The notes under the pieces were generated by a model. That model searched no databases and was not told the origin of the DNA. It saw only the letters and a list, made by a program, of their open reading frames with translations. From Stutzerimonas stutzeri (GTDB taxonomy: Bacteria; Pseudomonadota; Gammaproteobacteria; Pseudomonadales; Pseudomonadaceae): 64,000 bases of DNA. The stretch is from positions 62,001-126,000 of the forward strand of contig NZ_JAMOIC010000006.1 in the NCBI RefSeq assembly GCF_024448895.1. The letters run 5' to 3'. A program made the translations under genes and the position numbers. Shown piece after piece: positions 1-64,000 of the stretch. The stretch's first letter is position 1, and every line of letters starts with the position of its first letter.

Positions 1-615
1 CATCAACTGAGAATCGGTGCCAGCTCCAATGTCGGTATCTATCTTCTCCCTCCTCTGATGAAGCGGTATTTGGAAGAACGTGCGCATTCAGCGCTTGAAC
101 TTACAATCGAGGCCAACCCTTCTATCGCCGAGAAACTTCAAAACGGGGAATTGGACGTTGCGCTGATGGAGTGGTGGGATGGCCGACCAGGGTTTGACGC
201 GTTCTGCTGGAAGCACGAGCCAGTAGTGCTTATCGTCCACCCCAGCCACCCTCTGGCGGCCTCATCAAGCGTTTCGCGCGACCAAGTCGGGCAGCTTCAT
301 CTGCTTGGCGGCGAGCCGGGAACTGGCACCGGTCGCCTGCTCAAGAACTTTTTTGAAAGTGACGGCGCAATGCCCAAGGTATCCCGCCAGCTTGGTAGCA
401 CCGAAGCGGTCAAGCAAAACGTCAAGGCCGGGTTGGGCGTGTCCCTCGTTATGCGCTCGGCAGTAGAAGAAGAAGTGGCTTATGGCAGTTTGTGCGCCAT
501 TCCTTTGGACGACCCGTCTCTTGCCAAACCCCTTTATTTGGTTACCCGTGAGGGTCAGCAGAATTACTCGCCACCCCTACGATTCGCAGCGTTTCTTAGA
601 AACAGTGGCAACTGA
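1..615 (+). CDS. LysR-family regulator, C-terminal part (5' truncated by window edge)
   Basis: The reading frame is open from base 1, so the N-terminal helix-turn-helix lies outside the window. The visible 204 codons are a LysR substrate-binding domain: a first strand with IGASSNVGIYLLPPLMKRY, then the typical stretch where low-specificity effector domains read 'ANPSIAEKLQNGELDVALME', and a late 'VKAGLGVSLVMRSAVEEE' motif. LysR proteins are about 300 residues, so roughly the last two thirds is present. Its target genes would lie further left and cannot be named. No partner gene is visible on the right: 235 bases follow without a supported gene. Confidence 0.85.
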   Translation, partial: HQLRIGASSNVGIYLLPPLMKRYLEERAHSALELTIEANPSIAEKLQNGELDVALMEWWDGRPGFDAFCWKHEPVVLIVHPSHPLAASSSVSRDQVGQLHLLGGEPGTGTGRLLKNFFESDGAMPKVSRQLGSTEAVKQNVKAGLGVSLVMRSAVEEEVAYGSLCAIPLDDPSLAKPLYLVTREGQQNYSPPLRFAAFLRNSGN

Positions 616-849
616 CTGCCTTACAGGCTGCATCATTTAGCTATGCGCAAGATGCACCATGACGGGCGGGAAATGTGCCAGTTGAAAGCCGCGGTTTTGA
701 GAAAAACCGCTTGAAATAAGATCCGGATTATTCATTAGCCGATCGAACGAGATACATTTATCTCTCGATAAAGGGCTGATTCCGGAGTCATGAGCCGGGT
801 GCTGCGAACTAACATGATGATTGAATCCAACTTCTAAAATCGATGCCGG
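616..849. other. Intergenic region, nothing recognised
   Basis: About 235 bases between the LysR fragment and the convergent DUF2254 gene. The base composition is more AT-rich than the flanks. I see no tRNA, no obvious terminator with a T-tract, and no copy of the tRNA-Leu 3' end that would mark an island boundary. Confidence 0.5.
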
Positions 850-2178
850 CTAGTTGGTAGGCTTATTTATTGGCAGCGGCGCGAAGCTTGGACGCTTAGG
901 ACCATCGAGTTTCAACAGTCGTTCGAGTGCATCATTGACAGCCTGTCGGTCACGCCAACTCTTGATCTGAGCATCTGCCTGGTCGCGGAGAGCGCTGGCT
1001 TCCTCATGGATTGCTCTTATCTGTTCCTCACTTGGGCTGTCATGCAGAGCATTTTTCATGCATTGAAAAAGAGTGATCATCACCAGCGGATCGTGGCTGC
1101 CATAGACCCGTATAGGGGCAATGACTAGCTCCAGTATTTGCGACATGGCAAGCTGGGGATAGAAAAGGCGGGGCTGTCCTTCAAAACAACCGACATCGAA
1201 CGCAGGCACGCCCCCGATCCGTTGCAAAAGGACGCTGATAAGGTTGATCGCCCTGATTGCAGTACCCGGGTCGTTCACGGCGGGACTTATCGCTTTGACC
1301 GCGATCTCCGTCATCTGGCGCATCCCGTAAGACACGTTCGAGCTGGCTAACTCAGCGCTGTGAAAATCAAAGCAGTCACTGGCCAACGCCTGGTCCTTTT
1401 CATTTAGCGGTTCGCTAAATCGAATCAGTGGGTGTCCTTGAACCAGAAAAAAGCCTGGCTCCACCTGAATCACCGCGAATAGGTTGCGCTTGCTTAACAG
1501 CTCGCCAAGCTGCCGTTCATTGACTTCCCTCAAGTAGCCGGCGCGCATAGTAGGTAGACACCACCAGTCGTCGTCGTCGGGAACCGACGCCACTAGTGCC
1601 AGTCGATTTTTTCTTTTTTCCAAATTGGCGTGGGCTCCTTTCGACAACTGCCTTAAGATCCAGTCGACCTGGATCGATTGAGATACAGAGCGGATGAACA
1701 TTACGAACAGCGCTAAGCTAGCTACGCCCATTACTAGCGCAAGTAGTAAACCAATCGCAGGGACACTGGACGGCTCTTTGTTGGTAATGGTGCTTATAAG
1801 TAACAAATAATAAAGGGCGCTACCAAGATAAATACCCAGGATCACACGGTTACGTGTGTCGCTGATAAGCCCGGGCAGAACACGGGGCGTAAGACGATCT
1901 GCCGCGCCGTTCAGTACCACCATTACCATTGAAAAGCTAAACACCATCAAAGAAACGATGCTGGTGAGCAGTGTCCCGAGGATTTCACGACCATTGTCCG
2001 GATCGGTCAGACCCAAAGGCAATAGCTCGCGAATAGATGATGCAAGCGAGCTCGCTTCAAATAGCAGCACGGCCACAGCAAGTAATGCATAAGAGCTGGT
2101 GATGACTACTGGATAGAAGACTATGCTCTCAGGTATACGGTTGAGAATGTGGAAAAGGGTATTCGAAGCGGCTGGCAT
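850..2178 (-). CDS. DUF2254 family membrane protein
   Basis: A 442-residue protein whose first 170 residues hold about four hydrophobic segments (around residues 20-45, 68-92, 112-132 and 140-165), followed by a long soluble C-terminal half. The order and the motif around 'MRQMTEIAVKAISPAVNDP' (about residue 290) match the predicted membrane proteins called DUF2254. The function of the family is not established. It stands alone on the minus strand inside the island, upstream of the pyruvate kinase-like gene which runs the other way. Confidence 0.75.
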   Translation of the reverse strand: MPAASNTLFHILNRIPESIVFYPVVITSSYALLAVAVLLFEASSLASSIRELLPLGLTDPDNGREILGTLLTSIVSLMVFSFSMVMVVLNGAADRLTPRVLPGLISDTRNRVILGIYLGSALYYLLLISTITNKEPSSVPAIGLLLALVMGVASLALFVMFIRSVSQSIQVDWILRQLSKGAHANLEKRKNRLALVASVPDDDDWWCLPTMRAGYLREVNERQLGELLSKRNLFAVIQVEPGFFLVQGHPLIRFSEPLNEKDQALASDCFDFHSAELASSNVSYGMRQMTEIAVKAISPAVNDPGTAIRAINLISVLLQRIGGVPAFDVGCFEGQPRLFYPQLAMSQILELVIAPIRVYGSHDPLVMITLFQCMKNALHDSPSEEQIRAIHEEASALRDQADAQIKSWRDRQAVNDALERLLKLDGPKRPSFAPLPINKPTN

Positions 2179-2749
2179 TCTGATCTATGGCCTTTTGAGA
2201 CTGCGACGACACAACATTCGAAGCATTCCACTAAGCGCTAAGCACAATTCAATCAGGCTGATCGTTGAGATTTGAAGAATCGCAGCGGCCTCTAATCGAA
2301 CGACCTAGTCCAATCTGGCACGTGATCCGCTCTAGCGAACCAATCAACCGGGCGCATATAAAAGGGACAGCCCCATTACAAAAAATAGCGCCGGGCCGAT
2401 AGTTCTCAGTATCGGCTCGGCGCCAAAGTAACGCCATGCTTTAACAGGAGATTGCCAGACCCGGCTCATAATCAAGACGGGTCATTAACTATGAGCGCCT
2501 TGCACCAGAATAATTTTGTCCGTTCGTCGTGCATACATTGTCCAGTGCGCCTTTCGATGCGCCAGGCGGGGATTCAGACTCGGCAGCACAATGAAAATCC
2601 AATGGTGCTGGCCCGAGACGAACGGAGTTGGGAATTTAGCCCGGTTCAACGCTGGCAGGGACTTGGCCATCCATCGGGGCAGCGAAACCGCCCGGATCCA
2701 GCAAGGGTCTGTGTATTGCCTGCCGACAAGGCTGTTCACGGAGTCAACC
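2179..2749. other. Divergent intergenic region between DUF2254 and pyruvate kinase-like genes
   Basis: About 570 bases. Short open frames exist on both strands, but none has a convincing start site or recognisable product. The region must hold promoters for both flanking genes. The pyruvate kinase frame stays open upstream to 2516, but that part has no family similarity, so I treat it as leader. Confidence 0.4.
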
Positions 2750-4678
2750 ATGCCTCATGTCGTAAACCATCCATCGTCCGATCTAGCCCCGCCTGAAGCC
2801 GATACCGCTGCGCTTTTGCATACATTGGATATTTTGCACCAGGAGATGCAACGTGGGGACTGGGTGGAGCGCTTAGAGGAGAAGCAACTGCATCATGCCT
2901 ACAGACAGAGTGCCGCAAACCTGCTTGCCTACCTGTGTTTGCGACGTCACGACTTGCGGCCCGTGCAACTTCAGTTGGCCGATCTGGGGCTTTCATCGTT
3001 GGCTGGCTGCGAAGCGTATTGCATCAACGCCGTCGAGAATGTAATCGCCGCGTTGCACAGGCTTACAGGCGCAGTGCAGCCGCCCGACTCAAGCGACGCA
3101 CCTGATCTTGCGAGTGGCCGTGAACACCTGCGCGTTCATACCGAAGCGCTGCTCGGCTCCGCGCACGATGATCGCCCCGTCAGAATCATGGTCACCCTGC
3201 CCGACCAGGCAGCTGATGACGTGAGCATCGCTCGAGACTTGCTTGCTCAGGGCATGAACTGCGCGAGAATCAATTGCGCCCACGGCGACCCAGACAGCTG
3301 GAAACGAATGATCGATCACGTCCGCAGCGGTGCCGATGCGCTGGGTCGTACCTGCAAGGTGATGATGGATCTCGCCGGCCCCAAACTGCGCACTGGTGAT
3401 ATCGAGGCGGAAGCGCCCGTGTTCAAGGTCAAACCGGAGCGCAGTCGCTTCGGACAGGTCACACGGCCAGCTCGGCTGTGGCTGACGGCACAGGCAACGG
3501 AGCCGCCCCAATCCGTGCTCGATCTGCAGCTGCCATGGGTCGCAGTGCCTGCCACGTGGCTTGCCAGCCTTCGCTCCGGAGATACGTTGAAGCTGCGTGA
3601 TGCTCGCGGCGCCAAGCGCTTCTTGCGCGTAGTCGAATGCACCCCTCAAGGCTGCTGGGCCGAAGTCGAGAAAACCCTCTACCTCACGCCTGGCTTGAAG
3701 CTCAAGGTTATGAGCAACGGCAGAAGCAAGTCTTCGGGCAAGAGGCGGACGTGTAAGATTTCCGCCGTGCCGCAACGGGAGCCCTTCATCGAAGTGCACG
3801 TGGGCGAGCCGCTCGTGCTCCAACTCTCCGGAATCGGTCGGCAGGCCCTGCACGATGAAGAAGGCCGGCTCAAGGAGCCGCCCAGCGTTGTTTGCGACGT
3901 AGCTGAACTGTATCGCGACGCCCGGGCCGGGCAGCCAATCTGGTTCGATGACGGCAAGATCGGCGGGCGAATCAAAGCAGTTGACAGTGAACGGCTCGAA
4001 ATCAGCATCGAGCATGTCACGCATACCCGCGGACACGCCAAGTTGCGCAGCGCCAAGGGCATCAACCTGCCCGAGACAGACCTGCAACTTGCTGCCCTCA
4101 CAGATGAGGACATCACAGCATTGGAGTTCGCTGTCGCCCACGCGGACGCCATCGAGCTGTCGTTTGCCAACACGGTAGCTGATGTGCAGGCCGTTGCCGG
4201 TCATCTCCGCCGCCTGGGCGCCGAACACATGGGGGTGGTGCTGAAAATCGAGACACGAAAGGGCTTCGAGAACCTACCCTCAATGCTGTTGGCAGGCATG
4301 CAATTCGAGCGGTTCGGCGTCATGATCGCGCGCGGCGATCTGGCAGTCGAATGCGGTTTTGAACGATTGGCCGAAGTGCAGGAGGAAATTCTCTGCCTCT
4401 GCGAGGCAGCCCATGTACCTGTCATATGGGCCACTCAGGTGCTCGAAACGCTCGCTAAAAAAGGCGCACCCTCGCGGGCTGAAATTACCGACGCGGCCAT
4501 GGGCGTGCGCGCCGAGTGCGTCATGCTTAACAAGGGTCCGCACGTGCTGGATGCAATCCGCACCTTGGATGACCTGCTCAAGCGGATGCAAGGTCATCAC
4601 GTCAAAAACCGCGGAATGATGCGGCGCCTAAGCGTGGCACAGAAAGCCGTTTCAAGTATGCCTGGCGAAGAGAATTAG
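2750..4678 (+). CDS. Pyruvate kinase-like protein with N-terminal extension
   Basis: Read from the ATG at 2750 this is 642 residues; an upstream in-frame start at 2516 is possible but lacks family similarity. Residues about 1-145 form an extension of unknown fold. From about 150 the pyruvate kinase barrel is recognisable: 'RIMVTLPDQAADDVSIARDL', 'KVMMDLAGPKLRTG', a long B-domain-like insert, 'FDDGKIGG', 'LKIETRKGFENL' and 'GVMIARGDLAVECG'. The final allosteric C-domain of classical PykA/PykF is absent: the protein ends about 20 residues after 'VMLNKGPHVLDAIRTL'. It therefore belongs to the long, divergent pyruvate kinase-like group. Whether it makes pyruvate from phosphoenolpyruvate is uncertain. 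It is a stand-alone gene in the island, so it is probably an accessory copy rather than the housekeeping enzyme. Confidence 0.8.
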   Translation: MPHVVNHPSSDLAPPEADTAALLHTLDILHQEMQRGDWVERLEEKQLHHAYRQSAANLLAYLCLRRHDLRPVQLQLADLGLSSLAGCEAYCINAVENVIAALHRLTGAVQPPDSSDAPDLASGREHLRVHTEALLGSAHDDRPVRIMVTLPDQAADDVSIARDLLAQGMNCARINCAHGDPDSWKRMIDHVRSGADALGRTCKVMMDLAGPKLRTGDIEAEAPVFKVKPERSRFGQVTRPARLWLTAQATEPPQSVLDLQLPWVAVPATWLASLRSGDTLKLRDARGAKRFLRVVECTPQGCWAEVEKTLYLTPGLKLKVMSNGRSKSSGKRRTCKISAVPQREPFIEVHVGEPLVLQLSGIGRQALHDEEGRLKEPPSVVCDVAELYRDARAGQPIWFDDGKIGGRIKAVDSERLEISIEHVTHTRGHAKLRSAKGINLPETDLQLAALTDEDITALEFAVAHADAIELSFANTVADVQAVAGHLRRLGAEHMGVVLKIETRKGFENLPSMLLAGMQFERFGVMIARGDLAVECGFERLAEVQEEILCLCEAAHVPVIWATQVLETLAKKGAPSRAEITDAAMGVRAECVMLNKGPHVLDAIRTLDDLLKRMQGHHVKNRGMMRRLSVAQKAVSSMPGEEN

Positions 4679-4912
4679 AACAGGCCCCACCGCCTAGAGG
4701 CTGCCAAAATGCACCTCGCAACGCGCCTCGACGCAAAGGCCGGGGTTGTTCTTGCAGGACAACAACGACTGACGTGAGCACGTGATATGTAATCCCACAT
4801 CTGATCCAACATGCCTTTACAGGCGCTCCAGCCGGCCGATTAGCGGCCGACGCAGCCCCGATGTAAAAGAAGAATGTAGATACGCGCACTGGTTGAGAGT
4901 TGGGGGACACAA

Positions 4913-4946
4913 AACGGTTGGTGGGGCACTCGCGCCCCACCCCGTT
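4913..4946 (-). terminator. Probable terminator of the ferritin-like operon
   Basis: A GTGGGGC / GCCCCAC hairpin with a six-base loop, extended by AACGG / CCGTT, lies about 30 bases beyond the stop codon of the minus-strand ferritin-like gene. On the minus strand the stem is followed by TTTT, as expected for a factor-independent terminator. Confidence 0.55.
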
Positions 4947-4977
4947 AAGCTCGCGTCTGACGGCGGCCTGCGGCCTG

Positions 4978-5700
4978 CTATGAGATTTGAGTTAGTAAAT
5001 CTCGACGCAGCAGAGTCTTGATCTTAATCAGATGATCATCTTCCTGCTCCTTCGCCTTATGGAAGCCCTTGGCGATTCGCGGATGGCCACCCGCCTCGGC
5101 CAGTTCGATCAGTAGCTCCCACGCCGCGTTGTCCTCGAGTTCAAGCGTCAGCAGCGCGTTGATGCCCTGGGAAATGTTGGTACGCGGGTCGGTCAGCACC
5201 TGCATCACGCCCATGGACTTCACCCCAACGATGTCGGCACAGGGCGTCTGCGCAGTCGGGTCGGCGCCCAGCGTCTCGATGGCGTCAGCGACCATGTTCA
5301 TGTGCTCGAATTCTTCATCGCGGATGTGTTGCAACACCTGCACAAGATCCGACTGCGCCGTCTCCAGCGCCTTCGCCTTGGCAATCATGGCGTCGTAGAG
5401 CCGCACGCCGCTACGCTCGAAGGCCAGGCGCTCGCCGAGCTTGTCCACCAACAGTTCCGGGCTCTTGCCCAGCGCCATGTCGAAGGTGGACTTGATCATG
5501 CCTTTGGCTGAGCCCGGGACCGGTACCGAACCGATACGATCGGCTTCTTCGGCGCGGTTCGCACGCTCAAGCATCATGCCCTTGGAGTCGCCAGGCACGT
5601 CGGGATGAATGTCGTTGACCGCCTCGAGCAAGCTCTTGGTGTCTTTCGGGGACATCTGCACGCCGGTGAAATTGGTGCCTAATTTTGCTGAAGTCGCCAT
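4978..5700 (-). CDS. Ferritin-like domain protein (single four-helix domain)
   Basis: A 240-residue soluble protein. The ATG at 5700 is preceded by GAGGAG eight bases upstream, so I prefer it to the ATG at 5715. The first ~75 residues are low-complexity. Then come helices with ligand-like residues for a di-iron site: 'LAFERSGVRLYD', 'RDEEFEHMNMV', 'LELEDNAAWELL' and 'KEQEDDHL', that is two E...ExxH-type pairs. Iron storage, oxidase or peroxide defence are all possible for this superfamily. The gene starts 11 bases after the stop of the larger ferritin-like gene, so the two are probably one operon. Confidence 0.75.
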   Translation of the reverse strand: MATSAKLGTNFTGVQMSPKDTKSLLEAVNDIHPDVPGDSKGMMLERANRAEEADRIGSVPVPGSAKGMIKSTFDMALGKSPELLVDKLGERLAFERSGVRLYDAMIAKAKALETAQSDLVQVLQHIRDEEFEHMNMVADAIETLGADPTAQTPCADIVGVKSMGVMQVLTDPRTNISQGINALLTLELEDNAAWELLIELAEAGGHPRIAKGFHKAKEQEDDHLIKIKTLLRRDLLTQIS

Positions 5701-5711
5701 GTCAGTACTCC

Positions 5712-6887
5712 TCAAGAAACCTTGCGCATCTGCATGAGTTCACCACCCGGTGCCCACTGGTAGCCCGCCGAAACGATGTTCGAGGCGATGCCTTCCGAGT
5801 TGAGCTGGGCGCGGTAATCCAGGGAGCACTGGGCTTCTTCGCTCTTATCGACGTACTGGGTGGCGCTGGTACGCAGATTGACTTCGGCTGCCAGGACCTG
5901 GCGGACGAATTCACGCTGGCTCTTGAACTCGATCATTTTCGGCAGCGGGCCGCCGAGTATTTCGGCAGGGTCCCGGCGCTCGAGCTTCTTGAAATACTCG
6001 CAAGCGATATTCAAATGGCCTAACTCGTAATCGAGGAAACGCTCCCAAATGGCCTTGATGCGCGGGTTGCTTTCCTGCTCGGCACAGCTGGCGTAGGCAT
6101 AGACCTCCATCGCCTCGTGCACCAGCCATTTCTCCATGAAGGATTCCTGCGGATCGGCCAGCGAGCCGTACTGGGTCACGTGCTGCTCCTCGACCGAGGC
6201 GATCTCGGCATACAGCTGACGCGCCAGAGGGTCAGCGAACAGCGGGCCTATGTTCATGTAGTAATCGTGGGTCTGGAATTCAGCCGCGGTGATCATCGCT
6301 GCATGAATCTTGGTGATCAGCGCCGCCTGCTCTTTCTCGTAGCTTTCGCGCAGGTCGTTTTCGGGGTGACGATGGTGCTCAGAAGTCCGCCGGCCCGGCA
6401 CGATGTCGGTATAGCCCTGCAGGATGTTGTTCGCATCCTTGCCTTCGAGGCGATCGAGCATTGCCGAGTAGCGGTACAGGTGGTCGAAGTCTTCCAGCAG
6501 GCCGAAGCGGTAGGTTTGTGCCTGGTAAGGATCGGGCTCGGTCTGAGCAACTGCAGCAGTCACCTCGATCGCGACCTGCTCGTAGGCCACCGTGGTTTCC
6601 AGCGGCGAGTGATCGGCGGAGATAAGCCAGTTGACCATGGTGGCCTGGTGTTGCTCGACCCGGCGGATTTCCGCGAGTGGGCCGCGAAGCTGGCCAGTGA
6701 TCCGCGCGATGCCATGCTTGAGACGCAGCGCATCGGTTTCGATGCCGTTCATGAGGATGATGCGCACGCGAGTAAAGGCGTCGTCATCGAGCTTGCTGAT
6801 GGGCTTGCCCGCCATCTCCTTCCAGGTGAATTTCTGTTGTTCGAGCGGTGTGCCCTTGTTGTCGAGGATGCCGGTTAGGTTATCCAT
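5712..6887 (-). CDS. Tandem ferritin-like protein, function unknown
   Basis: A 391-residue protein with a GGAGG eight bases before the ATG. It appears to contain two ferritin-like helical bundles. The first half has 'GIETDALRLKHGIAR', 'EIRRVEQHQATM', 'VAYEQVAIEV' and 'LLEDFDHLYR'. The second has 'AAEFQTHDYYM', 'ASVEEQHVTQYG', 'HEAMEVYAYA' and 'LDYELGHLNIA'. Each half therefore carries paired Glu/His ligands of the kind used for di-metal sites. I know no assigned role for this family. It is first in a two-gene minus-strand operon with the smaller ferritin-like gene, which suggests a joint metal or oxidative-stress task. Confidence 0.65.
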   Translation of the reverse strand: MDNLTGILDNKGTPLEQQKFTWKEMAGKPISKLDDDAFTRVRIILMNGIETDALRLKHGIARITGQLRGPLAEIRRVEQHQATMVNWLISADHSPLETTVAYEQVAIEVTAAVAQTEPDPYQAQTYRFGLLEDFDHLYRYSAMLDRLEGKDANNILQGYTDIVPGRRTSEHHRHPENDLRESYEKEQAALITKIHAAMITAAEFQTHDYYMNIGPLFADPLARQLYAEIASVEEQHVTQYGSLADPQESFMEKWLVHEAMEVYAYASCAEQESNPRIKAIWERFLDYELGHLNIACEYFKKLERRDPAEILGGPLPKMIEFKSQREFVRQVLAAEVNLRTSATQYVDKSEEAQCSLDYRAQLNSEGIASNIVSAGYQWAPGGELMQMRKVS

Positions 6888-7222
6888 GGAGCCTCCGTTT
6901 CATACGGCTTTTTCTAGGTAGTCGTGCTTGCACGCACGGCTAATCACGCGTCAGCATCGCTGACTCCTAAAAATGGACGGAGGCACAGGCCAAACAATTC
7001 AAAAAAAACCAACAGGCTGACTTTCGTCGACAAATGGCAATTCCCGCTAGACTCTGGGTGAGAGCGCCATCACCCCGATTTGAAAACCCAGCGATACCAT
7101 CCACTTATTATTGCGGCCGCTTTAAATAAGTGTTCGGCAATACCGTGCCGATCGGCTTGATGCACAAGGTGTGTTGGAATTTAAAAAGCGGTTACAACCT
7201 GGGCCAACGATGACAGTACACC
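6888..7222. other. Intergenic region upstream of the ferritin-like operon
   Basis: About 335 bases between the ferritin-like operon and the end of the mvaT-like gene. It must contain the promoter of the ferritin operon. I see no clear OxyR, Fur or Anr box and no direct repeat of the tRNA-Leu end. The part near 7,100-7,150 is AT-rich. Confidence 0.4.
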
Positions 7223-7573
7223 CTACTTCACCCAGCCCTGAACTTCTTTTGCGCCGTACTGTGCCTTCCATGCGCTGATGATTTTATGATTTCCTCCTTT
7301 GGTCTCAACTATCTCGCCCGTATGCGGATTAGTATATTTTTTCATGACTCGCGCTCTACGGCCAAATGGAGGCATAGGCTTCGCTCCAACATCCGGGTTG
7401 AGGATATCAAGTGCGGTCTCGAGGTTGAAACCGTACTCTTCGAGTAGTCCCCTAAGCCTGGCTTCAAATTCCATCTCCTGCTGTAGTTTATTGTCACCCT
7501 TGAGCTTGTCCAATGCCGCGAGCTGTTCGGCGAGCTGAGCTTCCAGACGTTTGTATTCTGCAATTTTGCTCAT
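7223..7573 (-). CDS. MvaT/TurB-family H-NS-like nucleoid protein
   Basis: A 116-residue protein from the ATG at 7573, which has GAGAGGG about five bases upstream; the longer frame from 7636 lacks family similarity. Residues 1-60 are charged and coiled-coil-like, as in the dimerisation region of MvaT. The C-terminus has 'YTNPHTGEIVETKGGNHK' followed by 'WKAQYGAKEVQGW', the DNA-contacting signature of the Pseudomonas MvaT/MvaU/Pmr group. Members bind AT-rich DNA and silence foreign genes. On mobile elements such paralogues often lower the cost of carriage and tune transfer genes. It sits at the edge of the conjugation backbone, upstream region facing the repA block. Confidence 0.88.
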   Translation of the reverse strand: MSKIAEYKRLEAQLAEQLAALDKLKGDNKLQQEMEFEARLRGLLEEYGFNLETALDILNPDVGAKPMPPFGRRARVMKKYTNPHTGEIVETKGGNHKIISAWKAQYGAKEVQGWVK

Positions 7574-8003
7574 TTTTCCCTCTCGTGCTGGATAAAAGAC
7601 GTAAGTTATTTCGCGGTCCAAAGCTGCAAACCGCAATTTGAGTCGATTGTATTAAAATGTTCGTTTGACTGCACGCTATCCCATTCATGCATTAAGACAA
7701 ATAGCGCAAAAGCTAATTACGACAGCGATATAATACGGATTGCCGCAATGCCTCAGTTAAAAATCTACGCATTACCGGCTTTACGCTTTCGTACACTTCA
7801 TTCCCGTGCTCCGCGCCTAGGCTTCGGATTTAGACGAGGGTTGCGGTAGGCGCCTACTGCTCCCGATTGGCCTGTCACCACTGCGACAGGACGCGATGTA
7901 ATCCCTGAAGCATTCCGACGCCGACTCGGTTGAGATCAAATCAGGCATGATCACCACCCCTGGCCGGACCAGGGTAAGCCTCCACCCACTGGAGGCCCAG
8001 ACC
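7574..8003. promoter_or_regulatory. Divergent control region between mvaT-like gene and alpA-like/repA operon
   Basis: About 430 bases with an AT-rich core (7,600-7,800) that fits autoregulation by the MvaT-like protein. A perfect TATAAT at 7729-7734 on the plus strand could be a -10 for the repA operon, but no good -35 stands 17 bases before it. No gene is recognisable here. Confidence 0.35.
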
Positions 8004-8363
8004 ATGTCCCATCACTCCTATCGCAACGCCCAACCCTGCGTCTCTCACGTGGCGCCAACGCACCGGCGTCGGGGCGGTACCGGGAATTCAGATCGCGACG
8101 ACGCTCAAGCGCGTGGCCTGCGTACGAGCGATGCCCCGCAGTACCTGAACAACGACGAAGCGGCTGCATTCCTGCGACTCTCGCCACGAACGCTGGAAAA
8201 GCAGCGCGTGATCGGTGGGGGGCCGCGTTTTCGCAAATTCGGACGCCGCGTCATGTATGCCCAAGCCGACCTGCTTGCCTGGGCCGACGCGAGGTGCTTT
8301 GAAACCACCTTTGACCCGGAATACCTGGCCCACCATCAGGGAGCGGCACGCGATGATCTTTGA
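8004..8363 (+). CDS. AlpA/MerR-like helix-turn-helix protein
   Basis: A 119-residue protein from the ATG at 8004, chosen because GGAGG lies eight bases upstream. The first ~40 residues are basic and unstructured. Residues about 45-95 are a winged helix of the HTH_17/excisionase type: 'QYLNNDEAAAFLRLSPRTLE' then 'GPRFRKFGRRVMYAQADLLAW'. Such genes stand before repA in Tn4371-like elements. They may act as transcriptional regulators or recombination directionality factors. The stop codon overlaps the probable TTG start of repA, so the two are co-transcribed. A second, different AlpA-like gene sits next to the integrase at the other end. Confidence 0.78.
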   Translation: MSHHSYRNAQPCVSHVAPTHRRRGGTGNSDRDDAQARGLRTSDAPQYLNNDEAAAFLRLSPRTLEKQRVIGGGPRFRKFGRRVMYAQADLLAWADARCFETTFDPEYLAHHQGAARDDL

Positions 8364-9214
8364 GTCCGTTACCCAACGTGAGCGTGAAGCGTGGCTCCAT
8401 GCAACCAGAACAACTGCAGCTATTTCGGGCACTGCCAGGCGACATGGCGCCTCGCGATGCGCAGGACCTGATGGCACATCCGTTCTTCTCGCTGGCCAAG
8501 TCCCGCCGCACAAGCCCAATCGACTTTCGAACGGCCAAGGTCACCATTCGGGTCGAGGGTACCCTCGACCACGGCATTGCCACGATCTGGGATGCCGACA
8601 TCCTTATCTGGGCAGCCAGCCAATTGGTCGAAGCGCGCGATGCAGGTATCCCGACGTCCCGATTGATCCAGGCAACGCCCTACGAAATTCTGCGGTTTAT
8701 TGGCCGTGGGACGTCCCAGCGCGACTATCAACGGCTCAAGGCGGCACTGGACCGTCTTCAAAGTACGAGTGTTGCCACCTCCATACGCGAACCAACCGGA
8801 CGCCGGTTGCACCGCTTTTCCTGGATCAACGAATGGAAGGAGTTGGCATCGGCCAACGGCAGACCTCTGGGCCTGGAGATGATCTTGCCCGACTGGTTCT
8901 ACTCCGGCGTGCTCGACCAGGCACTTGTCCTGACGATCGACCCGGCATATTTCCGGCTTACCGGCGGTATAGAAAGATGGCTGTACCGCCTGGTGCGAAA
9001 GCATGGTGGGCAGCAGGTGGACGGCTGGCAATTCGACTTCCGCCACCTGCACCGCAAGTCCGGAAGCACGGCACGATATTCGGACTTTGCGTACGACCTT
9101 CGCGCACTGGTTGCCCGGCAGTCGCTGCCCGGCTACCGGTTGAGCACCGTGCGTTTTCCGCCGTCGACCGAACTGCTCGCCTTTCGCCCCGTGCCGCCCA
9201 CGGCACGGGGATAA
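8360..9214 (+). CDS. repA: Replication initiator protein A
   Basis: A 284-residue protein of the RepA family (replication initiator protein A, pfam RPA type) found on broad-host-range plasmids and Tn4371-like ICEs. Typical blocks are 'MAHPFFSLAKSRR', 'DADILIWAASQLVEAR', 'ATPYEILRFIGRGTS', 'YQRLKAALDRLQST', 'RFSWINEW' and 'LPDWFYSGVL'. The start may be the TTG at 8360, which overlaps the previous stop, or the ATG at 8399. Directly downstream are three iteron-like repeats, as expected if the protein initiates autonomous replication of the excised circle. Confidence 0.85.
   Translation: MSPLPNVSVKRGSMQPEQLQLFRALPGDMAPRDAQDLMAHPFFSLAKSRRTSPIDFRTAKVTIRVEGTLDHGIATIWDADILIWAASQLVEARDAGIPTSRLIQATPYEILRFIGRGTSQRDYQRLKAALDRLQSTSVATSIREPTGRRLHRFSWINEWKELASANGRPLGLEMILPDWFYSGVLDQALVLTIDPAYFRLTGGIERWLYRLVRKHGGQQVDGWQFDFRHLHRKSGSTARYSDFAYDLRALVARQSLPGYRLSTVRFPPSTELLAFRPVPPTARG
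9187..9210 (+). terminator. Strong hairpin overlapping the end of repA
   Basis: A perfect ten-base inverted repeat, CCCCGTGCCG / CGGCACGGGG with a four-base loop, covers the last codons of repA. There is no T-tract after it, so it may be a transcription pause, an mRNA stability element or part of the origin rather than a classical terminator. Confidence 0.45.
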
Positions 9215-9238
9215 CGCGCGGACAACCTGTGAATTCAC

Positions 9239-9302
9239 TCGTGCTATCAGGCGCAGGAGCACCCGTGCTATCAGGCGCAGGCCTGTCGTGCTATCGGGAG
9301 TA
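9239..9302 (+). repeat. Iteron-like direct repeats, candidate oriV
   Basis: Three copies of CGTGCTATCaGG... begin at 9240, 9264 and 9287. The first two share CGTGCTATCAGGCGCAGG exactly; the third reads CGTGCTATCGGGAGTA. The spacing of 24 and 23 bases is close to two helical turns, so a protein bound to each would sit on one face. The position immediately after repA and before parA is where replication origins of RepA/iteron elements lie. Confidence 0.7.
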
Positions 9303-9345
9303 CCGAAATGCTTCGGTCCCAGCAATGGCAAGGCTTGCGGCTGGG

Positions 9346-9376
9346 CCTAACTTAGCTAACAAAAAAAACCTAACTT
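9346..9376 (+). promoter_or_regulatory. Paired CCTAACTT repeats before parA
   Basis: The octamer CCTAACTT occurs at 9346-9353 and 9369-9376, 23 bases apart, flanking an A-tract, about 70-100 bases upstream of the parA start. This could be a partition operator or centromere-like site bound by the small RHH protein. It is inference from position and repetition only. Confidence 0.35.
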
Positions 9377-9443
9377 GTTATTGGTGTCCAGCTTCGCAGT
9401 GGAAGGCTGCTTGGCCTTGCATTTGGCTCATCCAGGGTGCGTC

Positions 9444-10082
9444 ATGATCATCGCCCTGCTCAACCAGAAAGGTGGCGTGGGCAAGACGACCCTGGCCACC
9501 CATATTGCCGGTGAGCTTGCGCTGCGCGGTAACACGGTGATCCTGCTTGATGCCGACCCGCAGGGCTCTGCGCTGGACTGGACCCAGCGACGCGCTCAGC
9601 GGGGCCTGCCTAGGCTGTTCGGGGCGGTAGGGCTTGCACGCGAGACGCTTCACCAAGAGGCCCCGCAACTGGCCCAGCGGGCCGATCATGTAATCATTGA
9701 TGGGCCACCTCGGATTGCCGCGCTGGCAAGATCGGCGTTGATGGCGGCCGACCGGGTACTTATTCCGGTGCAACCCAGTCCGTTCGACCTCTGGGCCAGC
9801 GCCGAGATGGTCTCGCTGCTGCAGGAAGCGCAGGTCTTCAAGCCCACGCTTCACGCCGCGTTTGCCATCAATCGACGGGTCAGTACCACCATCATTGGCC
9901 GCGAGGTACGCCAGGCGCTGGCCGATCAGCCGTTACCAGCATTGCAGGCCGAAGTTCGCCAACGGATCGTGTTCGCAGACAGCGCCGCAGGCGGGCAATT
10001 GGCGTGTGAGCTGGCTCCCGACAGCGCTGCGTCGCGGGAAGTCAGTTGCCTGGTCGACGAGCTTCTGAGGTGGACCACATGA
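9444..10082 (+). CDS. parA: ParA-family partition ATPase
   Basis: A 212-residue protein from the ATG at 9444; the longer frame from 9375 adds residues without similarity. A deviant Walker A box 'KGGVGKTTLA' lies at residues 9-18. The 'LLDADPQGSALDW' motif and 'HVIIDGPPRI' (Walker B) follow. It is the short ParA type without an N-terminal regulatory domain. It should segregate or position the replicating circular form. The stop overlaps the start of the next small gene by the ATGA arrangement, and this pair is usual in Tn4371-like ICEs. Confidence 0.9.
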   Translation: MIIALLNQKGGVGKTTLATHIAGELALRGNTVILLDADPQGSALDWTQRRAQRGLPRLFGAVGLARETLHQEAPQLAQRADHVIIDGPPRIAALARSALMAADRVLIPVQPSPFDLWASAEMVSLLQEAQVFKPTLHAAFAINRRVSTTIIGREVRQALADQPLPALQAEVRQRIVFADSAAGGQLACELAPDSAASREVSCLVDELLRWTT

Positions 10083-10321
10083 GCGCCAAACGACCCGCCA
10101 TTGGCGGCCGGCCACTGGCCGACCCGCAAGCAGAGGCATGGGTACGACAGCACAAGCGGACAGCCCTGGCCAAGGGGGCGGTATACAGTGCACGGCTGAC
10201 CCTGGACGTTACGCCTGCCCTGCGAGCGCGCATCAAGGTCGCCGCGTTCAAGCAGGGAATTACGGTTGCCGAAATGCTGCGTGAGCTGCTTTGCACTCGA
10301 TTCCCTGAGGACGAGTCGTGA
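10079..10321 (+). CDS. Small ribbon-helix-helix-like protein after parA
   Basis: An 80-residue basic protein that begins at the ATG overlapping the parA stop. The C-terminal part 'ARLTLDVTPALRARIKVAAF' followed by 'GITVAEMLRELL' has the strand-helix-helix pattern of RHH/CopG-type DNA-binding proteins. By position it is the likely DNA-binding partner of ParA. Its stop overlaps the GTG start of traF, so parA, this gene and traF are translationally coupled. Confidence 0.65.
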   Translation: MSAKRPAIGGRPLADPQAEAWVRQHKRTALAKGAVYSARLTLDVTPALRARIKVAAFKQGITVAEMLRELLCTRFPEDES

Positions 10322-10884
10322 GGCGCCCTGCCCTGCGCTTGCAGTTCTGGTCTGCAAGCATTCGCGGCAAACGCCTGGCACCGGCCAACCGGTTAGTGAT
10401 TGGACTTGCCGCAACCGGCCTGTTCGCCCTTGGCTGGGCGCTGCTGCGAACGCCCTCTTCGCAGATCGTTTACAACGCATCAGCCAGCATGCCCACAGGC
10501 TGGTATCGCATCACGCCAACGACGTCGGTCAGGCAGGAAGAAACGGTTCTCGTTCGGCTCCCTCCCGCGCCCGCCAGCCTCGCCGCCACACGCGGCTACC
10601 TGCCTGCGAACATCCCCCTGATCAAAAGGGTGTTTGCCACCTCGCCAAGCCGTGTCTGTATCCGGGCAATGCAGGTGCTGGTCGACGACCGTGTCGTGGC
10701 AAGGTCGCAATCGCGTGACCGCTCCGGACGTGCACTGCCTCGATGGAGCGGCTGCCGGACGCTTGCAGACGATGAAATCTGGTTGATGAGTGCTGATCAC
10801 CCGGACTCCTTCGATAGCCGATATTTCGGTCCGCTCACCCTCGACTCCGTACTCGGTGTTGCCGAACCACTGCGTCTTGATTGA
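10318..10884 (+). CDS. traF: TraF-type conjugative transfer signal peptidase (S26)
   Basis: A 188-residue protein starting at the GTG that overlaps the previous stop. It has one N-terminal membrane segment (about residues 25-45). The catalytic Ser57 lies in 'ASMPTGWY' and the probable Lys103 in 'PLIKRV', the Ser/Lys dyad of the S26 family. In IncP-like systems TraF matures and cyclises the pilin TrbC, so it works with the trb genes about 15 kb downstream. Gene order repA-parA-(RHH)-traF-relaxase matches Tn4371-like elements. Confidence 0.88.
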   Translation: MRRPALRLQFWSASIRGKRLAPANRLVIGLAATGLFALGWALLRTPSSQIVYNASASMPTGWYRITPTTSVRQEETVLVRLPPAPASLAATRGYLPANIPLIKRVFATSPSRVCIRAMQVLVDDRVVARSQSRDRSGRALPRWSGCRTLADDEIWLMSADHPDSFDSRYFGPLTLDSVLGVAEPLRLD

Positions 10885-11193
10885 GCTCCGTTGCGCTAGA
10901 TGGTGGTTGCCAATAGTCAAAGCCCGCTACGCCTTCAGGGATGCCGGATTTTGCCTGTTTGTTGTGATCCCTTGAAGGATTTATCGAGAAAGAACGCGGC
11001 AAGGCGGAGGGAAAGGCGGAGGGCAAGATAAAAGGAGCCTGCACGAGCAGGTGCTGGGAGCGCGTCTGCACATGGGGTTGGGGAAGCACGCCGGCTCAAG
11101 CGTCCGTGCCTTGCAGGGGTGCAGGCGGCATTTTCAGGGCATCACAGCGGTGTCACCACGCTGCGCCACGCTGATCTGGGAGCAGTCAAAAAC
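10885..11193. other. Intergenic region between traF and relaxase, candidate oriT
   Basis: About 310 bases directly upstream of the relaxase gene. They contain a tandem repeat AAGGCGGAGGG at 11001-11011 and 11013-11023, then a small inverted repeat CCTGC-ACGA-GCAGG at 11038-11051. Repeats next to a short palindrome upstream of a relaxase gene are typical of transfer origins, but I cannot identify a nic site with confidence. No gene is supported here. Confidence 0.45.
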
Positions 11194-13131
11194 ATGGCCA
11201 ATCGACGCACCAAGAAAGCCGACGACCCGTTTCGGCCACAGGTAGGCCCGCCTCGCCAGCGAGGCGAGTCCTTTATCACCCAGATCGTCCGGCAGACGAG
11301 CAGGTCGGGTGCGGCCAGCCGCAAGGGGCGACATCAGCCTGGCGCTCGCCTAGGTCGTGGCCACGTCGCCGCCCGGATGAATGCCAGCAGCCCACGGGGG
11401 CGGCGTGTCACCGTCAAGACCCGTCTTGTGAATCTGGGTAAGGCTGGCGGTCGCTCAACGGCAACGCATTTGCGCTATATCGAGCGCGAAGGCGTAGGCC
11501 GAACCGGTGAACAAGGACGAGCTTACACACCGATAGACGACCGGGCGGACCTAAGCGCTTTTGAAACCCGGGGCCGGCAGGATAGGCATCAATTCCGATT
11601 GATCGTATCGCCCGAAGATGCCGAGTCTCTTGATGACCTGCGCCGCTACACCCGGCACCTGATGGAGCGCGTCGAGTCCGACCTGGGCACACGCCTTGAC
11701 TGGGTTGCCGTCGATCACTGGAACACCGATAACCCCCACACGCATGTCGTCATCAGGGGCGTGGACGACACGGGCAGAGATCTGGTGATTTCAAGGGACT
11801 ACATCGCCCATGGCATGCGGATGCGCGCCTGCGAACTGGCAACCGAATGGCTCGGGCAGCGCAGCGAACGGGAAATCCAGCTCGTCCACGTACGCGAAGT
11901 GAACCTTGAGCGGCTGACTGGCCTTGACCGCACCCTCCTGAAAGAAGGCCGAACCGCCGATATAGCGGTGGGACAGCTCAACCGGTATCCACATCGACAG
12001 CAACTGATTGGACGCCTGCAGCATCTCAACCGCCTCGGGCTGGCGCATGAGTCAGGGCATGGGCGCTGGCACATCGAGGAATCGACCGAACGAACCTTGC
12101 GGGCATTGGGAGAACGGGGCGACATCATCCGCACGATGCAGCGCGCCCTTGCCGGCTCAGACCGAGAGCTCAGCGTCCATGAGCCCGGCGCTGCCGCTGC
12201 CATAGTCGGTCAGCTGCTCGCCAAGGGCCTCGCAGGCGAGTCGCATGACCGGGGTTACCTGATTGTTGACGGCACCGATGGAAAGGCCCACCACCTGCCG
12301 CTTGCCCACACCGCCGATCTTTCAGCCTATCCGCTCGGCGCAATCATTGACGCCCGCTCGTCCCGAGTGCCAAGGGATATGGACAGACAATTGGCCTCGC
12401 TGGCGCCGGACGGCTGGTATCGAAGGGAGCACCACAAACTCCAGATGTTGGCTCAGGCTGGTAACGCTGCGGACCCGGACTTCGTGCTCGATGCCTACGA
12501 GCGCAGACTCGAGGCCCTGCGTCGCTCCGGTATCGTTGAACGATCAGGCGATGGCCACTGGCGGATTCCGCGTGATCTGGTTGAGCAAGGCCAACGCCAC
12601 GACGCGCAGCGCACCGGGGACATGCACGTCACGGTGCGTGCGCGGTTGTCACTCGAGAGGCAGATCCGGGCACTGGGCGCCACATGGCTTGATGGCCAAC
12701 TCATTGCGGGAAGCGCGACGCTTGCCGACAGAGGTTTTGGCGCCCAGGCGAGGATGGCGCTGGCCAAACGCGCCGACTTTCTGATTGAACAGGGTCTGGC
12801 CAAGCGTGAGCACCAACGCGTGTTGCTCGCGCCAAATCTGCTTTCAACACTGCGTGAGCGGGAGTTAGAAACAGTTGGCCGCAGGCTGGCCGGTCAGTTG
12901 GGAAAGCCTCATCACCCAACCCTCGATGGGCGGCCCGTCAATGGCATCTATCGCCGGCAGGTCGAGCTTGTCAGTGGCCGCTACGCGCTTCTGGAGACCG
13001 ACTCCGGCTTTAGCCTGGTGCCGTGGAAGCCGGTGATCGAGGCAAGGCTCGGCCAGTCGATCGCCGCCGTCATGCGGGGCGGCCAGGTGTCCTGGCAGCT
13101 AGGGCGATCGCGCAGCCCTACGATCGGCTGA
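11194..13131 (+). CDS. traI: Conjugative relaxase (TraI/VirD2-like, DUF3363)
   Basis: A 645-residue protein from the ATG at 11194, which has GGGAGCAG about nine bases upstream. The N-terminal domain carries the metal-binding three-histidine motif of relaxases at His175, His182 and His184 ('DHWNTDNPHTHVVIRG'), with a 'LRYIEREG' segment before it that may hold the catalytic tyrosine. The long C-terminal part matches the DUF3363 region of relaxases in Tn4371-like ICEs. It should nick oriT and pilot the strand to the coupling protein TraG. The downstream neighbour in the standard backbone is traG, but here about 9 kb of cargo intervenes. Confidence 0.88.
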   Translation: MANRRTKKADDPFRPQVGPPRQRGESFITQIVRQTSRSGAASRKGRHQPGARLGRGHVAARMNASSPRGRRVTVKTRLVNLGKAGGRSTATHLRYIEREGVGRTGEQGRAYTPIDDRADLSAFETRGRQDRHQFRLIVSPEDAESLDDLRRYTRHLMERVESDLGTRLDWVAVDHWNTDNPHTHVVIRGVDDTGRDLVISRDYIAHGMRMRACELATEWLGQRSEREIQLVHVREVNLERLTGLDRTLLKEGRTADIAVGQLNRYPHRQQLIGRLQHLNRLGLAHESGHGRWHIEESTERTLRALGERGDIIRTMQRALAGSDRELSVHEPGAAAAIVGQLLAKGLAGESHDRGYLIVDGTDGKAHHLPLAHTADLSAYPLGAIIDARSSRVPRDMDRQLASLAPDGWYRREHHKLQMLAQAGNAADPDFVLDAYERRLEALRRSGIVERSGDGHWRIPRDLVEQGQRHDAQRTGDMHVTVRARLSLERQIRALGATWLDGQLIAGSATLADRGFGAQARMALAKRADFLIEQGLAKREHQRVLLAPNLLSTLRERELETVGRRLAGQLGKPHHPTLDGRPVNGIYRRQVELVSGRYALLETDSGFSLVPWKPVIEARLGQSIAAVMRGGQVSWQLGRSRSPTIG

Positions 13132-14002
13132 AGGCTAGAACGTCGTCGGCGGTCTGTTCTTCTGGATCAGCCAGCCATCGTTCGAACCGAGTGCTCTGAG
13201 GATGCTCTGGTTTAGCTGCGTAGTAGACAAGCCGCAGGTCTCGATCGACGTCGATGGTCAGCGAGGTGTGATCGAACACCACTTGGCCTACGCGGTCGAC
13301 CTGCAAATGCCGGACGCCCTGGCAGGGACCATGGATATCCTGCTGGCGCCACCAGGTCCTGAAATCCGTATCAATCTTCTCCAAGTCCTTGACCAGCGCT
13401 CCGATATCCGGGTCCTGGGCCGCCCGGACAAAATCGCGGCGAAAGCTCGACAGGATTTGTAGCGCCTGGTCATCCCATGGATCGAACAGTGCGCGCATTG
13501 AAGGCGCAGTGAATAGCATCCACAGCAGGTTGCGGCGCTCGGCTGGAGTGCGTGAAAAGCCGAACAGCTTGTCCGCTGCCGCGTTCCATGCCAGCACATC
13601 CCACCGCAGGTTCAGCACATAGGCCGGGCGCAGGGGCAGATCTCCCATCAGCCGATGCACCAGGGGCGGCACCATGCACCACGTCTTGCCAGGCTCCGGT
13701 GGCAGCCGCTGGTGAGCGAGGAGGAACAGGTAGCGACGCTCGGTCGCATCCAGCTTGAGCGTTCTGGACAGATTCTCCAGAAATTGAGCCGATACGCCGA
13801 TCTCCCTGCCCTGCTCCAGCCAGGTGTACCAGGACAAGCCCACCCCTGCCAGCGCAGCAACTTCCTCGCGACGCAGTCCAGGCGTGCGGCGCCTTGTGCC
13901 GGCCGGCAGGCCAACTTCCTCTGGGCTAATTCGCTCGCGGCGATTGCGCAGGAAGTCAGCCAGCTCTGCTCGGTTTCGCTCAAGGCTGCGCGGCGCGCTC
14001 AT
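13118..14002 (-). CDS. XRE-family regulator with MmyB-like ligand-binding domain
   Basis: A 294-residue protein from the ATG at 14002, with GGAGG eight bases upstream. Residues about 10-75 form the HTH: 'LADFLRNRRERISPEEVGLP', 'RTPGLRREEVAALAGVGLSWY' and 'WLEQGREI'. From about 95 the MmyB-type sensor domain follows, with 'YVLNLRWDVLAWNAAA' and 'NLLWMLFTAPS'. In this family the C-terminal domain is thought to bind a small ligand, and regulators often control a divergent neighbour. Here the neighbour is the ALAS operon, with start codons 141 bases apart. Its 3' end overlaps the relaxase end by 14 bases, convergently. Confidence 0.82.
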   Translation of the reverse strand: MSAPRSLERNRAELADFLRNRRERISPEEVGLPAGTRRRTPGLRREEVAALAGVGLSWYTWLEQGREIGVSAQFLENLSRTLKLDATERRYLFLLAHQRLPPEPGKTWCMVPPLVHRLMGDLPLRPAYVLNLRWDVLAWNAAADKLFGFSRTPAERRNLLWMLFTAPSMRALFDPWDDQALQILSSFRRDFVRAAQDPDIGALVKDLEKIDTDFRTWWRQQDIHGPCQGVRHLQVDRVGQVVFDHTSLTIDVDRDLRLVYYAAKPEHPQSTRFERWLADPEEQTADDVLAFSRS

Positions 14003-14026
14003 CCGGTTACCTCCAGTAATAGCATA

Positions 14027-14130
14027 AACGGTCAAATTGTAACCCTATCGAAGCGGTACTAAGAATACCTCCTGTCGCCTGTAAGGCGCGACCCAGAGGG
14101 CTAGCTCGCGCCATGGCGACCTTGACCGTT
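14027..14130. promoter_or_regulatory. Divergent promoter region with paired AACGGTCAA inverted sites
   Basis: The nonamer AACGGTCAA is at 14027-14035 and its exact reverse complement TTGACCGTT at 14122-14130. One copy sits near the start of the XRE gene and the other just before the ribosome binding site of the ALAS gene. This symmetric placement fits an operator pair for the divergent regulator, but binding is inferred only. Confidence 0.4.
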
Positions 14131-14143
14131 CAGGAGAATATGG

Positions 14144-15376
14144 ATGTACCAATCAATACTTCGCCAACAGCTGGAGTTACTGAAGTCCTCCAACCAGTAC
14201 CGCACGTTCACCACGTTGAGTCGCATCTGTGGACAGTACCCGCTGGCCAAGCTCGAAGGTGCGCCGGACACGCCAGTCGTGGTGTGGTGCAGCAACGACT
14301 ACCTCGGTATGTCGCAGCATCCGCTTGTACGCCAGCAGATGCATCTGGCGCTCGAGACCTACGGGGCGGGTTCCGGCGGCTCTCGCAATATCGGCGGGTC
14401 ACATGAACTGTATGCACGGCTGGAAAGCAGCCTGGCCGATTGGCACGACAAGGAAGCGGCACTCGTCTTTCCAACCGGGTTCGGGTCGAACGACGCAACG
14501 CTGCAATGCCTGTTGAGGCAGATCCCCGACTGTGTCGTCGCCAGCGATGAACGGAACCACGCCTCCATCGTCAATGGCATCCGTGCGACGCCCAACGAGC
14601 GCCGGGTTTTTCGTCACAATGATGTGGCCGAACTCGAACAGATCCTCTCGGCTTATCCGATCGATCGGCCCAAGCTCGTTGTCTTCGAATCGATCTACTC
14701 CATGGACGGCGACATCGCTCCCATTGCGCAGATCGTCAAGATCGCCAAGCGGTTCAATGCACTCACCTACCTCGACGAAGTCCACGCGGTAGGCATGTAC
14801 GGTCCTCGAGGCGCTGGCATTGCCGCGAAACTTGGCGTCGCCGACCAGGTGGACATCATCCAAGGCACCATGGCCAAGGCAATCGGGGTGATCGGTGGAT
14901 ACATAGCCTCGACACAGACGCTCATCGATGCGGTTCGATCGTTCGCAACGGGATTCATCTTCACCACCTCCTTGCCTCCGGCCATCACCGCCGGCTGCCT
15001 GGCCAGCATTGAGCATCTCAAGACCAGCTCCGCCGAGCGCGAGCAGTTGCATCGCAGCTCAGGCATGCTGCGTGAACGCCTAGGCCAGCATGACATCCCG
15101 GTCATGCGCTGTTCCCAGACGCACGTGCTACCGGTACTTGTTGGAGATGCCGAGCGTTGCAAGGCGGCTGCGCATCGTCTGCTGAACGTCCATGGCATCT
15201 ACCTGCAGCCGATCAACTCTCCCTCGGTTCCGGTTGGCACCGAACGCTTCCGAGTCAATGCAACGCCCAACCACGACCTGAACCAGATCGACCATCTGGC
15301 CGCTTCGTTGCGCGAGACGTTCGACCATTTCGCGATCCCGCTGGCCTCGCAAGCGTTTGCAGCGGAGGTGGCGTGA
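14144..15376 (+). CDS. hemA: 5-aminolevulinate synthase (alpha-oxoamine synthase family)
   Basis: A 410-residue PLP enzyme; AGGAG lies seven bases before the ATG at 14144. ALAS condenses glycine with succinyl-CoA to 5-aminolevulinate. Visible landmarks are Arg20 in 'YRTF' (succinate carboxylate contact in the family), 'VWCSNDYLGM', His139 (PLP stacking), Asp211/His214 in 'TYLDEVHAVGMYG', and the Schiff-base Lys245 in 'GTMAKAIG'. Similarity to alphaproteobacterial HemA runs over the full length. Two residues that are threonine in those enzymes are serine here: Ser80 in 'GSGGSRNIGG' and Ser361 in 'SPSVPVGTERFR'. Pseudomonads normally make ALA from glutamyl-tRNA, so this copy is best seen as a pathway gene. 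It opens an operon with GNAT, oxidoreductase and asparagine synthetase-like genes. The symbol hemA here means the ALAS type, not glutamyl-tRNA reductase. Confidence 0.88.
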   Translation: MYQSILRQQLELLKSSNQYRTFTTLSRICGQYPLAKLEGAPDTPVVVWCSNDYLGMSQHPLVRQQMHLALETYGAGSGGSRNIGGSHELYARLESSLADWHDKEAALVFPTGFGSNDATLQCLLRQIPDCVVASDERNHASIVNGIRATPNERRVFRHNDVAELEQILSAYPIDRPKLVVFESIYSMDGDIAPIAQIVKIAKRFNALTYLDEVHAVGMYGPRGAGIAAKLGVADQVDIIQGTMAKAIGVIGGYIASTQTLIDAVRSFATGFIFTTSLPPAITAGCLASIEHLKTSSAEREQLHRSSGMLRERLGQHDIPVMRCSQTHVLPVLVGDAERCKAAAHRLLNVHGIYLQPINSPSVPVGTERFRVNATPNHDLNQIDHLAASLRETFDHFAIPLASQAFAAEVA

Positions 15377-15879
15377 TGACCAGCTCGTTGTTTTTAGTAC
15401 GGCTCGCCACGGCCGACGACATCGCCGCGCTGACCGAACTCAGGGCCCTTCTGCTGGACGGCACCGGAGCAAGCTATTCCAGCCGCACCCCCGAGGACGC
15501 AGCGAAGTGGCGTGCGGCCTACAGGAGCTGGCTTGCGGGCGTGCTTGGCACACACGACAACGTCCAGATCCTGGTCGCCGAGCATCGAGCGTCGAAGCAG
15601 CTACTCGGCTGCGCGACGGGCATCATTGATATGAGGGCGCCCACCTCGGCAAACCCCAACGGCCAGAGCGGTTGGGTCCAATCGGTGGTGGTTGCCCAGC
15701 CGTGGCGCGGGCGCGGAATCGCGAACCAGTTGATGCAGGTACTGCTTCGCTGGTTCGCCAATCGGGACGTGGCAACCATTGCTCTACAGACCACAGACGG
15801 GGCGTCCGGGCTCTACGGCAAGCTCGGGTTCGCACCCAGCGGGGAGTGCCTTCTGGTCCGCCAGGAGGTACCGACATGA
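15376..15879 (+). CDS. GNAT-family N-acetyltransferase
   Basis: A 167-residue acyltransferase. The start ATG overlaps the ALAS stop (TGATG), which implies coupled translation. The acetyl-CoA binding motif A is visible as 'VQSVVVAQPWRGRGIANQLM' at about residues 97-116, followed by the late 'LYGKLGFAPSGE' element. GNAT enzymes acylate amines, and the amino group of aminolevulinate or a later intermediate is an obvious candidate here. It could also inactivate the product inside the producer (self-protection). The substrate cannot be read from the sequence. Confidence 0.85.
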   Translation: MTSSLFLVRLATADDIAALTELRALLLDGTGASYSSRTPEDAAKWRAAYRSWLAGVLGTHDNVQILVAEHRASKQLLGCATGIIDMRAPTSANPNGQSGWVQSVVVAQPWRGRGIANQLMQVLLRWFANRDVATIALQTTDGASGLYGKLGFAPSGECLLVRQEVPT

Positions 15880-16949
15880 AGGTGCTGATCATTGGACTGG
15901 GCTACGCAGGCGATCGTTTTCGTCGCGCATTCGAACATGCAGCGAGCCAAACAGGTGTTTCGGTCTCGCTCGCCTATGTAGGGCGCCAGCAGAAGCCAAC
16001 GGCATTGCGCTACTTCGATCGCATCGATGGCGCACTGCAGGATTTCAATCCCGACATCGTGGTGGTCAGCGTCAACGACATCAGCCACGCGAGCGTCTTG
16101 TGCGAACTGGCCGAGTACGAAGGCTTCGTCATTTGTGAAAAACCGCTCACGGCGCCGGCAGATGAACTTGCGAGCGTAGGAGCGGCACTTGCTCAGGTCC
16201 GCGGGTTTGCGCTGAACCTGATCGAGCGCTATTCGAATGCCACGCAGGCGCTACGCGACTGGGTCGCTCGTCATGGCTGGCAACCCGTTCGCGCCAGTTT
16301 TTACTGGGGCAAGGACCGTCTCAACGACTATCGGCCAACCTGCGGTGTTACCAGTGAAGCAATCCACGCGCTGGACCTTCTGAGCTGGATCTGTCCAGCT
16401 GCAGGGCCGCTACGCCTGAGCGATGCAATCGGCATCCGGTCTGACTTCTCGGTATCAGGCGATGCCGTACTCGACACCGTTCAGCTTAGTGCAACGCTCG
16501 GTGACACGCCGATAGCCGGGTATAGCAGCTTCGTCAGCGTGGTTCGGCAGCGCACGGTCGACTTCACGTTTGTCGATCAGGAAGACCAGTTGATTCATGC
16601 GCGGCTGACCTTCGACACACCGCGATGGGATCACGACCATCTTCGGATCTGGATGCGCGACACCGACGGCAGCGAACTCGTCCTGCACGACCTTCGTGTC
16701 TCTCTCGTGCAACCAGGGTTAGAAACGCTCAGTAAGCTCTCGAAGTTCTGCCAGCAGGTGCTGCAGTGGGTCACGCTGCGGCAGCAGCCCCCTGCCCCGC
16801 CCTTCGCCAGCCTGGACGAATCGCTTGACCTCCAACGGCTGCTCAATGAACTCGAGCGCCGTGCCCGCACGCCCGCGCCAGCACGCTACAACCACGGCGC
16901 GACTCGCTCGTTGCTGGTTGAAAGCAGCGACCTTGAAGTCCTCGGTTAA
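15876..16949 (+). CDS. Gfo/Idh/MocA-type NAD(P)-dependent oxidoreductase
   Basis: A 357-residue protein; its ATG overlaps the GNAT stop and follows an AGGAGGT. The N-terminal Rossmann start 'MKVLIIGLGYAGDRFRRAF' holds a GxGxxG-like nucleotide site. 'DIVVVSVNDISHASV' and 'VICEKPLTAPADELA' follow, the latter containing the EKP motif typical of the family. A helical/beta substrate domain with 'GVTSEAIHALDLLSWI' provides the usual DxxxH-like region. It probably reduces or oxidises a carbonyl or imine intermediate of the pathway. No sugar genes are nearby, so the usual sugar substrate is doubtful. Confidence 0.8.
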   Translation: MKVLIIGLGYAGDRFRRAFEHAASQTGVSVSLAYVGRQQKPTALRYFDRIDGALQDFNPDIVVVSVNDISHASVLCELAEYEGFVICEKPLTAPADELASVGAALAQVRGFALNLIERYSNATQALRDWVARHGWQPVRASFYWGKDRLNDYRPTCGVTSEAIHALDLLSWICPAAGPLRLSDAIGIRSDFSVSGDAVLDTVQLSATLGDTPIAGYSSFVSVVRQRTVDFTFVDQEDQLIHARLTFDTPRWDHDHLRIWMRDTDGSELVLHDLRVSLVQPGLETLSKLSKFCQQVLQWVTLRQQPPAPPFASLDESLDLQRLLNELERRARTPAPARYNHGATRSLLVESSDLEVLG

Positions 16950-16969
16950 TAGATCAGCAGGAGAAGACC

Positions 16970-18823
16970 ATGTGTGGAATAGCAGGATGGCTTTCGTTCG
17001 GCCAAAACATGCAGACGCAACGAGACACGCTCCAACGAATGACCGAGACGATGTCCAAGCGAGGTCCTGACGCGGGAGGCCTATGGATCGATGGCCCGAT
17101 AGGGCTTGGCCATCGCAGGCTGTCGATCATTGATCTTGAGGGTGGTCGCCAACCAATGCTGGCTCGTCGTGACGATGGCCTAGAAGCTGCGGCCATAACC
17201 TATAGTGGCGAGGTCTACAATTTCCGTGAGCTCCGTGCCGAGCTGAAGGTTCTTGGCCATCGGTTCGAGAGCCATAGCGATACCGAAGTTGTCCTGCGTG
17301 CCTACGTCGAATGGGGTGAAAGCTTCGTCGATCGACTCAACGGCATGTACGCCTTTGCGCTATGGGATTTGCGCACCCGCGAACTGCTGCTGGTACGCGA
17401 CCGTATGGGCGTCAAGCCGCTGTTTTACTATGAGACGGCCGACGGCGTAGTGTTTGGGTCCGAACCCAAGGCATTGCTAGCCAACCCGCTCGTTCCGCGT
17501 ACCGTGCGGGCCGATGGGCTTCGCGAGCTGCTCGAGATGGTGAAAACGCCGGGACAAGCCATCTTTGAGGGGATGCGCGAGGTCCTGCCGGGTGAGGTCG
17601 TACGATTCAATGGGCACGGCTCACATCGCCGTCGGTATTGGCAGCTCGAGGCGCGCGAGCACGCCGATTCGCTCGATCAGACCATACGGTATACGCGCGA
17701 CCTGCTTGAAGACATAGTCCAGCGGCAGATCGTTTCGGACGTCCCTCTGTGCAGTCTGCTCTCCGGCGGGCTGGACTCATCCATCATCACGGCTCTGGCG
17801 TCTAAAAAACTGTTGGCCGCCGGCAAGCAGAACATCCGCTCTTTCTCGGTCGATTTTGTCGATCACGGCAGTGCATTTGCCCGCGACGCCGTGCGCGGCA
17901 CCCCCGATGCGCCCTACGTCCGTGACCTCGTCGCGCGCATTCACTCGACCCACAACGAAATTGTGCTCGACAGTGGCGAGTTGGGCGATCCGGCCCTACG
18001 CAGCCTGGTCGTACAGGCACTGGATCTGCCACCCGCTTACTGGGGCGACATGTGGCCTTCGCTGTACCGATTGTTTGAACGGGTGCGCCAGCATTCCACC
18101 GTGGCCTTGTCCGGAGAAAGCGCCGACGAGGTCTTTGGCGGCTATCGCTGGTTTCACGATCCGGTGGCGATCGAGGCGCAAACGTTTCCTTGGCTGACGT
18201 CCGTGACGGGCAAGTATTTCGACGGCAAGACCCTGTTCGATTCCACCCTGCTGAATCAGTTGGATATGCCGGGCTTCGTGCAGGACAGCTACAGCCAAGC
18301 AATAGCCGAAACGCCTGTCCTCGCGAGCGAAAACACCACGGAACGGCGCATGCGCCAAATGAGCTACGTCAACCTGACCCGGTTCGTCCAGACGCTGCTC
18401 GACCGCAAGGATCGAATGAGCATGGCGGTCGGCCTTGAGGTCCGGGTGCCATTTTGCGATCACAGGCTAGTCGAGTATGCGTTCAACATTCCCTGGGAAA
18501 TGAAGGCCTTCGACGGGCGAGAAAAAAGCATCCTGCGCGCGGCAACACGCGACCTCCTTCCCGACTCCATCGCCGATCGGGTCAAGAGCCCCTACCCATC
18601 AACGCAGGACCCTGCCTACGAACTGGCGCTACGCACTTCCCTGGCGCACATCATGGCCAGCGACAGTGCTCCCGTACGTGCGCTACTGGACGTATCGAAG
18701 GTCAAGCACACGCTGGACAGAGCGGTAGGCGCGTCATCGCCCATGCATGAGCGCATGGGCATGGAGCTCGCGGTTGGGCTGAACACCTGGCTGACCGAAC
18801 AGGACGTCACCCTCGACCTGTAA
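16970..18823 (+). CDS. Asparagine synthetase-like glutamine amidotransferase (AsnB type)
   Basis: A 617-residue two-domain enzyme with AGGAG before the ATG at 16970. The N-terminal class II glutaminase begins with the required Cys2 ('MCGIAGW'), then 'RGPDAGG' and 'YSGEVYNFRELR'. The synthetase domain has the ATP pyrophosphatase loop 'LLSGGLDSSII' near residue 265, 'LSGESADEVFGGY', and 'VRVPFCDHRLVEYAF'. Length and motifs match full AsnB. The family transfers ammonia to an adenylated carboxylate; relatives in natural-product pathways amidate or cyclise other acids. In this operon the carboxyl group of aminolevulinate or a derivative is a reasonable substrate, but plain asparagine synthesis cannot be excluded. 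A 20-base gap separates it from the oxidoreductase. Confidence 0.88.
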   Translation: MCGIAGWLSFGQNMQTQRDTLQRMTETMSKRGPDAGGLWIDGPIGLGHRRLSIIDLEGGRQPMLARRDDGLEAAAITYSGEVYNFRELRAELKVLGHRFESHSDTEVVLRAYVEWGESFVDRLNGMYAFALWDLRTRELLLVRDRMGVKPLFYYETADGVVFGSEPKALLANPLVPRTVRADGLRELLEMVKTPGQAIFEGMREVLPGEVVRFNGHGSHRRRYWQLEAREHADSLDQTIRYTRDLLEDIVQRQIVSDVPLCSLLSGGLDSSIITALASKKLLAAGKQNIRSFSVDFVDHGSAFARDAVRGTPDAPYVRDLVARIHSTHNEIVLDSGELGDPALRSLVVQALDLPPAYWGDMWPSLYRLFERVRQHSTVALSGESADEVFGGYRWFHDPVAIEAQTFPWLTSVTGKYFDGKTLFDSTLLNQLDMPGFVQDSYSQAIAETPVLASENTTERRMRQMSYVNLTRFVQTLLDRKDRMSMAVGLEVRVPFCDHRLVEYAFNIPWEMKAFDGREKSILRAATRDLLPDSIADRVKSPYPSTQDPAYELALRTSLAHIMASDSAPVRALLDVSKVKHTLDRAVGASSPMHERMGMELAVGLNTWLTEQDVTLDL

Positions 18824-18830
18824 CCCGACC

Positions 18831-18855
18831 GGGCGCGGCCCGGCGGGCTGCGCCC
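18831..18855 (+). promoter_or_regulatory. GC-rich hairpin between the AsnB-like and MFS genes
   Basis: GGGCGC... / ...GCGCCC arms, nearly complementary over 12 bases with almost no loop, stand between the asnB-like stop and the MFS start. There is no T-run. It may be a processing or partial-termination site that sets different expression of the exporter. Confidence 0.3.
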
Positions 18856-18877
18856 CCTAATTTGTGGAGCGTCTGCA

Positions 18878-20086
18878 ATGAACAACCCCTCTCCCAACCA
18901 CCAGCTATCCGTCTACCTGATCGCCCTCGGCGCGTTCTCGCTGGGCATGGCCTCCTATGTGACAGCGGGGCTTATTCCGCTAATCGAATCATCGTTCTCC
19001 GTATCGGTCGCCGTCGCGGCGCAGCTTGTTACGGCCTTCACCCTGGCTTATGGCCTCGGGTCGCCGATATTCGTAGCGCTGACACCGCCTGACCGGCAGC
19101 GCACCGGGCTCCTGATCGCACTGGGCTTATTCGTACTGGCGAACGCGGCAAGCGCCATCTCTACGGACTTCATGGCTCTGGTCGTCTGGCGGGCCGTTAC
19201 CGGCATCGGTGCCGGTGTCTACCTTGCAATGGGAATCGGCGCTGCCACCGCGCTCTCACCGCCCGAGCGCCGCGGCAAGTCGATTGCGCTCATTATGGGA
19301 GGGATGGCCAGCGGCGTCGTGCTGGGCGTCCCCCTGAGCCTTATGATTGCCGAGCGTATGGGGTGGCAAGCAGCCCTATGGCTGGTCACCTTGCTCGGCC
19401 TGATGGCGTTTGCCGGGCTGATGATTAGACTGCCCCGGCTACCGGCGGCGCCGGCGAGCTCACTTCGGCAGAAGATGGCAATTCTTGCCGATGGTCACGT
19501 CATGACCATTCTGCTTGTTTCACTGCTGGCAGCCGTCGCGAGCCTAGGCATGTACACCTTTATCGCCCCGCTGCTCGCAGACCCCGACCACGGCGCCGTC
19601 CGCTCGGTTACGCCCTATCTCTGGATATGGGGCATCGGGGGCGTGCTGGGCAGCTTTCTCGTGGGCCCGATAGTGGATCGCGTCAGGGGACCGGTTCTGG
19701 TCTTCGCCATTATGGCCATTCTCTCGGCATCGCTCTTCCTGCTGCCGTTTGCTGCGGGGTCAGGTTCCTGGCTGGTTGCTATCCCCATCGTTGTCTGGGG
19801 GGCGGTTGGCTGGGCGCTTCAGGTCCCACAGAACAACGAACTGATCCTGGCCCGGCAGGCGCAGGGAGACGGAAACCTTGCCATTGCCCTGAACGAGTCA
19901 GCGCTCTACCTGGGCAGCGCCATCGGTGCGGCAGCAGGTGGTTTCGTCCTCCTGCTTCGGATGCCGACGTGGTCGCTTGCCGCCTGTGCGGGATCAGTTG
20001 CCCTGGCGGGTGCATTGCTTCAGATCCTGAACCTGAGACGCCAGGAAGGCTCGCGGTGCGTCAGCCAGCCTGAACTCAACCATTGA
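18878..20086 (+). CDS. MFS exporter (DHA1/AraJ-like)
   Basis: A 402-residue inner-membrane protein with about 12 hydrophobic segments. The first loop and helix 4 region reads 'GAGVYLAMGIGAATALSPPERRGKSIALIMGG', with the 'PPERRGKS' loop between helices 4 and 5 resembling drug:H+ antiporter members. A second set of six helices begins near residue 205. It belongs to the AraJ/PbuE/ChlR-like exporter branch. Its place after the biosynthetic-type genes suggests it secretes the pathway product or gives resistance to it. GGAGCG stands about nine bases before the ATG. Confidence 0.85.
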   Translation: MNNPSPNHQLSVYLIALGAFSLGMASYVTAGLIPLIESSFSVSVAVAAQLVTAFTLAYGLGSPIFVALTPPDRQRTGLLIALGLFVLANAASAISTDFMALVVWRAVTGIGAGVYLAMGIGAATALSPPERRGKSIALIMGGMASGVVLGVPLSLMIAERMGWQAALWLVTLLGLMAFAGLMIRLPRLPAAPASSLRQKMAILADGHVMTILLVSLLAAVASLGMYTFIAPLLADPDHGAVRSVTPYLWIWGIGGVLGSFLVGPIVDRVRGPVLVFAIMAILSASLFLLPFAAGSGSWLVAIPIVVWGAVGWALQVPQNNELILARQAQGDGNLAIALNESALYLGSAIGAAAGGFVLLLRMPTWSLAACAGSVALAGALLQILNLRRQEGSRCVSQPELNH

Positions 20087-20105
20087 CCGGGCCGGAGAGA
20101 CAATC

Positions 20106-21047
20106 ATGGAATTACGTCATCTTCGCTGTTTCGTTGCGGTCGCCGAGGAGTTGCATTTCGCTCGTGCTGCGGAGCGGCTACACATCGAGCAGTCACCGCT
20201 GTCGAGGATCATCAAGGATCTTGAGTACAAGCTGGGTGTGCAGTTGTTTGAGCGAACCACCCGCCGTACTCGCCTGACGTGGGCGGGTACCGTTCTGCTG
20301 GCAGAGGCAAGGCGGATATTCGCGGTCGTCGACCAGGCGCGGGCCAGCGTCAAGGGCGCGGCCTCGGGTTACCGTGGGCGCTTGCGCGTCGCGCTGTCTG
20401 ACGGCGTACCGCAATCACGGCTGGCAGCGCTTCTGGCGCTCTGCCGAGAAGAGGATCCCGACGTTGAGATCTGCCTGCACGAAGTCCCATCGTCAGCTCA
20501 GGTTAAGGGGCTTCAGGAAGACCTGTTCGACGTCGGCCTTGCCCAGCGTGCCGGCCTGGCGGAAGGCTTAACCGCGCTTCCGGTCTGGCTGGACCCGCTG
20601 GTTGTGGCGCTACCGGCTCGGCACCAGTTGCTGGCGCACCGCACCATTCCGCTCGAGGCGCTCACGCGGCATCCGCTGGTGCTTTGCGACCCGCAGGTGT
20701 GTGAGGGATTCTGGCAGCAGTTGCTGTGTGTTCTTAAGCCCATCGAGTCTAGGCTCACGATCGCTGAACGAGTGCCGACGCTCGACTTGATGATGGCCCT
20801 CGTGGCAGCCGGTTACGGGTTGGGCTTTTCGAGCTTGGCGCGCATAACCGAACTGAACAACCCCGACGTCGTCGCCCGTCCGCTCGCAGGCCAAGGGGCA
20901 ACCCTTACCACCTTTCTGGTCAGGCGCAGCGGCGAACCCTCCGAACAGTTGAATCGGTTCATCGACAGGGTGACCGGTAATGAGCATGACGATGCGCGAG
21001 CTACACCCTGCGACGCGACGCCAAGCGTATGCGAGGCTCGGTCATGA
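20106..21047 (+). CDS. LysR-family transcriptional regulator
   Basis: A complete 313-residue LysR protein. The N-terminal winged HTH is 'MELRHLRCFVAVAEELHFARAAERLHIEQSPLSR' (start and pattern only), followed by the linker helix and a substrate-binding domain with 'YRGRLRVALSDGVPQSRLAALL' and 'VAAGYGLGFSSLA'. It is only 19 bases behind the MFS gene on the same strand, so it may be the last gene of the cargo operon. LysR regulators normally act on a neighbouring operon with a pathway ligand as coinducer, which would make it the second regulator of this cluster beside the XRE protein. Confidence 0.88.
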   Translation: MELRHLRCFVAVAEELHFARAAERLHIEQSPLSRIIKDLEYKLGVQLFERTTRRTRLTWAGTVLLAEARRIFAVVDQARASVKGAASGYRGRLRVALSDGVPQSRLAALLALCREEDPDVEICLHEVPSSAQVKGLQEDLFDVGLAQRAGLAEGLTALPVWLDPLVVALPARHQLLAHRTIPLEALTRHPLVLCDPQVCEGFWQQLLCVLKPIESRLTIAERVPTLDLMMALVAAGYGLGFSSLARITELNNPDVVARPLAGQGATLTTFLVRRSGEPSEQLNRFIDRVTGNEHDDARATPCDATPSVCEARS

Positions 21048-21104
21048 CCTGGCGTGTTTCAGACGAACCAGAACGGGAGCAGCATATTGATCCGCTGTTT
21101 TTGC

Positions 21105-21140
21105 CTGCAGATACAAGGAGTGCTATATTTGTATCTACAG
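21105..21140 (+). promoter_or_regulatory. Operator-promoter of the Xre/RES toxin-antitoxin operon
   Basis: An inverted repeat with arms CTGCAGATACAA (21105-21116) and TTGTATCTACAG (21129-21140) matches at 11 of 12 positions. It encloses a likely -10, TATATT at 21125-21130, with an extended TG before it and a TTGCCT 18 bases upstream as -35. The start codon of the antitoxin is 24 bases after the right arm. Binding of the antitoxin here would repress the operon, the usual autoregulation of Xre/RES pairs. Confidence 0.75.
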
Positions 21141-21163
21141 ACACAGCAGAGAAGCCTCCCGCC

Positions 21164-21568
21164 ATGACAGCATTCCCCCAGGCACAGGCGTTCACGAAGG
21201 ACCAGTGCGCTACGGGTCTTAGGGCCGCCGTCGCCATTCTGGAAAAATGGCAGGCGACCACCGAGCAAGCGTGCGACATCCTGCGCGTTTCGCGCAGCAC
21301 GCACGCCCGCGCCAAGTTGCGCAATCGGGAGTGGTCCGTCAGCCTCGACTCGGACCAGATGCAACGGGTCAGCTTTATCCTGAACATACACGCTGCGCTG
21401 CGACTGATATTCGACAATCCCGAGAACGTGTACGGCTTTGCGGCCATGGCGAACCACAACGAGTTCTTCAACGGGCGCTCGCCTCTAGAGGTAATGGCCC
21501 AAGGTGACATGATCTCGCTGTACGAGACGTACCGCCGGATCGACAGCCTGCGAGGCGCTCAGTGGTAG
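21164..21568 (+). CDS. Xre/MbcA/ParS-family antitoxin
   Basis: A 134-residue protein from the ATG at 21164, which lies just after the operator; the frame is open from 21029 but that part runs through the promoter. The N-terminal half is the Xre-like HTH ('AILEKWQATTEQACDILRVS'). The C-terminal half is the MbcA/ParS toxin-binding part, with 'LNIHAALRLIFDNPENVYGF' and 'FNGRSPLEVMAQGDMISLYE', a strong family signature. It neutralises the RES toxin encoded by the overlapping next gene and probably represses the shared promoter. It sits between cargo and traG and would stabilise the element. Confidence 0.9.
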   Translation: MTAFPQAQAFTKDQCATGLRAAVAILEKWQATTEQACDILRVSRSTHARAKLRNREWSVSLDSDQMQRVSFILNIHAALRLIFDNPENVYGFAAMANHNEFFNGRSPLEVMAQGDMISLYETYRRIDSLRGAQW

Positions 21569-22254
21569 CTCCGAACGAGCTACCGAAGCGCCCGGGCGGC
21601 CAGCGCCAGGCCTTTCGGCTGGTCAATTCGAAGTTTCCGCCGATCGCGCTGTTTGACGACGTAGCCAACGCAGACGAATTCGAGACCCTCTATCAGCTGC
21701 AGGCGCTAACCAACCCGCGCCTGCAGAATGAAACGGGCCGCCTTGAGCTGATCGCACGCTCCGAGATCCCATTTGGAATTCCAGGCTGCTCGTATGCGAC
21801 AGCGCCATTTACGCATGTGAATCCGGCGGGCTCACGCTTCAGTGATGGCTCGTATGGGGTGCTGTATCTGGCAAGCACCATGGACACGGCGCTTGCCGAA
21901 GTTCGGTATCACCAGGACCGGTACTGGTCGAACGTGGATGCGCTGAGCTACGAGCGGTTCGTCTTTCGCGGCCTGGCTTGCCAGTTCGACGAACGCGAGA
22001 TGCTTGATGCGACCGCTGTCGCGGTGACCGATCCTGTCTACGATCCCGACGACTACAGCGCCGGGCATCGTCTGGGCCGTCTCGTCAAAGAGGGAGGATA
22101 TCCAGGGTTGCGCTACCGATCGGTGCGCAGGCCGGGCTCGGATTGCTGGGCACTCATGACGCCCAGGCCGGTGTCTTCGATCGTCCAGACCGCTCACTTC
22201 GAAATGATTTGGAACGGCCGGATATCCAGCGTCAGTACCCTCAGCGAAATCTGA
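21562..22254 (+). CDS. RES-domain toxin (MbcT/ParT-like)
   Basis: A 230-residue protein starting at the GTG that overlaps the antitoxin stop. The conserved RES residues are present: Arg92 in 'GSRFSDGSYG', Tyr102 and Glu113 in 'YLASTMDTALAEVRYH', and Ser187 in 'LRYRSVRRPG'. RES toxins consume NAD+ by phosphorolysis or ADP-ribosylate a target such as Prs. The order antitoxin then toxin with overlap is the rule for this family. All catalytic landmarks appear intact, so the toxin is likely active. Confidence 0.9.
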   Translation: MVAPNELPKRPGGQRQAFRLVNSKFPPIALFDDVANADEFETLYQLQALTNPRLQNETGRLELIARSEIPFGIPGCSYATAPFTHVNPAGSRFSDGSYGVLYLASTMDTALAEVRYHQDRYWSNVDALSYERFVFRGLACQFDEREMLDATAVAVTDPVYDPDDYSAGHRLGRLVKEGGYPGLRYRSVRRPGSDCWALMTPRPVSSIVQTAHFEMIWNGRISSVSTLSEI

Positions 22255-22443
22255 GCAAGAAATTGCGCGGTACGCTGGCGCATGACTGATGCTGCCCCCT
22301 AACGCCTGCCGTTTCCCACGTTTGTTTTCTTGCCGCTCCTGCCACAGCACCCACCGAAACGGTCTTTGAACGGTTGACGCGCATTGGCGAACCTCCCGTA
22401 CGTGGCGCAGCTAAGTGCCGCGACAACGGGGGGTGGTTCTGCG

Positions 22444-24429
22444 GTGAAACAGGCATCGAACGTGCTGTACGGACAGATCCTGGTGGTGTCGTCCACTGTG
22501 CTGCTTGGCACCTGGAGCGCGACCCAGTGGGCTGCCTCGGCGCTTGGCTACCAGCATCGGCTAGGCACGCCCTGGTTCGATCTGTTTGGCGTACCGGTCT
22601 ATCACCCCTGGCGCCTGTTTGACTGGTGGTTTTTCTTTGGGCCGTACGCCCCCGATGTATTCGATGTCGCGGGAGCGATTGCTGCCGCCAGCAGCGGCGC
22701 GTCGCTCATCGTGGCGGTCGGCATGGCGCTGTGGCGAGCGCGACAATCACGGCGCGCCACGACCCATGGTTCGGCTCGCTGGGCCACGCCAGACGAGGTG
22801 GTCGCGGCCGGTCTCACCACGGGCTCCGGCGTGTTCCTGGGTCTGCATGAACGTCGCTATCTACGTCACGATGGCCCGGAGCACGTGTTGGCCTTCGCCC
22901 CGACCCGCTCGGGCAAGGGCGTCGGCCTCGTGGTTCCGACGCTTCTCTCCTGGCCGGCCTCCGCTGTCGTTCACGATATCAAGGGCGAGAACTGGCAGCT
23001 CACGGCAGGCTGGCGCTCGAAGTTCTCTCACTGCCTGCTGTTCAACCCGACCGACCCGGCGTCCGCCGCCTATAACCCGCTGCTGGAGGTTCGCCGAGGC
23101 AGTCACGAGGTTCGGGACGTACAGAACATTGCCGATATCCTTGTTGATCCCGAAGGTGCGCTCGAGCGCAGGAACCATTGGGAGAAAACCAGCCATGCGC
23201 TATTGGTCGGCGCCATCCTTCATGTGCTCTACGCCTGCGAGGACAAGACACTGCGGGGTGTCGCAAACTTCCTGTCCGACCCGACCTGCACGTTCGAACT
23301 GACCCTGCATCGCATGATGGGCACCACGCACCTGGGCGAGTCTCCACACCCGGTGGTGGCGTCCGCGGCCAGAGAGGTGCTGAACAAAAGCGAGAATGAA
23401 CGCTCCGGCGTGCTCTCGACTGCCATGTCGTTTCTTGGTCTCTACCGGGACCCGACGGTGGCGCGCGTGACCTCACGCTGCGATTGGCGCATCGCCGACC
23501 TGATTGCTGCCCGGCATCCGGTTTCGTTGTACCTGGTGGTTCCCCCGTCCGATATCAGTCGAACCAAGCCGCTGATTCGATTGATTCTGAACCAGATCGG
23601 AAGACGGCTGACCGAGTCGCTCGATGGTGCGGACGGCATCGAGCGCAAACACAAACTGCTGCTGATGCTCGATGAGTTCCCGGCGCTCGGGCGGCTGGAC
23701 TTCTTCGAGTCGGCGCTGGCGTTCATGGCCGGCTACGGGCTGCGGGCCTTTCTGATTGCGCAGTCACTGAACCAGATCGACAAGGCCTACGGGCAAAACC
23801 ATTCGATACTGGACAACTGCCACGTTCGAGTCACGTTCGCCACCAACGACGAGCGCACTGCCAGACGCATTTCCGAAGCGCTTGGTATGGCAACTGAGAT
23901 TCGCGCCCAGCGCAACTATGCAGGCCATCGTCTCGCTCCCTGGCTCGGCCATCTCATGGTGTCTCGCCAGGAAACGGCTCGGGCTCTGCTGACGCCGGGT
24001 GAGGTCATGCAGCTGCCACCCGCCCAGTCGGTCGTCATGCTTTCGGGGCATCCACCGATCCGTGCACAGAAGCTTCGCTATTACGACGACGCGAACTTCA
24101 CCAGGCGCGTGTGTCGGGCGCCCTGGTTGGCGCCAGACACCTATATCGATGCTCCATCGCCCAGCCCGGATGACTGGACCGCCCTCATCGCGCCGGCGAT
24201 ACGTACGCGATTGTCTTCCGAAGGCGCGCCCGATGCTGACGCCGATGACGAGGACGGTGGGCCGTTGCGTCAGTGGACGCCGGCGCAGCCCGCCCAGGAC
24301 CCGGACAGCGACCTGAACCTACTGGACGATGATCAAGACGCGTCCTGCTCGGCTCACCAACCAAACCGGTCCGCAAACCGGCAAACCTGGACCGCCCTGC
24401 CGGACCCCGACGACGGAATCATCCTATGA
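22444..24429 (+). CDS. traG: Type IV coupling protein TraG/VirD4
   Basis: About 661 residues from the GTG at 22444; a TTG at 22384 is an alternative start. The GTG reading gives 'MKQASNVLYGQILVV', which resembles the beginnings of TraG in Tn4371-like elements, and GGGGGTGG precedes it. Two N-terminal membrane segments are followed by the Walker A 'APTRSGKGVGLVVPTLL' at about residue 150, 'VHDIKGENW', and the Walker B 'LMLDEFPALGRLDF' near 408. It is an inner-membrane hexameric ATPase that links the relaxosome to the secretion channel. It overlaps the next gene by four bases. Confidence 0.92.
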   Translation: MKQASNVLYGQILVVSSTVLLGTWSATQWAASALGYQHRLGTPWFDLFGVPVYHPWRLFDWWFFFGPYAPDVFDVAGAIAAASSGASLIVAVGMALWRARQSRRATTHGSARWATPDEVVAAGLTTGSGVFLGLHERRYLRHDGPEHVLAFAPTRSGKGVGLVVPTLLSWPASAVVHDIKGENWQLTAGWRSKFSHCLLFNPTDPASAAYNPLLEVRRGSHEVRDVQNIADILVDPEGALERRNHWEKTSHALLVGAILHVLYACEDKTLRGVANFLSDPTCTFELTLHRMMGTTHLGESPHPVVASAAREVLNKSENERSGVLSTAMSFLGLYRDPTVARVTSRCDWRIADLIAARHPVSLYLVVPPSDISRTKPLIRLILNQIGRRLTESLDGADGIERKHKLLLMLDEFPALGRLDFFESALAFMAGYGLRAFLIAQSLNQIDKAYGQNHSILDNCHVRVTFATNDERTARRISEALGMATEIRAQRNYAGHRLAPWLGHLMVSRQETARALLTPGEVMQLPPAQSVVMLSGHPPIRAQKLRYYDDANFTRRVCRAPWLAPDTYIDAPSPSPDDWTALIAPAIRTRLSSEGAPDADADDEDGGPLRQWTPAQPAQDPDSDLNLLDDDQDASCSAHQPNRSANRQTWTALPDPDDGIIL

Positions 24430-24878
24430 GACGCACTCGATTAAACCTGTTCATCGAACCGGAACACGCCAGGCGCCTGGACGAACTGGCTATCAAAAAG
24501 GCCGTCTCCAAATCATCGCTGGTTGCCGCGGCACTGGCCGCCTGGCTGGGACCAACGTCTGGCGACCAGCGAGAAACCGCGATGGCCAAGCGCCTGGATC
24601 GACTGTCCCGCCAGTATGAGCGCCTTGAACGCGACCAGAACATCCTCATCGAGACCGTTGCGCTTTACGTGCGCTATTACCTGACGGTTGTCACCCCCGT
24701 ACCGGAAGCGCATCAGGATGCAGCCAGGGCTCAAGGCCGTCTTCGCTTTTCGCAGTTCGTCGAACAGTTGGGGCGGCGGCTGCAAAAAGGGCGACGCCTG
24801 CTTGATGATGTCCAGACCGGCTCATTTGCCGACAGCGCGGGTCCTGAGGCCGACCCAGGACGGGGCGAGCCAACATGA
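24426..24878 (+). CDS. CopG-like RHH protein between traG and trbB
   Basis: A 150-residue protein overlapping traG (ATGA). Residues 1-40 fit a ribbon-helix-helix domain: 'RTRLNLFIEPEHARRLDELA' then 'VSKSSLVAAALAAWL'. The middle is a charged helix, and the tail is low-complexity. A CopG-type gene at exactly this place is a standing feature of Tn4371-like conjugation modules and probably regulates the trb operon. It overlaps the trbB start by four bases. Confidence 0.75.
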   Translation: MRRTRLNLFIEPEHARRLDELAIKKAVSKSSLVAAALAAWLGPTSGDQRETAMAKRLDRLSRQYERLERDQNILIETVALYVRYYLTVVTPVPEAHQDAARAQGRLRFSQFVEQLGRRLQKGRRLLDDVQTGSFADSAGPEADPGRGEPT

Positions 24879-25882
24879 TGCCACGCTCGGCTTCATCATC
24901 GACTGGCTCCCCTCTGGAGCGAAGCAGCCAGATGCTGCGTACCGCCATGGGCCCGCAGATCACAGGGGCGCTGGAAGACCCCGACGTACTCGAGGTGATG
25001 CTCAATCCGGACGGGCAGCTGTGGGTCGACAGGCTCGGTGCAGGCCGGTCTCCGCTGGGCATGCTTTGCGCCTCAGATGGCGAGCGCATCATCCGCCTGG
25101 TTGCGGCCCATGTCGGCGGCGAGGTGCATCGCGCAAGGCCCCTCGTAAGCGCAGAGCTTCCCGTGAGCGGCGAGCGATTCGAAGGCGTCCTGCCCCCGGC
25201 CTCACCTGCTCCCGTTTTCTCCCTGCGCAAACGCGCTGCGCATGTCATTTCTCTCGACCAATACGAGTCCGAAGCAATTCTCACGTCGCAGCAGGCCGAC
25301 TGCCTGCGCGAGGCCGTGCAGCAGCGGCTCAACATCGTAGTTGCCGGCCCCACGAGTAGCGGCAAGACCACGCTCGCCAATGCCCTGCTCGCAGAAGTTG
25401 CCAAGACGGACGATCGCGTGCTGGTGCTCGAAGACACCGTCGAGCTCCAGTGCACGGCTCGCGATCAGGTCACCCTGCGCTCCCAGCCTGGGATCGTCGA
25501 CATGGCGGACCTTATGCGCAGCACGCTTCGCCTGCGGCCGGATCGGATCGTCGTTGGCGAGGTAAGAGGCGCTGAGGCGTTGGATCTGATCAAGGCATGG
25601 GGTACCGGCCATCCCGGCGGTATTGCCACCCTCCATGCCGGGTCCAGCCTCGGTGCACTGTTGCGCATCGAGCAATTGATCCTTGAGGTCGCCCGCACCG
25701 CCCCTCGCGCCCTGATCGCCGACGCCGTAGACCTGATCGTATTCCTCGACGGTCGCGGGCGCGAGCGACGTGTGCGAGAGCTATCGAGAGTCCTCGGCTA
25801 CGACGGGCATGGCTACCGGCTCGTAGGGGCCAACGGTGTATCCACGCAAATCCAAGCCACCCACCAGGAAAACCCTTCATGA
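24875..25882 (+). CDS. trbB: TrbB, VirB11-type secretion ATPase
   Basis: A 335-residue cytoplasmic ATPase. The Walker A 'GPTSSGKTTLANALL' starts at residue 158. 'RVLVLEDTVELQC' (Asp box), 'TLRLRPDRIVVGEVRG' (Walker B) and 'TGHPGGIATLHAGS' (His box) follow in the family order. It powers pilus biogenesis and DNA transfer with TrbE and TraG. It overlaps trbC by four bases, so the trb genes form one long translationally coupled operon. Confidence 0.95.
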   Translation: MMPRSASSSTGSPLERSSQMLRTAMGPQITGALEDPDVLEVMLNPDGQLWVDRLGAGRSPLGMLCASDGERIIRLVAAHVGGEVHRARPLVSAELPVSGERFEGVLPPASPAPVFSLRKRAAHVISLDQYESEAILTSQQADCLREAVQQRLNIVVAGPTSSGKTTLANALLAEVAKTDDRVLVLEDTVELQCTARDQVTLRSQPGIVDMADLMRSTLRLRPDRIVVGEVRGAEALDLIKAWGTGHPGGIATLHAGSSLGALLRIEQLILEVARTAPRALIADAVDLIVFLDGRGRERRVRELSRVLGYDGHGYRLVGANGVSTQIQATHQENPS

Positions 25883-26214
25883 CCCGCCACTTCCTTGCCA
25901 TGAACCTGGCGACCCTCAGCAGGCACGGCATATTGCTCGGCCTTCTCGGCGCCGCCATGCCAGCGCTTGCAGCCGGATCCGGCATGCCCTGGGAAGCGCC
26001 CCTTCAACTCATCCTCGAGTCGGTGCAAGGCCCCGTCGCGAAGATCGTTGCGGTGATCATCATCATTGCGACCGGGCTGGCCTTGGCGTTCGGCGACACC
26101 AGTGGTGGCTTTCGCAAGCTGATCCAGATCGTATTCGGCTTATCGATTGCCTTCGCCGCTTCATCGTTCTTTCTGACCTTCTTCAGCTTTGCAGGCGGGG
26201 CGCTGCTCACATGA
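25879..26214 (+). CDS. trbC: TrbC, conjugative prepilin (VirB2-like)
   Basis: A 111-residue protein with a long basic N-terminal signal region ending near 'AMPALAAGSG', then two hydrophobic helices ('IVAVIIIIATGLALAFG' and 'FGLSIAFAASSFFLTFFSFAGG') separated by a short polar loop. This is the layout of cyclic VirB2/TrbC pilins. It would be processed by the TraF peptidase encoded upstream. It overlaps trbB and trbD by four bases each. Confidence 0.88.
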   Translation: MTRHFLAMNLATLSRHGILLGLLGAAMPALAAGSGMPWEAPLQLILESVQGPVAKIVAVIIIIATGLALAFGDTSGGFRKLIQIVFGLSIAFAASSFFLTFFSFAGGALLT

Positions 26215-26483
26215 CCCAGCCGAGCCAGCACCTGCCGGGGTTCGAGTTGCCCCTGCACCGTTCCCTCTGCGAACCCATTCTCCTCGGTGGCGCGCCCCGC
26301 AGCGTGGCCATCCTCAATGGAACCGCCGCTGCGGTGGTCGGGCTGGGCCTCCAGCTGTGGCTGCCGGGATTGGTGCTATGGCTCGCCGGCCACGCCATGG
26401 CCGTTTGGGGCGCCCGGGCGGACCCGCAATTCATGGAGGTGTTTGCGCGCCACCTGAAATACCCGCCTCTGCTCGACCTGTAG
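26211..26483 (+). CDS. trbD: TrbD, inner-membrane VirB3-like protein
   Basis: A 90-residue protein with two adjacent hydrophobic segments ('VAILNGTAAAVVGLGLQL' and 'LPGLVLWLAGHAMAVWG') and a typical 'FMEVFARHLKYPPLL' tail. This is the VirB3/TrbD pattern. It begins at the ATG overlapping the trbC stop. It associates with the VirB4-type ATPase TrbE encoded next, 10 bases downstream. Confidence 0.88.
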   Translation: MTQPSQHLPGFELPLHRSLCEPILLGGAPRSVAILNGTAAAVVGLGLQLWLPGLVLWLAGHAMAVWGARADPQFMEVFARHLKYPPLLDL

Positions 26484-26493
26484 GTAGCCGACA

Positions 26494-28917
26494 ATGCTGA
26501 ACCTCCGCGAATACCGTTCTCGACCAACCAAACTGGCCGATTGGCTTCCCTGGGTCGGCCTCGTAGCGCCTGGTGTCGTACTCAACAAGGACGGCTCGTT
26601 CCAACGCTCCCTTCGTTTCCGAGGCCCGGATCTGGAAAGCGCCACCGAGGCCCAACTGTTGGCCACCACGGCGCGCCTGAACAATGCCCTGCGACGTCTC
26701 GGTTCGGGATGGATGCTGCAGGTCGAGGCCGACCGGAGGGATGCCGTGCATTACCCGACGGGTCAGTTCGCCGACCCGCTGTCCTGGCTCGTCGACGAGG
26801 AAAGAAGGGGCAGTTTCGAGTCGGCAGGAAGCCATTTCGAAAGCGACTATCACCTAACGCTGGTGTACCTGCCTAGGGAGCAGGCCCATGCCAGCGCTGC
26901 CAACCTGCTCTATGCCGACCGGCCGGAACGCGGTGCCGACTGGCGCGGCCAGCTGGCCGCATTCATCGACGAAACGGGGCGTTTCGAGGCGCTTCTCGAG
27001 GGGGTGATGCCTGAGTGCCACTGGCTCGACGATGAACAGACACTGACCTACCTGCACGGTACGGTTTCAGCGAACCGGCATTCGGTAGCGCTGCCGGACG
27101 CGCCCTTCTATCTCGACGTACTCCTGGCAGACCAGCCGCTAACAACTGGGCTCGCCCCCATGCTCGGCGAGCAGCATCTGCGCGTTCTGTCTGTTCGCGG
27201 TTTCCCCACGTCCAGTTGGCCTGGCGTGCTCAATGAACTGAACAACCTTGGCATCACCTACCGGTGGTCGACCCGCTTCATCTGCATGGACAAAACCGAG
27301 GCATTGGCTGAACTGACGCGCTTGCGGCGCCAATGGTTCGCCAAGCGCAAGGGCGTCCTGACGCTGCTGCGAGAAACCATCTTCCAGCAGGAAAGCCCAC
27401 TGCTCGACAACGACGCCTCCAACAAGGCCGCTGACGCCGACGCGGCCCTGCAGGACCTCGGTGCCGATCGGGCCGCGTACGGCTACTTCACCGCTACCGT
27501 CACGGTCCTCGATGGCGATCCTCAACACGCCGATGAAAAGCGCCGGCTGGTGGAACGAACCATCCAGAGCCGCGGCCTGGTGACGATCAACGAGCAGTTG
27601 AATGCCGTTGAGGCGTGGCTCTCCTCCGTTCCGGGCAACGCGTACGCGAACGTACGACAGCCCATTGTCTCCACGCTCAACCTGGCTCACCTGATGCCCG
27701 TCTCGGCCGTCTGGGCCGGACCGGTACGCAATGCACACCTGAACGCGCCACCGCTGATGATGACAAGAACCGAAGGCGCAACCCCGTTTCGCCTGGTCAC
27801 CCATGTCGGCGATGTTGGGCATATGCTGATCGCCGGGCCTACCGGCATGGGAAAGTCGGTGCTGCTCGCCATCATCGCCCTGCAGTTTCGCCGGTACCGC
27901 GGTGCCCGACTGGTCATCTTTGACATGGGAGGCTCATTGCGTGCCACCACGCTCGGTCTCGGTGGCGACCACTATGACCTTGGCCGCGACGGGCATGTCG
28001 CGTTCCAGCCGCTCGCTTTTATAGACGACGACGGCCAGCGCGCGTGGGCGAGCGAGTGGATCCAGGCCCGGCTGCAGGCCGAGGGCCTAGCGCTTACGTC
28101 GGCACAGAAAACCTCGATCTGGACCGCATTGAATAGCCTTGCCGGGGCGCCGATCGGGCAGCGCACCATGACCGGCTTTACGGTGCTCTTGCAGGACAGG
28201 CAGATGCGCGAGGCCCTTCAGCCCTATGTCTGTGGTGGTGCGTATGGCCGGCTGCTCGATGCCGACGAGGAGCGGCTGGGTCGCGCTGATACTCAATGCT
28301 TCGAAATGGAAGAGTTGATGCACAGCAGAGCCGCCGTGGCGGCTCTGCTGGGATACCTTTTCCAGCGCTTCGAGGCGCGTTTTGATGGTGCGCCAACGCT
28401 ACTCATCCTGGATGAGGCGTGGCTATTCCTGGATGAACCGCTGTTCGCCGCGCGCATCCGTCAGTGGCTCAAAACCCTGCGAAAGAAAAACGTGTCGGTC
28501 ATTTTCGCAACGCAGTCGCTGGCCGACATTCGCTCGTCGAGCATTGCCACGGCCGTCATCGAAAGCTGTCCGACCCGGATTCTTCTGCCAAATCCTCAAG
28601 CGCGCGAACCCCAGGTACGCGAGCTGTACCAGGCGTTTGGTCTGAACGAACGGCAGATCGAGATGATCGCCCGGGCAACGCCCAAGCGCGACTACTACTT
28701 CCAATCCCGAGAGGGCAACCGCTTGTTCGACCTCGACCTGGGGCCGGTCGCACTCGCATTTGCCGCAGCGGCGAGCCCGCAGGATCAACGGGAGATGGAT
28801 GCAGTTCTCGAGACTGCAGGCGTTGATGGCTTTGCTGGCGCATGGCTCGATGCGAAGGGGCTGCCATGGGCCGCCGGTCTGCTCGCATCGCACAGCTCGT
28901 TGCAGGTGGGCATATGA
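26494..28917 (+). CDS. trbE: TrbE, VirB4-type secretion ATPase
   Basis: An 807-residue protein. The start 'MLNLREYRSRPTKLADWLPW' is typical of TrbE. The Walker A 'GPTGMGKS' is at residues 448-455 and the Walker B 'LLILDEAWLFLDEPL' near 640, followed by 'VSVIFATQSLADI'. It is the largest ATPase of the channel and is needed for pilus assembly. It overlaps trbJ by four bases. No frameshift or missing motif is visible. Confidence 0.95.
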   Translation: MLNLREYRSRPTKLADWLPWVGLVAPGVVLNKDGSFQRSLRFRGPDLESATEAQLLATTARLNNALRRLGSGWMLQVEADRRDAVHYPTGQFADPLSWLVDEERRGSFESAGSHFESDYHLTLVYLPREQAHASAANLLYADRPERGADWRGQLAAFIDETGRFEALLEGVMPECHWLDDEQTLTYLHGTVSANRHSVALPDAPFYLDVLLADQPLTTGLAPMLGEQHLRVLSVRGFPTSSWPGVLNELNNLGITYRWSTRFICMDKTEALAELTRLRRQWFAKRKGVLTLLRETIFQQESPLLDNDASNKAADADAALQDLGADRAAYGYFTATVTVLDGDPQHADEKRRLVERTIQSRGLVTINEQLNAVEAWLSSVPGNAYANVRQPIVSTLNLAHLMPVSAVWAGPVRNAHLNAPPLMMTRTEGATPFRLVTHVGDVGHMLIAGPTGMGKSVLLAIIALQFRRYRGARLVIFDMGGSLRATTLGLGGDHYDLGRDGHVAFQPLAFIDDDGQRAWASEWIQARLQAEGLALTSAQKTSIWTALNSLAGAPIGQRTMTGFTVLLQDRQMREALQPYVCGGAYGRLLDADEERLGRADTQCFEMEELMHSRAAVAALLGYLFQRFEARFDGAPTLLILDEAWLFLDEPLFAARIRQWLKTLRKKNVSVIFATQSLADIRSSSIATAVIESCPTRILLPNPQAREPQVRELYQAFGLNERQIEMIARATPKRDYYFQSREGNRLFDLDLGPVALAFAAAASPQDQREMDAVLETAGVDGFAGAWLDAKGLPWAAGLLASHSSLQVGI

Positions 28918-29645
28918 GCCGTCATCGCCGGTTCAACGCGGCGCTGGGCCTAGTTTGCCTATCGCTTAGTGCGCATGCCTGCGCGATGACGGTCATTGAT
29001 CCAACGAATCTCGCGCAGAACACGCTGACTGCCGTGCGCACCCTGGAAATGGCGAACAACCAGCTCAGCCAGCTACAAAACGAAACCCAGATGCTTCTGA
29101 ATCAGGCCAGACATCTCGCCACGCTCGATTTCAACGTGGTTGAAAGGTTGAAATCGTCCATCGCGACAAGCAACCAACTGCTCGCCCAGGCACAGGGCCT
29201 GGCCTATGAAGTATCGCGGCTCGATCGGGAATTTGCCCGCCTTTACCCGGCAGAGTACGCGAGGACCATGACAGGGTCCGAAATGGCCAGGCAGGCGCAC
29301 GAGCGTTGGGGCCAGGGCCGTGACGGAATCCATACGGCACTTCGCATGCAGGCGCAGCTGTCGCGGAGCCTGGAGGGGGACCAGGCAGTACTGACCGACC
29401 TCCTCGCCCAGAGCCAATCGGCGGTAGGGGCTCTGCAAGCCAATCAGGCCACCAACCAGCTTCTCGCCCTGCGGGCCAAGCAAGCAATTCAGGCCCAGCA
29501 GCTGGCCATCACCCAGAGCCGCTCGATTGCACTCGATCAAGCCCGCCAGATTGCTTCGGAGGAGCAAGCACGCGAACAACGACGGCGGTTCATGGGAACC
29601 GGTACCCGCTACACGCCGCAGCCAGTCAGGCTGTTCGGGCGATGA
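28914..29645 (+). CDS. trbJ: TrbJ, VirB5-like periplasmic protein
   Basis: A 243-residue protein from the ATG at 28914 overlapping the trbE stop. A signal peptide ends near 'LSAHACA'. The mature part is almost entirely helical and rich in Gln and Ala ('NNQLSQLQNETQMLLNQA'), as in TrbJ/VirB5 minor pilus proteins. In RP4, TrbJ and TrbK take part in surface and exclusion functions. It overlaps the trbK-like gene by four bases. Confidence 0.88.
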   Translation: MSRHRRFNAALGLVCLSLSAHACAMTVIDPTNLAQNTLTAVRTLEMANNQLSQLQNETQMLLNQARHLATLDFNVVERLKSSIATSNQLLAQAQGLAYEVSRLDREFARLYPAEYARTMTGSEMARQAHERWGQGRDGIHTALRMQAQLSRSLEGDQAVLTDLLAQSQSAVGALQANQATNQLLALRAKQAIQAQQLAITQSRSIALDQARQIASEEQAREQRRRFMGTGTRYTPQPVRLFGR

Positions 29646-29854
29646 GCCACAGGTTCGCGTTTGCTGCTCTGCTCGGCACGGTGCTGGTGGCGGGCGGCTG
29701 TGACCGGGCGAGTACTGCTCTCTCGTCTTGCAAACCAAGCCATATGCCCGCCGCATCGCAGCGGTTCTTCATGGGACAGGCAATCCCGGGCGAGTTTCTT
29801 ACCCTGGAAAGTCTCCCTCCGATACCCGCCACCTTCGACGATGCCGAGCCATGA
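29642..29854 (+). CDS. trbK: TrbK-like entry-exclusion lipoprotein
   Basis: A 70-residue protein with a lipobox 'LVAGGC' whose Cys20 would be lipidated. This small lipoprotein between trbJ and trbL is in the place of TrbK, which in RP4 blocks redundant transfer into cells that already hold the element. The sequence itself is poorly conserved, so the call rests on size, lipobox and position. It overlaps both neighbours by four bases. Confidence 0.7.
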   Translation: MSHRFAFAALLGTVLVAGGCDRASTALSSCKPSHMPAASQRFFMGQAIPGEFLTLESLPPIPATFDDAEP

Positions 29855-31029
29855 ACGACGTCGGCGTAATCGACCGATTCCTAGAGGTGTTTTCACTCTA
29901 CATCGACTCGGGCTTTGGTCTGCTGAGCGGCGAAATCGCGTTTCTCTCGGCCACCCTCGTCGCCATCGACATGACGCTTGCCGGTCTGCTTTGGGCGACA
30001 TCCTCGGACGATGTCATTGTGAAGCTTCTCAGAAAGACACTCTATGTCGGCGCCTTCGCCTTCATCATCGGCAACTTCAACTGGCTCGCCGAGACCATCT
30101 TCAACTCCTTCGCGGGCTTGGGACTATTGGCGTCCGGGGCGCAGCTGACGCAGGACCAGTTCCTACAACCCGGACGACTGGCCGCCGTCGGTATCGAGGC
30201 AGGTCGCCCGCTACTCGATCACATCGGCAGCCTGACCGGTGTCACCAAGACCGTTTCGAACATCGACAGCATCGTCGTGCTGTTTTTGGCCTGGCTGGTG
30301 GTGCTCATCAGCTTTTTCATCTTATCGATCCAGCTCTTTGTCACCCTCATCGAGTTCAAGCTGACCACCCTGGCAGGCTTCGTTCTGGTGCCCTTCGCGC
30401 TTTGGAACAAGACGTCTTTTCTCGCCGAGAAGGTGCTCGGAAACGTGGTGTCGTCAGGAATAAAGATCCTCGTGCTCGCAGTGATCGTGGGCATCGGCAC
30501 TGGCTTGTTCAGCGAATTCCTGTCCGCCCCGGACGAACCCTCAATCGACCACGCGCTGGCCACCATGCTTGCCGCCCTGGCCATGCTGGGGTTAGGCATT
30601 TTCGGCCCGGGGATCGCCACGGGCCTGGTCTCGGGCGCACCGCAGCTGGGTGCCGGCGCTGCTGCTGGAACAGCCCTGGGCGTCGCCGGGATAACCGCCG
30701 GTGCCGCTGCGATGGTAGCGAGCGCAGGTGGCGCCGCAGCCTCGGCGGCTCGCCTTTCACACATGGCCCCTGACGGAGCAAAGGCCAGTTCTGGGTCGGC
30801 AATCGCTGGCGCCACCCAGTTCGCAGGTGCATCCAGCGGGTTAACTGCAGGCGAAGCCGCTACCGCAGCGGCATCAACTTCTTCTGGAACGCAGCCGGCC
30901 TGGGCCCGTCGTCTGCAGCGCAAGCAGCAGGTCAGCCAGGCGACATCGACCCTGGCCCATACGCTACGCGGCGGTGACGCTGGCGGCTCGGCACAGGGGC
31001 CTCGCCTCAGGGATCCTTCAAACAGCTAG
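29851..31029 (+). CDS. trbL: TrbL, VirB6-like polytopic membrane protein
   Basis: A 392-residue protein from the ATG at 29851. About six membrane segments lie within the first 265 residues, including 'VVLFLAWLVVLISFFILSI' and 'LTTLAGFVLVPFALW'. An Ala/Gly/Ser-rich, low-complexity C-terminal tail follows. This is the classic TrbL arrangement; TrbL forms part of the inner-membrane channel. TrbF follows after a 10-base gap with AGGGGA as ribosome binding site. Confidence 0.92.
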   Translation: MNDVGVIDRFLEVFSLYIDSGFGLLSGEIAFLSATLVAIDMTLAGLLWATSSDDVIVKLLRKTLYVGAFAFIIGNFNWLAETIFNSFAGLGLLASGAQLTQDQFLQPGRLAAVGIEAGRPLLDHIGSLTGVTKTVSNIDSIVVLFLAWLVVLISFFILSIQLFVTLIEFKLTTLAGFVLVPFALWNKTSFLAEKVLGNVVSSGIKILVLAVIVGIGTGLFSEFLSAPDEPSIDHALATMLAALAMLGLGIFGPGIATGLVSGAPQLGAGAAAGTALGVAGITAGAAAMVASAGGAAASAARLSHMAPDGAKASSGSAIAGATQFAGASSGLTAGEAATAAASTSSGTQPAWARRLQRKQQVSQATSTLAHTLRGGDAGGSAQGPRLRDPSNS

Positions 31030-31039
31030 GGGAACGCAG

Positions 31040-31732
31040 ATGCGGTTCAAACGAGCCAGGGTCCGGTATTCGGAAACGCCCTCTCCCATCACACCCTACC
31101 AGGCGGCCGGGCAGGCCTGGGATGAGCGCCTGGGCGCGAGCCGGGTTCAGGCCAGCAACTGGCGAATGATGGCGTTCGGCTGCCTGGGCCTTGCACTGTT
31201 GATGGCATCAGGGCTGGTGTGGCGCTCGTTGCAGTCGACCGTTACGCCCTATGTGGTCGAGGTCGATAGCGCCGGCCAGGTACGTGCCGTCGGCGAAGCG
31301 CCCATTCGCTACCAGCCAAAGGACGCGCAGATCGCCTATCACCTGGCTCAATTCATCAGCCTCGTGCGTGCGCTTCCGATCGACCCGATCGTGGTCCGGC
31401 AAAACTGGCTGGCCGCCTACCAATACACCACCGACCGTGGCGCCGCGACGCTCAATGAGCATGCGCGGACGCACAACCCCTTCACCCGGGTGGGCAAGGA
31501 GTCGGTGACGGTTGAAATCACCAGTGTCGTGCGCGCCAGCGACCGCTCGTTCCAGGTTCGATGGGATGAGCGTCGCTACGTCAACGGCGCGCCGTCTGGC
31601 GTCGAGCGCTGGACGGCTGTGCTCTCGATCGTTCTTCAAGCACCCCGTACCGAAGAGAAGCTTCGGAGCAATCCGCTAGGCATCTACATCGACGGCCTGT
31701 CCTGGAGCCGAGAACTGAACACCACGCAATGA
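31040..31732 (+). CDS. trbF: TrbF, VirB8-like inner-membrane assembly factor
   Basis: A 230-residue protein with one membrane segment at about residues 43-65 and a periplasmic domain containing 'TPYVVEVDSAGQVRAVG' and 'RWTAVLSIVLQAP', as in VirB8/TrbF. The start ATG at 31040 is preceded by AGGGGAACG. It nucleates the core complex with TrbG and TrbI. It overlaps trbG by four bases. Confidence 0.92.
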   Translation: MRFKRARVRYSETPSPITPYQAAGQAWDERLGASRVQASNWRMMAFGCLGLALLMASGLVWRSLQSTVTPYVVEVDSAGQVRAVGEAPIRYQPKDAQIAYHLAQFISLVRALPIDPIVVRQNWLAAYQYTTDRGAATLNEHARTHNPFTRVGKESVTVEITSVVRASDRSFQVRWDERRYVNGAPSGVERWTAVLSIVLQAPRTEEKLRSNPLGIYIDGLSWSRELNTTQ

Positions 31733-32736
31733 GCCAAGCTGCCATGAATAATGCAACCCGCCTCTACGTCTACCCGCTCCTATTCGCCATGCTGACTGGC
31801 TGCACCAACCGAAGTGCACCGGCTCCGGTCGTTACGCTGGACGAACCCGTTCGGGCTCAAGAGCTGCCGAGCCCGCCCGAGCCCTTCAAGGTTGTCACGA
31901 TCCCACAACCGCTGGCGCTGCCGGCACAACTTAAGCCACTGCCAACTTCCAATCCGGCGCACAAGCCTGTCAATGCAAGAGAGAGCGTTACACAAGCGAA
32001 CCGTGATGCCCGTGTTGCACCGACTCGTGACGGCTACGTCAACGCCATCCAGGTCTGGCCTTACTCGGACGGCGCTCTGTATCAGGTCTACACCAGCCCG
32101 GGTCGAATAACGGCAATCAACCTGCAGCCGGGCGAGGAACTGGTCACGGTTGCTGCCGGGGATACCGTGCGTTGGATCGTCGGCGACACCACCAGTGGCA
32201 GTGACGACGACGCGAGAGTCAGCGTGCTCATCAAGCCGACCCGCACTGGATTGGAGACGAACCTGCTCGTTACGACCACACGGCGAAGCTATCTCGTCGA
32301 GCTGACCTCCACTGAAAAAACCTGGATGGCGTCGGTGTCTTGGGACTACCCGGACGACCGCATGCGCTCGCTCACGCGTCGAGCTTCTGCGGCGCGTTCT
32401 GCTTCGCCGGTCGACGTTGGCCTGTCGCTCGCGCAGCTGCGCTTTCGGTATGTTATCGGCGGTAGCAACCCGCCATGGAAGCCACTGCGAGCGTTCGACG
32501 ACGGGCGCAAGGTCTACATCCAGTTTCCCCCAGGCATCGCACAGGGTGAGTTGCCGCCTCTATTTGTGGTGGGACCAGAGGGAGACGGGCAACTGGTCAA
32601 CTACCGGTTTCGCTCGCCCTACTACATTGTGGACCGGTTGTTTGGCGCAGCCGAGCTGCGGCTCGGCGCTGACAAGGGTGATGTAGTCAGGATCGAGCGC
32701 ACCGATGGGCTGGCACGGAAGGCACCGGCATGGTGA
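31729..32736 (+). CDS. trbG: TrbG, VirB9-like outer core protein
   Basis: A 335-residue secreted protein. The signal 'LYVYPLLFAMLTGC' ends with a lipobox-like cysteine. The mature protein has a Pro-rich linker and two VirB9/TrbG blocks: 'ALYQVYTSPGRITAINLQPG' and, near the C-terminus, 'RYVIGG...WKPLRAFDDGRKVYIQFP'. It forms the outer core ring with TrbI. It overlaps trbI by seven bases. Confidence 0.93.
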   Translation: MSQAAMNNATRLYVYPLLFAMLTGCTNRSAPAPVVTLDEPVRAQELPSPPEPFKVVTIPQPLALPAQLKPLPTSNPAHKPVNARESVTQANRDARVAPTRDGYVNAIQVWPYSDGALYQVYTSPGRITAINLQPGEELVTVAAGDTVRWIVGDTTSGSDDDARVSVLIKPTRTGLETNLLVTTTRRSYLVELTSTEKTWMASVSWDYPDDRMRSLTRRASAARSASPVDVGLSLAQLRFRYVIGGSNPPWKPLRAFDDGRKVYIQFPPGIAQGELPPLFVVGPEGDGQLVNYRFRSPYYIVDRLFGAAELRLGADKGDVVRIERTDGLARKAPAW

Positions 32737-34022
32737 GCAAGTCAGACGATTCTCCACCGGGCGATGCTCAAGCCATGCCGCCGAAGGTGGCTCCCGAAAC
32801 ACTGGAACTGCGCGCCAGGCCACCACGCGTCACCCGTCTGAACCCACGGACACTAGCCGCGATCGTCGGCGGACTCGCCGCTGCCCTGCTGGGCGCTCTG
32901 CTGTGGTCGTTGCAGCCCCAGCATCGAGCCAAGATCGCGGCGAGGGACGAACTCTTTAACGTGGAGCGTATTCCCCGCTCAGAAGGACTGGAAAGGCTGC
33001 CGGCCGATTACACCCAGCTTGACCCGACGCCTGCACCGGTGCCGCAGCTAGGCCCTCCGCTTCCAGGCGACGTTGGAGCGGCCATAGTCAAGGTGCAAGA
33101 CCAGGCCCTTGTCTCCGGTGATGCAGCTAAAGCTGACAACAACACTGAGGAGCTGCGCCTGGCAAGGCTCAGGGAAGCCGAGGACGCGGTGCGTTCACCC
33201 ATTTTCTTCGGAGTCGGGGGATCGAATGCCCCGGGTGACCGGCGTTCGGGTCTCGCCGCTAATGGCTTGGATCGCGGCGCGCATCCGGTGAGAACCGAAG
33301 CTGGCACTGCATTAGCGAGCCGGCAGGATCCGAACGAGCCGTTTACCAGTAATTCAGCCAATGCACAGAAGCGGGATTCAGGATTTGTTCAACTCCCAGT
33401 GTCACCCTACCAACTGATGGCTGGCACCGTTATCGCGGCCGCATTGGTGACCGGAATCAAATCGGACCTGCCGGGCGAGGTAATCGCCACCGTGACCGAG
33501 CCGGTGTATGACAGCGCAACGGGTGAGCACCTGCTGATACCACAAGGCTCGCGTCTGCTGGGTCGCTACAACAGCCAGGTCAGCTACGGGCAGCGGCGCG
33601 TGCAGGTCGTTTGGCAACGCGTGATCTTTCCGGACACTACCTCCGTTCAATTGGATAACCTGGTTGGTACCGATGCCGCCGGGTATTCAGGCTTGGAAGA
33701 TGGCGTTGACTGGCATTGGGACCGCATCGTTGCAGGCGCCGCCATGAGCAGCATGCTGGGGATCGGCGCCGAACTGGCAGCTCCTCAAAGCCGCAGCGAC
33801 AGCGACCGAGTCATCATTGCCGGACGCGACGGACTGCAGGACACGGTCAACCAAGTCGGCCAGCAAATGACCCAGCGCAACCTTGATATCAAGCCTACGC
33901 TCACGCAGCGTCCTGGCTTGCCGCTTCGCGTGATCGTCAATCGCGACATGGTGCTCCATCCGTTTCCGGAGGCATTTGGTGAACGGACGGACCCACCCCT
34001 AACCGAGGGAAACGTCAGGTAG
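32730..34022 (+). CDS. trbI: TrbI, VirB10-like core protein
   Basis: A 430-residue protein with a short cytoplasmic N-terminus, one membrane segment at about 45-60, a Pro-rich periplasmic stretch, and the C-terminal VirB10 domain: 'PYQLMAGTVIAAALVTGI', 'EVIATVTEPVYDSATGEHLL', 'IPQGSRLLGRYNSQVSYGQ', and 'LRVIVNRDMVL'. It spans both membranes and senses ATP energy to gate the channel. It closes the trb operon. Confidence 0.94.
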   Translation: MVSKSDDSPPGDAQAMPPKVAPETLELRARPPRVTRLNPRTLAAIVGGLAAALLGALLWSLQPQHRAKIAARDELFNVERIPRSEGLERLPADYTQLDPTPAPVPQLGPPLPGDVGAAIVKVQDQALVSGDAAKADNNTEELRLARLREAEDAVRSPIFFGVGGSNAPGDRRSGLAANGLDRGAHPVRTEAGTALASRQDPNEPFTSNSANAQKRDSGFVQLPVSPYQLMAGTVIAAALVTGIKSDLPGEVIATVTEPVYDSATGEHLLIPQGSRLLGRYNSQVSYGQRRVQVVWQRVIFPDTTSVQLDNLVGTDAAGYSGLEDGVDWHWDRIVAGAAMSSMLGIGAELAAPQSRSDSDRVIIAGRDGLQDTVNQVGQQMTQRNLDIKPTLTQRPGLPLRVIVNRDMVLHPFPEAFGERTDPPLTEGNVR

Positions 34023-34088
34023 CGAAGGAGCGATTGCCTTCACTGAAAGCAATTTGAATCGAGTGTCGGGCGCCAGACACCCCTGCTG

Positions 34089-34385
34089 TTATTTGAGACG
34101 CCCAGCTGCCTTGCTATATGCCTGTTCGCGTTCACGGCGATCAACCGCAATCACAAATACCACCACCTCTTGGTGGAGCACCTGATACACCAAGCGGTAG
34201 CCGCTGCTTCGTAATTTGATCTTGTAGCAGTCCGGCAGCGAGCGGAGCCGATTAGCCTCAATTCGCGGATTCAGCAATACTTCCGCAAGCTTTTTCTTGA
34301 GCTGCTGGCGGACGGTGTCGCCAAGCTTTTGCCATTCTTTCAGTGCCCGCGCATCGAACTCGAGGCTATAGGTCATCCAGCGCAA
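34089..34385 (-). CDS. relE: RelE-type toxin (mRNA interferase)
   Basis: A 98-residue basic protein of the RelE/ParE fold: 'YSLEFDARALKEWQKL', 'KLAEVLLNPRIEANRL', 'LPDCYKIKLRSSGYRLVYQV' and 'VVVFVIAVDRREREQAYS' follow the RelE order, with the C-terminal Arg-rich and Tyr-containing catalytic stretch intact. RelE cleaves mRNA on the ribosome. It overlaps the relB-like gene by eight bases on the minus strand. Confidence 0.9.
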   Translation of the reverse strand: MRWMTYSLEFDARALKEWQKLGDTVRQQLKKKLAEVLLNPRIEANRLRSLPDCYKIKLRSSGYRLVYQVLHQEVVVFVIAVDRREREQAYSKAAGRLK

Positions 34386-34605
34386 CCTTCACGCGCTGTG
34401 GGTCTGCAAGACGCTCACGAACAGTGGCGATCATCGCTTCGTCTTCCTCGGTCATCAACACTGGTCGAAATGGTAGCTGTCCGCGCTCGGCCACATACTG
34501 CAGAGTCTGCCGCATCAACTCAGAAGGGGTAATGCCGAGCTTTTCAAGTTCATGGTACGCCCGGGCTTTTAGTTCATCATCGATACGTATATTTATAGAA
34601 GCCAT
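34378..34605 (-). CDS. relB: RelB-type antitoxin
   Basis: About 75 residues from the ATG at 34605 ('MASINIRIDDELKARAYHEL'). That start follows the family pattern of a ribbon-helix-helix DNA-binding domain and sits 12 bases after a perfect palindrome. Upstream in-frame starts would run through the operator. The C-terminal tail wraps RelE in known complexes. The gene ends just inside relE. Exact 3' end: the frame continues 'RVKVALDDL' to the stop near 34366. Confidence 0.85.
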
Positions 34606-34617
34606 GGCGATAACACC

Positions 34618-34639
34618 TGTAATGACAATTGTCATTACA
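34618..34639 (-). promoter_or_regulatory. Perfect 22-base palindrome, relBE operator
   Basis: TGTAATGACAA and its exact reverse complement form an uninterrupted 22-base palindrome 12 bases before the relB start. A symmetric site at this place is what a RelB dimer, alone or with RelE, binds for conditional autorepression. Confidence 0.8.
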
Positions 34640-34896
34640 ATGGCAGCTTTACTGTAACCAGGCAACCATTTCAAAGCCGACGGCACGCCTTACGTACCTG
34701 TCATTCTTGCCTTCTTCATGGGCCCGCTCGCCCATAGAGTTGGTACCTGCCAGCCCGCGCTCCGCAAGGCAAGTGCCGCATTGGGTCTGGATGATCGCCA
34801 TCCTACGCCTACGTTCTCCCATGCCGGTTTCTGGAGATGAGTGGGTCGATCAGCATGCATTCGTGCATGTCGCGCGCCCTGCTAAGAGGACATCTC
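34640..34896. other. Intergenic region before the excisionase gene
   Basis: About 255 bases between the relBE promoter and the plus-strand AlpA-like gene. No gene is recognisable. It must hold the relBE promoter (minus) and the alpA promoter (plus). Confidence 0.35.
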
Positions 34897-35109
34897 ATGA
34901 ACCGTACCGAATGTCAGCCAACTCGCGCCACAAACCTCATGGTGGATGCCAAAACGCTGTCCCGGACAGTCGGCGTCAGCGTCCCGACGTTGTATCGCTG
35001 GATGGGTGAGTTGGGCTTCCCGCGCCCCATCAAGCTTTCCGCCCGCTGCTCGCGCTGGCCTATGGCCGATGTCGAGGAATGGATCGAGAGTCGAAAGGCG
35101 TCGTCGTAG
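34897..35109 (+). CDS. alpA: AlpA-family excisionase/regulator
   Basis: A 70-residue protein from the ATG at 34897, with AAGAGGA about eight bases upstream. It is a compact winged helix: 'LMVDAKTLSRTVGVSVPTLYRW' then 'FPRPIKLSARCSRWPMADVEEW'. AlpA-type proteins activate or direct excision with P4-type integrases. Its last 50 bases overlap the 3' end of the convergent integrase gene, so the two mRNAs are antisense to each other over that stretch. Confidence 0.85.
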   Translation: MNRTECQPTRATNLMVDAKTLSRTVGVSVPTLYRWMGELGFPRPIKLSARCSRWPMADVEEWIESRKASS

Positions 35110-36307
35110 CGGCTAGATGGTCGAGATAATCGGCCCATCGCTGCATCATGTCCCGGCGCTGATCGACATACAGTGCATGGTTGTAGGCGCCGCGCACTTT
35201 GTTGTCGTCGGCATGAGACAGTTGCGCTTCAATCCATGGACTCGGATAGCCCATTTCATACAGAGCGGTAGACAGCGTGCCGCGAATTCCATGGCCCGTG
35301 AGCTTGTCGCCATATCCCATGCGCCTGATTGCGGTATTCAGCGTATTTTCGCTTAGCACCTTGCTCGGGTCGTTACGGCCCGGAAGAAGCAGGTCGTACT
35401 GCCGAGTGAACACCTGAATGGCTTTGACCACCTCGACCGCCTGAGACGATAGAGGAACAAGATAATCCGGTACGTCCGCACCCTCTGCCTTCACCCGCTT
35501 GCGCAACTGTTTGACCGAGCCTGCAGGAATCGACCAGACCCGGCTGTTAAGCTCGAACTGTTCATGACGTGCGTGACGGATTTCGGCGGTTCGCACGCCG
35601 GTGAGCAGCATCAACTCCACTGCCAACCGCACCAGCAACGAACCGTGATATGCCCTAAGCGTTCGGACAAACTCGCCTAACTCATCGAGCTTGAGCCAGG
35701 GATTGTGCTTAACCGGAGGCTGTTCGGCAGCAACGATGTCAAGATCCGTAGCCGGATTCACTTCCACGTATTCGTGGACCATCGCGTAGCGGAAAATCTG
35801 ATGTAGCCAGGTGCGTACCTTTTCCGCGACATTCAGAGCTCCGCGTTCTTCTACTGCGCGGATTACATTAAGAACGTCGGACCTTCCCACCTCTGCAATA
35901 GGGATATCCCCAATGAGCGGAAGAATATCCTTGTCCAGGTAACGTCGTGCTTGCGCTGCCGAACCCTTGCGGCCCTGCGTAAGACGAGGGGTTCTAAAGG
36001 CGTCCCAATCGTTCGCAACCTGTCGAAAGGACACCAAGCGCGGCGATTGTTCCGGCTCTGCCCTCGGATCAATCCCAGCTGCAACCTTCCGCCGAGCCTC
36101 CTCTCGGCGCAACCGCGCGTCCTTGAGAGACACCTCAGGGTAAGTGCCTAGCGAGACGCGGTGGGCCTTACCGCTTGCTCGGTACCGGAAATGCCAGTAC
36201 TTGCCGCCTCGAGGATGGACGAACAAGGCCAGTCCATCTCCGTCAGCAACTGTGTACGCCCTGTCCTTGGGCTTGGCTTGGCGTACTGCCGTATCGGTGA
36301 GCGCCAT
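35060..36307 (-). CDS. int: P4-type tyrosine integrase
   Basis: A 415-residue tyrosine recombinase with the DUF4102 arm-binding N-terminus ('ALTDTAVRQAKPKDRAYTVA' and 'FRYRASGKAHRVSLGTYPEV'), a core-binding domain, and a catalytic domain with Arg in 'LTGVRTAEIRHARHE', the HxxR box 'GHGIRGTLSTAL', and 'QLSHADDNKVRGAYNHALY' holding the last His and the nucleophilic Tyr. It is transcribed away from tRNA-Leu and begins 172 bases from the tRNA 3' end, the typical arrangement of tRNA-targeting islands. This is not the integrase type that usually accompanies the Tn4371 backbone. Confidence 0.93.
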   Translation of the reverse strand: MALTDTAVRQAKPKDRAYTVADGDGLALFVHPRGGKYWHFRYRASGKAHRVSLGTYPEVSLKDARLRREEARRKVAAGIDPRAEPEQSPRLVSFRQVANDWDAFRTPRLTQGRKGSAAQARRYLDKDILPLIGDIPIAEVGRSDVLNVIRAVEERGALNVAEKVRTWLHQIFRYAMVHEYVEVNPATDLDIVAAEQPPVKHNPWLKLDELGEFVRTLRAYHGSLLVRLAVELMLLTGVRTAEIRHARHEQFELNSRVWSIPAGSVKQLRKRVKAEGADVPDYLVPLSSQAVEVVKAIQVFTRQYDLLLPGRNDPSKVLSENTLNTAIRRMGYGDKLTGHGIRGTLSTALYEMGYPSPWIEAQLSHADDNKVRGAYNHALYVDQRRDMMQRWADYLDHLAATTTPFDSRSIPRHRP

Positions 36308-36410
36308 GTGTACATCTCCAGAACTCGAACTCGTGATGTACGCATTTTTGTACCTAAAGAGACGCGTTGGTACAACCTGCTACGAGGTGCTCTGAGAAAA
36401 CAACAGGCAC

Positions 36411-36435
36411 AAAAAAGCCCCTATTACGGGGCTTT
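36411..36435 (-). terminator. Factor-independent terminator downstream of the tRNA genes
   Basis: AAAGCCCC (36414-36421) and GGGGCTTT (36428-36435) form an eight-base stem with a six-base loop. Read on the minus strand it ends in a run of six T. It would end the tRNA transcript before the integrase. It lies on the island side of the tRNA-Leu end. Confidence 0.75.
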
Positions 36436-36478
36436 CAGGGATTTCCGAGTCCTCAGGAGAGGCCAGGAAACCATTAGA

Positions 36479-36500
36479 TGGTGCGGACGGAGAGACTCGA
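36479..36500. other. Attachment site (att) of the island at the 3' end of tRNA-Leu
   Basis: The tRNA 3' end faces the integrase gene, as in islands that integrate with a P4-type recombinase. The other copy of the core repeat should stand at the far end. I searched the left part of the window by eye for the 3'-end sequence (GCGGACGGAGAGACTCGAA) and did not find it, so that end is outside. The exact core length cannot be set. Confidence 0.6.
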
Positions 36501-36563
36501 ACTCTCACACCTTGCGGCGCCAGAACCTAAATCTGGTGTGTCTACCAATTCCACCACGTCCGC
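36479..36563 (-). tRNA. tRNA-Leu (anticodon UAG)
   Basis: On the minus strand the gene begins GCGGACGTGG and ends with an encoded CCA at 36481-36479. A long variable arm is present, as in leucine tRNAs, and the anticodon loop reads TTTAGGT with anticodon TAG. The acceptor stem GCGGACG / CGTCCGC is complete, so the inserted element restored the gene. The integrase lies immediately downstream, which makes this 3' end the attachment site. Confidence 0.95.
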
Positions 36564-36609
36564 AAACTTCTAAACGAAAACGCCAGGCTTAGCCTGGCGT
36601 CTCGGAATA

Positions 36610-36685
36610 TGGGGTGGACGATGGGGTTCGAACCCACGACCGCAGGAGCCACAATCCTGTGCTCTACCAACTGAGCTACGCCCAC
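36610..36685 (-). tRNA. tRNA-His (anticodon GUG)
   Basis: The minus strand reads GTGGGCGTAGCTCAGTTGG at the 5' end, with GTG in the anticodon loop and an encoded CCA at the 3' end. The acceptor stem GTGGGCG pairs with CGTCCAC. An extra 5' G at 36686, opposite the discriminator C, gives the G-1 that histidine tRNAs need. Confidence 0.95.
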
Positions 36686-36716
36686 CATATTGCCTTTGCT
36701 TGTGCCAGAGCCGGAA

Positions 36717-36793
36717 TGGCGCACCCGGCAGGACTCGAACCTGCGACCATCCGCTTAGAAGGCGGATGCTCTATCCAACTGAGCTACGGGCAC
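36717..36793 (-). tRNA. tRNA-Arg (anticodon UCU)
   Basis: The minus strand begins GTGCCCGTAGCTCAGTTGGA, has TCT in the anticodon loop (CTTCTAA) and ends with encoded CCA. It is the first of three tRNAs, Arg-His-Leu, transcribed together toward the island. The same trio stands between folD and tig in Pseudomonas. Confidence 0.95.
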
Positions 36794-37063
36794 TCTTATC
36801 TGCATTCAAACTGAGCGCAGACTTCAAGCTCCGGCCAGTGAAGGGCTGACCTTCAAAAGCCGTCTTACCCAGCAGCAGGCTGTGCTCGACAAGCGGGGCG
36901 AATCTTAATGGCCTGCCTAAACCTCGTCAACAGCAAATTCGAAAAAATTTCAGGCTGGTAAAGGAGTTACGGGAATCGGCTGCCGTATCGCCTTTGCCGA
37001 ACGGAGTCGTCGTGCGAGAATGCGCGTCCTTTTTCAATCCTTCTCGATGGTTAATTACGCGTC

Positions 37064-37918
37064 ATGACCGCAAAACTGATCGACGGTAAAAAGATCGCTG
37101 CCACTATTCGCCAGCAGATTGCAGGCAGGGTTGCCGAGCGTTCTCAGCAAGGCCTCAGAGTACCGGGGCTGGCGGTGATCCTAGTGGGCACTGACCCCGC
37201 CTCTCAGGTGTATGTCGCTCACAAGCGTAAGGACTGCGAGGAAGTCGGATTCAACTCCATCGCCCATGACCTGCCGGCTACGACTGGCCAGGACGAGCTC
37301 CTGACGCTGATTGATCAACTGAATGAAGACCCGCTCATCGACGGCATTCTGGTGCAGTTGCCTCTCCCCAAGCACCTGGATGCATCCCAGTTGCTCGAAC
37401 GCATCCGTCCTGACAAGGACGTGGATGGCTTTCATCCTTACAACATTGGCCGTCTTGCCCAGCGCATGCCGCTGCTGCGTCCGTGCACCCCGAAAGGCAT
37501 CATGGCGCTGCTAGAAAGCACCGGCATGGATTTGCATGGCCTCAACGCAGTGGTAGTAGGCGCGTCAAACATCGTCGGGCGACCGATGGCTCTGGAACTC
37601 TTGCTGGCCGGCTGCACGACGACCGTCACCCACCGTTTTACCAATGACCTGGCTGATCACGTCAAGCGTGCCGATTTGATCGTGGTTGCAACCGGTATTA
37701 CCGGGCTGGTCAAGGGCGAGTGGATCAAGGAAGGCGCCATTGTCATCGACGTCGGCATCAATCGTCAGGCTGATGGCAAGCTGGTTGGCGATGTGGAATT
37801 CGAAGTGGCCGTTCAGCGCGCTGGCTGGATTACCCCGGTGCCTGGCGGCGTTGGCCCGATGACGAGGGCCTGCCTGCTGGAAAACACCTTGCATGCAGCT
37901 GAGCACCTGCACACTTGA
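37064..37918 (+). CDS. folD: FolD, methylenetetrahydrofolate dehydrogenase/cyclohydrolase
   Basis: A 284-residue bifunctional enzyme of one-carbon metabolism that interconverts 5,10-methylene-, methenyl- and 10-formyl-tetrahydrofolate with NADP. Family landmarks are '[20 protein letters not shown]' with the catalytic Lys, '[13 protein letters not shown]', '[16 protein letters not shown]', '[17 protein letters not shown]' (dinucleotide site) and '[21 protein letters not shown]'. It is divergent from the tRNA genes and convergent with the transporter operon. Full length, no anomaly. Confidence 0.97.
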
Positions 37919-37946
37919 GCCCTGTACAGAAAAACTGCGCATGAAC

Positions 37947-37973
37947 AAAACGGCACCCGAGGGTGCCGTTTTT
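37947..37973. terminator. Bidirectional terminator between folD and the transporter operon
   Basis: CGGCACCC and GGGTGCCG form a stem with a two-base loop region, preceded by AAAA and followed by TTTTT. It can end both the folD transcript and the convergent glpV transcript. Confidence 0.88.
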
Positions 37974-37994
37974 GTTGGCCGGACTTTTGGTTAA

Positions 37995-39734
37995 TTAACG
38001 CTCCTGCTCCCAGGATTTGATCAGCTCGTTATAGCTGACGGTTTGCCCCTGAGGCTTTTCGTTCTCCAGTTTGGGCTTGGGTGAGCCAGGCTGGCTCAGC
38101 CAGTACTCTGGATCACGCGGCTCGTTCATCTTCGGCCCGCACTTGGGCTGCACCTTGGCGCGTTCAAGCCTCGCCATCATGGTGTCCTGCGCTTCGGCGA
38201 GGCCATCCAGCGCCTCCTGCGGCGTCTTATCGCCACTTGCCGCTTCGGCGATGTATTGCCACCAGAGCTGCGCCAGACGTGGATAGTCCGGCACATTGGT
38301 TCCGGTCGGCGTCCACTGCACTCGGGCAGGGCTGCGGTAGAACTCGACCAGGCCTCCCAGTTTCGGCGCCGCCTCGGTCATGGCATCCGAGTTGATGTCT
38401 GACTCACGGATGGGCGTCAGCCCCACCAGGGTCTTTTTCAGCGAGACGGTTTTTGCCACAGTGAACTGCGCGTATAGCCAAGCTGCCAGACGACGCTTTT
38501 CCGGGGTGGAATCAAGGAACGTCCAGGCACCTGCGTCCTGGTAGCCGAGCTTCATCCCCTCCTCCCAATAAGGACCTTTGGGCGATGGCGCCATCCGCCA
38601 CTTTGGCGTGCCGTCTTCGTTTACGACCGGCAGGCCTGGCTTGGTCATATCGGCAGTGAACGCGGTGTACCAGAAAATCTGCTGGGCGATGTTGCCTTGG
38701 GCTGGGACCGGACCCGACTCGGAGAACGTCATGCCTTGTGCTTCACGCGGGGCGTATTCGCGCATCCAGTCGACGTACTTCTGCGTGGCATAAACCGCTG
38801 CCGGCCCGTTGGTCGCGCCACCTCGGGAGACGCTCGAACCTACCGGGTGGCAGTCCTCGACGCGAATGCCCCACTCATCCACCGGCAAGCCGTTTGGCAA
38901 GCCCTTGTCCCCCGCGCCGGCCATGGAAAACCAGGCGTCGGTGAAACGCCAGCCGAGCGATGGATCCTTCTTGCCGTAGTCCATGTGACCATAGACGCGT
39001 TGGCCATCGATTTCCTTCACGTGCTTGCTGAAGAACTCGGCGATGTCTTCGTAAGCGGACCAGTTCACTGGTACGCCAAGCTCGTAGCCGTATCGCTCCT
39101 TGAACTGCTTTTTAAGGTCTTCACGCTCGAACCAGTCGGCGCGGAACCAGTAGAGGTTGGCGAACTGCTGGACCGGCAGCTGGTAGATCTTGCCGTCCGG
39201 CCCGGTGGTGAATGAAAGTCCTATGAAGTCTTCCAGATCGAGGGTTGGCAGCGTGTAGTCCTTGGCCTCCCCCTCGATCATGTCGCTGATGGCGACTGCC
39301 TTGCCGTAACGAAAGTGGGTACCGATCAGATCGGAGTCGTTGATGTAGCCGTCATAGATATTCTTGCCGGACTGCATTTGCGTCTGCAGCTTCTCGACGA
39401 CATCACCCTCTTGCATCAGATCGTGCCGAAGCTTGATGCCGGTGATCTCATTGAACGCCCGTGCGAGCGTCTTCGACTCGTACTCGTGGGTGGTAATGGT
39501 CTCCGAGGCGACGTTGATCTCCATCCCGCGGAACGGTTCGGCGGCCTTGATAAACCACCGCAACTCTTCCATCTGTTGCTCGGGCGACAACGTCGAGGGA
39601 TTGAACTCCGACTCGATCCATTTTTTCGCCGCGTCTTCATAGGCGTCGGCCCATGCCGTTCCTGCAATGCCGGACAACGTCAGCAAGGCCGTGAGCGCCA
39701 TGCCATGTCGGGTGTTGTTTTTATTCTCGAACAT
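37995..39734 (-). CDS. glpV: ABC transporter substrate-binding protein (glycerol type, GlpV)
   Basis: A 579-residue periplasmic protein from the ATG at 39734, which has AGGAGG five bases upstream (a GTG at 39740 is also in frame). A signal peptide ends after 'GIAGTAWA'. The length is unusual for sugar-binding proteins but typical of GlpV. It closes a minus-strand operon in the order ATPase, ATPase, permease, permease, small membrane protein, binding protein, which is the glpSTPQUV order described for the Rhizobium glycerol transporter. Glycerol or a related polyol is therefore the probable ligand. Confidence 0.82.
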   Translation of the reverse strand: MFENKNNTRHGMALTALLTLSGIAGTAWADAYEDAAKKWIESEFNPSTLSPEQQMEELRWFIKAAEPFRGMEINVASETITTHEYESKTLARAFNEITGIKLRHDLMQEGDVVEKLQTQMQSGKNIYDGYINDSDLIGTHFRYGKAVAISDMIEGEAKDYTLPTLDLEDFIGLSFTTGPDGKIYQLPVQQFANLYWFRADWFEREDLKKQFKERYGYELGVPVNWSAYEDIAEFFSKHVKEIDGQRVYGHMDYGKKDPSLGWRFTDAWFSMAGAGDKGLPNGLPVDEWGIRVEDCHPVGSSVSRGGATNGPAAVYATQKYVDWMREYAPREAQGMTFSESGPVPAQGNIAQQIFWYTAFTADMTKPGLPVVNEDGTPKWRMAPSPKGPYWEEGMKLGYQDAGAWTFLDSTPEKRRLAAWLYAQFTVAKTVSLKKTLVGLTPIRESDINSDAMTEAAPKLGGLVEFYRSPARVQWTPTGTNVPDYPRLAQLWWQYIAEAASGDKTPQEALDGLAEAQDTMMARLERAKVQPKCGPKMNEPRDPEYWLSQPGSPKPKLENEKPQGQTVSYNELIKSWEQER

Positions 39735-39776
39735 AAACACCTCCTTTGGGTTTTTCGGAGGGATGGGCCAGAAGGC

Positions 39777-40049
39777 TCAACCCCAGCGCATCACTGCAAA
39801 CAACCAGACGAGAGACAGCGCGGACGCTATCCAGATGCTCCAGTCGGTCAGCCCTATCAGCAGAAGATGCCAATAGGCGCTGCCCAGAAGTCCAATGAAT
39901 AATCGATCCCCACGTGTAGTTACGATGGGCAGAAAGCCTTTACGCGGTACGCAGGGCCGCTTCAGTTCCCAAGCGCTCATCAGCGCCAGCATTACGCCGA
40001 TGACGGCGAAGAAAGCAGCAGTCGGCGTGGTCCATGCCATCCAGTTCAT
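39777..40049 (-). CDS. glpU: GlpU-like small membrane protein (DUF2160)
   Basis: A 90-residue protein from the ATG at 40049. Three hydrophobic segments are visible ('TTPTAAFFAVIGVMLALMSA', 'GDRLFIGLLGSAYWHLLLIG' and 'WSIWIASALSLVWLFAVM'). It matches DUF2160, the small membrane component always found next to glycerol-type ABC permeases. Its precise role is unknown. Confidence 0.82.
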   Translation of the reverse strand: MNWMAWTTPTAAFFAVIGVMLALMSAWELKRPCVPRKGFLPIVTTRGDRLFIGLLGSAYWHLLLIGLTDWSIWIASALSLVWLFAVMRWG

Positions 40050-40059
40050 GAGCGGACTC

Positions 40060-40860
40060 CTATACCCGACCAAGGGCAAAGCCCTTGGCGACGTGATTGC
40101 GGACGAACCAGATCACCAGCATGCCCGGCAGGATGGTCAGCACACCGGCTGCCGCCAGTACGCCCCAGTCAATTCCGGAAGCCGAGACCGTCCGTGTCAT
40201 CACCGAGACGATAGGCTTGGCGTCCACGGAGGTCAGCGTGCGCGCCAACAGCAGCTCGACCCACGAAAACATGAAACAGAAGAACGCCGTGACGCCGATG
40301 CCAGAACCAATTAGCGGGATGAAAATCTTCACAAAGAACTTGGGAAAGCTGTAGCCGTCGATGTAGGCCGTTTCATCTATTTCCTTGGGCACACCGGACA
40401 TGAAGCCTTCAAGAATCCACACCGCGAGCGGCACGTTGAACAGGCAGTGCGCCAGTGCCACCGCGATGTGCGTGTCGAACAGCCCGATCGATGAGTAAAG
40501 CTGAAAAAACGGCAGCAGAAAGACTGCTGGCGGCGCCATCCGATTGGTCAGCAGCCAGAAAAACAGATGCTTGTCGCCGAGGAAGCGAAAGCGGGAGAAG
40601 GCATATGCAGCCGGTAATGCCACCGTCAGGGAAATGATCGTGTTCAGGCATACGTAATACAGCGAGTTGATGTAGCCGCTGTACCAGCTGCGGTCGGTAA
40701 AGATCACCTTGTAGTTGTCCAGCGTCAGGTCACGCGGCCAGAGGGTCAGCCCACCGAGGATCTCGGTGTTGCTCTTGAACGACATGTTGACCAGCCAGTA
40801 GATCGGCACCATCAGAAAGGCGATGTAGAGGATCAGTACGACTCGCTTGCGCAGGTTCAT
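40060..40860 (-). CDS. glpQ: ABC transporter permease (GlpQ)
   Basis: A 266-residue inner-membrane permease of the MalG type with six predicted segments. The EAA loop that contacts the ATPases is visible as 'EGFMSGVPKEIDETAYIDGYSFPKFF' (about residues 155-180). With GlpP it forms the transport channel. The genes are spaced by about 10-15 bases, in line with one operon. Confidence 0.9.
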   Translation of the reverse strand: MNLRKRVVLILYIAFLMVPIYWLVNMSFKSNTEILGGLTLWPRDLTLDNYKVIFTDRSWYSGYINSLYYVCLNTIISLTVALPAAYAFSRFRFLGDKHLFFWLLTNRMAPPAVFLLPFFQLYSSIGLFDTHIAVALAHCLFNVPLAVWILEGFMSGVPKEIDETAYIDGYSFPKFFVKIFIPLIGSGIGVTAFFCFMFSWVELLLARTLTSVDAKPIVSVMTRTVSASGIDWGVLAAAGVLTILPGMLVIWFVRNHVAKGFALGRV

Positions 40861-40874
40861 TCAGCAGGCCCTCT

Positions 40875-41734
<860 letters not shown>

Positions 41735-41738
<4 letters not shown>

Positions 41739-42832
41739 GGCCGGTCCTCCACCAGCCGATCATCGGCATAGAGCATCAGCCACTGAGCCGGGAACGTGAC
41801 CCACGCTTGCTCCCTTGGCACGGCTTGATCCTCCGGCAGGCGCGCCTTCAGCAGGTGGTCTTGCAGGCGAAGCGTCAGGATCTTGTATGTCCCGAGGTCT
41901 TCTACCCGCACCACTTCGGCTTGCATCCCGCCGGTCGTCGCTTCGTCGGCGACTTGCACGAACTCGGGACGGATGCCGATCTGCAACCGGCTCGCTGTCA
42001 GCTCAGGCAACAGCGCCGCCTGGACGCCAGAGAGCGGAAGATGCAGGTCGCCAAAGCCTACGCCGCCCTCCTCGGCCCGCACATCGATCAAGTTCATCCC
42101 CGGACTGCCGACGAAAAAACCAACAAAGGTGTGTTGTGGCCGCTCGAAGAGCTCGCGTGGCGTGCCGAACTGGACGATCTGTCCACCGTGCATCACGGCA
42201 ATCTTGTCCGCGAAGGTAGAAGCCTCCAGCTGGTCGTGCGTGACGTAGATCATCGTGATGTTGAACTGCTCGTGAATCTGCTTGAGCTTGCGCCGCAGCT
42301 TCCACTTCAGGTGCGGGTCGATGACGGTAAGCGGCTCGTCGAAAAGGATTGCCGAAACGTCATCCCGTACCAGTCCGCGCCCCATGGACACCTTCTGCTT
42401 CTCATCCGCGGTCAGGTTCCGGGCCTTGCGCTTGAGCAGCGGATGCAGATCGAGCACCTCGGCGATCTCATGGACCTTACTTGTGACCCGTGCTTCCGGC
42501 ACGCCCTGATTGCGCAAGGGGAAGGCCAGGTTGTCGAACACGGTCATGGTGTCGTACACCACCGGGAATTGAAAAACCTGGGCGATGTTGCGCTGCTCCG
42601 GCGTCAGGTTGTTCACCTCGCGCGTATCGAACAGCACCTGCCCTTCGGACGGGCTGAGCAGACCGGAAATAACATTGAGCAAGGTCGACTTGCCGCATCC
42701 AGACGGCCCCAGCAAGGCATAGGCACCGCCCTGCTCCCAGACATGGTCCATCTCCCGAATGGCGTAATCTTCCGCGCCACGGGGATGCGCGTTGTAACTG
42801 TGGGCCAGGTTCTGCAAACGAATCTCCGCCAT
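41735..42832 (-). CDS. glpT: ABC transporter ATP-binding protein (GlpT)
   Basis: A 365-residue ATPase from the ATG at 42832; the frame stays open upstream into the first ATPase gene but without similarity. Walker A is 'LLGPSGCGKSTLLN', and the regulatory TOBE-like C-terminus follows. The signature region reads 'NLTADEKQKVSMGRGLVRDD' where most ABC ATPases have LSGGQ, followed by 'AILFDEPLTVIDPHLKW'. This divergent signature is known for the paired ATPases of this transporter type, which probably work as a heterodimer with GlpS. Confidence 0.87.
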
Positions 42833-42842
42833 GGCGCTCTCC

Positions 42843-43925
42843 TCAGATCCGTCGGGCCGGCGCCTGAGCCAGCTGGCCAGCGGCATCGAACACGAACAAT
42901 TTGTGAGTCGGGATGTACACCCGGATTGGCGAGTCCACCGCATAGTCGTGCACGCCCTGCAGATGCAGGACCAGACTGAAATGTTCGTTACGAACGTGAA
43001 GGAAGGTCTCCGAGCCACTGATTTCGGCGAGCTCGACCATGCCGGACACTTCCAGATCGTCGTCGTTGGACGGCACCAACCCGATATGGCTGGGCCTCAC
43101 GCCAAAGCTGTATTCGCCCTCGCCTAGCGCTCGCAGATCGGCGTTGAGCGGAAAATGCAGGCAATCCTGGAAGCTGACCTCATTGGCCGCAATCCGACCC
43201 GGCAGCAGGTTGATTGGAGGCTCGGAGAACAGCTCGGCACTGAGCATCTGGCTGGGACGGTGATAGACCTCGGAGGTCGAGCCGCTCTGTATTACCCGGC
43301 CTTCATGCAGCACCGTTGCGGTTCCCCCCAACGCGAGCGCCTCGTTGGGCTCGGTGGTGGCATAGACAGCAATGCTGCGGCGGGTCTTGAACAGCTCACG
43401 CATTTCCTGACGGAGCTCTTCGCGCAGCTTGTAATCGAGGTTGACCAGCGGCTCGTCGAACAGCACCAGGTCGGCATCCTTGACCAGCGCCCTAGCCATC
43501 GCCGTACGTTGCTGCTGCCCTCCCGACAACTCCAGAGGATGGCGCTTGAGCAACCCTTCGATATGCAGCATTTCGGCGGTCTCGTGGACCTTGCGCTCAA
43601 TCTCCGATTTGCTCACGCCGGCCTGTCGCAGCGGCGAGGCAATGTTCTCGAACACGGTCAGCGTCGGGTAATTGATGAACTGCTGGTACACCATCGAGAC
43701 GTTGCGCTTGCGTACCGGTACGCCCGTAACGTCAGCGCCGTTCATCAGGACCCGACCTTGGGTCGGCTTGTCTAGGCCAGCCATCAGGCGCATGAGCGAG
43801 GTCTTGCCGGACAGGGTTCGCCCGATCAGCACGTTGAACGAGCCAGGCTCGAAAACCAGGCTGGCATCATCGATATGTAACTGACCATCGACGGTCTTGG
43901 TGACGTGTTCCAGTGTGAGGGACAT
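42843..43925 (-). CDS. glpS: ABC transporter ATP-binding protein (GlpS)
   Basis: A 360-residue ATPase, first gene of the operon. 'IGRTLSGKTSLMRLMAG' stands for Walker A, 'PLELSGGQQQRTAMARAL' is the canonical signature, and 'LVLFDEPLVNLDYKLREEL' is Walker B. A TOBE-like C-terminus follows. It carries the standard LSGGQ, unlike GlpT. A sigma-54-type promoter stands 34 bases upstream of its start. Confidence 0.88.
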   Translation of the reverse strand: MSLTLEHVTKTVDGQLHIDDASLVFEPGSFNVLIGRTLSGKTSLMRLMAGLDKPTQGRVLMNGADVTGVPVRKRNVSMVYQQFINYPTLTVFENIASPLRQAGVSKSEIERKVHETAEMLHIEGLLKRHPLELSGGQQQRTAMARALVKDADLVLFDEPLVNLDYKLREELRQEMRELFKTRRSIAVYATTEPNEALALGGTATVLHEGRVIQSGSTSEVYHRPSQMLSAELFSEPPINLLPGRIAANEVSFQDCLHFPLNADLRALGEGEYSFGVRPSHIGLVPSNDDDLEVSGMVELAEISGSETFLHVRNEHFSLVLHLQGVHDYAVDSPIRVYIPTHKLFVFDAAGQLAQAPARRI

Positions 43926-43958
43926 GCCGCATCCTTCTAATTGTTATGGGGGATGCAG

Positions 43959-43975
43959 AGCGATATCCGTGCCAG
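43959..43975 (-). promoter_or_regulatory. Sigma-54 promoter of the glp operon
   Basis: The minus strand reads CTGGCACGGATATCGCT. This matches the -24/-12 consensus YTGGCACGRNNNTTGCW at all informative positions but one (C for T in TTGC). It lies 34 bases before the glpS start and next to a divergent gene for a sigma-54-dependent activator. Confidence 0.82.
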
Positions 43976-44028
43976 CCAACCGCAGCCGCTCTAGCGCGGC
44001 GTTCATCAGTGAAACTGCTGTTCTCTAC

Positions 44029-44086
44029 TGTTCGAAATGAACATTTGTGAACATTGACAGTGCGTAGAAATGAACAAAACTGTTCA
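44029..44086. promoter_or_regulatory. Upstream activator sites with TGTTC/GAACA repeats
   Basis: TGTTC-GAAAT-GAACA at 44029-44043 and TGAACA-AAAC-TGTTCA at 44071-44086 are inverted repeats sharing the same half-site, with a further TGTGAACA between them. They lie 55-125 bases upstream of the sigma-54 promoter, the normal distance for enhancer sites of an NtrC-type activator. Confidence 0.72.
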
Positions 44087-44143
44087 AGGCGCCGCCAGGA
44101 GGCGACCGATAAAAATAAGAACAAGCATCATCAGAGAGGCAAC

Positions 44144-46036
44144 ATGGCCGATCCAGCCCAGTCCATCTCCCACCAGACCCTGATCGAAGATTCATGGAGT
44201 CGTTGCGAGCGCTATGGCTTGCACCCACATAGCATCCCGAGTTTTGGTCAGCCCGCAGAACACGATGTCAGCGAGTTGCTGGAACGCCAGCGCAGCCTGG
44301 TGCAGACCACCCAGCGCGAAGTGCTGCCCTATTACGAGAACATCCTCTCCAACTCCAGCTGCCTGATTTTGCTGGCGGACAGCGCCGGCCAGTTACTTGA
44401 ATCCTGGGGCGACCGGCGCTTCGTGGATCCATCGCAACAGCGCGGATTCAATCCCGGCGCAAGCTGGATGGAGCGCGACACCGGGACCAATGCGATAGGC
44501 ACTGCCTTGGCCAGCGGCCAGGCGGTACACATTCAGCGCGACGAGCATTTCCTCACGGCAAACCGTTATCTGTCCGGTGCGGCCTCTCCGATCTACGACG
44601 CCCAGCGCCAGCTGATCGCCGTGCTTGATGTATCCAGTGACAGCTACCTGCCCCCTTCGCACACGCTCGGCATGGTCAAGATGATGAGCCAGTCGGTGGA
44701 AAACCGGCTGATCCTCAACCTGTTCCACGAGGACTATTTTCAACTGACCTTCAATACCGGACAGGACAACCTGGACAGCCAATGGGCAGGCCTGCTTGTG
44801 TTCGATGAGTCCGGCCTGATCGTTTCCGCCAACCGACGTGCCGACAACCTGCTCGGCGTAACGCTGACGAGAACCCGTATCGACCACCTGTTCGACATCC
44901 CGCTTCTACAGCTGCTCAATCAGCCTGAAGACCAGCCGATGCTGCTGCGCGCCATGGGGCGTCATCGCTTTCACGGCAGTGTCCGGCGTCCGCAGAAGCC
45001 TCGTGTCCAACCGAGGGACTTTCGCACACCCGCTCGATCGAAACAGCACATCGATCTGGACGACATCGACCAGGGTGATCCGCAGGTCAACAAGGTGGTC
45101 CGTCAAGCGCAGTTGATGCTGGAAAAGGATGTTCCGGTTCTGGTGCATGGCGAAACGGGTGTCGGCAAAGAGGTGCTGGTGAAGGCGCTGCATGCCGCAA
45201 GCTCGCGAGCCAATTCATCACTCGTTGCAGTGAACTGTGCCGCCATCCCCAGTGAATTGATCGAATCCGAGCTCTTTGGTTACGAGAAAGGGGCCTTTAC
45301 GGGCGCTCACCAGAAAGGCAGCCTCGGACTCATCCGTAAGGCCAATGGCGGCGTGCTCTTTCTCGATGAGATCGGCGACATGCCGTTGAGCTTGCAAGCG
45401 CGTCTGTTGCGGGTACTTCAGGACCGGAGCGTTCAGCCGCTCGGCGGTGGTGAGCCCTTCCCTGTCGACTTCCGGCTGATTTGCGCGACGAATCGGTCGC
45501 TGCGCGATGAGGTCGTGAATGGGCATTTCCGCCAGGACCTGTTTTACCGGGTCAGCGGCCTCAGCGTAGAGCTGCCCCCCTTGCGCCATCGCCGGGACAG
45601 GAACGCGCTCATCCAGCGGGTGTGGGAGCAGCACCGTGAGCCTCAGCAATGGGCGGGGCTGACGCAAGAGGTTCTGCGCCTGTTCGACACTCATCCATGG
45701 CCGGGCAATTTACGGCAGCTCAGCAGTGTCATTCAGGTAGCGCTGGCACTGGCGGGCGATCAGCCGATTCGCTCGGAGCATTTGCCAGATGACTTTTTCG
45801 TGGACCTCAACGGCGCAGCGGGCGGCCCGTCTCCCGTTGATACGCCTCAACTCCAGGCAAAAGTTGCGCAGCCGCACGTTGCATCTAGTCAACCGCTGCG
45901 CTCGCAGTTCGAGGCGTGCCACGGAAACGTCTCACATCTGGCCAGACACCTGGGCGTCAGCCGCAACACGCTTTACAAGCGCTTACGTGCCGAGGGCCTT
46001 TATCCGAGCTATCTTAATCGCCTCGACGCCCATTGA
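44144..46036 (+). CDS. Sigma-54-dependent activator of the AcoR type
   Basis: A 630-residue regulator from the ATG at 44144 (AGAGAGGC upstream); the frame extends to 44054 through the enhancer sites. An N-terminal GAF-like sensor (about 30-210) contains 'GASWMERDTGTNAIGTALA'. A PAS-like part follows. The AAA+ domain has 'HGETGVGKEVL' (Walker A), 'ESELFGYEKGAFTGAH' with the GAFTGA loop that touches sigma-54 near residue 383, and 'GGVLFLDEIGDMPL'. A Fis-type HTH ('NVSHLARHLGVSRNTLYKRL') ends the protein. It should activate the divergent transporter operon, probably in response to the transported polyol. Confidence 0.9.
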   Translation: MADPAQSISHQTLIEDSWSRCERYGLHPHSIPSFGQPAEHDVSELLERQRSLVQTTQREVLPYYENILSNSSCLILLADSAGQLLESWGDRRFVDPSQQRGFNPGASWMERDTGTNAIGTALASGQAVHIQRDEHFLTANRYLSGAASPIYDAQRQLIAVLDVSSDSYLPPSHTLGMVKMMSQSVENRLILNLFHEDYFQLTFNTGQDNLDSQWAGLLVFDESGLIVSANRRADNLLGVTLTRTRIDHLFDIPLLQLLNQPEDQPMLLRAMGRHRFHGSVRRPQKPRVQPRDFRTPARSKQHIDLDDIDQGDPQVNKVVRQAQLMLEKDVPVLVHGETGVGKEVLVKALHAASSRANSSLVAVNCAAIPSELIESELFGYEKGAFTGAHQKGSLGLIRKANGGVLFLDEIGDMPLSLQARLLRVLQDRSVQPLGGGEPFPVDFRLICATNRSLRDEVVNGHFRQDLFYRVSGLSVELPPLRHRRDRNALIQRVWEQHREPQQWAGLTQEVLRLFDTHPWPGNLRQLSSVIQVALALAGDQPIRSEHLPDDFFVDLNGAAGGPSPVDTPQLQAKVAQPHVASSQPLRSQFEACHGNVSHLARHLGVSRNTLYKRLRAEGLYPSYLNRLDAH

Positions 46037-46090
46037 TCACAAAGCGATCAGGCCTCGGCAAGATTGAATCGACACTTGCCAGGCGCCCAC

Positions 46091-46117
46091 AAAAAAGGCC
46101 GCGCAAGGCGGCCTTCA
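46091..46117 (-). terminator. Terminator of cysS
   Basis: GGCCGC-GCAA-GGCGGCC-type stem; on the minus strand it is followed by six T. It lies about 15 bases past the cysS stop codon. Confidence 0.85.
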
Positions 46118-46131
46118 AACCTATGAAGCAT

Positions 46132-47517
46132 CTATTCGCCAAGACGCCAGGTCGTTCCACCTTTGCCGTCTTCCAAGACGACGCCCATGTCAGTCAGTTG
46201 GTCGCGAATGCGGTCCGATTCGGCCCAGTTCTTGTCAGCACGCGCCTGCAAGCGAGCGGCAATCAAGGCCTCGACTTCGGACGCATCCACCTTGCCAGCA
46301 GCGCCCGCTTGCAGGAATGCATCAGGATCCATCTGCAATACACCAAGCACACCTGCCAGCTCTTTCAAGCGCGCTGCCAGTGCACCGGCAGCCTGAATAT
46401 CGGTATCGCGCAGACGATTGATCTCTCGCGCCATTTCAAACAGCACGGCGCAGGCTTCGGGTGAATTGAAGTCGTCATCCATCGCTTCACCGAAGCGGGA
46501 GACGAAATTTTCCCCGCCCTCGGCCGGTAATTCGGGAAGGCCCCTTAGCGCGGTGTAAAACCGCTCAAGCGCGCCCTTGGCTTCCTTGAGGCTGTCCTCG
46601 GAATAGTTGATCGGGCTGCGGTAGTGGCTCGATACCAATAGGTAGCGGACGACCTCCGGCTGATATTTCTCCAGCACTTCACGAATCGTAAAGAAGTTGC
46701 CCAGCGACTTGGACATTTTCTCGCCATCGACGCGCACGGCGCCAGCATGCATCCAGGCATTGGCGTACTGCTTACCCGTCGCTGCTTCGCTCTGTGCGAT
46801 CTCGTTCTCATGATGCGGAAACACCAGGTCCGGCCCGCCGCCGTGAATGTCGAAGGTCTCCCCCAGGCAGCAAGTCGACATGACGGAGCATTCGATATGC
46901 CACCCCGGACGACCCGCACCCCATGGCGATTCCCAGCTCGGCTCGCCCGGCTTGGCTGCCTTCCAGAGTACGAAGTCCAGCGGATCTTGTTTGGCTTCGT
47001 CGACCTCGATGCGGGCGCCGATCTTGAGATCCTCGATCCTGCGCCGCGACAGCTTGCCGTAACCTACGAATTTCCCGACCCGGTAGTAAACATCGCCATT
47101 GCCCGGCGCATAGGCGAAGCCCTTGTCGATCAGCGTCTGGATCATGCTGTGCATGCCAGCGATGTGCTCGGTGGCGCGCGGTTCCTGATCAGGACGCTGC
47201 ACATTCAGACGGGCCTCGTCCTCATGCATCGCAGCGATCATGCGTTCGGTCAGCGCGTCGAAGCTTTCGCCATTTTCCTGCGCGCGGCGGATGATCTTGT
47301 CATCGATATCGGTAATGTTGCGCACATACGTCAGGTCGTAACCACGCTGACGCAGCCAGCGCGAAACTACGTCGAACGCCACCATGACCCGCGCATGCCC
47401 GATGTGGCAAAAGTCATAGACGGTCATCCCGCACACGTACATGCGCACCTGATTACCAACCAACGGCTTGAGCGGTTCCTTGACTTTGGACAGCGTGTTG
47501 TAGATCGCCAGCGTCAT
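46132..47517 (-). CDS. cysS: Cysteinyl-tRNA synthetase
   Basis: A 461-residue class I synthetase. Zinc-site Cys in '[20 protein letters not shown]', which also holds the HIGH box, the '[10 protein letters not shown]' zinc ligand, and the KMSKS loop '[12 protein letters not shown]' are all in place. It charges tRNA-Cys. It starts one base from the glnS stop, and the pair is kept together in Pseudomonas. Confidence 0.97.
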
Positions 47518-49188
47518 TTACTGGCCTCCCCAGGAATCACGCAGGGTCACGGTGCGGTTGAAAACCGGCGAGCCCGGTTGGCTGTCCTTGAGGTCTACCG
47601 CGAAATAGCCCTCGCGCTCGAACTGGAAGCGCTCTTCAGCTTCGGCCGAGGCCAGTGACGGTTCTGCGCGGCAACCTTTGAGCACGACCAGCGACTCAGG
47701 ATTGATGTTGTCCAGGAAGCTGCCGCCATCTTCGTCTTTTTCCGGGTTGGCAGAGCGGAACAGGCGATCATACAGGCGCACTTCACATTCCACGCTTTCG
47801 GCAGCCGGCACCCAGTGAATGACGCCCTTCACCTTGCGGCCTTCGGGGTTCTTGCCCAAGGTTTCGGGGTCATAGCTGCAGCGAAGCTCGACCACATTGC
47901 CCTCGGCATCCTTGATGGCCTCATCGGCGCGGATCACGTAGCTGCCGCGCAAGCGAACCTCGCCGTTGGGCTCTAGGCGCTTGAAACCTTTTGGCGGATT
48001 TTCTTCGTAGTCGCCCGCATCAATGTAGATCTCTCGCGAGAATGGCAGCTGGCGCACGCCCATGTCCTGCTTCGGGTGACGCGGCAGCTCCAGATTCTCG
48101 ACCTGGCCTTCTGGATAGTTGGTAATAAGGACTTTGATCGGCTTGAGCACGCACATAGCGCGCGGCGCATTGGCGTCCAAGTCTTCGCGGATGGCAAATT
48201 CAAGCATGCCGATATCTACGACGCCGCCTGCGCGGTTCACACCGATCATGTCGCAGAAGGTGCGGATCGACGTGGGTGTATAACCGCGACGGCGATAGCC
48301 GCTGAGGGTCGACATGCGTGGATCGTCCCAGCCGCTGACGTGCTTTTCATCTACCAACTGCTTGAGCTTACGCTTGCTGGTGATGGTGTAGTTCAGGTTG
48401 AGACGCGCGAATTCATACTGACGCGGGCGCGCTGGAACCGGCAGGTTCTCAAGGAACCACTCATATAGCGGACGATGGTCTTCAAACTCCAGTGTGCAGA
48501 TCGAATGGGTGATGCCCTCGATTGCGTCGGACTGGCCATGGGTGAAGTCATAGCTCGGATAGATGCACCAGTCGTTACCGGTCTGGTGGTGATGCGCATG
48601 GCGGATTCGATAGAGAATCGGGTCGCGCAGGTTCATGTTCGGTGAGGCCATGTCGATCTTGGCGCGCAGCGCCTTGGCGCCGTCCGGGAATTCGCCGGCC
48701 TTCATGCGCGCGAACAGGTCCAGGTTCTCTTCCACGGAGCGATCGCGGAACGGGCTGTTCTTGCCTGGCTCGGTCAGGTTGCCACGGTATTCCCGGGCCT
48801 GATCGGGTGTCAGATCGCAGACGTAAGCCTTGCCAGCCTTGATCAGCTCGACCGCCCAATCGTGCAGCTGGACGAAATAGTTAGAAGCGTAGCGCTCCTC
48901 GCCAGCCCACTGAAAACCGAGCCACTGAACGTCGCTCTTGATCGCATCGATGTATTCCTGGTCTTCCTTCGCCGGATTGGTGTCGTCGAAGCGAAGATTG
49001 CACTCGCCGCCAAATTCCTTGGCCAGGCCGAAATTCAGGCAGATCGATTTGGCATGACCGATGTGCAGGTAACCGTTGGGCTCGGGCGGAAAACGCGTGA
49101 TGATCTTGGCATGCTTACCCGAGTCCAGGTCGGCCTGGACGATCGGGCGGAGAAAATTGGTGGCTGCGGTAGTCTCAGGCTTGCTCAT
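47518..49188 (-). CDS. glnS: Glutaminyl-tRNA synthetase
   Basis: A 556-residue class I synthetase with the HIGH box in '[20 protein letters not shown]', '[14 protein letters not shown]' and the KMSKS-equivalent '[11 protein letters not shown]'. The anticodon-binding beta-barrels fill the C-terminal third. It charges tRNA-Gln directly. It is first in the glnS-cysS unit. Between its promoter and the divergent ppiB gene the group II intron has entered. Confidence 0.97.
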
Positions 49189-49381
49189 GGTGTCCTTAAC
49201 GATCTGCGAGTGTGCGGCTCAGAGAGAGGTTTACAAAAGTAGCGAGCGATGGCCAGGCAAGGCGAAATCAGTCAAAAAAACGGAATGTACTGTTTGTACA
49301 TGAGCATTTTGAGACTGGTTTCAACGCGGCATGGCCGAGCGCAGTAATTCGTAAACTTTTCTCAGGGTAGGCCGGCCAAAT

Positions 49382-51970
49382 GTCGGGTAGGGACAGGCCA
49401 TTACTGGCCCGTCCCCCCCTAAGAACCGTACGTGCGGCTTTCACCGCATACGGCTCAAGTTTACGAAAAGTCAGCTGATGGCTGACCGGCAACAATGTCG
49501 CGTGATCTTAACATTCCAGACCACCGTATCGCAGAGTTACCTTTTCACGCTGGCTATGCACCAGCGCATGGCAGTTGGGATGAAGCAGCACACGGTTCCT
49601 CAAAGTATCCGTCCCGCCGTCCACACGCCTGATGACGTGATGGTCGTGCCAACCGGTTTCCTTACTGATCGCATGCCCGCACAGGGCACAAAGCCCCTTC
49701 TGTCTGCGAAAGATATTGAGTATCTGCCCCCGATAACGCAGCTTGTGCTGCATCCGTTGGACCCTCAACGCCTCCCACTTCAGCTCATGCGCCGCGTCGT
49801 AGGGCTGATACTCACCCGGTAAACGCTTGTGGCGCACGATTGCGGTTTCCGCCAGCTTGTACAGCCGTCGGTAATGCCTTTCTCCCTTGCCATTTTTGTA
49901 GGGATGCGCAAACACCCAGTTCTGCCCGCCTATGGATCGGAAGTATTTATTCCTGATCCATTCAGCCGACTTCTTCGAATGCCTCCGCTTCGCCCACCTC
50001 CAGAGTCGCCAGAAAAGAAGGCTATCCAGCTTACTGAAGGCTTGTTTTGCCACGACCGGGGAGTGGTATTGCGCCCACCCCTTCAGTACCGGGTTCAGCT
50101 GGCCGATCAACGCATCCTGCGTCAGGGCCCCGCTGTTTTTGATGATTTCCCGCACTTTCCGATAGAACGCCGAGGCGTTCTTCTTCGAGGGTTTGATCAA
50201 CAGCTTGGCGTTCCTATGCAGCGATTTCGGCACGTACTTCCTGAAATTCCACCCCAGAAAATCGAAGCCTTGGTGGATGTGCGTGATCTGCGTTTTTTCC
50301 CGTGACAGCGCAACCCCTCGTACCGACAGGAATTGCTCCACCCAAGGTTTGACCTCCTCTTCCAGCAGCTCTTTCGAGGCAGCCGTGATGACAAAGTCAT
50401 CCGCATAGCGCACACACTGCACTTTGAGCTTCTTGGCTTTTTTGGGCCCCAACTTCTGCACCAGATGGCGCTTCAGCTGGGTTTCCAAGCCATTCAGGGT
50501 GGCGTTAGCCAGACAGGGTGAGATGATCCCTCCCTGCGGCGTCCCGGCCTCCGTAGCCATGAGTTGTCGCCGGTCGATAAACCCGGCCCTCAACCACTTG
50601 CGCAGCACCGTCTTATCCATCGGGACATTCCGGCACAGCCATTCATGGTTGATGTTATCGAAGAAACCTTTGATGTCGCCTTCCAGAATCCAGACTGGCG
50701 CCGTTTGCGGCGACAGCAGGTGGAAAAGCTCGACCATTGCGTCAGCAGTCGAACGATCCGGACGAAATCCATAGGACTTCGGATCGCTGGTGCTTTCCAC
50801 AACAGGCTCCAACGCTTGCAGATACAGCGCTTGCATGGCCCGATCCAACATCGTCGGGATGCCCAGCGGGCGCTTCTCATACTTTCCAGGCTTCGGTATC
50901 CACACCCGCCGCAGCGGCTTTGGCCGATAACCTCGTTGTTTCGACAGACGTCCCACAGCATGGAGCTTGGCCTGAGGCGTTCCCCAGGTTTCTCCATCGA
51001 CACCCGGCGTCTTGCGACCCCGGTTCTCCGTGACTCGCCTTACGGCCAGACAGCGGCCATAAAACGAGTGGGTCAGCAGTCGTTGCAGGCGTTTAACCCT
51101 GCGCCAGTCGCTTTCCCTCGTTGCCTGCGCAATCTTTAGCTGCGTTTTCCGAACGGATTGTTGAATCCTGGCCCAATCGAGATCGTGCCAGTTCGTCATT
51201 CCGCCAGAAGGCGCAGAGGCGACCGCTATTGCTGGTTGCGTTTTCATACAGTCCTCCTGATATGCACGACATTCAGGACGGACTACTCCCCTATGGGCAG
51301 TAGTCGCCCATAGGGTCGTTTGGTTATCGCTGGAATCAGCGGCTCTTCTTGCGCTCGTAAACCAAATGCACGTCAGCCAGGGTTGCCCCTGCCGGTAATG
51401 TCTCAACCGGTATGCAGCCCATTACAGGCGGCCCTTCGCTTTTTGCATCCTCCCATTCCCCACACCCATCAGCGCCCCTTGCGGTTTGCCTGCCTGACCG
51501 ATACTGCTGGCCAGGCGAGTGGTCGGGATTGCCACGTTCCCCGAGCCGCATCAATTCCCCGTTTAGGCTTCGTCTATCCCCCGACAGTTGTGTGGTACCG
51601 CATCACAAGCTTTGACTGTGATGCCAACTGCTGTGCCGTTTGGCTGAGGCCAATAATTGCCGTAGGCCCGTCGATAGTTACGAGGGTTCTGGCGACGATT
51701 CACATGCGTTAGCCATGCGGGTTGGGTCATTAGCCTCGTTACGTCCGTGCAATTCGGACGCATAGCGTTCTCCGTCACCGGATAACACCCTCTAAATGAG
51801 CAAGACATTGTTAATCGGGCTTCACACCCCAGGGTTGGCCCCTGACGCATGCCGATCTAATGAACTGGCGGGTACACGCCAGGCTCGGTACTCCCTTTAC
51901 AAGCAGAGTTGAGCAATGCGATTCGGAGCTTGACGCTCCGTACTTGGTTCAACGTCCCCCAACGTCTCAC
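49382..51970 (-). mobile_element. Group II intron (retroelement) between glnS and ppiB
   Basis: On the minus strand the 3' end shows a domain V-like hairpin (49421-49456: GAGCCGTATGCGGTGAAAG, then GCCGCACGTACGG) and a domain VI-like hairpin (49383-49420) with a bulged A, ending in CTACCCGAC, the usual AY terminus, at 49382. The 5' end is less certain; GTGAGAC at 51970 fits the GTGYG-like start and gives a total near 2.6 kb with an about 720-base leader before the encoded protein. Domain boundaries of I-IV were not resolved by eye. It lies in an intergenic region, so it interrupts no gene. Confidence 0.75.
49508..51247 (-). CDS. ltrA: Group II intron reverse transcriptase/maturase with HNH endonuclease
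   Basis: A 579-residue protein from the ATG at 51247 (AGGAGGA upstream). The RT domain includes 'GDIKGFFDNINHEWLC', 'GTPQGGIISPCLANATLN' and the catalytic 'VRYADDFVI'. The maturase (X) domain follows ('LKGWAQYHSPVVAKQ'). The C-terminal HNH nuclease is complete: 'LCALCGHAI', 'GWHDHHVIRRVDGG' and 'LLHPNCHALVH'. All catalytic residues look intact, so the intron may be active in splicing and retrohoming. The HNH domain excludes the class C introns that target terminators. Confidence 0.93.
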   Translation of the reverse strand: MKTQPAIAVASAPSGGMTNWHDLDWARIQQSVRKTQLKIAQATRESDWRRVKRLQRLLTHSFYGRCLAVRRVTENRGRKTPGVDGETWGTPQAKLHAVGRLSKQRGYRPKPLRRVWIPKPGKYEKRPLGIPTMLDRAMQALYLQALEPVVESTSDPKSYGFRPDRSTADAMVELFHLLSPQTAPVWILEGDIKGFFDNINHEWLCRNVPMDKTVLRKWLRAGFIDRRQLMATEAGTPQGGIISPCLANATLNGLETQLKRHLVQKLGPKKAKKLKVQCVRYADDFVITAASKELLEEEVKPWVEQFLSVRGVALSREKTQITHIHQGFDFLGWNFRKYVPKSLHRNAKLLIKPSKKNASAFYRKVREIIKNSGALTQDALIGQLNPVLKGWAQYHSPVVAKQAFSKLDSLLFWRLWRWAKRRHSKKSAEWIRNKYFRSIGGQNWVFAHPYKNGKGERHYRRLYKLAETAIVRHKRLPGEYQPYDAAHELKWEALRVQRMQHKLRYRGQILNIFRRQKGLCALCGHAISKETGWHDHHVIRRVDGGTDTLRNRVLLHPNCHALVHSQREKVTLRYGGLEC

Positions 51971-52449
51971 GACGGTGATAAAGGCGCTATGCCGAACGAG
52001 AGGGACGAATTTCTACCCTAAGGGCAAAATTCACCCTCAGGCTTAGACATTATTTGTAACAATCCAGGCGGACCGGAGAGCTACTTTCTGGTTTTCTACA
52101 CCCATTCTTAACCCATTTAGGGTATGAACTGATGCAGATTTCTTGCCTAGCTTCGTCAGAACGCATAGCGTCCGAAGCTAGGATTACCAGGCAGAGCCGG
52201 GTACATTGACTGCTGTTTTAAGCATTAACCCCTTGATAGCAAAGGATTTGGAGCTATGGTGCAGTGAACCAGACCAAGCACAACACGTACACACGTGTCG
52301 CACCAAAGCGCTTATCATAGCGGACCCGTCAACCCCCTGACAGAGCAAAGCGCCCTGCCGCGCCATGCGCTACAGCAGCGGCTTCCCAGGGCCATCGTGC
52401 CGGTCGCGTTGTCGCGACACATTCCCCCTCTACATTAGGAAGGCTTTCA
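51971..52449. other. Region between the group II intron and ppiB
   Basis: About 480 bases without a supported gene. They hold a ten-base inverted repeat, CCTAGCTTCG / CGAAGCTAGG, at 52146-52155 and 52173-52182 with a 17-base loop, and a small GAATTT/AAATTC repeat near 52010-52033. The ppiB promoter must be in the last 150 bases. AGGAAGG stands before the ppiB start. Confidence 0.45.
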
Positions 52450-52944
52450 ATGATCAAGCTGCATACCAATCATGGCGTTATCACCGTCAAGCTGTTCGAA
52501 GACAAAGCGCCGGAGACCACCGCCAACTTCAAGGAATACGTGAAGAGCGGCCACTACGACGGCACCGTCTTCCACCGCGTGATCAGCAACTTCATGATCC
52601 AGGGCGGCGGTTTCGAGGCCGGCATGAAGCAGAAAGCCACCCGTGGCCAGATCAAGAACGAAGCCAACAACGGTCTATCCAACAAGATCGGCACGCTGGC
52701 CATGGCGCGCACCATGGAGCCGCACTCGGCATCCGCACAGTTCTTCATTAACGTAAAGGACAACGACTTCCTCGACCATACCGCTCCAACGGTTCAGGGC
52801 TGGGGCTACACGGTGTTTGGCGAAGTAGTCGAAGGCATGGACGTGGTCGAAAAGATCAAGGGCGTGCCTACCACCATGAAGTCCGGGCACCAGGACGTTC
52901 CGGTAGAAGACGTAGTGATCGAAAAAGCCGAGATCGTCGAGTAA
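52450..52944 (+). CDS. ppiB: Peptidyl-prolyl cis-trans isomerase B (cyclophilin)
   Basis: A 164-residue cytoplasmic cyclophilin without a signal peptide. '[19 protein letters not shown]' holds the active-site Arg and Phe, and '[18 protein letters not shown]' is the second cyclophilin block. It speeds proline isomerisation in folding proteins. lpxH follows after only five bases, an order also seen in Pseudomonas. Confidence 0.96.
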
Positions 52945-52949
52945 TCCCG

Positions 52950-53672
52950 TTGATTCTGCTGATTTCAGATCTGCATCTGGAAGAGAAACGCCCGGACATT
53001 ACCCGGGCGTTGCTCCGTTTTCTGGAGACCAGAGCCCGGCAAGCGGACGCGCTCTACATCCTGGGCGACTTCTTCGAGGTATGGGTCGGCGATGACGGCA
53101 TGACGCCTTTCCAGCACGAGATCGCCAGCGCAATGAAATCACTGAGCCTCACTGGAACCCGCATCTACTTGATGCATGGGAACCGTGACTTCATGATCGG
53201 CAAGGCGTTCTGCCGCGAGGCTGGCTGCACGCTGCTCGCCGATCCCCATGTGGTGAACCTGAGCGGTGAGCGGATACTGCTCATGCACGGCGATAGCCTG
53301 TGCACCCGCGATGAAGGCTACATGCGGCTCAGACGCTGGCTGCGCAATCCGGTCAGCCTGTTCATCCTGCACAACTTGTCATTGGCCAAGCGTCAAAAAC
53401 TCGCGCAGAAGCTCAGATCCAGCAGCAAGGAAGAAACCCGCATGAAGGCCAGCGACATCGTCGACGTCACGCCTGACGAAGTCGTCCGAGTCATGCGGCG
53501 CCACAAAGTGGCGACCCTGATCCACGGCCACACCCACCGACCCGCCACACACGCGCTGGATATCGATGGACAGGCCGCGCGGCGAATGGTGCTGGGCGAC
53601 TGGGACAGGCAGGGATGGGCACTGCAAATCGATCACTCAGGCTTTCATCAGGCACCGTTCGAACTGACCTGA
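52950..53672 (+). CDS. lpxH: UDP-2,3-diacylglucosamine hydrolase
   Basis: A 240-residue metallophosphoesterase of lipid A synthesis that turns UDP-2,3-diacylglucosamine into lipid X. The start is a TTG at 52950, supported by the family beginning '[15 protein letters not shown]'. Metal-binding motifs are DLH, '[14 protein letters not shown]', 'LMHGNRDFM', 'LLMHGDSL' and 'LIHGHTHRP'. It is a peripheral membrane enzyme and probably shares the ppiB transcript. Confidence 0.95.
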
Positions 53673-53676
53673 TGCC

Positions 53677-54282
53677 TCAGACAGCGCTCGGTACGCCACT
53701 GTGGAAACGGAACTCGCGGTCCGGGCTTTCGATCAGTTCGCGCTCGCGTTCTCGCACGCGAATGATGGTCGCATCGATGTCCGCAGCGTCCCCGTAAAGA
53801 TAGGCAAGCTTCAGATAATCCTGGAAATGCCTCGCTTCGGATTTCAGCAGTCCGTGATAGAACTTGCCTAGTTCATCGTCCAGATGCGGGACCAGCATGG
53901 CAAAGCGCTCGCAGGATCGGGCCTCGATAAAAGCCCCGATCACCAGGGTGTCAGTGAGCCGATAAGGCTCGTGGTTTCGAACCAGTTCGCGCAATCCCGC
54001 GGCATAGCGGGAAGATCCAATGTTACGCAGGCTGATCTCACGTTTGCGGATGATCGAAAGCACCTGCTCGAAGTGCCGCAACTCCTCACGGGCCAGACGC
54101 GACATCTTGTTCTGAAGGTCGGGTTTGTCGACATACCTGAACATCAGCTGGAAGGCGGCTCCGGCAGCCTTTTTTTCACAGTTGCCGTGATCGATAAGCA
54201 TCACGTCCTGATTTTGCAGTGCAGCGTCGACCCATGCCGGGGGCGTCGTGCAGCCAAGGAAGTCATTCAGTTCGGGAAGCAT
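53677..54282 (-). CDS. miaE: tRNA 2-methylthio-N6-isopentenyl-adenosine hydroxylase
   Basis: A 201-residue di-iron monooxygenase that hydroxylates ms2i6A37 in tRNA. Ligand-like motifs are 'LIDHGNCEKKAAGAA', 'AREELRHFEQVLSII', 'GAFIEARSCERFAML' and 'SEARHFQDYLKLA' (E/ExxH pairs). It matches the MiaE length. Convergent with lpxH, with only four bases between the stops. Confidence 0.92.
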   Translation of the reverse strand: MLPELNDFLGCTTPPAWVDAALQNQDVMLIDHGNCEKKAAGAAFQLMFRYVDKPDLQNKMSRLAREELRHFEQVLSIIRKREISLRNIGSSRYAAGLRELVRNHEPYRLTDTLVIGAFIEARSCERFAMLVPHLDDELGKFYHGLLKSEARHFQDYLKLAYLYGDAADIDATIIRVRERERELIESPDREFRFHSGVPSAV

Positions 54283-54382
54283 GAGGTCCGGACATTCGTA
54301 AAGGTGATTTGGCTAGCGATGCGCTCGATGACGAGCGACGGGCATGCATTATACGAGTGCTTTCTGGCACAGCCAGCGTTGC

Positions 54383-54424
54383 TTGATATAGATCAGTGGC
54401 CCCTGCGGCGCCCTTGTCTATAGT
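54383..54424 (+). promoter_or_regulatory. Anr/FNR-dependent promoter of the universal stress gene
   Basis: TTGAT-ATAG-ATCAG at 54383-54396 matches the Anr/FNR consensus TTGATNNNNATCAA at nine of ten fixed positions. A -10 hexamer TATAGT lies at 54419-54424. With a start about seven bases later, the box is centred at about -41.5, the exact position for class II activation. Expression should rise when oxygen is low. Confidence 0.85.
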
Positions 54425-54456
54425 CAGTCCATCCGATCATCGAAACGGAGCCGATC

Positions 54457-55320
54457 ATGCAAGCGATACGCTGTATTCTCGTGATAATTGACCCGAAGCT
54501 TTCAGAAAATCTCGCACTCAAACGTGCACGTCTGATTTCCAGCGTCAGCCAATCCAGACTTCATTTGCTGATCTGTGAGGCCAAACAGGATCACCACGAT
54601 TATCTCGATGGCTTGCGATCTGAACTGGAAAATCAGGGCCACGTCGTGACCGCTCAGCAGGCATGGCATGACAACCTGCATCAGACCATCATCGCGGTCC
54701 AGCAAGCCGAAGGATGCGGCCTGGTCATCAAACAGCATGTCGCCGACAACCCTCTCAAGCGCGCCTTGCTGACGCCTGATGACTGGAAGCTGTTGCGCTA
54801 TTGTCCTTGCCCGGTGCTGATGGTTAAAACCGAAGCACCCTGGACAGGGGGCAACATCTTGGCCGCGGTGGATGTGGGTAATGCCGATATCGAGCACCGC
54901 ACGCTCCACGCCAGCATCGTCAATCATGGCTATGAAATCGCCTCTCTTGCCGAAGGCACACTTCATGTAATCAGCGCGCATCCGTCGGCGATGCTCTCGG
55001 CCGCCGATCCGGCATTCCAGTTGAAGGAAACGATCGAGGCACGCTACCGCACCGCCTGCCGAAGATTTCAGGATGAGTACGATATTCCCGACGGCCAGCT
55101 GCACATCGAAGAAGGTCCTGCAGACGCCTTGATTCCGCGTGTCTGCCATCAGCTTCAGGCGGTCGTCACGGTGATCGGTACCGTGGCGCGAACCGGGTTC
55201 TCTGGCGTATTGATGGGCAACACCGCGGAAGTGGTGCTCGACGCGCTGGAAAGTGACGTGCTGGTACTGAAACCCGATGACATCATCGACCATCTGGAGG
55301 AGTTGGTCGCACAGCGCTGA
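54457..55320 (+). CDS. Tandem universal stress protein (UspE-like)
   Basis: A 287-residue protein with two Usp folds. The first begins 'AIRCILVIIDPKLSENLALK' and the second near residue 130 with 'NILAAVDVGNADIEH'. The second half ends with 'VVTVIGTVARTGFSGVLMGN', close to the nucleotide-binding loop of Usp proteins. Length and tandem layout match UspE-type proteins. An Anr-type promoter directly upstream suggests a role in survival without oxygen, as for related Pseudomonas stress proteins. Confidence 0.88.
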   Translation: MQAIRCILVIIDPKLSENLALKRARLISSVSQSRLHLLICEAKQDHHDYLDGLRSELENQGHVVTAQQAWHDNLHQTIIAVQQAEGCGLVIKQHVADNPLKRALLTPDDWKLLRYCPCPVLMVKTEAPWTGGNILAAVDVGNADIEHRTLHASIVNHGYEIASLAEGTLHVISAHPSAMLSAADPAFQLKETIEARYRTACRRFQDEYDIPDGQLHIEEGPADALIPRVCHQLQAVVTVIGTVARTGFSGVLMGNTAEVVLDALESDVLVLKPDDIIDHLEELVAQR

Positions 55321-55357
55321 GGGCTTGGCCGCGGGAGCGACCGCCCTCACCTTCCGG

Positions 55358-55825
55358 TTATGGCGCCGTATCGTCAAGAAACCGCGGCGCTATGTAGCGA
55401 TGGTAGTGGGCTTCGGAAAGGAGAAAGAACTCCCGGTCGATGGCGTCACGAAGCTCCGGCAAGGACCAGTCGCGAAACTCCGGCATGAGAACCACGCCAT
55501 AGGCGTCAAGCTGCTGAATGACCCGCGCGCCGCGCGCGATGAGGTGATAAGCCCAACAGTAGGGAGACTGATCGGCGACGAAGCGAATTTGCCTGCTCTC
55601 CAGCTGACTGCGCAGCAACATCGGATCGAATACCTCAAGCTTGGCGGCCATTACCTGCGCCAGCAAAACTTCAAGGCGGTGCCATACCGAGCGCTTGCCT
55701 TCCTCGCTGTAGCCGTTCCAGTTCACCACTTCGTGGTGAAAACGCTTGCAACCTCGGCAGACGAGATCGCCATAAACGGTCGAGCAAAGACCTACGCAGG
55801 GAGTTTTGATTCGCTGATTTGACAT
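55358..55825 (-). CDS. DUF1289 domain protein
   Basis: A 155-residue protein. The N-terminus carries four cysteines: 'TPCVGLCSTVYGDLVCRGCKR', the short metal- or cluster-binding motif of DUF1289, followed by 'WNGYSEEGKRSVWHRL'. The rest of the protein is a less known extension. Function is not established; an Fe-S or zinc site is likely. It is convergent with the stress protein gene. Confidence 0.82.
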   Translation of the reverse strand: MSNQRIKTPCVGLCSTVYGDLVCRGCKRFHHEVVNWNGYSEEGKRSVWHRLEVLLAQVMAAKLEVFDPMLLRSQLESRQIRFVADQSPYCWAYHLIARGARVIQQLDAYGVVLMPEFRDWSLPELRDAIDREFFLLSEAHYHRYIAPRFLDDTAP

Positions 55826-56001
55826 GGCAGACGATGGATCCGAGGACAGCGGCGCATCTTAGACTTTTGTCCTAGCCGGGTCACTGAACAATGACAGCCA
55901 CGCCCGCCAAAAACGCGGCAAACCCCGCGGATAGTGGCGCTCAGCACCTCACTGCATCCGGCCCGGAGCAAGGCCGCAAATAGAGGCCACTGGGCTTTCG
56001 C

Positions 56002-56030
56002 TTAACTTTGTGGGCCCGTTCCAGTAGAAT
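56002..56030 (+). promoter_or_regulatory. Candidate sigma-70 promoter of acnB
   Basis: TTAACT (56002-56007) and TAGAAT (56025-56030) with 17-base spacing resemble -35 and -10 hexamers. A transcript would start near 56037, giving a leader of about 190 bases that contains the nested inverted repeats described next. Confidence 0.5.
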
Positions 56031-56062
56031 CGGCCCGCCGTTTTAGGCGACACAATCCGTAA

Positions 56063-56174
56063 GAAGCTGTTTTCAAAGCGTCACGAGCACAGTTAACCGG
56101 CCATCGTCGGATGCGCAGATCCCTCTCTCCTGCGCATCCGCTCTCCGCCGGCGTAAAACTTTGAAAACAGCTTC
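56063..56174. repeat. Nested inverted-repeat element in the acnB leader
   Basis: Outer arms GAAGCTGTTTTCAAAG (56063-56078) and CTTTGAAAACAGCTTC (56159-56174) are perfect over 16 bases. Inner arms CGGATGCGCAG (56108-56118) and CTGCGCATCCG (56130-56140) are perfect over 11. The outer arms look like terminal repeats of a small non-autonomous element of about 112 bases; the inner ones can fold in the mRNA. It stands 52 bases before the acnB start. Confidence 0.7.
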
Positions 56175-56225
56175 CGGATGCGCGTCCCGAAACACCCAAG
56201 GGACCAATGATGAGGGTATATAACT

Positions 56226-58835
56226 GTGCTTGAAGCCTATCGCAAACACGTAGAAGAGCGTGCCGCCCAGGGCGTCGTGCCCCAGCCGCTCAACGCCGAA
56301 CAGACCGCTGGCCTGGTCGACCTCCTGAAGAACCCGCCAGCCGGCGAAGAACAATTCCTCCTCGATCTGATCACCAACCGCGTTCCCGCTGGCGTGGACG
56401 AGGCTGCCTATGTCAAGGCCGGCTTCCTCGCCGCCGTCGCCAAGGGCGAAGCCACTTCGCCGCTGATCAGCAAGCAGCACGCTGTAGAATTGCTGGGCAC
56501 CATGCAGGGCGGTTACAACATCGTCACGCTGGTTGACCTTCTGGACGACGCGGAGCTCTCTGATACCACCGCCAAGCAACTGAAGCACACCCTGCTGATG
56601 TTCGATGCGTTTCACGACGTCGCGGAAAAAGCCAAGGCGGGCAATGCCAACGCCAAAGCCGTTCTGCAGTCCTGGGCCGAAGGCGAGTGGTTCAAGAATC
56701 GCGCACCGGTTGCTGAAAAAGTCACCCTGACCGTATTCAAGGTCACTGGCGAAACCAACACCGACGACCTGTCCCCGGCACCTGACGCCTGGTCGCGCCC
56801 GGACATCCCGCTGCACGCCCTGGCCATGCTCAAGATGGCTCGCGACGGTATCACCCCTGACGCCCCTGGCTCAGTCGGCCCGCTCAAGCAGATGGAAGAA
56901 CTGGCCACCAAAGGCTTCCCGGTCGCCTATGTCGGTGACGTGGTCGGTACCGGTTCCTCGCGCAAGTCCGCTACCAACTCGGTGCTGTGGTTCTTTGGTG
57001 ATGACATCCCCAATGTGCCGAACAAGCGTGCCGGCGGTTTCTGCTTTGGCACCAAGATTGCCCCGATCTTCTACAACACCATGGAAGACGCCGGCGCACT
57101 GCCAATCGAGTTCGATTGCTCCGATCTGGCTATGGGCGACATCATCGACGTCTACCCGTACAAGGGCGAAGTCCGCCGTCACGGCAGCGATGAACTGGTC
57201 ACTACATTCCAGCTCAAGACCGACGTCCTGCTCGACGAAGTTCGCGCTGGCGGCCGTATCCCGCTGATCATCGGCCGCGGCCTGACCGAGAAAGCACGTG
57301 CCGAACTGGGCATGGGCCCAACTGACCTGTTCAAGAAGCCCGAAGCCCCTGCCGAGAGCAACAAGGGCTTTACCCTCGCACAGAAGATGGTCGGTCGCGC
57401 CTGCGGCCTGCCAGAAGGCAAAGGCGTCCGTCCGGGCACCTACTGCGAACCAAAGATGACCACCGTCGGCTCCCAGGACACTACCGGCCCAATGACCCGC
57501 GACGAGCTGAAGGACCTGGCTTGCCTGGGCTTCTCGGCTGATCTGGTCATGCAGTCCTTTTGCCATACCGCGGCTTATCCGAAGCCGATCGACGTCACTA
57601 CTCACCACACCCTGCCCGACTTCATCATGACTCGCGGTGGTGTGTCCCTGCGTCCGGGTGACGGCATCATCCACAGCTGGCTGAACCGCATGCTGCTGCC
57701 GGACACCGTCGGTACCGGTGGCGACTCGCACACCCGCTTCCCGATGGGCATTTCCTTCCCGGCTGGTTCTGGCCTGGTGGCCTTCGCAGCTGCCACAGGC
57801 GTCATGCCGCTGGACATGCCAGAGTCGGTACTGGTTCGCTTCAAGGGCAAGATGCAGCCCGGCATCACCTTGCGCGACCTGGTTCATGCGATCCCCTACT
57901 ACGCCATCCAGAAAGGTCTGCTGACTGTCGAGAAGAAGGGCAAGAAGAACATCTTCTCTGGCCGTATTCTCGAGATAGAAGGCCTGAACGACCTAACCGT
58001 AGAGCAAGCGTTCGAGCTGTCTGATGCCTCTGCTGAGCGCTCTGCTGCAGGTTGCACTATCAAGCTGCCGGAAGATGCAATCGCTGAGTACCTGAAGTCG
58101 AACATCACCCTGCTGCGCTGGATGATCAGTGAAGGCTACGGCGATGCTCGCACCCTGGAGCGTCGCGCGCAGGCCATGGAGGCCTGGTTGGCCAACCCAG
58201 AACTGCTGGCTGCCGATGCCGACGCCGAATACGCAGAGATCATCGAGATCGACCTGTCCGAAGTCAACGAGCCTGTGCTCTGTGCACCGAACGACCCGGA
58301 CGACGCTCGCCTGCTCTCGACTGTTCAGGGCGAGAAGATCGACGAAGTGTTCATTGGCTCGTGCATGACCAACATTGGTCACTTCCGCGCTGCCGGCAAG
58401 CTGCTGGACAAGGTTGAAGGTGCTCTGCCGACTCGCCTGTGGCTTTCTCCGCCGACGAAGATGGACCAGCATCAGCTGACTGAAGAAGGCTACTACGGTA
58501 TCTACGGCCGCGCTGGTGCGCGCTTGGAAATGCCAGGCTGCTCGCTGTGCATGGGCAACCAGGCGCGGGTTGAGACCGGCTCGACGGTCGTCTCTACGTC
58601 GACTCGTAACTTCCCGAACCGCCTTGGCGACGCAACCAACGTGTACCTCGCTTCTGCCGAGCTGGCAGCAGTCGCGTCGATCCTGGGGCGCCTGCCGACA
58701 GTCGAGGAGTACATGGTTTATGCCGCTCAGATCGACACCATGGCGGCTGACGTCTACCGCTACCTGAGCTTCGATCAGATCGCCGAGTTCCGCGAGTCTG
58801 CGGCCAAGGCCAAGATCGACGTGGTAGCTGTTTAA
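56226..58835 (+). CDS. acnB: Aconitate hydratase B
   Basis: An 869-residue TCA-cycle enzyme starting with GTG at 56226 ('[16 protein letters not shown]' as in AcnB). An N-terminal HEAT-like domain is followed by the swivelling domain and the [4Fe-4S] core. The cluster cysteines are in '[13 protein letters not shown]' and at Cys772 and Cys775 in '[12 protein letters not shown]'. Full length with no defect. In some bacteria AcnB without its cluster binds mRNA leaders, which is of interest given the structured leader of this gene. Confidence 0.97.
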
Positions 58836-58910
58836 GGCTGAAGCGTCAGTGAACATGTCGGCGTCGCCAGTTACTTGAAAACGACTGGACGACGTATCGA
58901 CAGATGAAAC

Positions 58911-58937
58911 AAACGCCCCGACTGGTTCGGGGCGTTT
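58911..58937 (+). terminator. Terminator of acnB
   Basis: AAACGCCCCG / CGGGGCGTTT, a perfect ten-base stem with a seven-base loop, about 75 bases past the acnB stop. Confidence 0.82.
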
Positions 58938-59148
58938 GCTTTCATGGTCCGTCATACAACTGCAGACACAGCTATGCGACAATACCGGCCAATGTCTGGC
59001 ATGAACCCCCGCATTTTCCCCAACAGCTCGCCCTAGCGCGTTATTGCTGCGCCAACTTCTGCCTGCGGACCAGTTCCTCCCCGAAGGAATCCGAATCCGT
59101 ATGCCATTTGGCCTCCAGCAAGCCCTAAGTTATTGATAGGTAAACCCT
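58938..59148. other. Upstream region of the ABC-F gene
   Basis: About 210 bases holding the promoter of the ABC-F gene. No recognisable gene. A short open frame runs through it without support. Confidence 0.4.
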
Positions 59149-60735
59149 TTGATTTCAACCGCCAATATCACGATGCAGTTCGGTGCCAAGCCGCTGTTCG
59201 AAAACGTTTCCGTCAAATTCGGCAACGGCAACCGCTACGGTCTTATCGGTGCCAACGGCTGCGGCAAGTCGACGTTCATGAAGATCCTCGGTGGCGATCT
59301 TGAACCTTCGGCTGGCCAGGTGATGCTTGAGCCCAATGTGCGGCTGGGCAAGCTCCGCCAGGACCAGTTCGCTTACGAAGATTTCAACGTCATCGATACG
59401 GTGATCATGGGCCACGAGGAACTCTGGAAGGTCAAGGCTGAGCGCGAGCGCATCTATTCCTTGCCGGAAATGAGCGAAGAAGATGGCATGGCGGTAGCCG
59501 AGCTGGAAACCGAGTTTGCCGAGATGGACGGCTACACGGCCGAATCTCGCGCCGGTGAGCTGCTGCTTGGCCTGGGCATACCACTTGATCAGCACTTTGG
59601 CCCCATGAGCGAGGTCGCGCCGGGTTGGAAGCTCCGCGTGCTGCTGGCTCAGGCACTGTTTTCCGATCCGGAAGTATTGCTACTCGACGAGCCAACCAAC
59701 CACCTGGACATCAACACGATCCGCTGGCTGGAAAATATTCTGACGGTGCGCAACAGCACCATGATCATCATTTCCCACGACCGTCACTTCCTCAACAGTG
59801 TCTGCACGCACATGGCGGACCTGGATTACGGTGAGCTCCGCCTGTTCCCTGGCAACTACGACGAATACATGACTGCGGCAACCCAGTCGCGTGAGCAACT
59901 TCTGTCCGATAACGCGAAGAAGAAGGCGCAGATTGCCGAACTGCAAACCTTCGTTAGCCGCTTCTCGGCCAACGCTTCGAAGGCCAAGCAGGCCACGTCT
60001 CGTGCGAAGCAGATCGACAAGATCCAGCTGGCCGAGGTCAAACCCTCCAGCCGCGTCAGCCCATTCATCCGCTTCGAGCAGACCAAGAAGCTGCATCGCC
60101 AGGCTGTGACCGTCGAGCACATGGCCAAAGGGTTCGACGGCAAGACTCTATTCAAAAACTTCAGCTTCACCGTCGAAGCCGGCGAACGTGTCGCCATCAT
60201 CGGCCCCAACGGTATCGGCAAGACTACTTTGCTGCGTACCCTGGTTGGCGAGCTTCAGCCAGATGCCGGTTCGGTGAAATGGACCGAAAGCGCCGAACTT
60301 GGCTATTACGCACAAGACCATGCTGATGATTTCGAAGACGACGTTACGCTGTTCGACTGGATGGGCCAGTGGACGCAAGGCGGCGAACAGGTCGTTCGTG
60401 GCACCCTTGGTCGCATGCTGTTCTCCAACGACGAGATCCTCAAATCCGTTCGCGTGATTTCAGGCGGTGAACAGGGCCGCATGCTGTTCGGCAAGCTGAT
60501 CCTGAAAAAGCCTAACGTGCTGGTAATGGACGAACCCACCAACCACCTGGACATGGAATCGATCGAAGCGCTCAACCTAGCGCTGGAGAACTATCCAGGC
60601 ACACTGATCTTCGTCAGCCATGACCGTGAATTCGTCGGCTCGCTGGCGACACGGATCATCGAACTGTCCGACACGGGTGTCACTGATTTCAGCGGCACTT
60701 ACGACGATTACCTGCGCAGCCTCGGCGTAATCTGA
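59149..60735 (+). CDS. ybiT: ABC-F family ATPase (YbiT-like)
   Basis: A 528-residue soluble protein with two ABC domains and no membrane part. The start is a TTG at 59149, supported by '[20 protein letters not shown]', which lines up with YbiT from its first residues. Walker A sites are '[11 protein letters not shown]' (about 35) and '[11 protein letters not shown]' (about 350). Two LDEPTNHLD / MDEPTNHLD boxes and an ABC-F linker rich in Lys, Arg and Gln ('[19 protein letters not shown]') lie between. ABC-F proteins act on ribosomes and ease stalled or antibiotic-blocked translation. Stand-alone gene. Confidence 0.93.
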
Positions 60736-60752
60736 AGACAGTCGCCTCATCG

Positions 60753-60779
60753 AACGCCCCGCCTATGCGGGGCGTTTTT
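60753..60779. terminator. Terminator between ABC-F gene and cold-shock/DUF1294 gene
   Basis: AACGCCCCGC / GCGGGGCGTT with a four-base loop, followed by TTT on the plus strand. It ends the ABC-F transcript. Confidence 0.9.
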
Positions 60780-60806
60780 GATTGCGGCTTAGGGAAATCA
60801 CCGCGC

Positions 60807-61508
60807 TCAAAGCTGTAATAGAAACCGCTGAAGCCGTTGGAGATAGAGGTAGTCGAGCCACACCACTTGATGAGCAACGACGATCAGCCAGAAAAGCACT
60901 TGAAAAGACAACTTCCGGGTCTTGTGCCGCAATAGCTGCTGCGCCACGTAAGCGCCAGGCCAACCTCCAAGCGCCTCGATCAAATGCAGTCGCGCCTCTG
61001 GCGTTCGCCAGCCGCTTCGCAACGCGCTTCGCAACGCGCTTCGCTTGTCATGCAGATAAAACGCGAACGCGACCAGGCTTCCAAGCCCGTAGGTAAGCAG
61101 CGGCCAGTGGATGCCCTGCCCTGCCAACCGGGTACTGCCGAGGGCCGGAAGGAGACAGAGCAGGAGAAACCACAGCGACTTCAAAAGCGGCTGTCGGATC
61201 ACCTGGCTGCGACGCTCACGGGCGACGGGCCGAACAGGTTCGCCGCTCCGCCCCGTTGCTTTGAGCGGCTTGCGCCTGATAGCAGGTTCGTCGATCGAAA
61301 GCCCTGCATCCAGGCGAATGTGAGTAGCGCGCAGACGGCCATCCTTGGCTCGCTCGCACAGATACAGAACTCGGTCACCCTGCACGGGGCGTCGCGCACC
61401 GCGCATTGCCGAGATATGGGCGAAGACTTCTTCGCGATCCTGCTCCGGCCTTATGAAGCCAAAACCTTTCTGGTCATTCCAGCTCTTCAGTTGGCCGCGT
61501 AGCTCCAT
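60807..61508 (-). CDS. Cold-shock domain / DUF1294 membrane fusion protein
   Basis: A 233-residue protein from the ATG at 61508. Residues 1-70 form a cold-shock (OB-fold) domain with the RNA-binding 'KGFGFIRPEQDREEVFAHIS'. A basic linker follows. From about 115 a membrane part with three or four helices matches DUF1294 ('LHLIEALGGWPGAYVAQ'). This fusion recurs in gammaproteobacteria; its task is unknown. A membrane-tethered RNA-binding protein is the plain reading of the layout. Confidence 0.85.
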   Translation of the reverse strand: MELRGQLKSWNDQKGFGFIRPEQDREEVFAHISAMRGARRPVQGDRVLYLCERAKDGRLRATHIRLDAGLSIDEPAIRRKPLKATGRSGEPVRPVARERRSQVIRQPLLKSLWFLLLCLLPALGSTRLAGQGIHWPLLTYGLGSLVAFAFYLHDKRSALRSALRSGWRTPEARLHLIEALGGWPGAYVAQQLLRHKTRKLSFQVLFWLIVVAHQVVWLDYLYLQRLQRFLLQL

Positions 61509-61550
61509 GAGCACAGGTGATCCGGTAACGAAATCGAAAATACTACCGCT

Positions 61551-62591
61551 TCACTGCATTGCCGGCGAGCTGTCGGAAGCGCTTAGCTTGGTGTCCGTAT
61601 AGCGCCGCTTCAGGAAACCAAGTAACAGGCTGCTGACCTGCTCAGGCTGTTCACTCTGCACCCAGTGGCCGCAATGCTCGAGCATGTGCTGCTCGAGGTC
61701 AGGTACCCATTTAGGCATCTTCTTTAGTGTGTGGGCTTCGAGCGTACCGACTGGGTCTTTGTCACCGAGCAGAAATAATGCAGGCTGCATGATCTTGCGG
61801 CCAGCCAGAGGTGCCGTCCGTTCCCAGGTGCGCTCGAAATTCCGGTACCAGTTGAGCGCGCCACCAAAACCACGCCCCTCGAACGTGCGAACGTAAACGG
61901 CGAACGCATCCTGATCACACCAGTCAGGGGGTGAACCCGGGTCCTGCATGCCTTCGTGTAGCAGGCTGCCGGCTGGCTTCTCCTGCAGAAAAAAGTCCTT
62001 TGGTACTGCGGCCGATGTGTTGTGCATCATCATTCGCAACGTCCGTGGGATGTCCTGATTCAGCTCGGCTTCGGCAACCCCCGGCTGCTGAAAATAGAGG
62101 ATGTAGTTGAAGCGATCCGCAAACTGGCTGCGGATCATTTCGATGGCGGGCTTTTTCGGGCGCCCGCCGTAGGGGACGGCCATGGCACCAACGACTTGTA
62201 CCCGCTCCGGCTCCAGCAGCGCCAGATGCCATGCAACCGGTGCGCCCCAGTCGTGCCCTACCACCGCTACCCTGTGCTGCCCGAGCAGGTCCATCGCCGC
62301 CTGGATATCGCTACAAACCGTAATGAGGTCATACGCGGCGATGTCATCCGGCGCGCTGGTTTGCCCATAGCCGCGCATCTCCGGCACCAAGACCCGAAAG
62401 CCTGCTTCTACCAGCGCCTGAATCTGGTGACGCCACGAAAACCAGCTTTCTGGAAAACCGTGCAGCAACCAGACGACGGGTCCATCTGCAGGGCCGGCGC
62501 TATAAAGGCTGAGTGTGATGTCGTTGACCGGCAAAAGCTGATGTTCGTATGTCTGCACGGGCGCTCCTTGAGCAATCTTCTGCGGGCGCAT
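61551..62591 (-). CDS. Alpha/beta hydrolase, epoxide hydrolase-like
   Basis: A 346-residue enzyme. The oxyanion motif 'WLLHGFPESWFSWRHQI', the nucleophile Asp in 'VVGHDWGAPVAWHLAL' and the catalytic His in 'EHCGHWVQ' mark the soluble epoxide hydrolase branch. A cap domain lies between. The natural substrate is not known. The start touches the stop of uppP, so both may share a transcript. Confidence 0.85.
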   Translation of the reverse strand: MRPQKIAQGAPVQTYEHQLLPVNDITLSLYSAGPADGPVVWLLHGFPESWFSWRHQIQALVEAGFRVLVPEMRGYGQTSAPDDIAAYDLITVCSDIQAAMDLLGQHRVAVVGHDWGAPVAWHLALLEPERVQVVGAMAVPYGGRPKKPAIEMIRSQFADRFNYILYFQQPGVAEAELNQDIPRTLRMMMHNTSAAVPKDFFLQEKPAGSLLHEGMQDPGSPPDWCDQDAFAVYVRTFEGRGFGGALNWYRNFERTWERTAPLAGRKIMQPALFLLGDKDPVGTLEAHTLKKMPKWVPDLEQHMLEHCGHWVQSEQPEQVSSLLLGFLKRRYTDTKLSASDSSPAMQ

Positions 62592-63421
62592 CAGCCTGCC
62601 GCGGTACTCCAGTCGATCAGGCTGAACTGCCAGGTGGCCAGGATGATGATGCCGAAGATGATTCGATACCAGGCAAATGCCGCGTAGCTATGGTTACCTA
62701 TAAATTTCAGCAACGCTCGTACCGCCAGCATCGCGAATATGAACGAGGTAACGAAGCCAATCGCAAATACCGGAAAATCCCCCGGCGTAAACAGTTCGCG
62801 GTATTTGTAGCCCGAATAGACCGCTGCACCGACCATGGTGGGCATTGCCAGAAAGAAAGAAAACTCAGTTGCGGCCTTGCGCGATAACCCGAACAGCAGC
62901 CCACCAATGATGGTCGCGCCCGAGCGAGACGTGCCCGGAATGAGTGCCAGGCACTGAGCAAACCCGACCTTCAGGGCGTGGGTCCAGTGCATATCGTCAA
63001 CAGTCTCGGCCTGTACTTCATGTTGACGCTTTTCGGCCCATAGCATCACCACCCCGCCCACTACCAACGCGGCGGCAACCGTGATCGGGTTGAACAGGTA
63101 TTCGTGAATCAGGTCAGCAAAAGTCACTCCCAGAACGACCGCCGGAAAGAACGCAACGAGCAGGTTCGCTGTGAACTTCTGCGCCTGTTTCTCTTTAGGC
63201 AGCCCGATCACTACATCAACGATCTTGCGACGGTACTCCCAAACGACTGCCAGGATCGCACCAAGCTGGATGATGATGTTGAAGGCCAACGCGCGCTCCC
63301 CACCAAAGCCGATGAGGTCGGCGACGATGATCTGATGCCCGGTGCTGGAAATGGGCAAAAACTCCGTAATGCCCTCTACCACGCCTAGAAGCAATGCCTG
63401 AAAGGCAATCCAAAGATCCAT
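62591..63421 (-). CDS. uppP: Undecaprenyl-diphosphatase
   Basis: A 276-residue inner-membrane enzyme that dephosphorylates undecaprenyl pyrophosphate to recycle the wall-lipid carrier; overproduction gives bacitracin resistance. Both signature motifs are visible: '[20 protein letters not shown]' near the N-terminus and '[15 protein letters not shown]' in the middle. About seven or eight membrane helices. Confidence 0.95.
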
Positions 63422-63699
63422 CTACTCCTCGATAACGGTGCCAATCACCGCGCATGAATATGCAACTAAGGTATATGTCAGATAGCCATCTGAGCGCTGT
63501 TCTGACTCGCTTGGAGCACGTAAATTCAGTGCCTCATCGTTGCAACCCTCATCTTTTCCCTCCAACTGCCGAAACACTATTCGATGGGCCATATCAAATT
63601 GCCGCTTCCGTAGCCGGTGTTGCGAAGCAGACCGTTCCGCCGCGCTCATAACTATTCGAATAATAAAGACGATCTGCTTTAACAGGAGCTTACAAACCA

Positions 63700-64000
63700 A
63701 TGAATATCCTACGAAATTTTCCGATCAGCAGGCGTCTGTGGCTCATACCTCTGGTAGCTGTCGCCATGTTATTCATTCTTGGTTTGTTGATGATTCAACA
63801 GGTGCGTGTCGATCTCTACAAAGGCAAGGAGGTCATGACGCAGAACATCGTCGAGACCGCGCGCGGCGTGCTCGACTATTACCAGAAGCTCGAAGCCAGT
63901 GGCAGCATGAGCACTGCCGATGCGCAGAAGGCGGCGAAGGACCAGATCCGGATGATCCGTTATGGTCATAACGACTACTTCTGGATCAATGACATGCAGC
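63700..64000 (+). CDS. Methyl-accepting chemotaxis protein, N-terminal part (cut by window edge)
   Basis: The frame opens at the ATG at 63700 behind an AGGAG and runs off the window after 100 codons. 'ISRRLWLIPLVAVAMLFILGLLMIQQV' is the first membrane helix (pattern only). The periplasmic part 'LDYYQKLEASGSMSTADAQK' and 'IRYGHNDYFWIND' fits a single Cache (sCache_2) sensor domain of a chemoreceptor. HAMP and signalling domains would follow outside. Confidence 0.8.
   Translation, partial: MNILRNFPISRRLWLIPLVAVAMLFILGLLMIQQVRVDLYKGKEVMTQNIVETARGVLDYYQKLEASGSMSTADAQKAAKDQIRMIRYGHNDYFWINDMQ

Follow-up and report, generated by a model that had tools for sequence, protein, structure and literature searches.

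The locus raises the question of what is made by a group of enzyme genes riding in the cargo slot of a conjugative element of Stutzerimonas stutzeri; the DNA analysed, here called the window, is a stretch of 64,000 nucleotides. The answer suggested by the gene content, to which we give a probability of roughly 0.7, is that the cassette, a cargo of the element, encodes a pathway of the alaremycin (alm) type to which an amidotransferase has been added, and that its product would be alaremycin amide. All seven cassette genes are open frames where an earlier note on this DNA had placed them (Table 1).

Table 1. Features of the cassette and of its carrier element in the window
Feature	Coordinates	Strand	Remarks
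Relaxase (RlxS-like) of carrier element	11119..13131	+	Pfam DUF3363; NCBIfam RlxS 627.8 bits, below 850-bit cut-off
MmyB-like XRE regulator	13118..14035	-	Divergent; Pfam MLTR_LBD 1.1e-40 and HTH_31
Divergent promoter/operator region (putative)	14003..14143	.	Conserved block adjoining XRE start (34 intergenic regions aligned)
ALAS-type alpha-oxoamine synthase	14144..15376	+	TIGR01821 535.5 bits vs cut-off 338.55
GNAT N-acetyltransferase	15376..15879	+	Pfam Acetyltransf_1 3e-11
Gfo/Idh/MocA-fold enzyme	15876..16949	+	Proposed 5,6-enamide formation (net dehydration)
AsnB-fold glutamine-dependent amidotransferase	16970..18823	+	Pfam Asn_synthase and GATase_7; proposed amidation of side-chain carboxylate
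MFS exporter (Cmx/CmrA-like)	18878..20086	+	Pfam MFS_1 1e-33; proposed export and self-protection
LysR-type regulator	20106..21047	+	Pfam LysR_substrate and HTH_1
TraG/VirD4 coupling protein of carrier element	22384..24429	+	Pfam T4SS-DNA_transf 4.1e-100
Tyrosine integrase	35060..36307	-	Pfam Phage_integrase and Arm-DNA-bind_3; adjoins tRNA-Leu
tRNA-Leu	36479..36563		Beside tyrosine integrase

The GNAT ATG overlaps the ALAS stop codon by 1 base, the Gfo/Idh start overlaps the GNAT end by 4 bases, and the AsnB-like gene follows the Gfo/Idh gene after a 20-base gap. The exporter scores 174.1 bits against the NCBIfam cmx_cmrA profile, under its 400-bit cut-off. For the XRE gene, the probable start codon is the ATG at 14002, which lies eleven codons within the frame called from a TTG. 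In the alignment of 34 divergent intergenic regions, the window part was taken from 14006; no inverted repeat of at least 6 bases with a gap of up to 12 was found in the XRE–ALAS intergenic region.

The cargo slot recognised in the earlier note, between relaxase and traG, was confirmed, as both genes flank the cassette. An Xre-like/RES pair (21029-22254; Pfam) occupies the same slot. The order repA-parA-traF-rlxS-cargo-traG-trb together with an integrase, which we take to be that of Tn4371-like ICEs, was found here, with parA and some trb genes recognised by eye and RlxS below its profile cut-off. The window shares with these ICEs RepA, ParA (by eye), an S26 peptidase, the RlxS-like relaxase, the cargo slot, TraG and trb-type genes; unlike theirs, its integrase has an Arm-DNA-bind_3 domain and sits beside tRNA-Leu. 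As to the ends of the element, no stretch of at least 16 bases from the tRNA-Leu region recurs in the 64-kb window; with a further 18 kb of upstream DNA included, the best match, of 14 bases, lies inside the element. No megablast match for 13000-21100 was found in the plasmid collection.

The cassette is a real unit. Chance grouping is ruled out because the genes for ALAS, GNAT, Gfo/Idh, AsnB-like protein and MFS exporter are collinear in 34 of 80 public AsnB-like loci (the best 80 of 437 relatives, some ending at contig ends, where the absence of a gene means absence from the DNA there), and because, in 348 Pseudomonadaceae genomes, an ALAS gene lies less than 2 kb from the Gfo/Idh gene at 31 of 32 Gfo/Idh places (largest gap, 768 bases), in surveys that for many genomes scored only a portion of the first-look candidates and may miss weak matches. 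The neighbourhood search proposed in the earlier note thus finds the gene order again, and the refuting case that it named, the same genes occurring singly elsewhere, does not hold in the Pseudomonadaceae sample. Among the 34 collinear loci from the best 80 of 437 relatives, a divergent XRE orthologue is present in 33, an adjoining LysR orthologue (>60% identity) in 26, and a relaxase match directly next to the XRE gene in 18, one of which (locus L044) is a 7% fragment. The same genome carries a second, diverged copy of the cassette (G000:C8:155087-162990), identical to the window copy at 83% in ALAS, 74-75% in Gfo/Idh, 84% in AsnB and 82% in MFS. A search of the phage collection at 1e-20 gave no hit for the Gfo/Idh enzyme. 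These results support a single biosynthetic unit carried by a conjugative element, combining ALAS-type condensation, probable N-acylation, amide formation and an exporter, as the earlier note had put it. No literature on such cargo or such a cluster was found in open-licence papers, where absence is not absence in print.

The core ALAS-GNAT-Gfo/Idh-MFS also occurs without AsnB, at five actinobacterial loci (L145, L146, L147, L183 and L184), and the core with an exporter is present on plasmids of Parageobacillus, Rahnella and Staphylococcus capitis, the core-bearing stretches of which contain no AsnB match. ALAS of the AsnB-less Streptomyces clusters is 65-67% identical to that of the window, and the S. 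capitis plasmid, from a staphylococcus of human skin, is mobilizable and 9.3 kb long. Because core cassettes of the same ALAS clade occur without it, AsnB looks like an add-on, a modular last step to the core pathway. In four actinobacterial clusters, GNAT-Gfo/Idh-AsnB-MFS is paired with an ALAS of another lineage; therefore an ALAS is needed, and was recruited (or swapped in) twice.

In a tree of 76 ALAS rows (at least 330 residues and 40% identity; L001-L005, with exceptions, L010, L020, L021, L030, L044, L102-L108 and L116-L144 also omitted), the window ALAS falls in a 51-row group (support 100/98) that unites AsnB-containing proteobacterial and AsnB-less clusters and is separate from heme HemA and from C5N-side ALAS. 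In this tree, the AsnB-containing proteobacterial rows are not monophyletic (3 changes). The 12 C5N-side rows were labelled from the tree and from neighbouring ORFs read by eye, with no clear C5N neighbours seen for L148, L150, L151 and L160.

Aligned to R. capsulatus ALAS, the window ALAS keeps the catalytic residues and has Ser (S80 and S361) at positions 83 and 365. Position 83 is said to direct amino-acid specificity, T83S is reported as critical for the cyclizing activity of a C5N enzyme, and four markers of cyclizing ALAS are named, T83S, T365S and I149L/V among them (PMC4525017). Position 83 is Ser in 51/51 rows of the window ALAS group and Thr in 6/6 HemA rows. On the sequences compared, T83S is no specific mark of serine use, because it also occurs in every one of the 12 C5N-side rows and three further Streptomyces rows. 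T365S is common to the window ALAS and the C5N-side rows, and position 365 is Thr in 3/3 AsnB-less Streptomyces rows and 4/5 plasmid rows; therefore the active sites of the window ALAS and of alm-like ALAS differ. The I149L/V marker is absent, with window I146 at this position: the C5N-side rows have Leu (10) or Met (2), the 43 proteobacterial module rows have Ile (42) or Val (1), and Val is also seen in 2/6 HemA rows. In the column of the cyclizing marker D231T, the window has Ala228 and R. capsulatus ALAS shows Glu, not Asp, by the numbering used.

These data bear on two other roles for the ALAS. Same-group enzymes are annotated as hemA in public plasmid records, as would fit an ALAS that only feeds heme or porphyrin synthesis amid unrelated cargo. 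This role is scarcely credible and was rejected: the enzyme lacks both HemA marks (Thr at 83 and grouping with HemA), the cassette genes are co-inherited, and the host has glutamyl-tRNA reductase (GluTR; one match in the genome) and its own C5 heme route, and therefore does not need the window ALAS for heme. It is also quite unlikely that the ALAS cyclises ALA to 2-amino-3-hydroxycyclopentenone in a C5N-type pathway with AsnB replacing the acyl-CoA ligase. The cassette resembles asukamycin-type clusters in two of the four cyclizing markers and in belonging to secondary metabolism; unlike in those clusters, however, its ALAS lies in another tree group and has Ile at 149, and Pfam searches of the ten genes at 11119-22254 revealed neither an AMP-binding ligase nor an amide synthetase domain. 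The C5N ring was rejected on these grounds, and the cyclised product suggested in the earlier note is not supported. The accompanying idea of AsnB as a substitute for the ligase is not supported either, because AsnB is absent from sister clusters of the same ALAS clade and the ALAS is without I149L/M.

Two further alternatives concern the substrate of the ALAS and the last step. With glycine as substrate, ALA would be N-acetylated, altered by the Gfo/Idh enzyme and amidated to another ALA-derived amide, such as an N-acyl amino alcohol. The strong ALAS profile match and the conserved catalytic residues are consistent with this route, as are the structures nearest the Gfo/Idh model, mostly sugar or polyol dehydrogenases, a list that reflects fold only and by which an unlisted family is not excluded. 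We consider it unlikely, as 43/43 proteobacterial module ALAS rows carry Ser instead of Thr at residue 83 and the host already makes ALA via the C5 route. The earlier note's ALA-derived product is probably wrong in detail; a serine-derived (hydroxymethyl) ALA analogue would be expected. A hydroxamic acid made by the AsnB-like enzyme is very improbable, even though the closest match in the PDB, 7ylz (563 bits over residues 1-607 of 617), is a hydroxyamidotransferase, presumably TsnB9. In the cluster, Pfam detected no oxygenase domain. TsnB9-type enzymes use glutamyl hydroxamate from TsnB6/7 (PMC13418202). SaHAT, another AsnB-fold relative, uses ATP to activate a free carboxylate (PMC13418202), a point in favour of the alaremycin-type reading. 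The window protein is a full-length AsnB-fold relative of these trichostatin/benzohydroxamate enzymes, which act on free carboxylates; unlike their systems, the cluster has no oxygenase gene, and a plain amide is expected.

The AsnB-like protein passes the NCBIfam TIGR01536 asparagine-synthase cut-off (496.8 vs 267.1 bits). This profile is broad, and natural-product amidotransferases are not separated by it here. The possibility raised in the earlier note of a housekeeping asparagine synthetase finds some room in this generic match, but E. coli AsnB (1ct9; 152 bits) is far behind 7ylz. C2 and the SGGLDSS motif are invariant in 22/22 AsnB-like sequences. The N-terminal Cys nucleophile is lost in beta-lactam synthetase-like cyclases, and the retained C2 speaks against such an activity. 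The AsnB tree was made by a quick method without bootstrap from rows of at least 540 residues, with L001, L022, L007, L008 and L009 omitted and with L002 representing the second cassette copy. The amide proposed in the earlier note is supported.

The Gfo/Idh enzyme has the Rossmann GxGxxG motif, the EKP lysine and the catalytic His, and a Ser aligns by eye with the Asp of inositol dehydrogenase that we take to be catalytic. For the most part, enzymes of this family transfer hydride between an alcohol and a ketone; that this one performs a dehydration is a guess.

In the alaremycin-type reading, the ALAS-like enzyme would condense L-serine and succinyl-CoA to 5-amino-6-hydroxy-4-oxohexanoate, and the GNAT would acetylate the amine. 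The Gfo/Idh enzyme with bound NAD(P) would then form the 5,6-enamide, alaremycin (5-acetamido-4-oxo-5-hexenoate), and the AsnB-fold enzyme would activate the free carboxylate with ATP and use glutamine ammonia to yield 5-acetamido-4-oxo-5-hexenamide. Export of the amide by the MFS pump and control by MmyB/XRE and LysR are predicted. The alm biosynthetic genes of alaremycin were reportedly described by Okui et al. in 2025 from Streptomyces sp. A012304; presumably, they comprise an L-serine-using ALAS homologue, a GNAT, a third enzyme and an exporter, and the pathway, as we understand it, runs from serine and succinyl-CoA through N-acetylation and dehydration, matching the cassette core. The window has these four components as one unit, its kinship being with the AsnB-less clusters; it differs from alm in having, in addition, the AsnB-fold amidotransferase and, downstream, a LysR gene, and in being carried by a conjugative element. 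That the combination is unfamiliar, as the earlier note had it, holds for the set with AsnB; the core matches the alaremycin pathway. No mention of alm genes was found in open-licence papers, which is not absence in print.

The product would mimic 5-aminolevulinate and target porphobilinogen synthase, either as such or once the amide is lost; alaremycin displaces ALA in this enzyme (PMC12670364). A second HemB as self-resistance was rejected, as the host genome has a single HemB match.

Alaremycin amide, the predicted end product, is to our understanding primocarcin, an old antibiotic from Nocardia and an orphan since the 1960s, for which we know of no gene cluster; open-licence papers do not name it, which is not absence in print. 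We tentatively suggest, as a possibility somewhat short of even odds, that this is the primocarcin cluster, that the amide might be a delivery form, exported so that the producer is spared, then imported by rivals and deamidated inside them to alaremycin, the inhibitor of porphobilinogen synthase, and that the pathway spreads by conjugation in Pseudomonadaceae, with the AsnB-less version spreading on plasmids. If so, genes would be at hand for testing the origin of an orphan antibiotic known for decades, and an anti-heme antimetabolite pathway would exist in two modular forms, one ending in the acid and one in the amide, found on conjugative elements and plasmids in Pseudomonadota, Bacillota and Actinomycetota. 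In public annotation, some plasmid 'hemA' genes of Bacillota and Rahnella group with the alm-type pathway and not with heme HemA.

The window cassette, in which a divergent MmyB-like XRE gene is followed by ALAS, GNAT, Gfo/Idh, AsnB-like, MFS and LysR genes, is a real unit that is conjugatively carried and widely spread. We infer, with odds of about two in three, that it specifies an antibiotic-type pathway, a new amidated variant of the alaremycin kind. The positions assigned to the seven genes in the earlier note are borne out, and all frames are open. By gene coordinates, ALAS and GNAT overlap by 1 base and GNAT and Gfo/Idh by 4 bases, and gaps of 20, 54 and 19 bases precede the AsnB-like, MFS and LysR genes, respectively. 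The cassette is flanked by an RlxS-like relaxase on one side and TraG on the other; the carrier element also has RepA, an S26 peptidase, trb-type genes, a ParA-like gene (identified by eye) and a tyrosine integrase adjoining tRNA-Leu. The ends of this element were searched for and not found. The same cargo slot holds a toxin–antitoxin-like pair, an Xre-like HTH protein (under the Pfam cut-off) and a RES-domain protein. Alignment of 34 XRE–ALAS intergenic sequences, many of which are closely related, revealed a conserved block, which points to shared autoregulation; no inverted repeat was detected in this region.

The same genome bears a second whole cassette (loci L007, L008), immediately outside a further conjugative element, on its trb side; its identity to the window copy ranges from 64–67% for GNAT up to 86% for XRE. 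There is also a distant AsnB-like paralogue (L003; 34% identity).

Coordinates of the cassette copies and related features
Feature	Sequence	Positions
Cassette in the window	Window	13118..21047
Toxin–antitoxin-like pair	Window	21029-22254
Second cassette copy	Own genome, contig C8	155087-162990
Distant AsnB-like paralogue	Own genome, contig C10	68702-70471

The genes travel together. In a public-genome scan with the AsnB-like protein as query, ALAS, GNAT, Gfo/Idh, AsnB and MFS are collinear in 34 of the 80 loci representing the best 80 of 437 relatives. Within these 34 loci, the divergent XRE is present in 33 (the sequence of the remaining one, L034, begins at a contig end), an adjacent LysR more than 60% identical in 26, and a relaxase match directly next to XRE in 18, including a 7% fragment in L044; the ALAS match is only partial in two (L030 and L044). 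Three further loci of the 80, all actinobacterial, have the five genes with ALAS inverted, and the other 43 lack GNAT or Gfo/Idh; neither gene gave a match at 1e-8 in any of these. Among 348 Pseudomonadaceae genomes, Gfo/Idh (1e-50) matches 32 places in 30 genomes and ALAS (1e-80) 35 places in 33; ALAS lies at most 768 bases away on the same contig for 31 of the 32 Gfo/Idh places, two of which (genomes G577 and G688) have only a partial ALAS match. The sole exception (L186 in G463) retains part of Gfo/Idh, AsnB, MFS and LysR, with no match to ALAS, GNAT or XRE at that locus. Four ALAS places are without Gfo/Idh: two are broken (G020, G037) and two distant, at 47% identity (G464, G491). Besides L186, decayed copies are seen in L020 (G037), where ALAS is interrupted, and in L187 (G020), where the front of ALAS is fused to the rear of AsnB in a 400-contig draft, a possible assembly error. 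ALAS is found at 1e-100 in 13 of 56 genomes of the genus (own genome counted; two truncated), and the cassette is thus patchy, as expected for cargo.

In a 76-row ALAS tree, whose midpoint root serves drawing only, the window ALAS falls in a 51-row group (support 100/98) composed of 43 proteobacterial modules with AsnB, three AsnB-less Streptomyces loci and five plasmid clusters; the 43 rows are not monophyletic, requiring three changes. Outside are six HemA, 12 C5N-side (asukamycin-type, cyclizing), four actinobacterial AsnB-containing and three further Streptomyces ALAS rows. The four actinobacterial loci (L060, L061, L062, L149) combine GNAT-Gfo/Idh-AsnB-MFS genes matching the module with an inverted ALAS of the C5N-side lineage, which would reflect either separate assembly of the set or an ALAS swap. 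Plasmid genes annotated as hemA in Parageobacillus, Priestia, Rahnella and Macrococcoides (L165–L168) fall in the window ALAS clade and are not grouped with heme HemA. A metagenome-assembled alphaproteobacterial row (L025) is almost identical to the second copy in the own genome and a cyanobacterial one (L046) lies within the Pseudomonas group, both likely through wrong binning. Another Streptomyces ALAS type (L161, L163 and L164 in the tree, and L162) forms a deep branch; nearby ORFs appear by eye ATP-grasp-like and, in some, TauD-like.

In alignment, the window ALAS retains the catalytic residues that were checked. Position 83 (R. capsulatus numbering) is Ser in all 51 group rows, the four actinobacterial, 12 C5N-side and three further Streptomyces rows, and Thr in all six HemA rows. 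Position 149 is Ile throughout the group save one Val, and Leu or Met in all 12 C5N-side rows. At position 365, the 43 AsnB-containing and 12 C5N-side rows have Ser, and all three AsnB-less Streptomyces rows and four of five plasmid rows have Thr. Residue 83 governs amino-acid specificity, according to a C5N ALAS study (PMC4525017). As Ser83 is shared by C5N-side rows and is described in the same study as crucial for cyclization by the asukamycin enzyme (PMC4525017), T83S fits serine as substrate and does not prove it.

In the proposed pathway, serine and succinyl-CoA would be condensed, the product would be N-acetylated and an enamide would be formed, yielding alaremycin, which would then be amidated. 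Alaremycin displaces 5-aminolevulinate from porphobilinogen synthase, as described in two reports (PMC12670364; PMC13402209). The host has one match each for glutamyl-tRNA reductase and porphobilinogen synthase (HemB). With its own copies of both, it does not need the cassette ALAS for heme, and with a single HemB match, self-protection would have to rest on export, the amide form or control. The scheme presumes the roles assigned to the alm (alaremycin) genes, and the predicted alaremycin amide is presumably primocarcin; this exact identity has lower odds than the pathway type.

The nearest solved relative of the AsnB-like protein is the hydroxyamidotransferase 7ylz (E 5.6e-168), which we take to be TsnB9, with E. 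coli AsnB far behind (E 1.8e-43); the protein exceeds the NCBIfam asparagine-synthase cut-off, which tells against a sharp distinction from asparagine synthase. TsnB9 is described as formerly misannotated as an amidotransferase (PMC11160463), and the related SaHAT uses ATP to activate a free carboxylate (PMC13418202). None of the 22 aligned sequences departs from Cys2 or from the SGGLDSS motif, so the enzyme would be expected to transfer ammonia and not to form a lactam. On the AsnB tree, the rows from proteobacterial modules group together (support 86, under the 95 mark) and the actinobacterial ones form a separate group (support 99). Other members occur in different gene groups, suggesting that this enzyme type may serve several acids. 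Four AsnB-like proteins (L054, L055, L057, L058; 69–71% identical) in other Pseudomonas gene groups probably amidate other acids; an HpaB-like gene, by eye, adjoins that of L054.

The ALAS-GNAT-Gfo/Idh-exporter core also occurs AsnB-less. In a Streptomyces genus sample, ALAS matches at 1e-90 in 40 of 392 genomes, and three genomes (L145–L147, L147 being an 8.8 kb contig) have ALAS-GNAT-Gfo/Idh-MFS with ALAS 65–67% identical to that of the window. Gfo/Idh matches at 1e-40 in four of 394 genomes of the actinobacterial class, which provide two further such loci (L183, L184). Among 72,556 plasmid records, six match Gfo/Idh at 1e-20 (three Parageobacillus, two S. capitis, one Rahnella); the core is present in the stretches examined from one Parageobacillus, one Rahnella and both S. 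capitis records, and AsnB gave no match in the three of these searched for it. The Priestia and Macrococcoides plasmids have ALAS with a DMT transporter nearby and no match to GNAT or Gfo/Idh. The S. capitis plasmids (L178, L169; ~9.3 kb), from a skin staphylococcus, are small, mobilizable and mostly AsnB-less cassette (LysR, GNAT, Gfo/Idh, MFS, ALAS); in strain H17, ALAS is unannotated and matches as two pieces.
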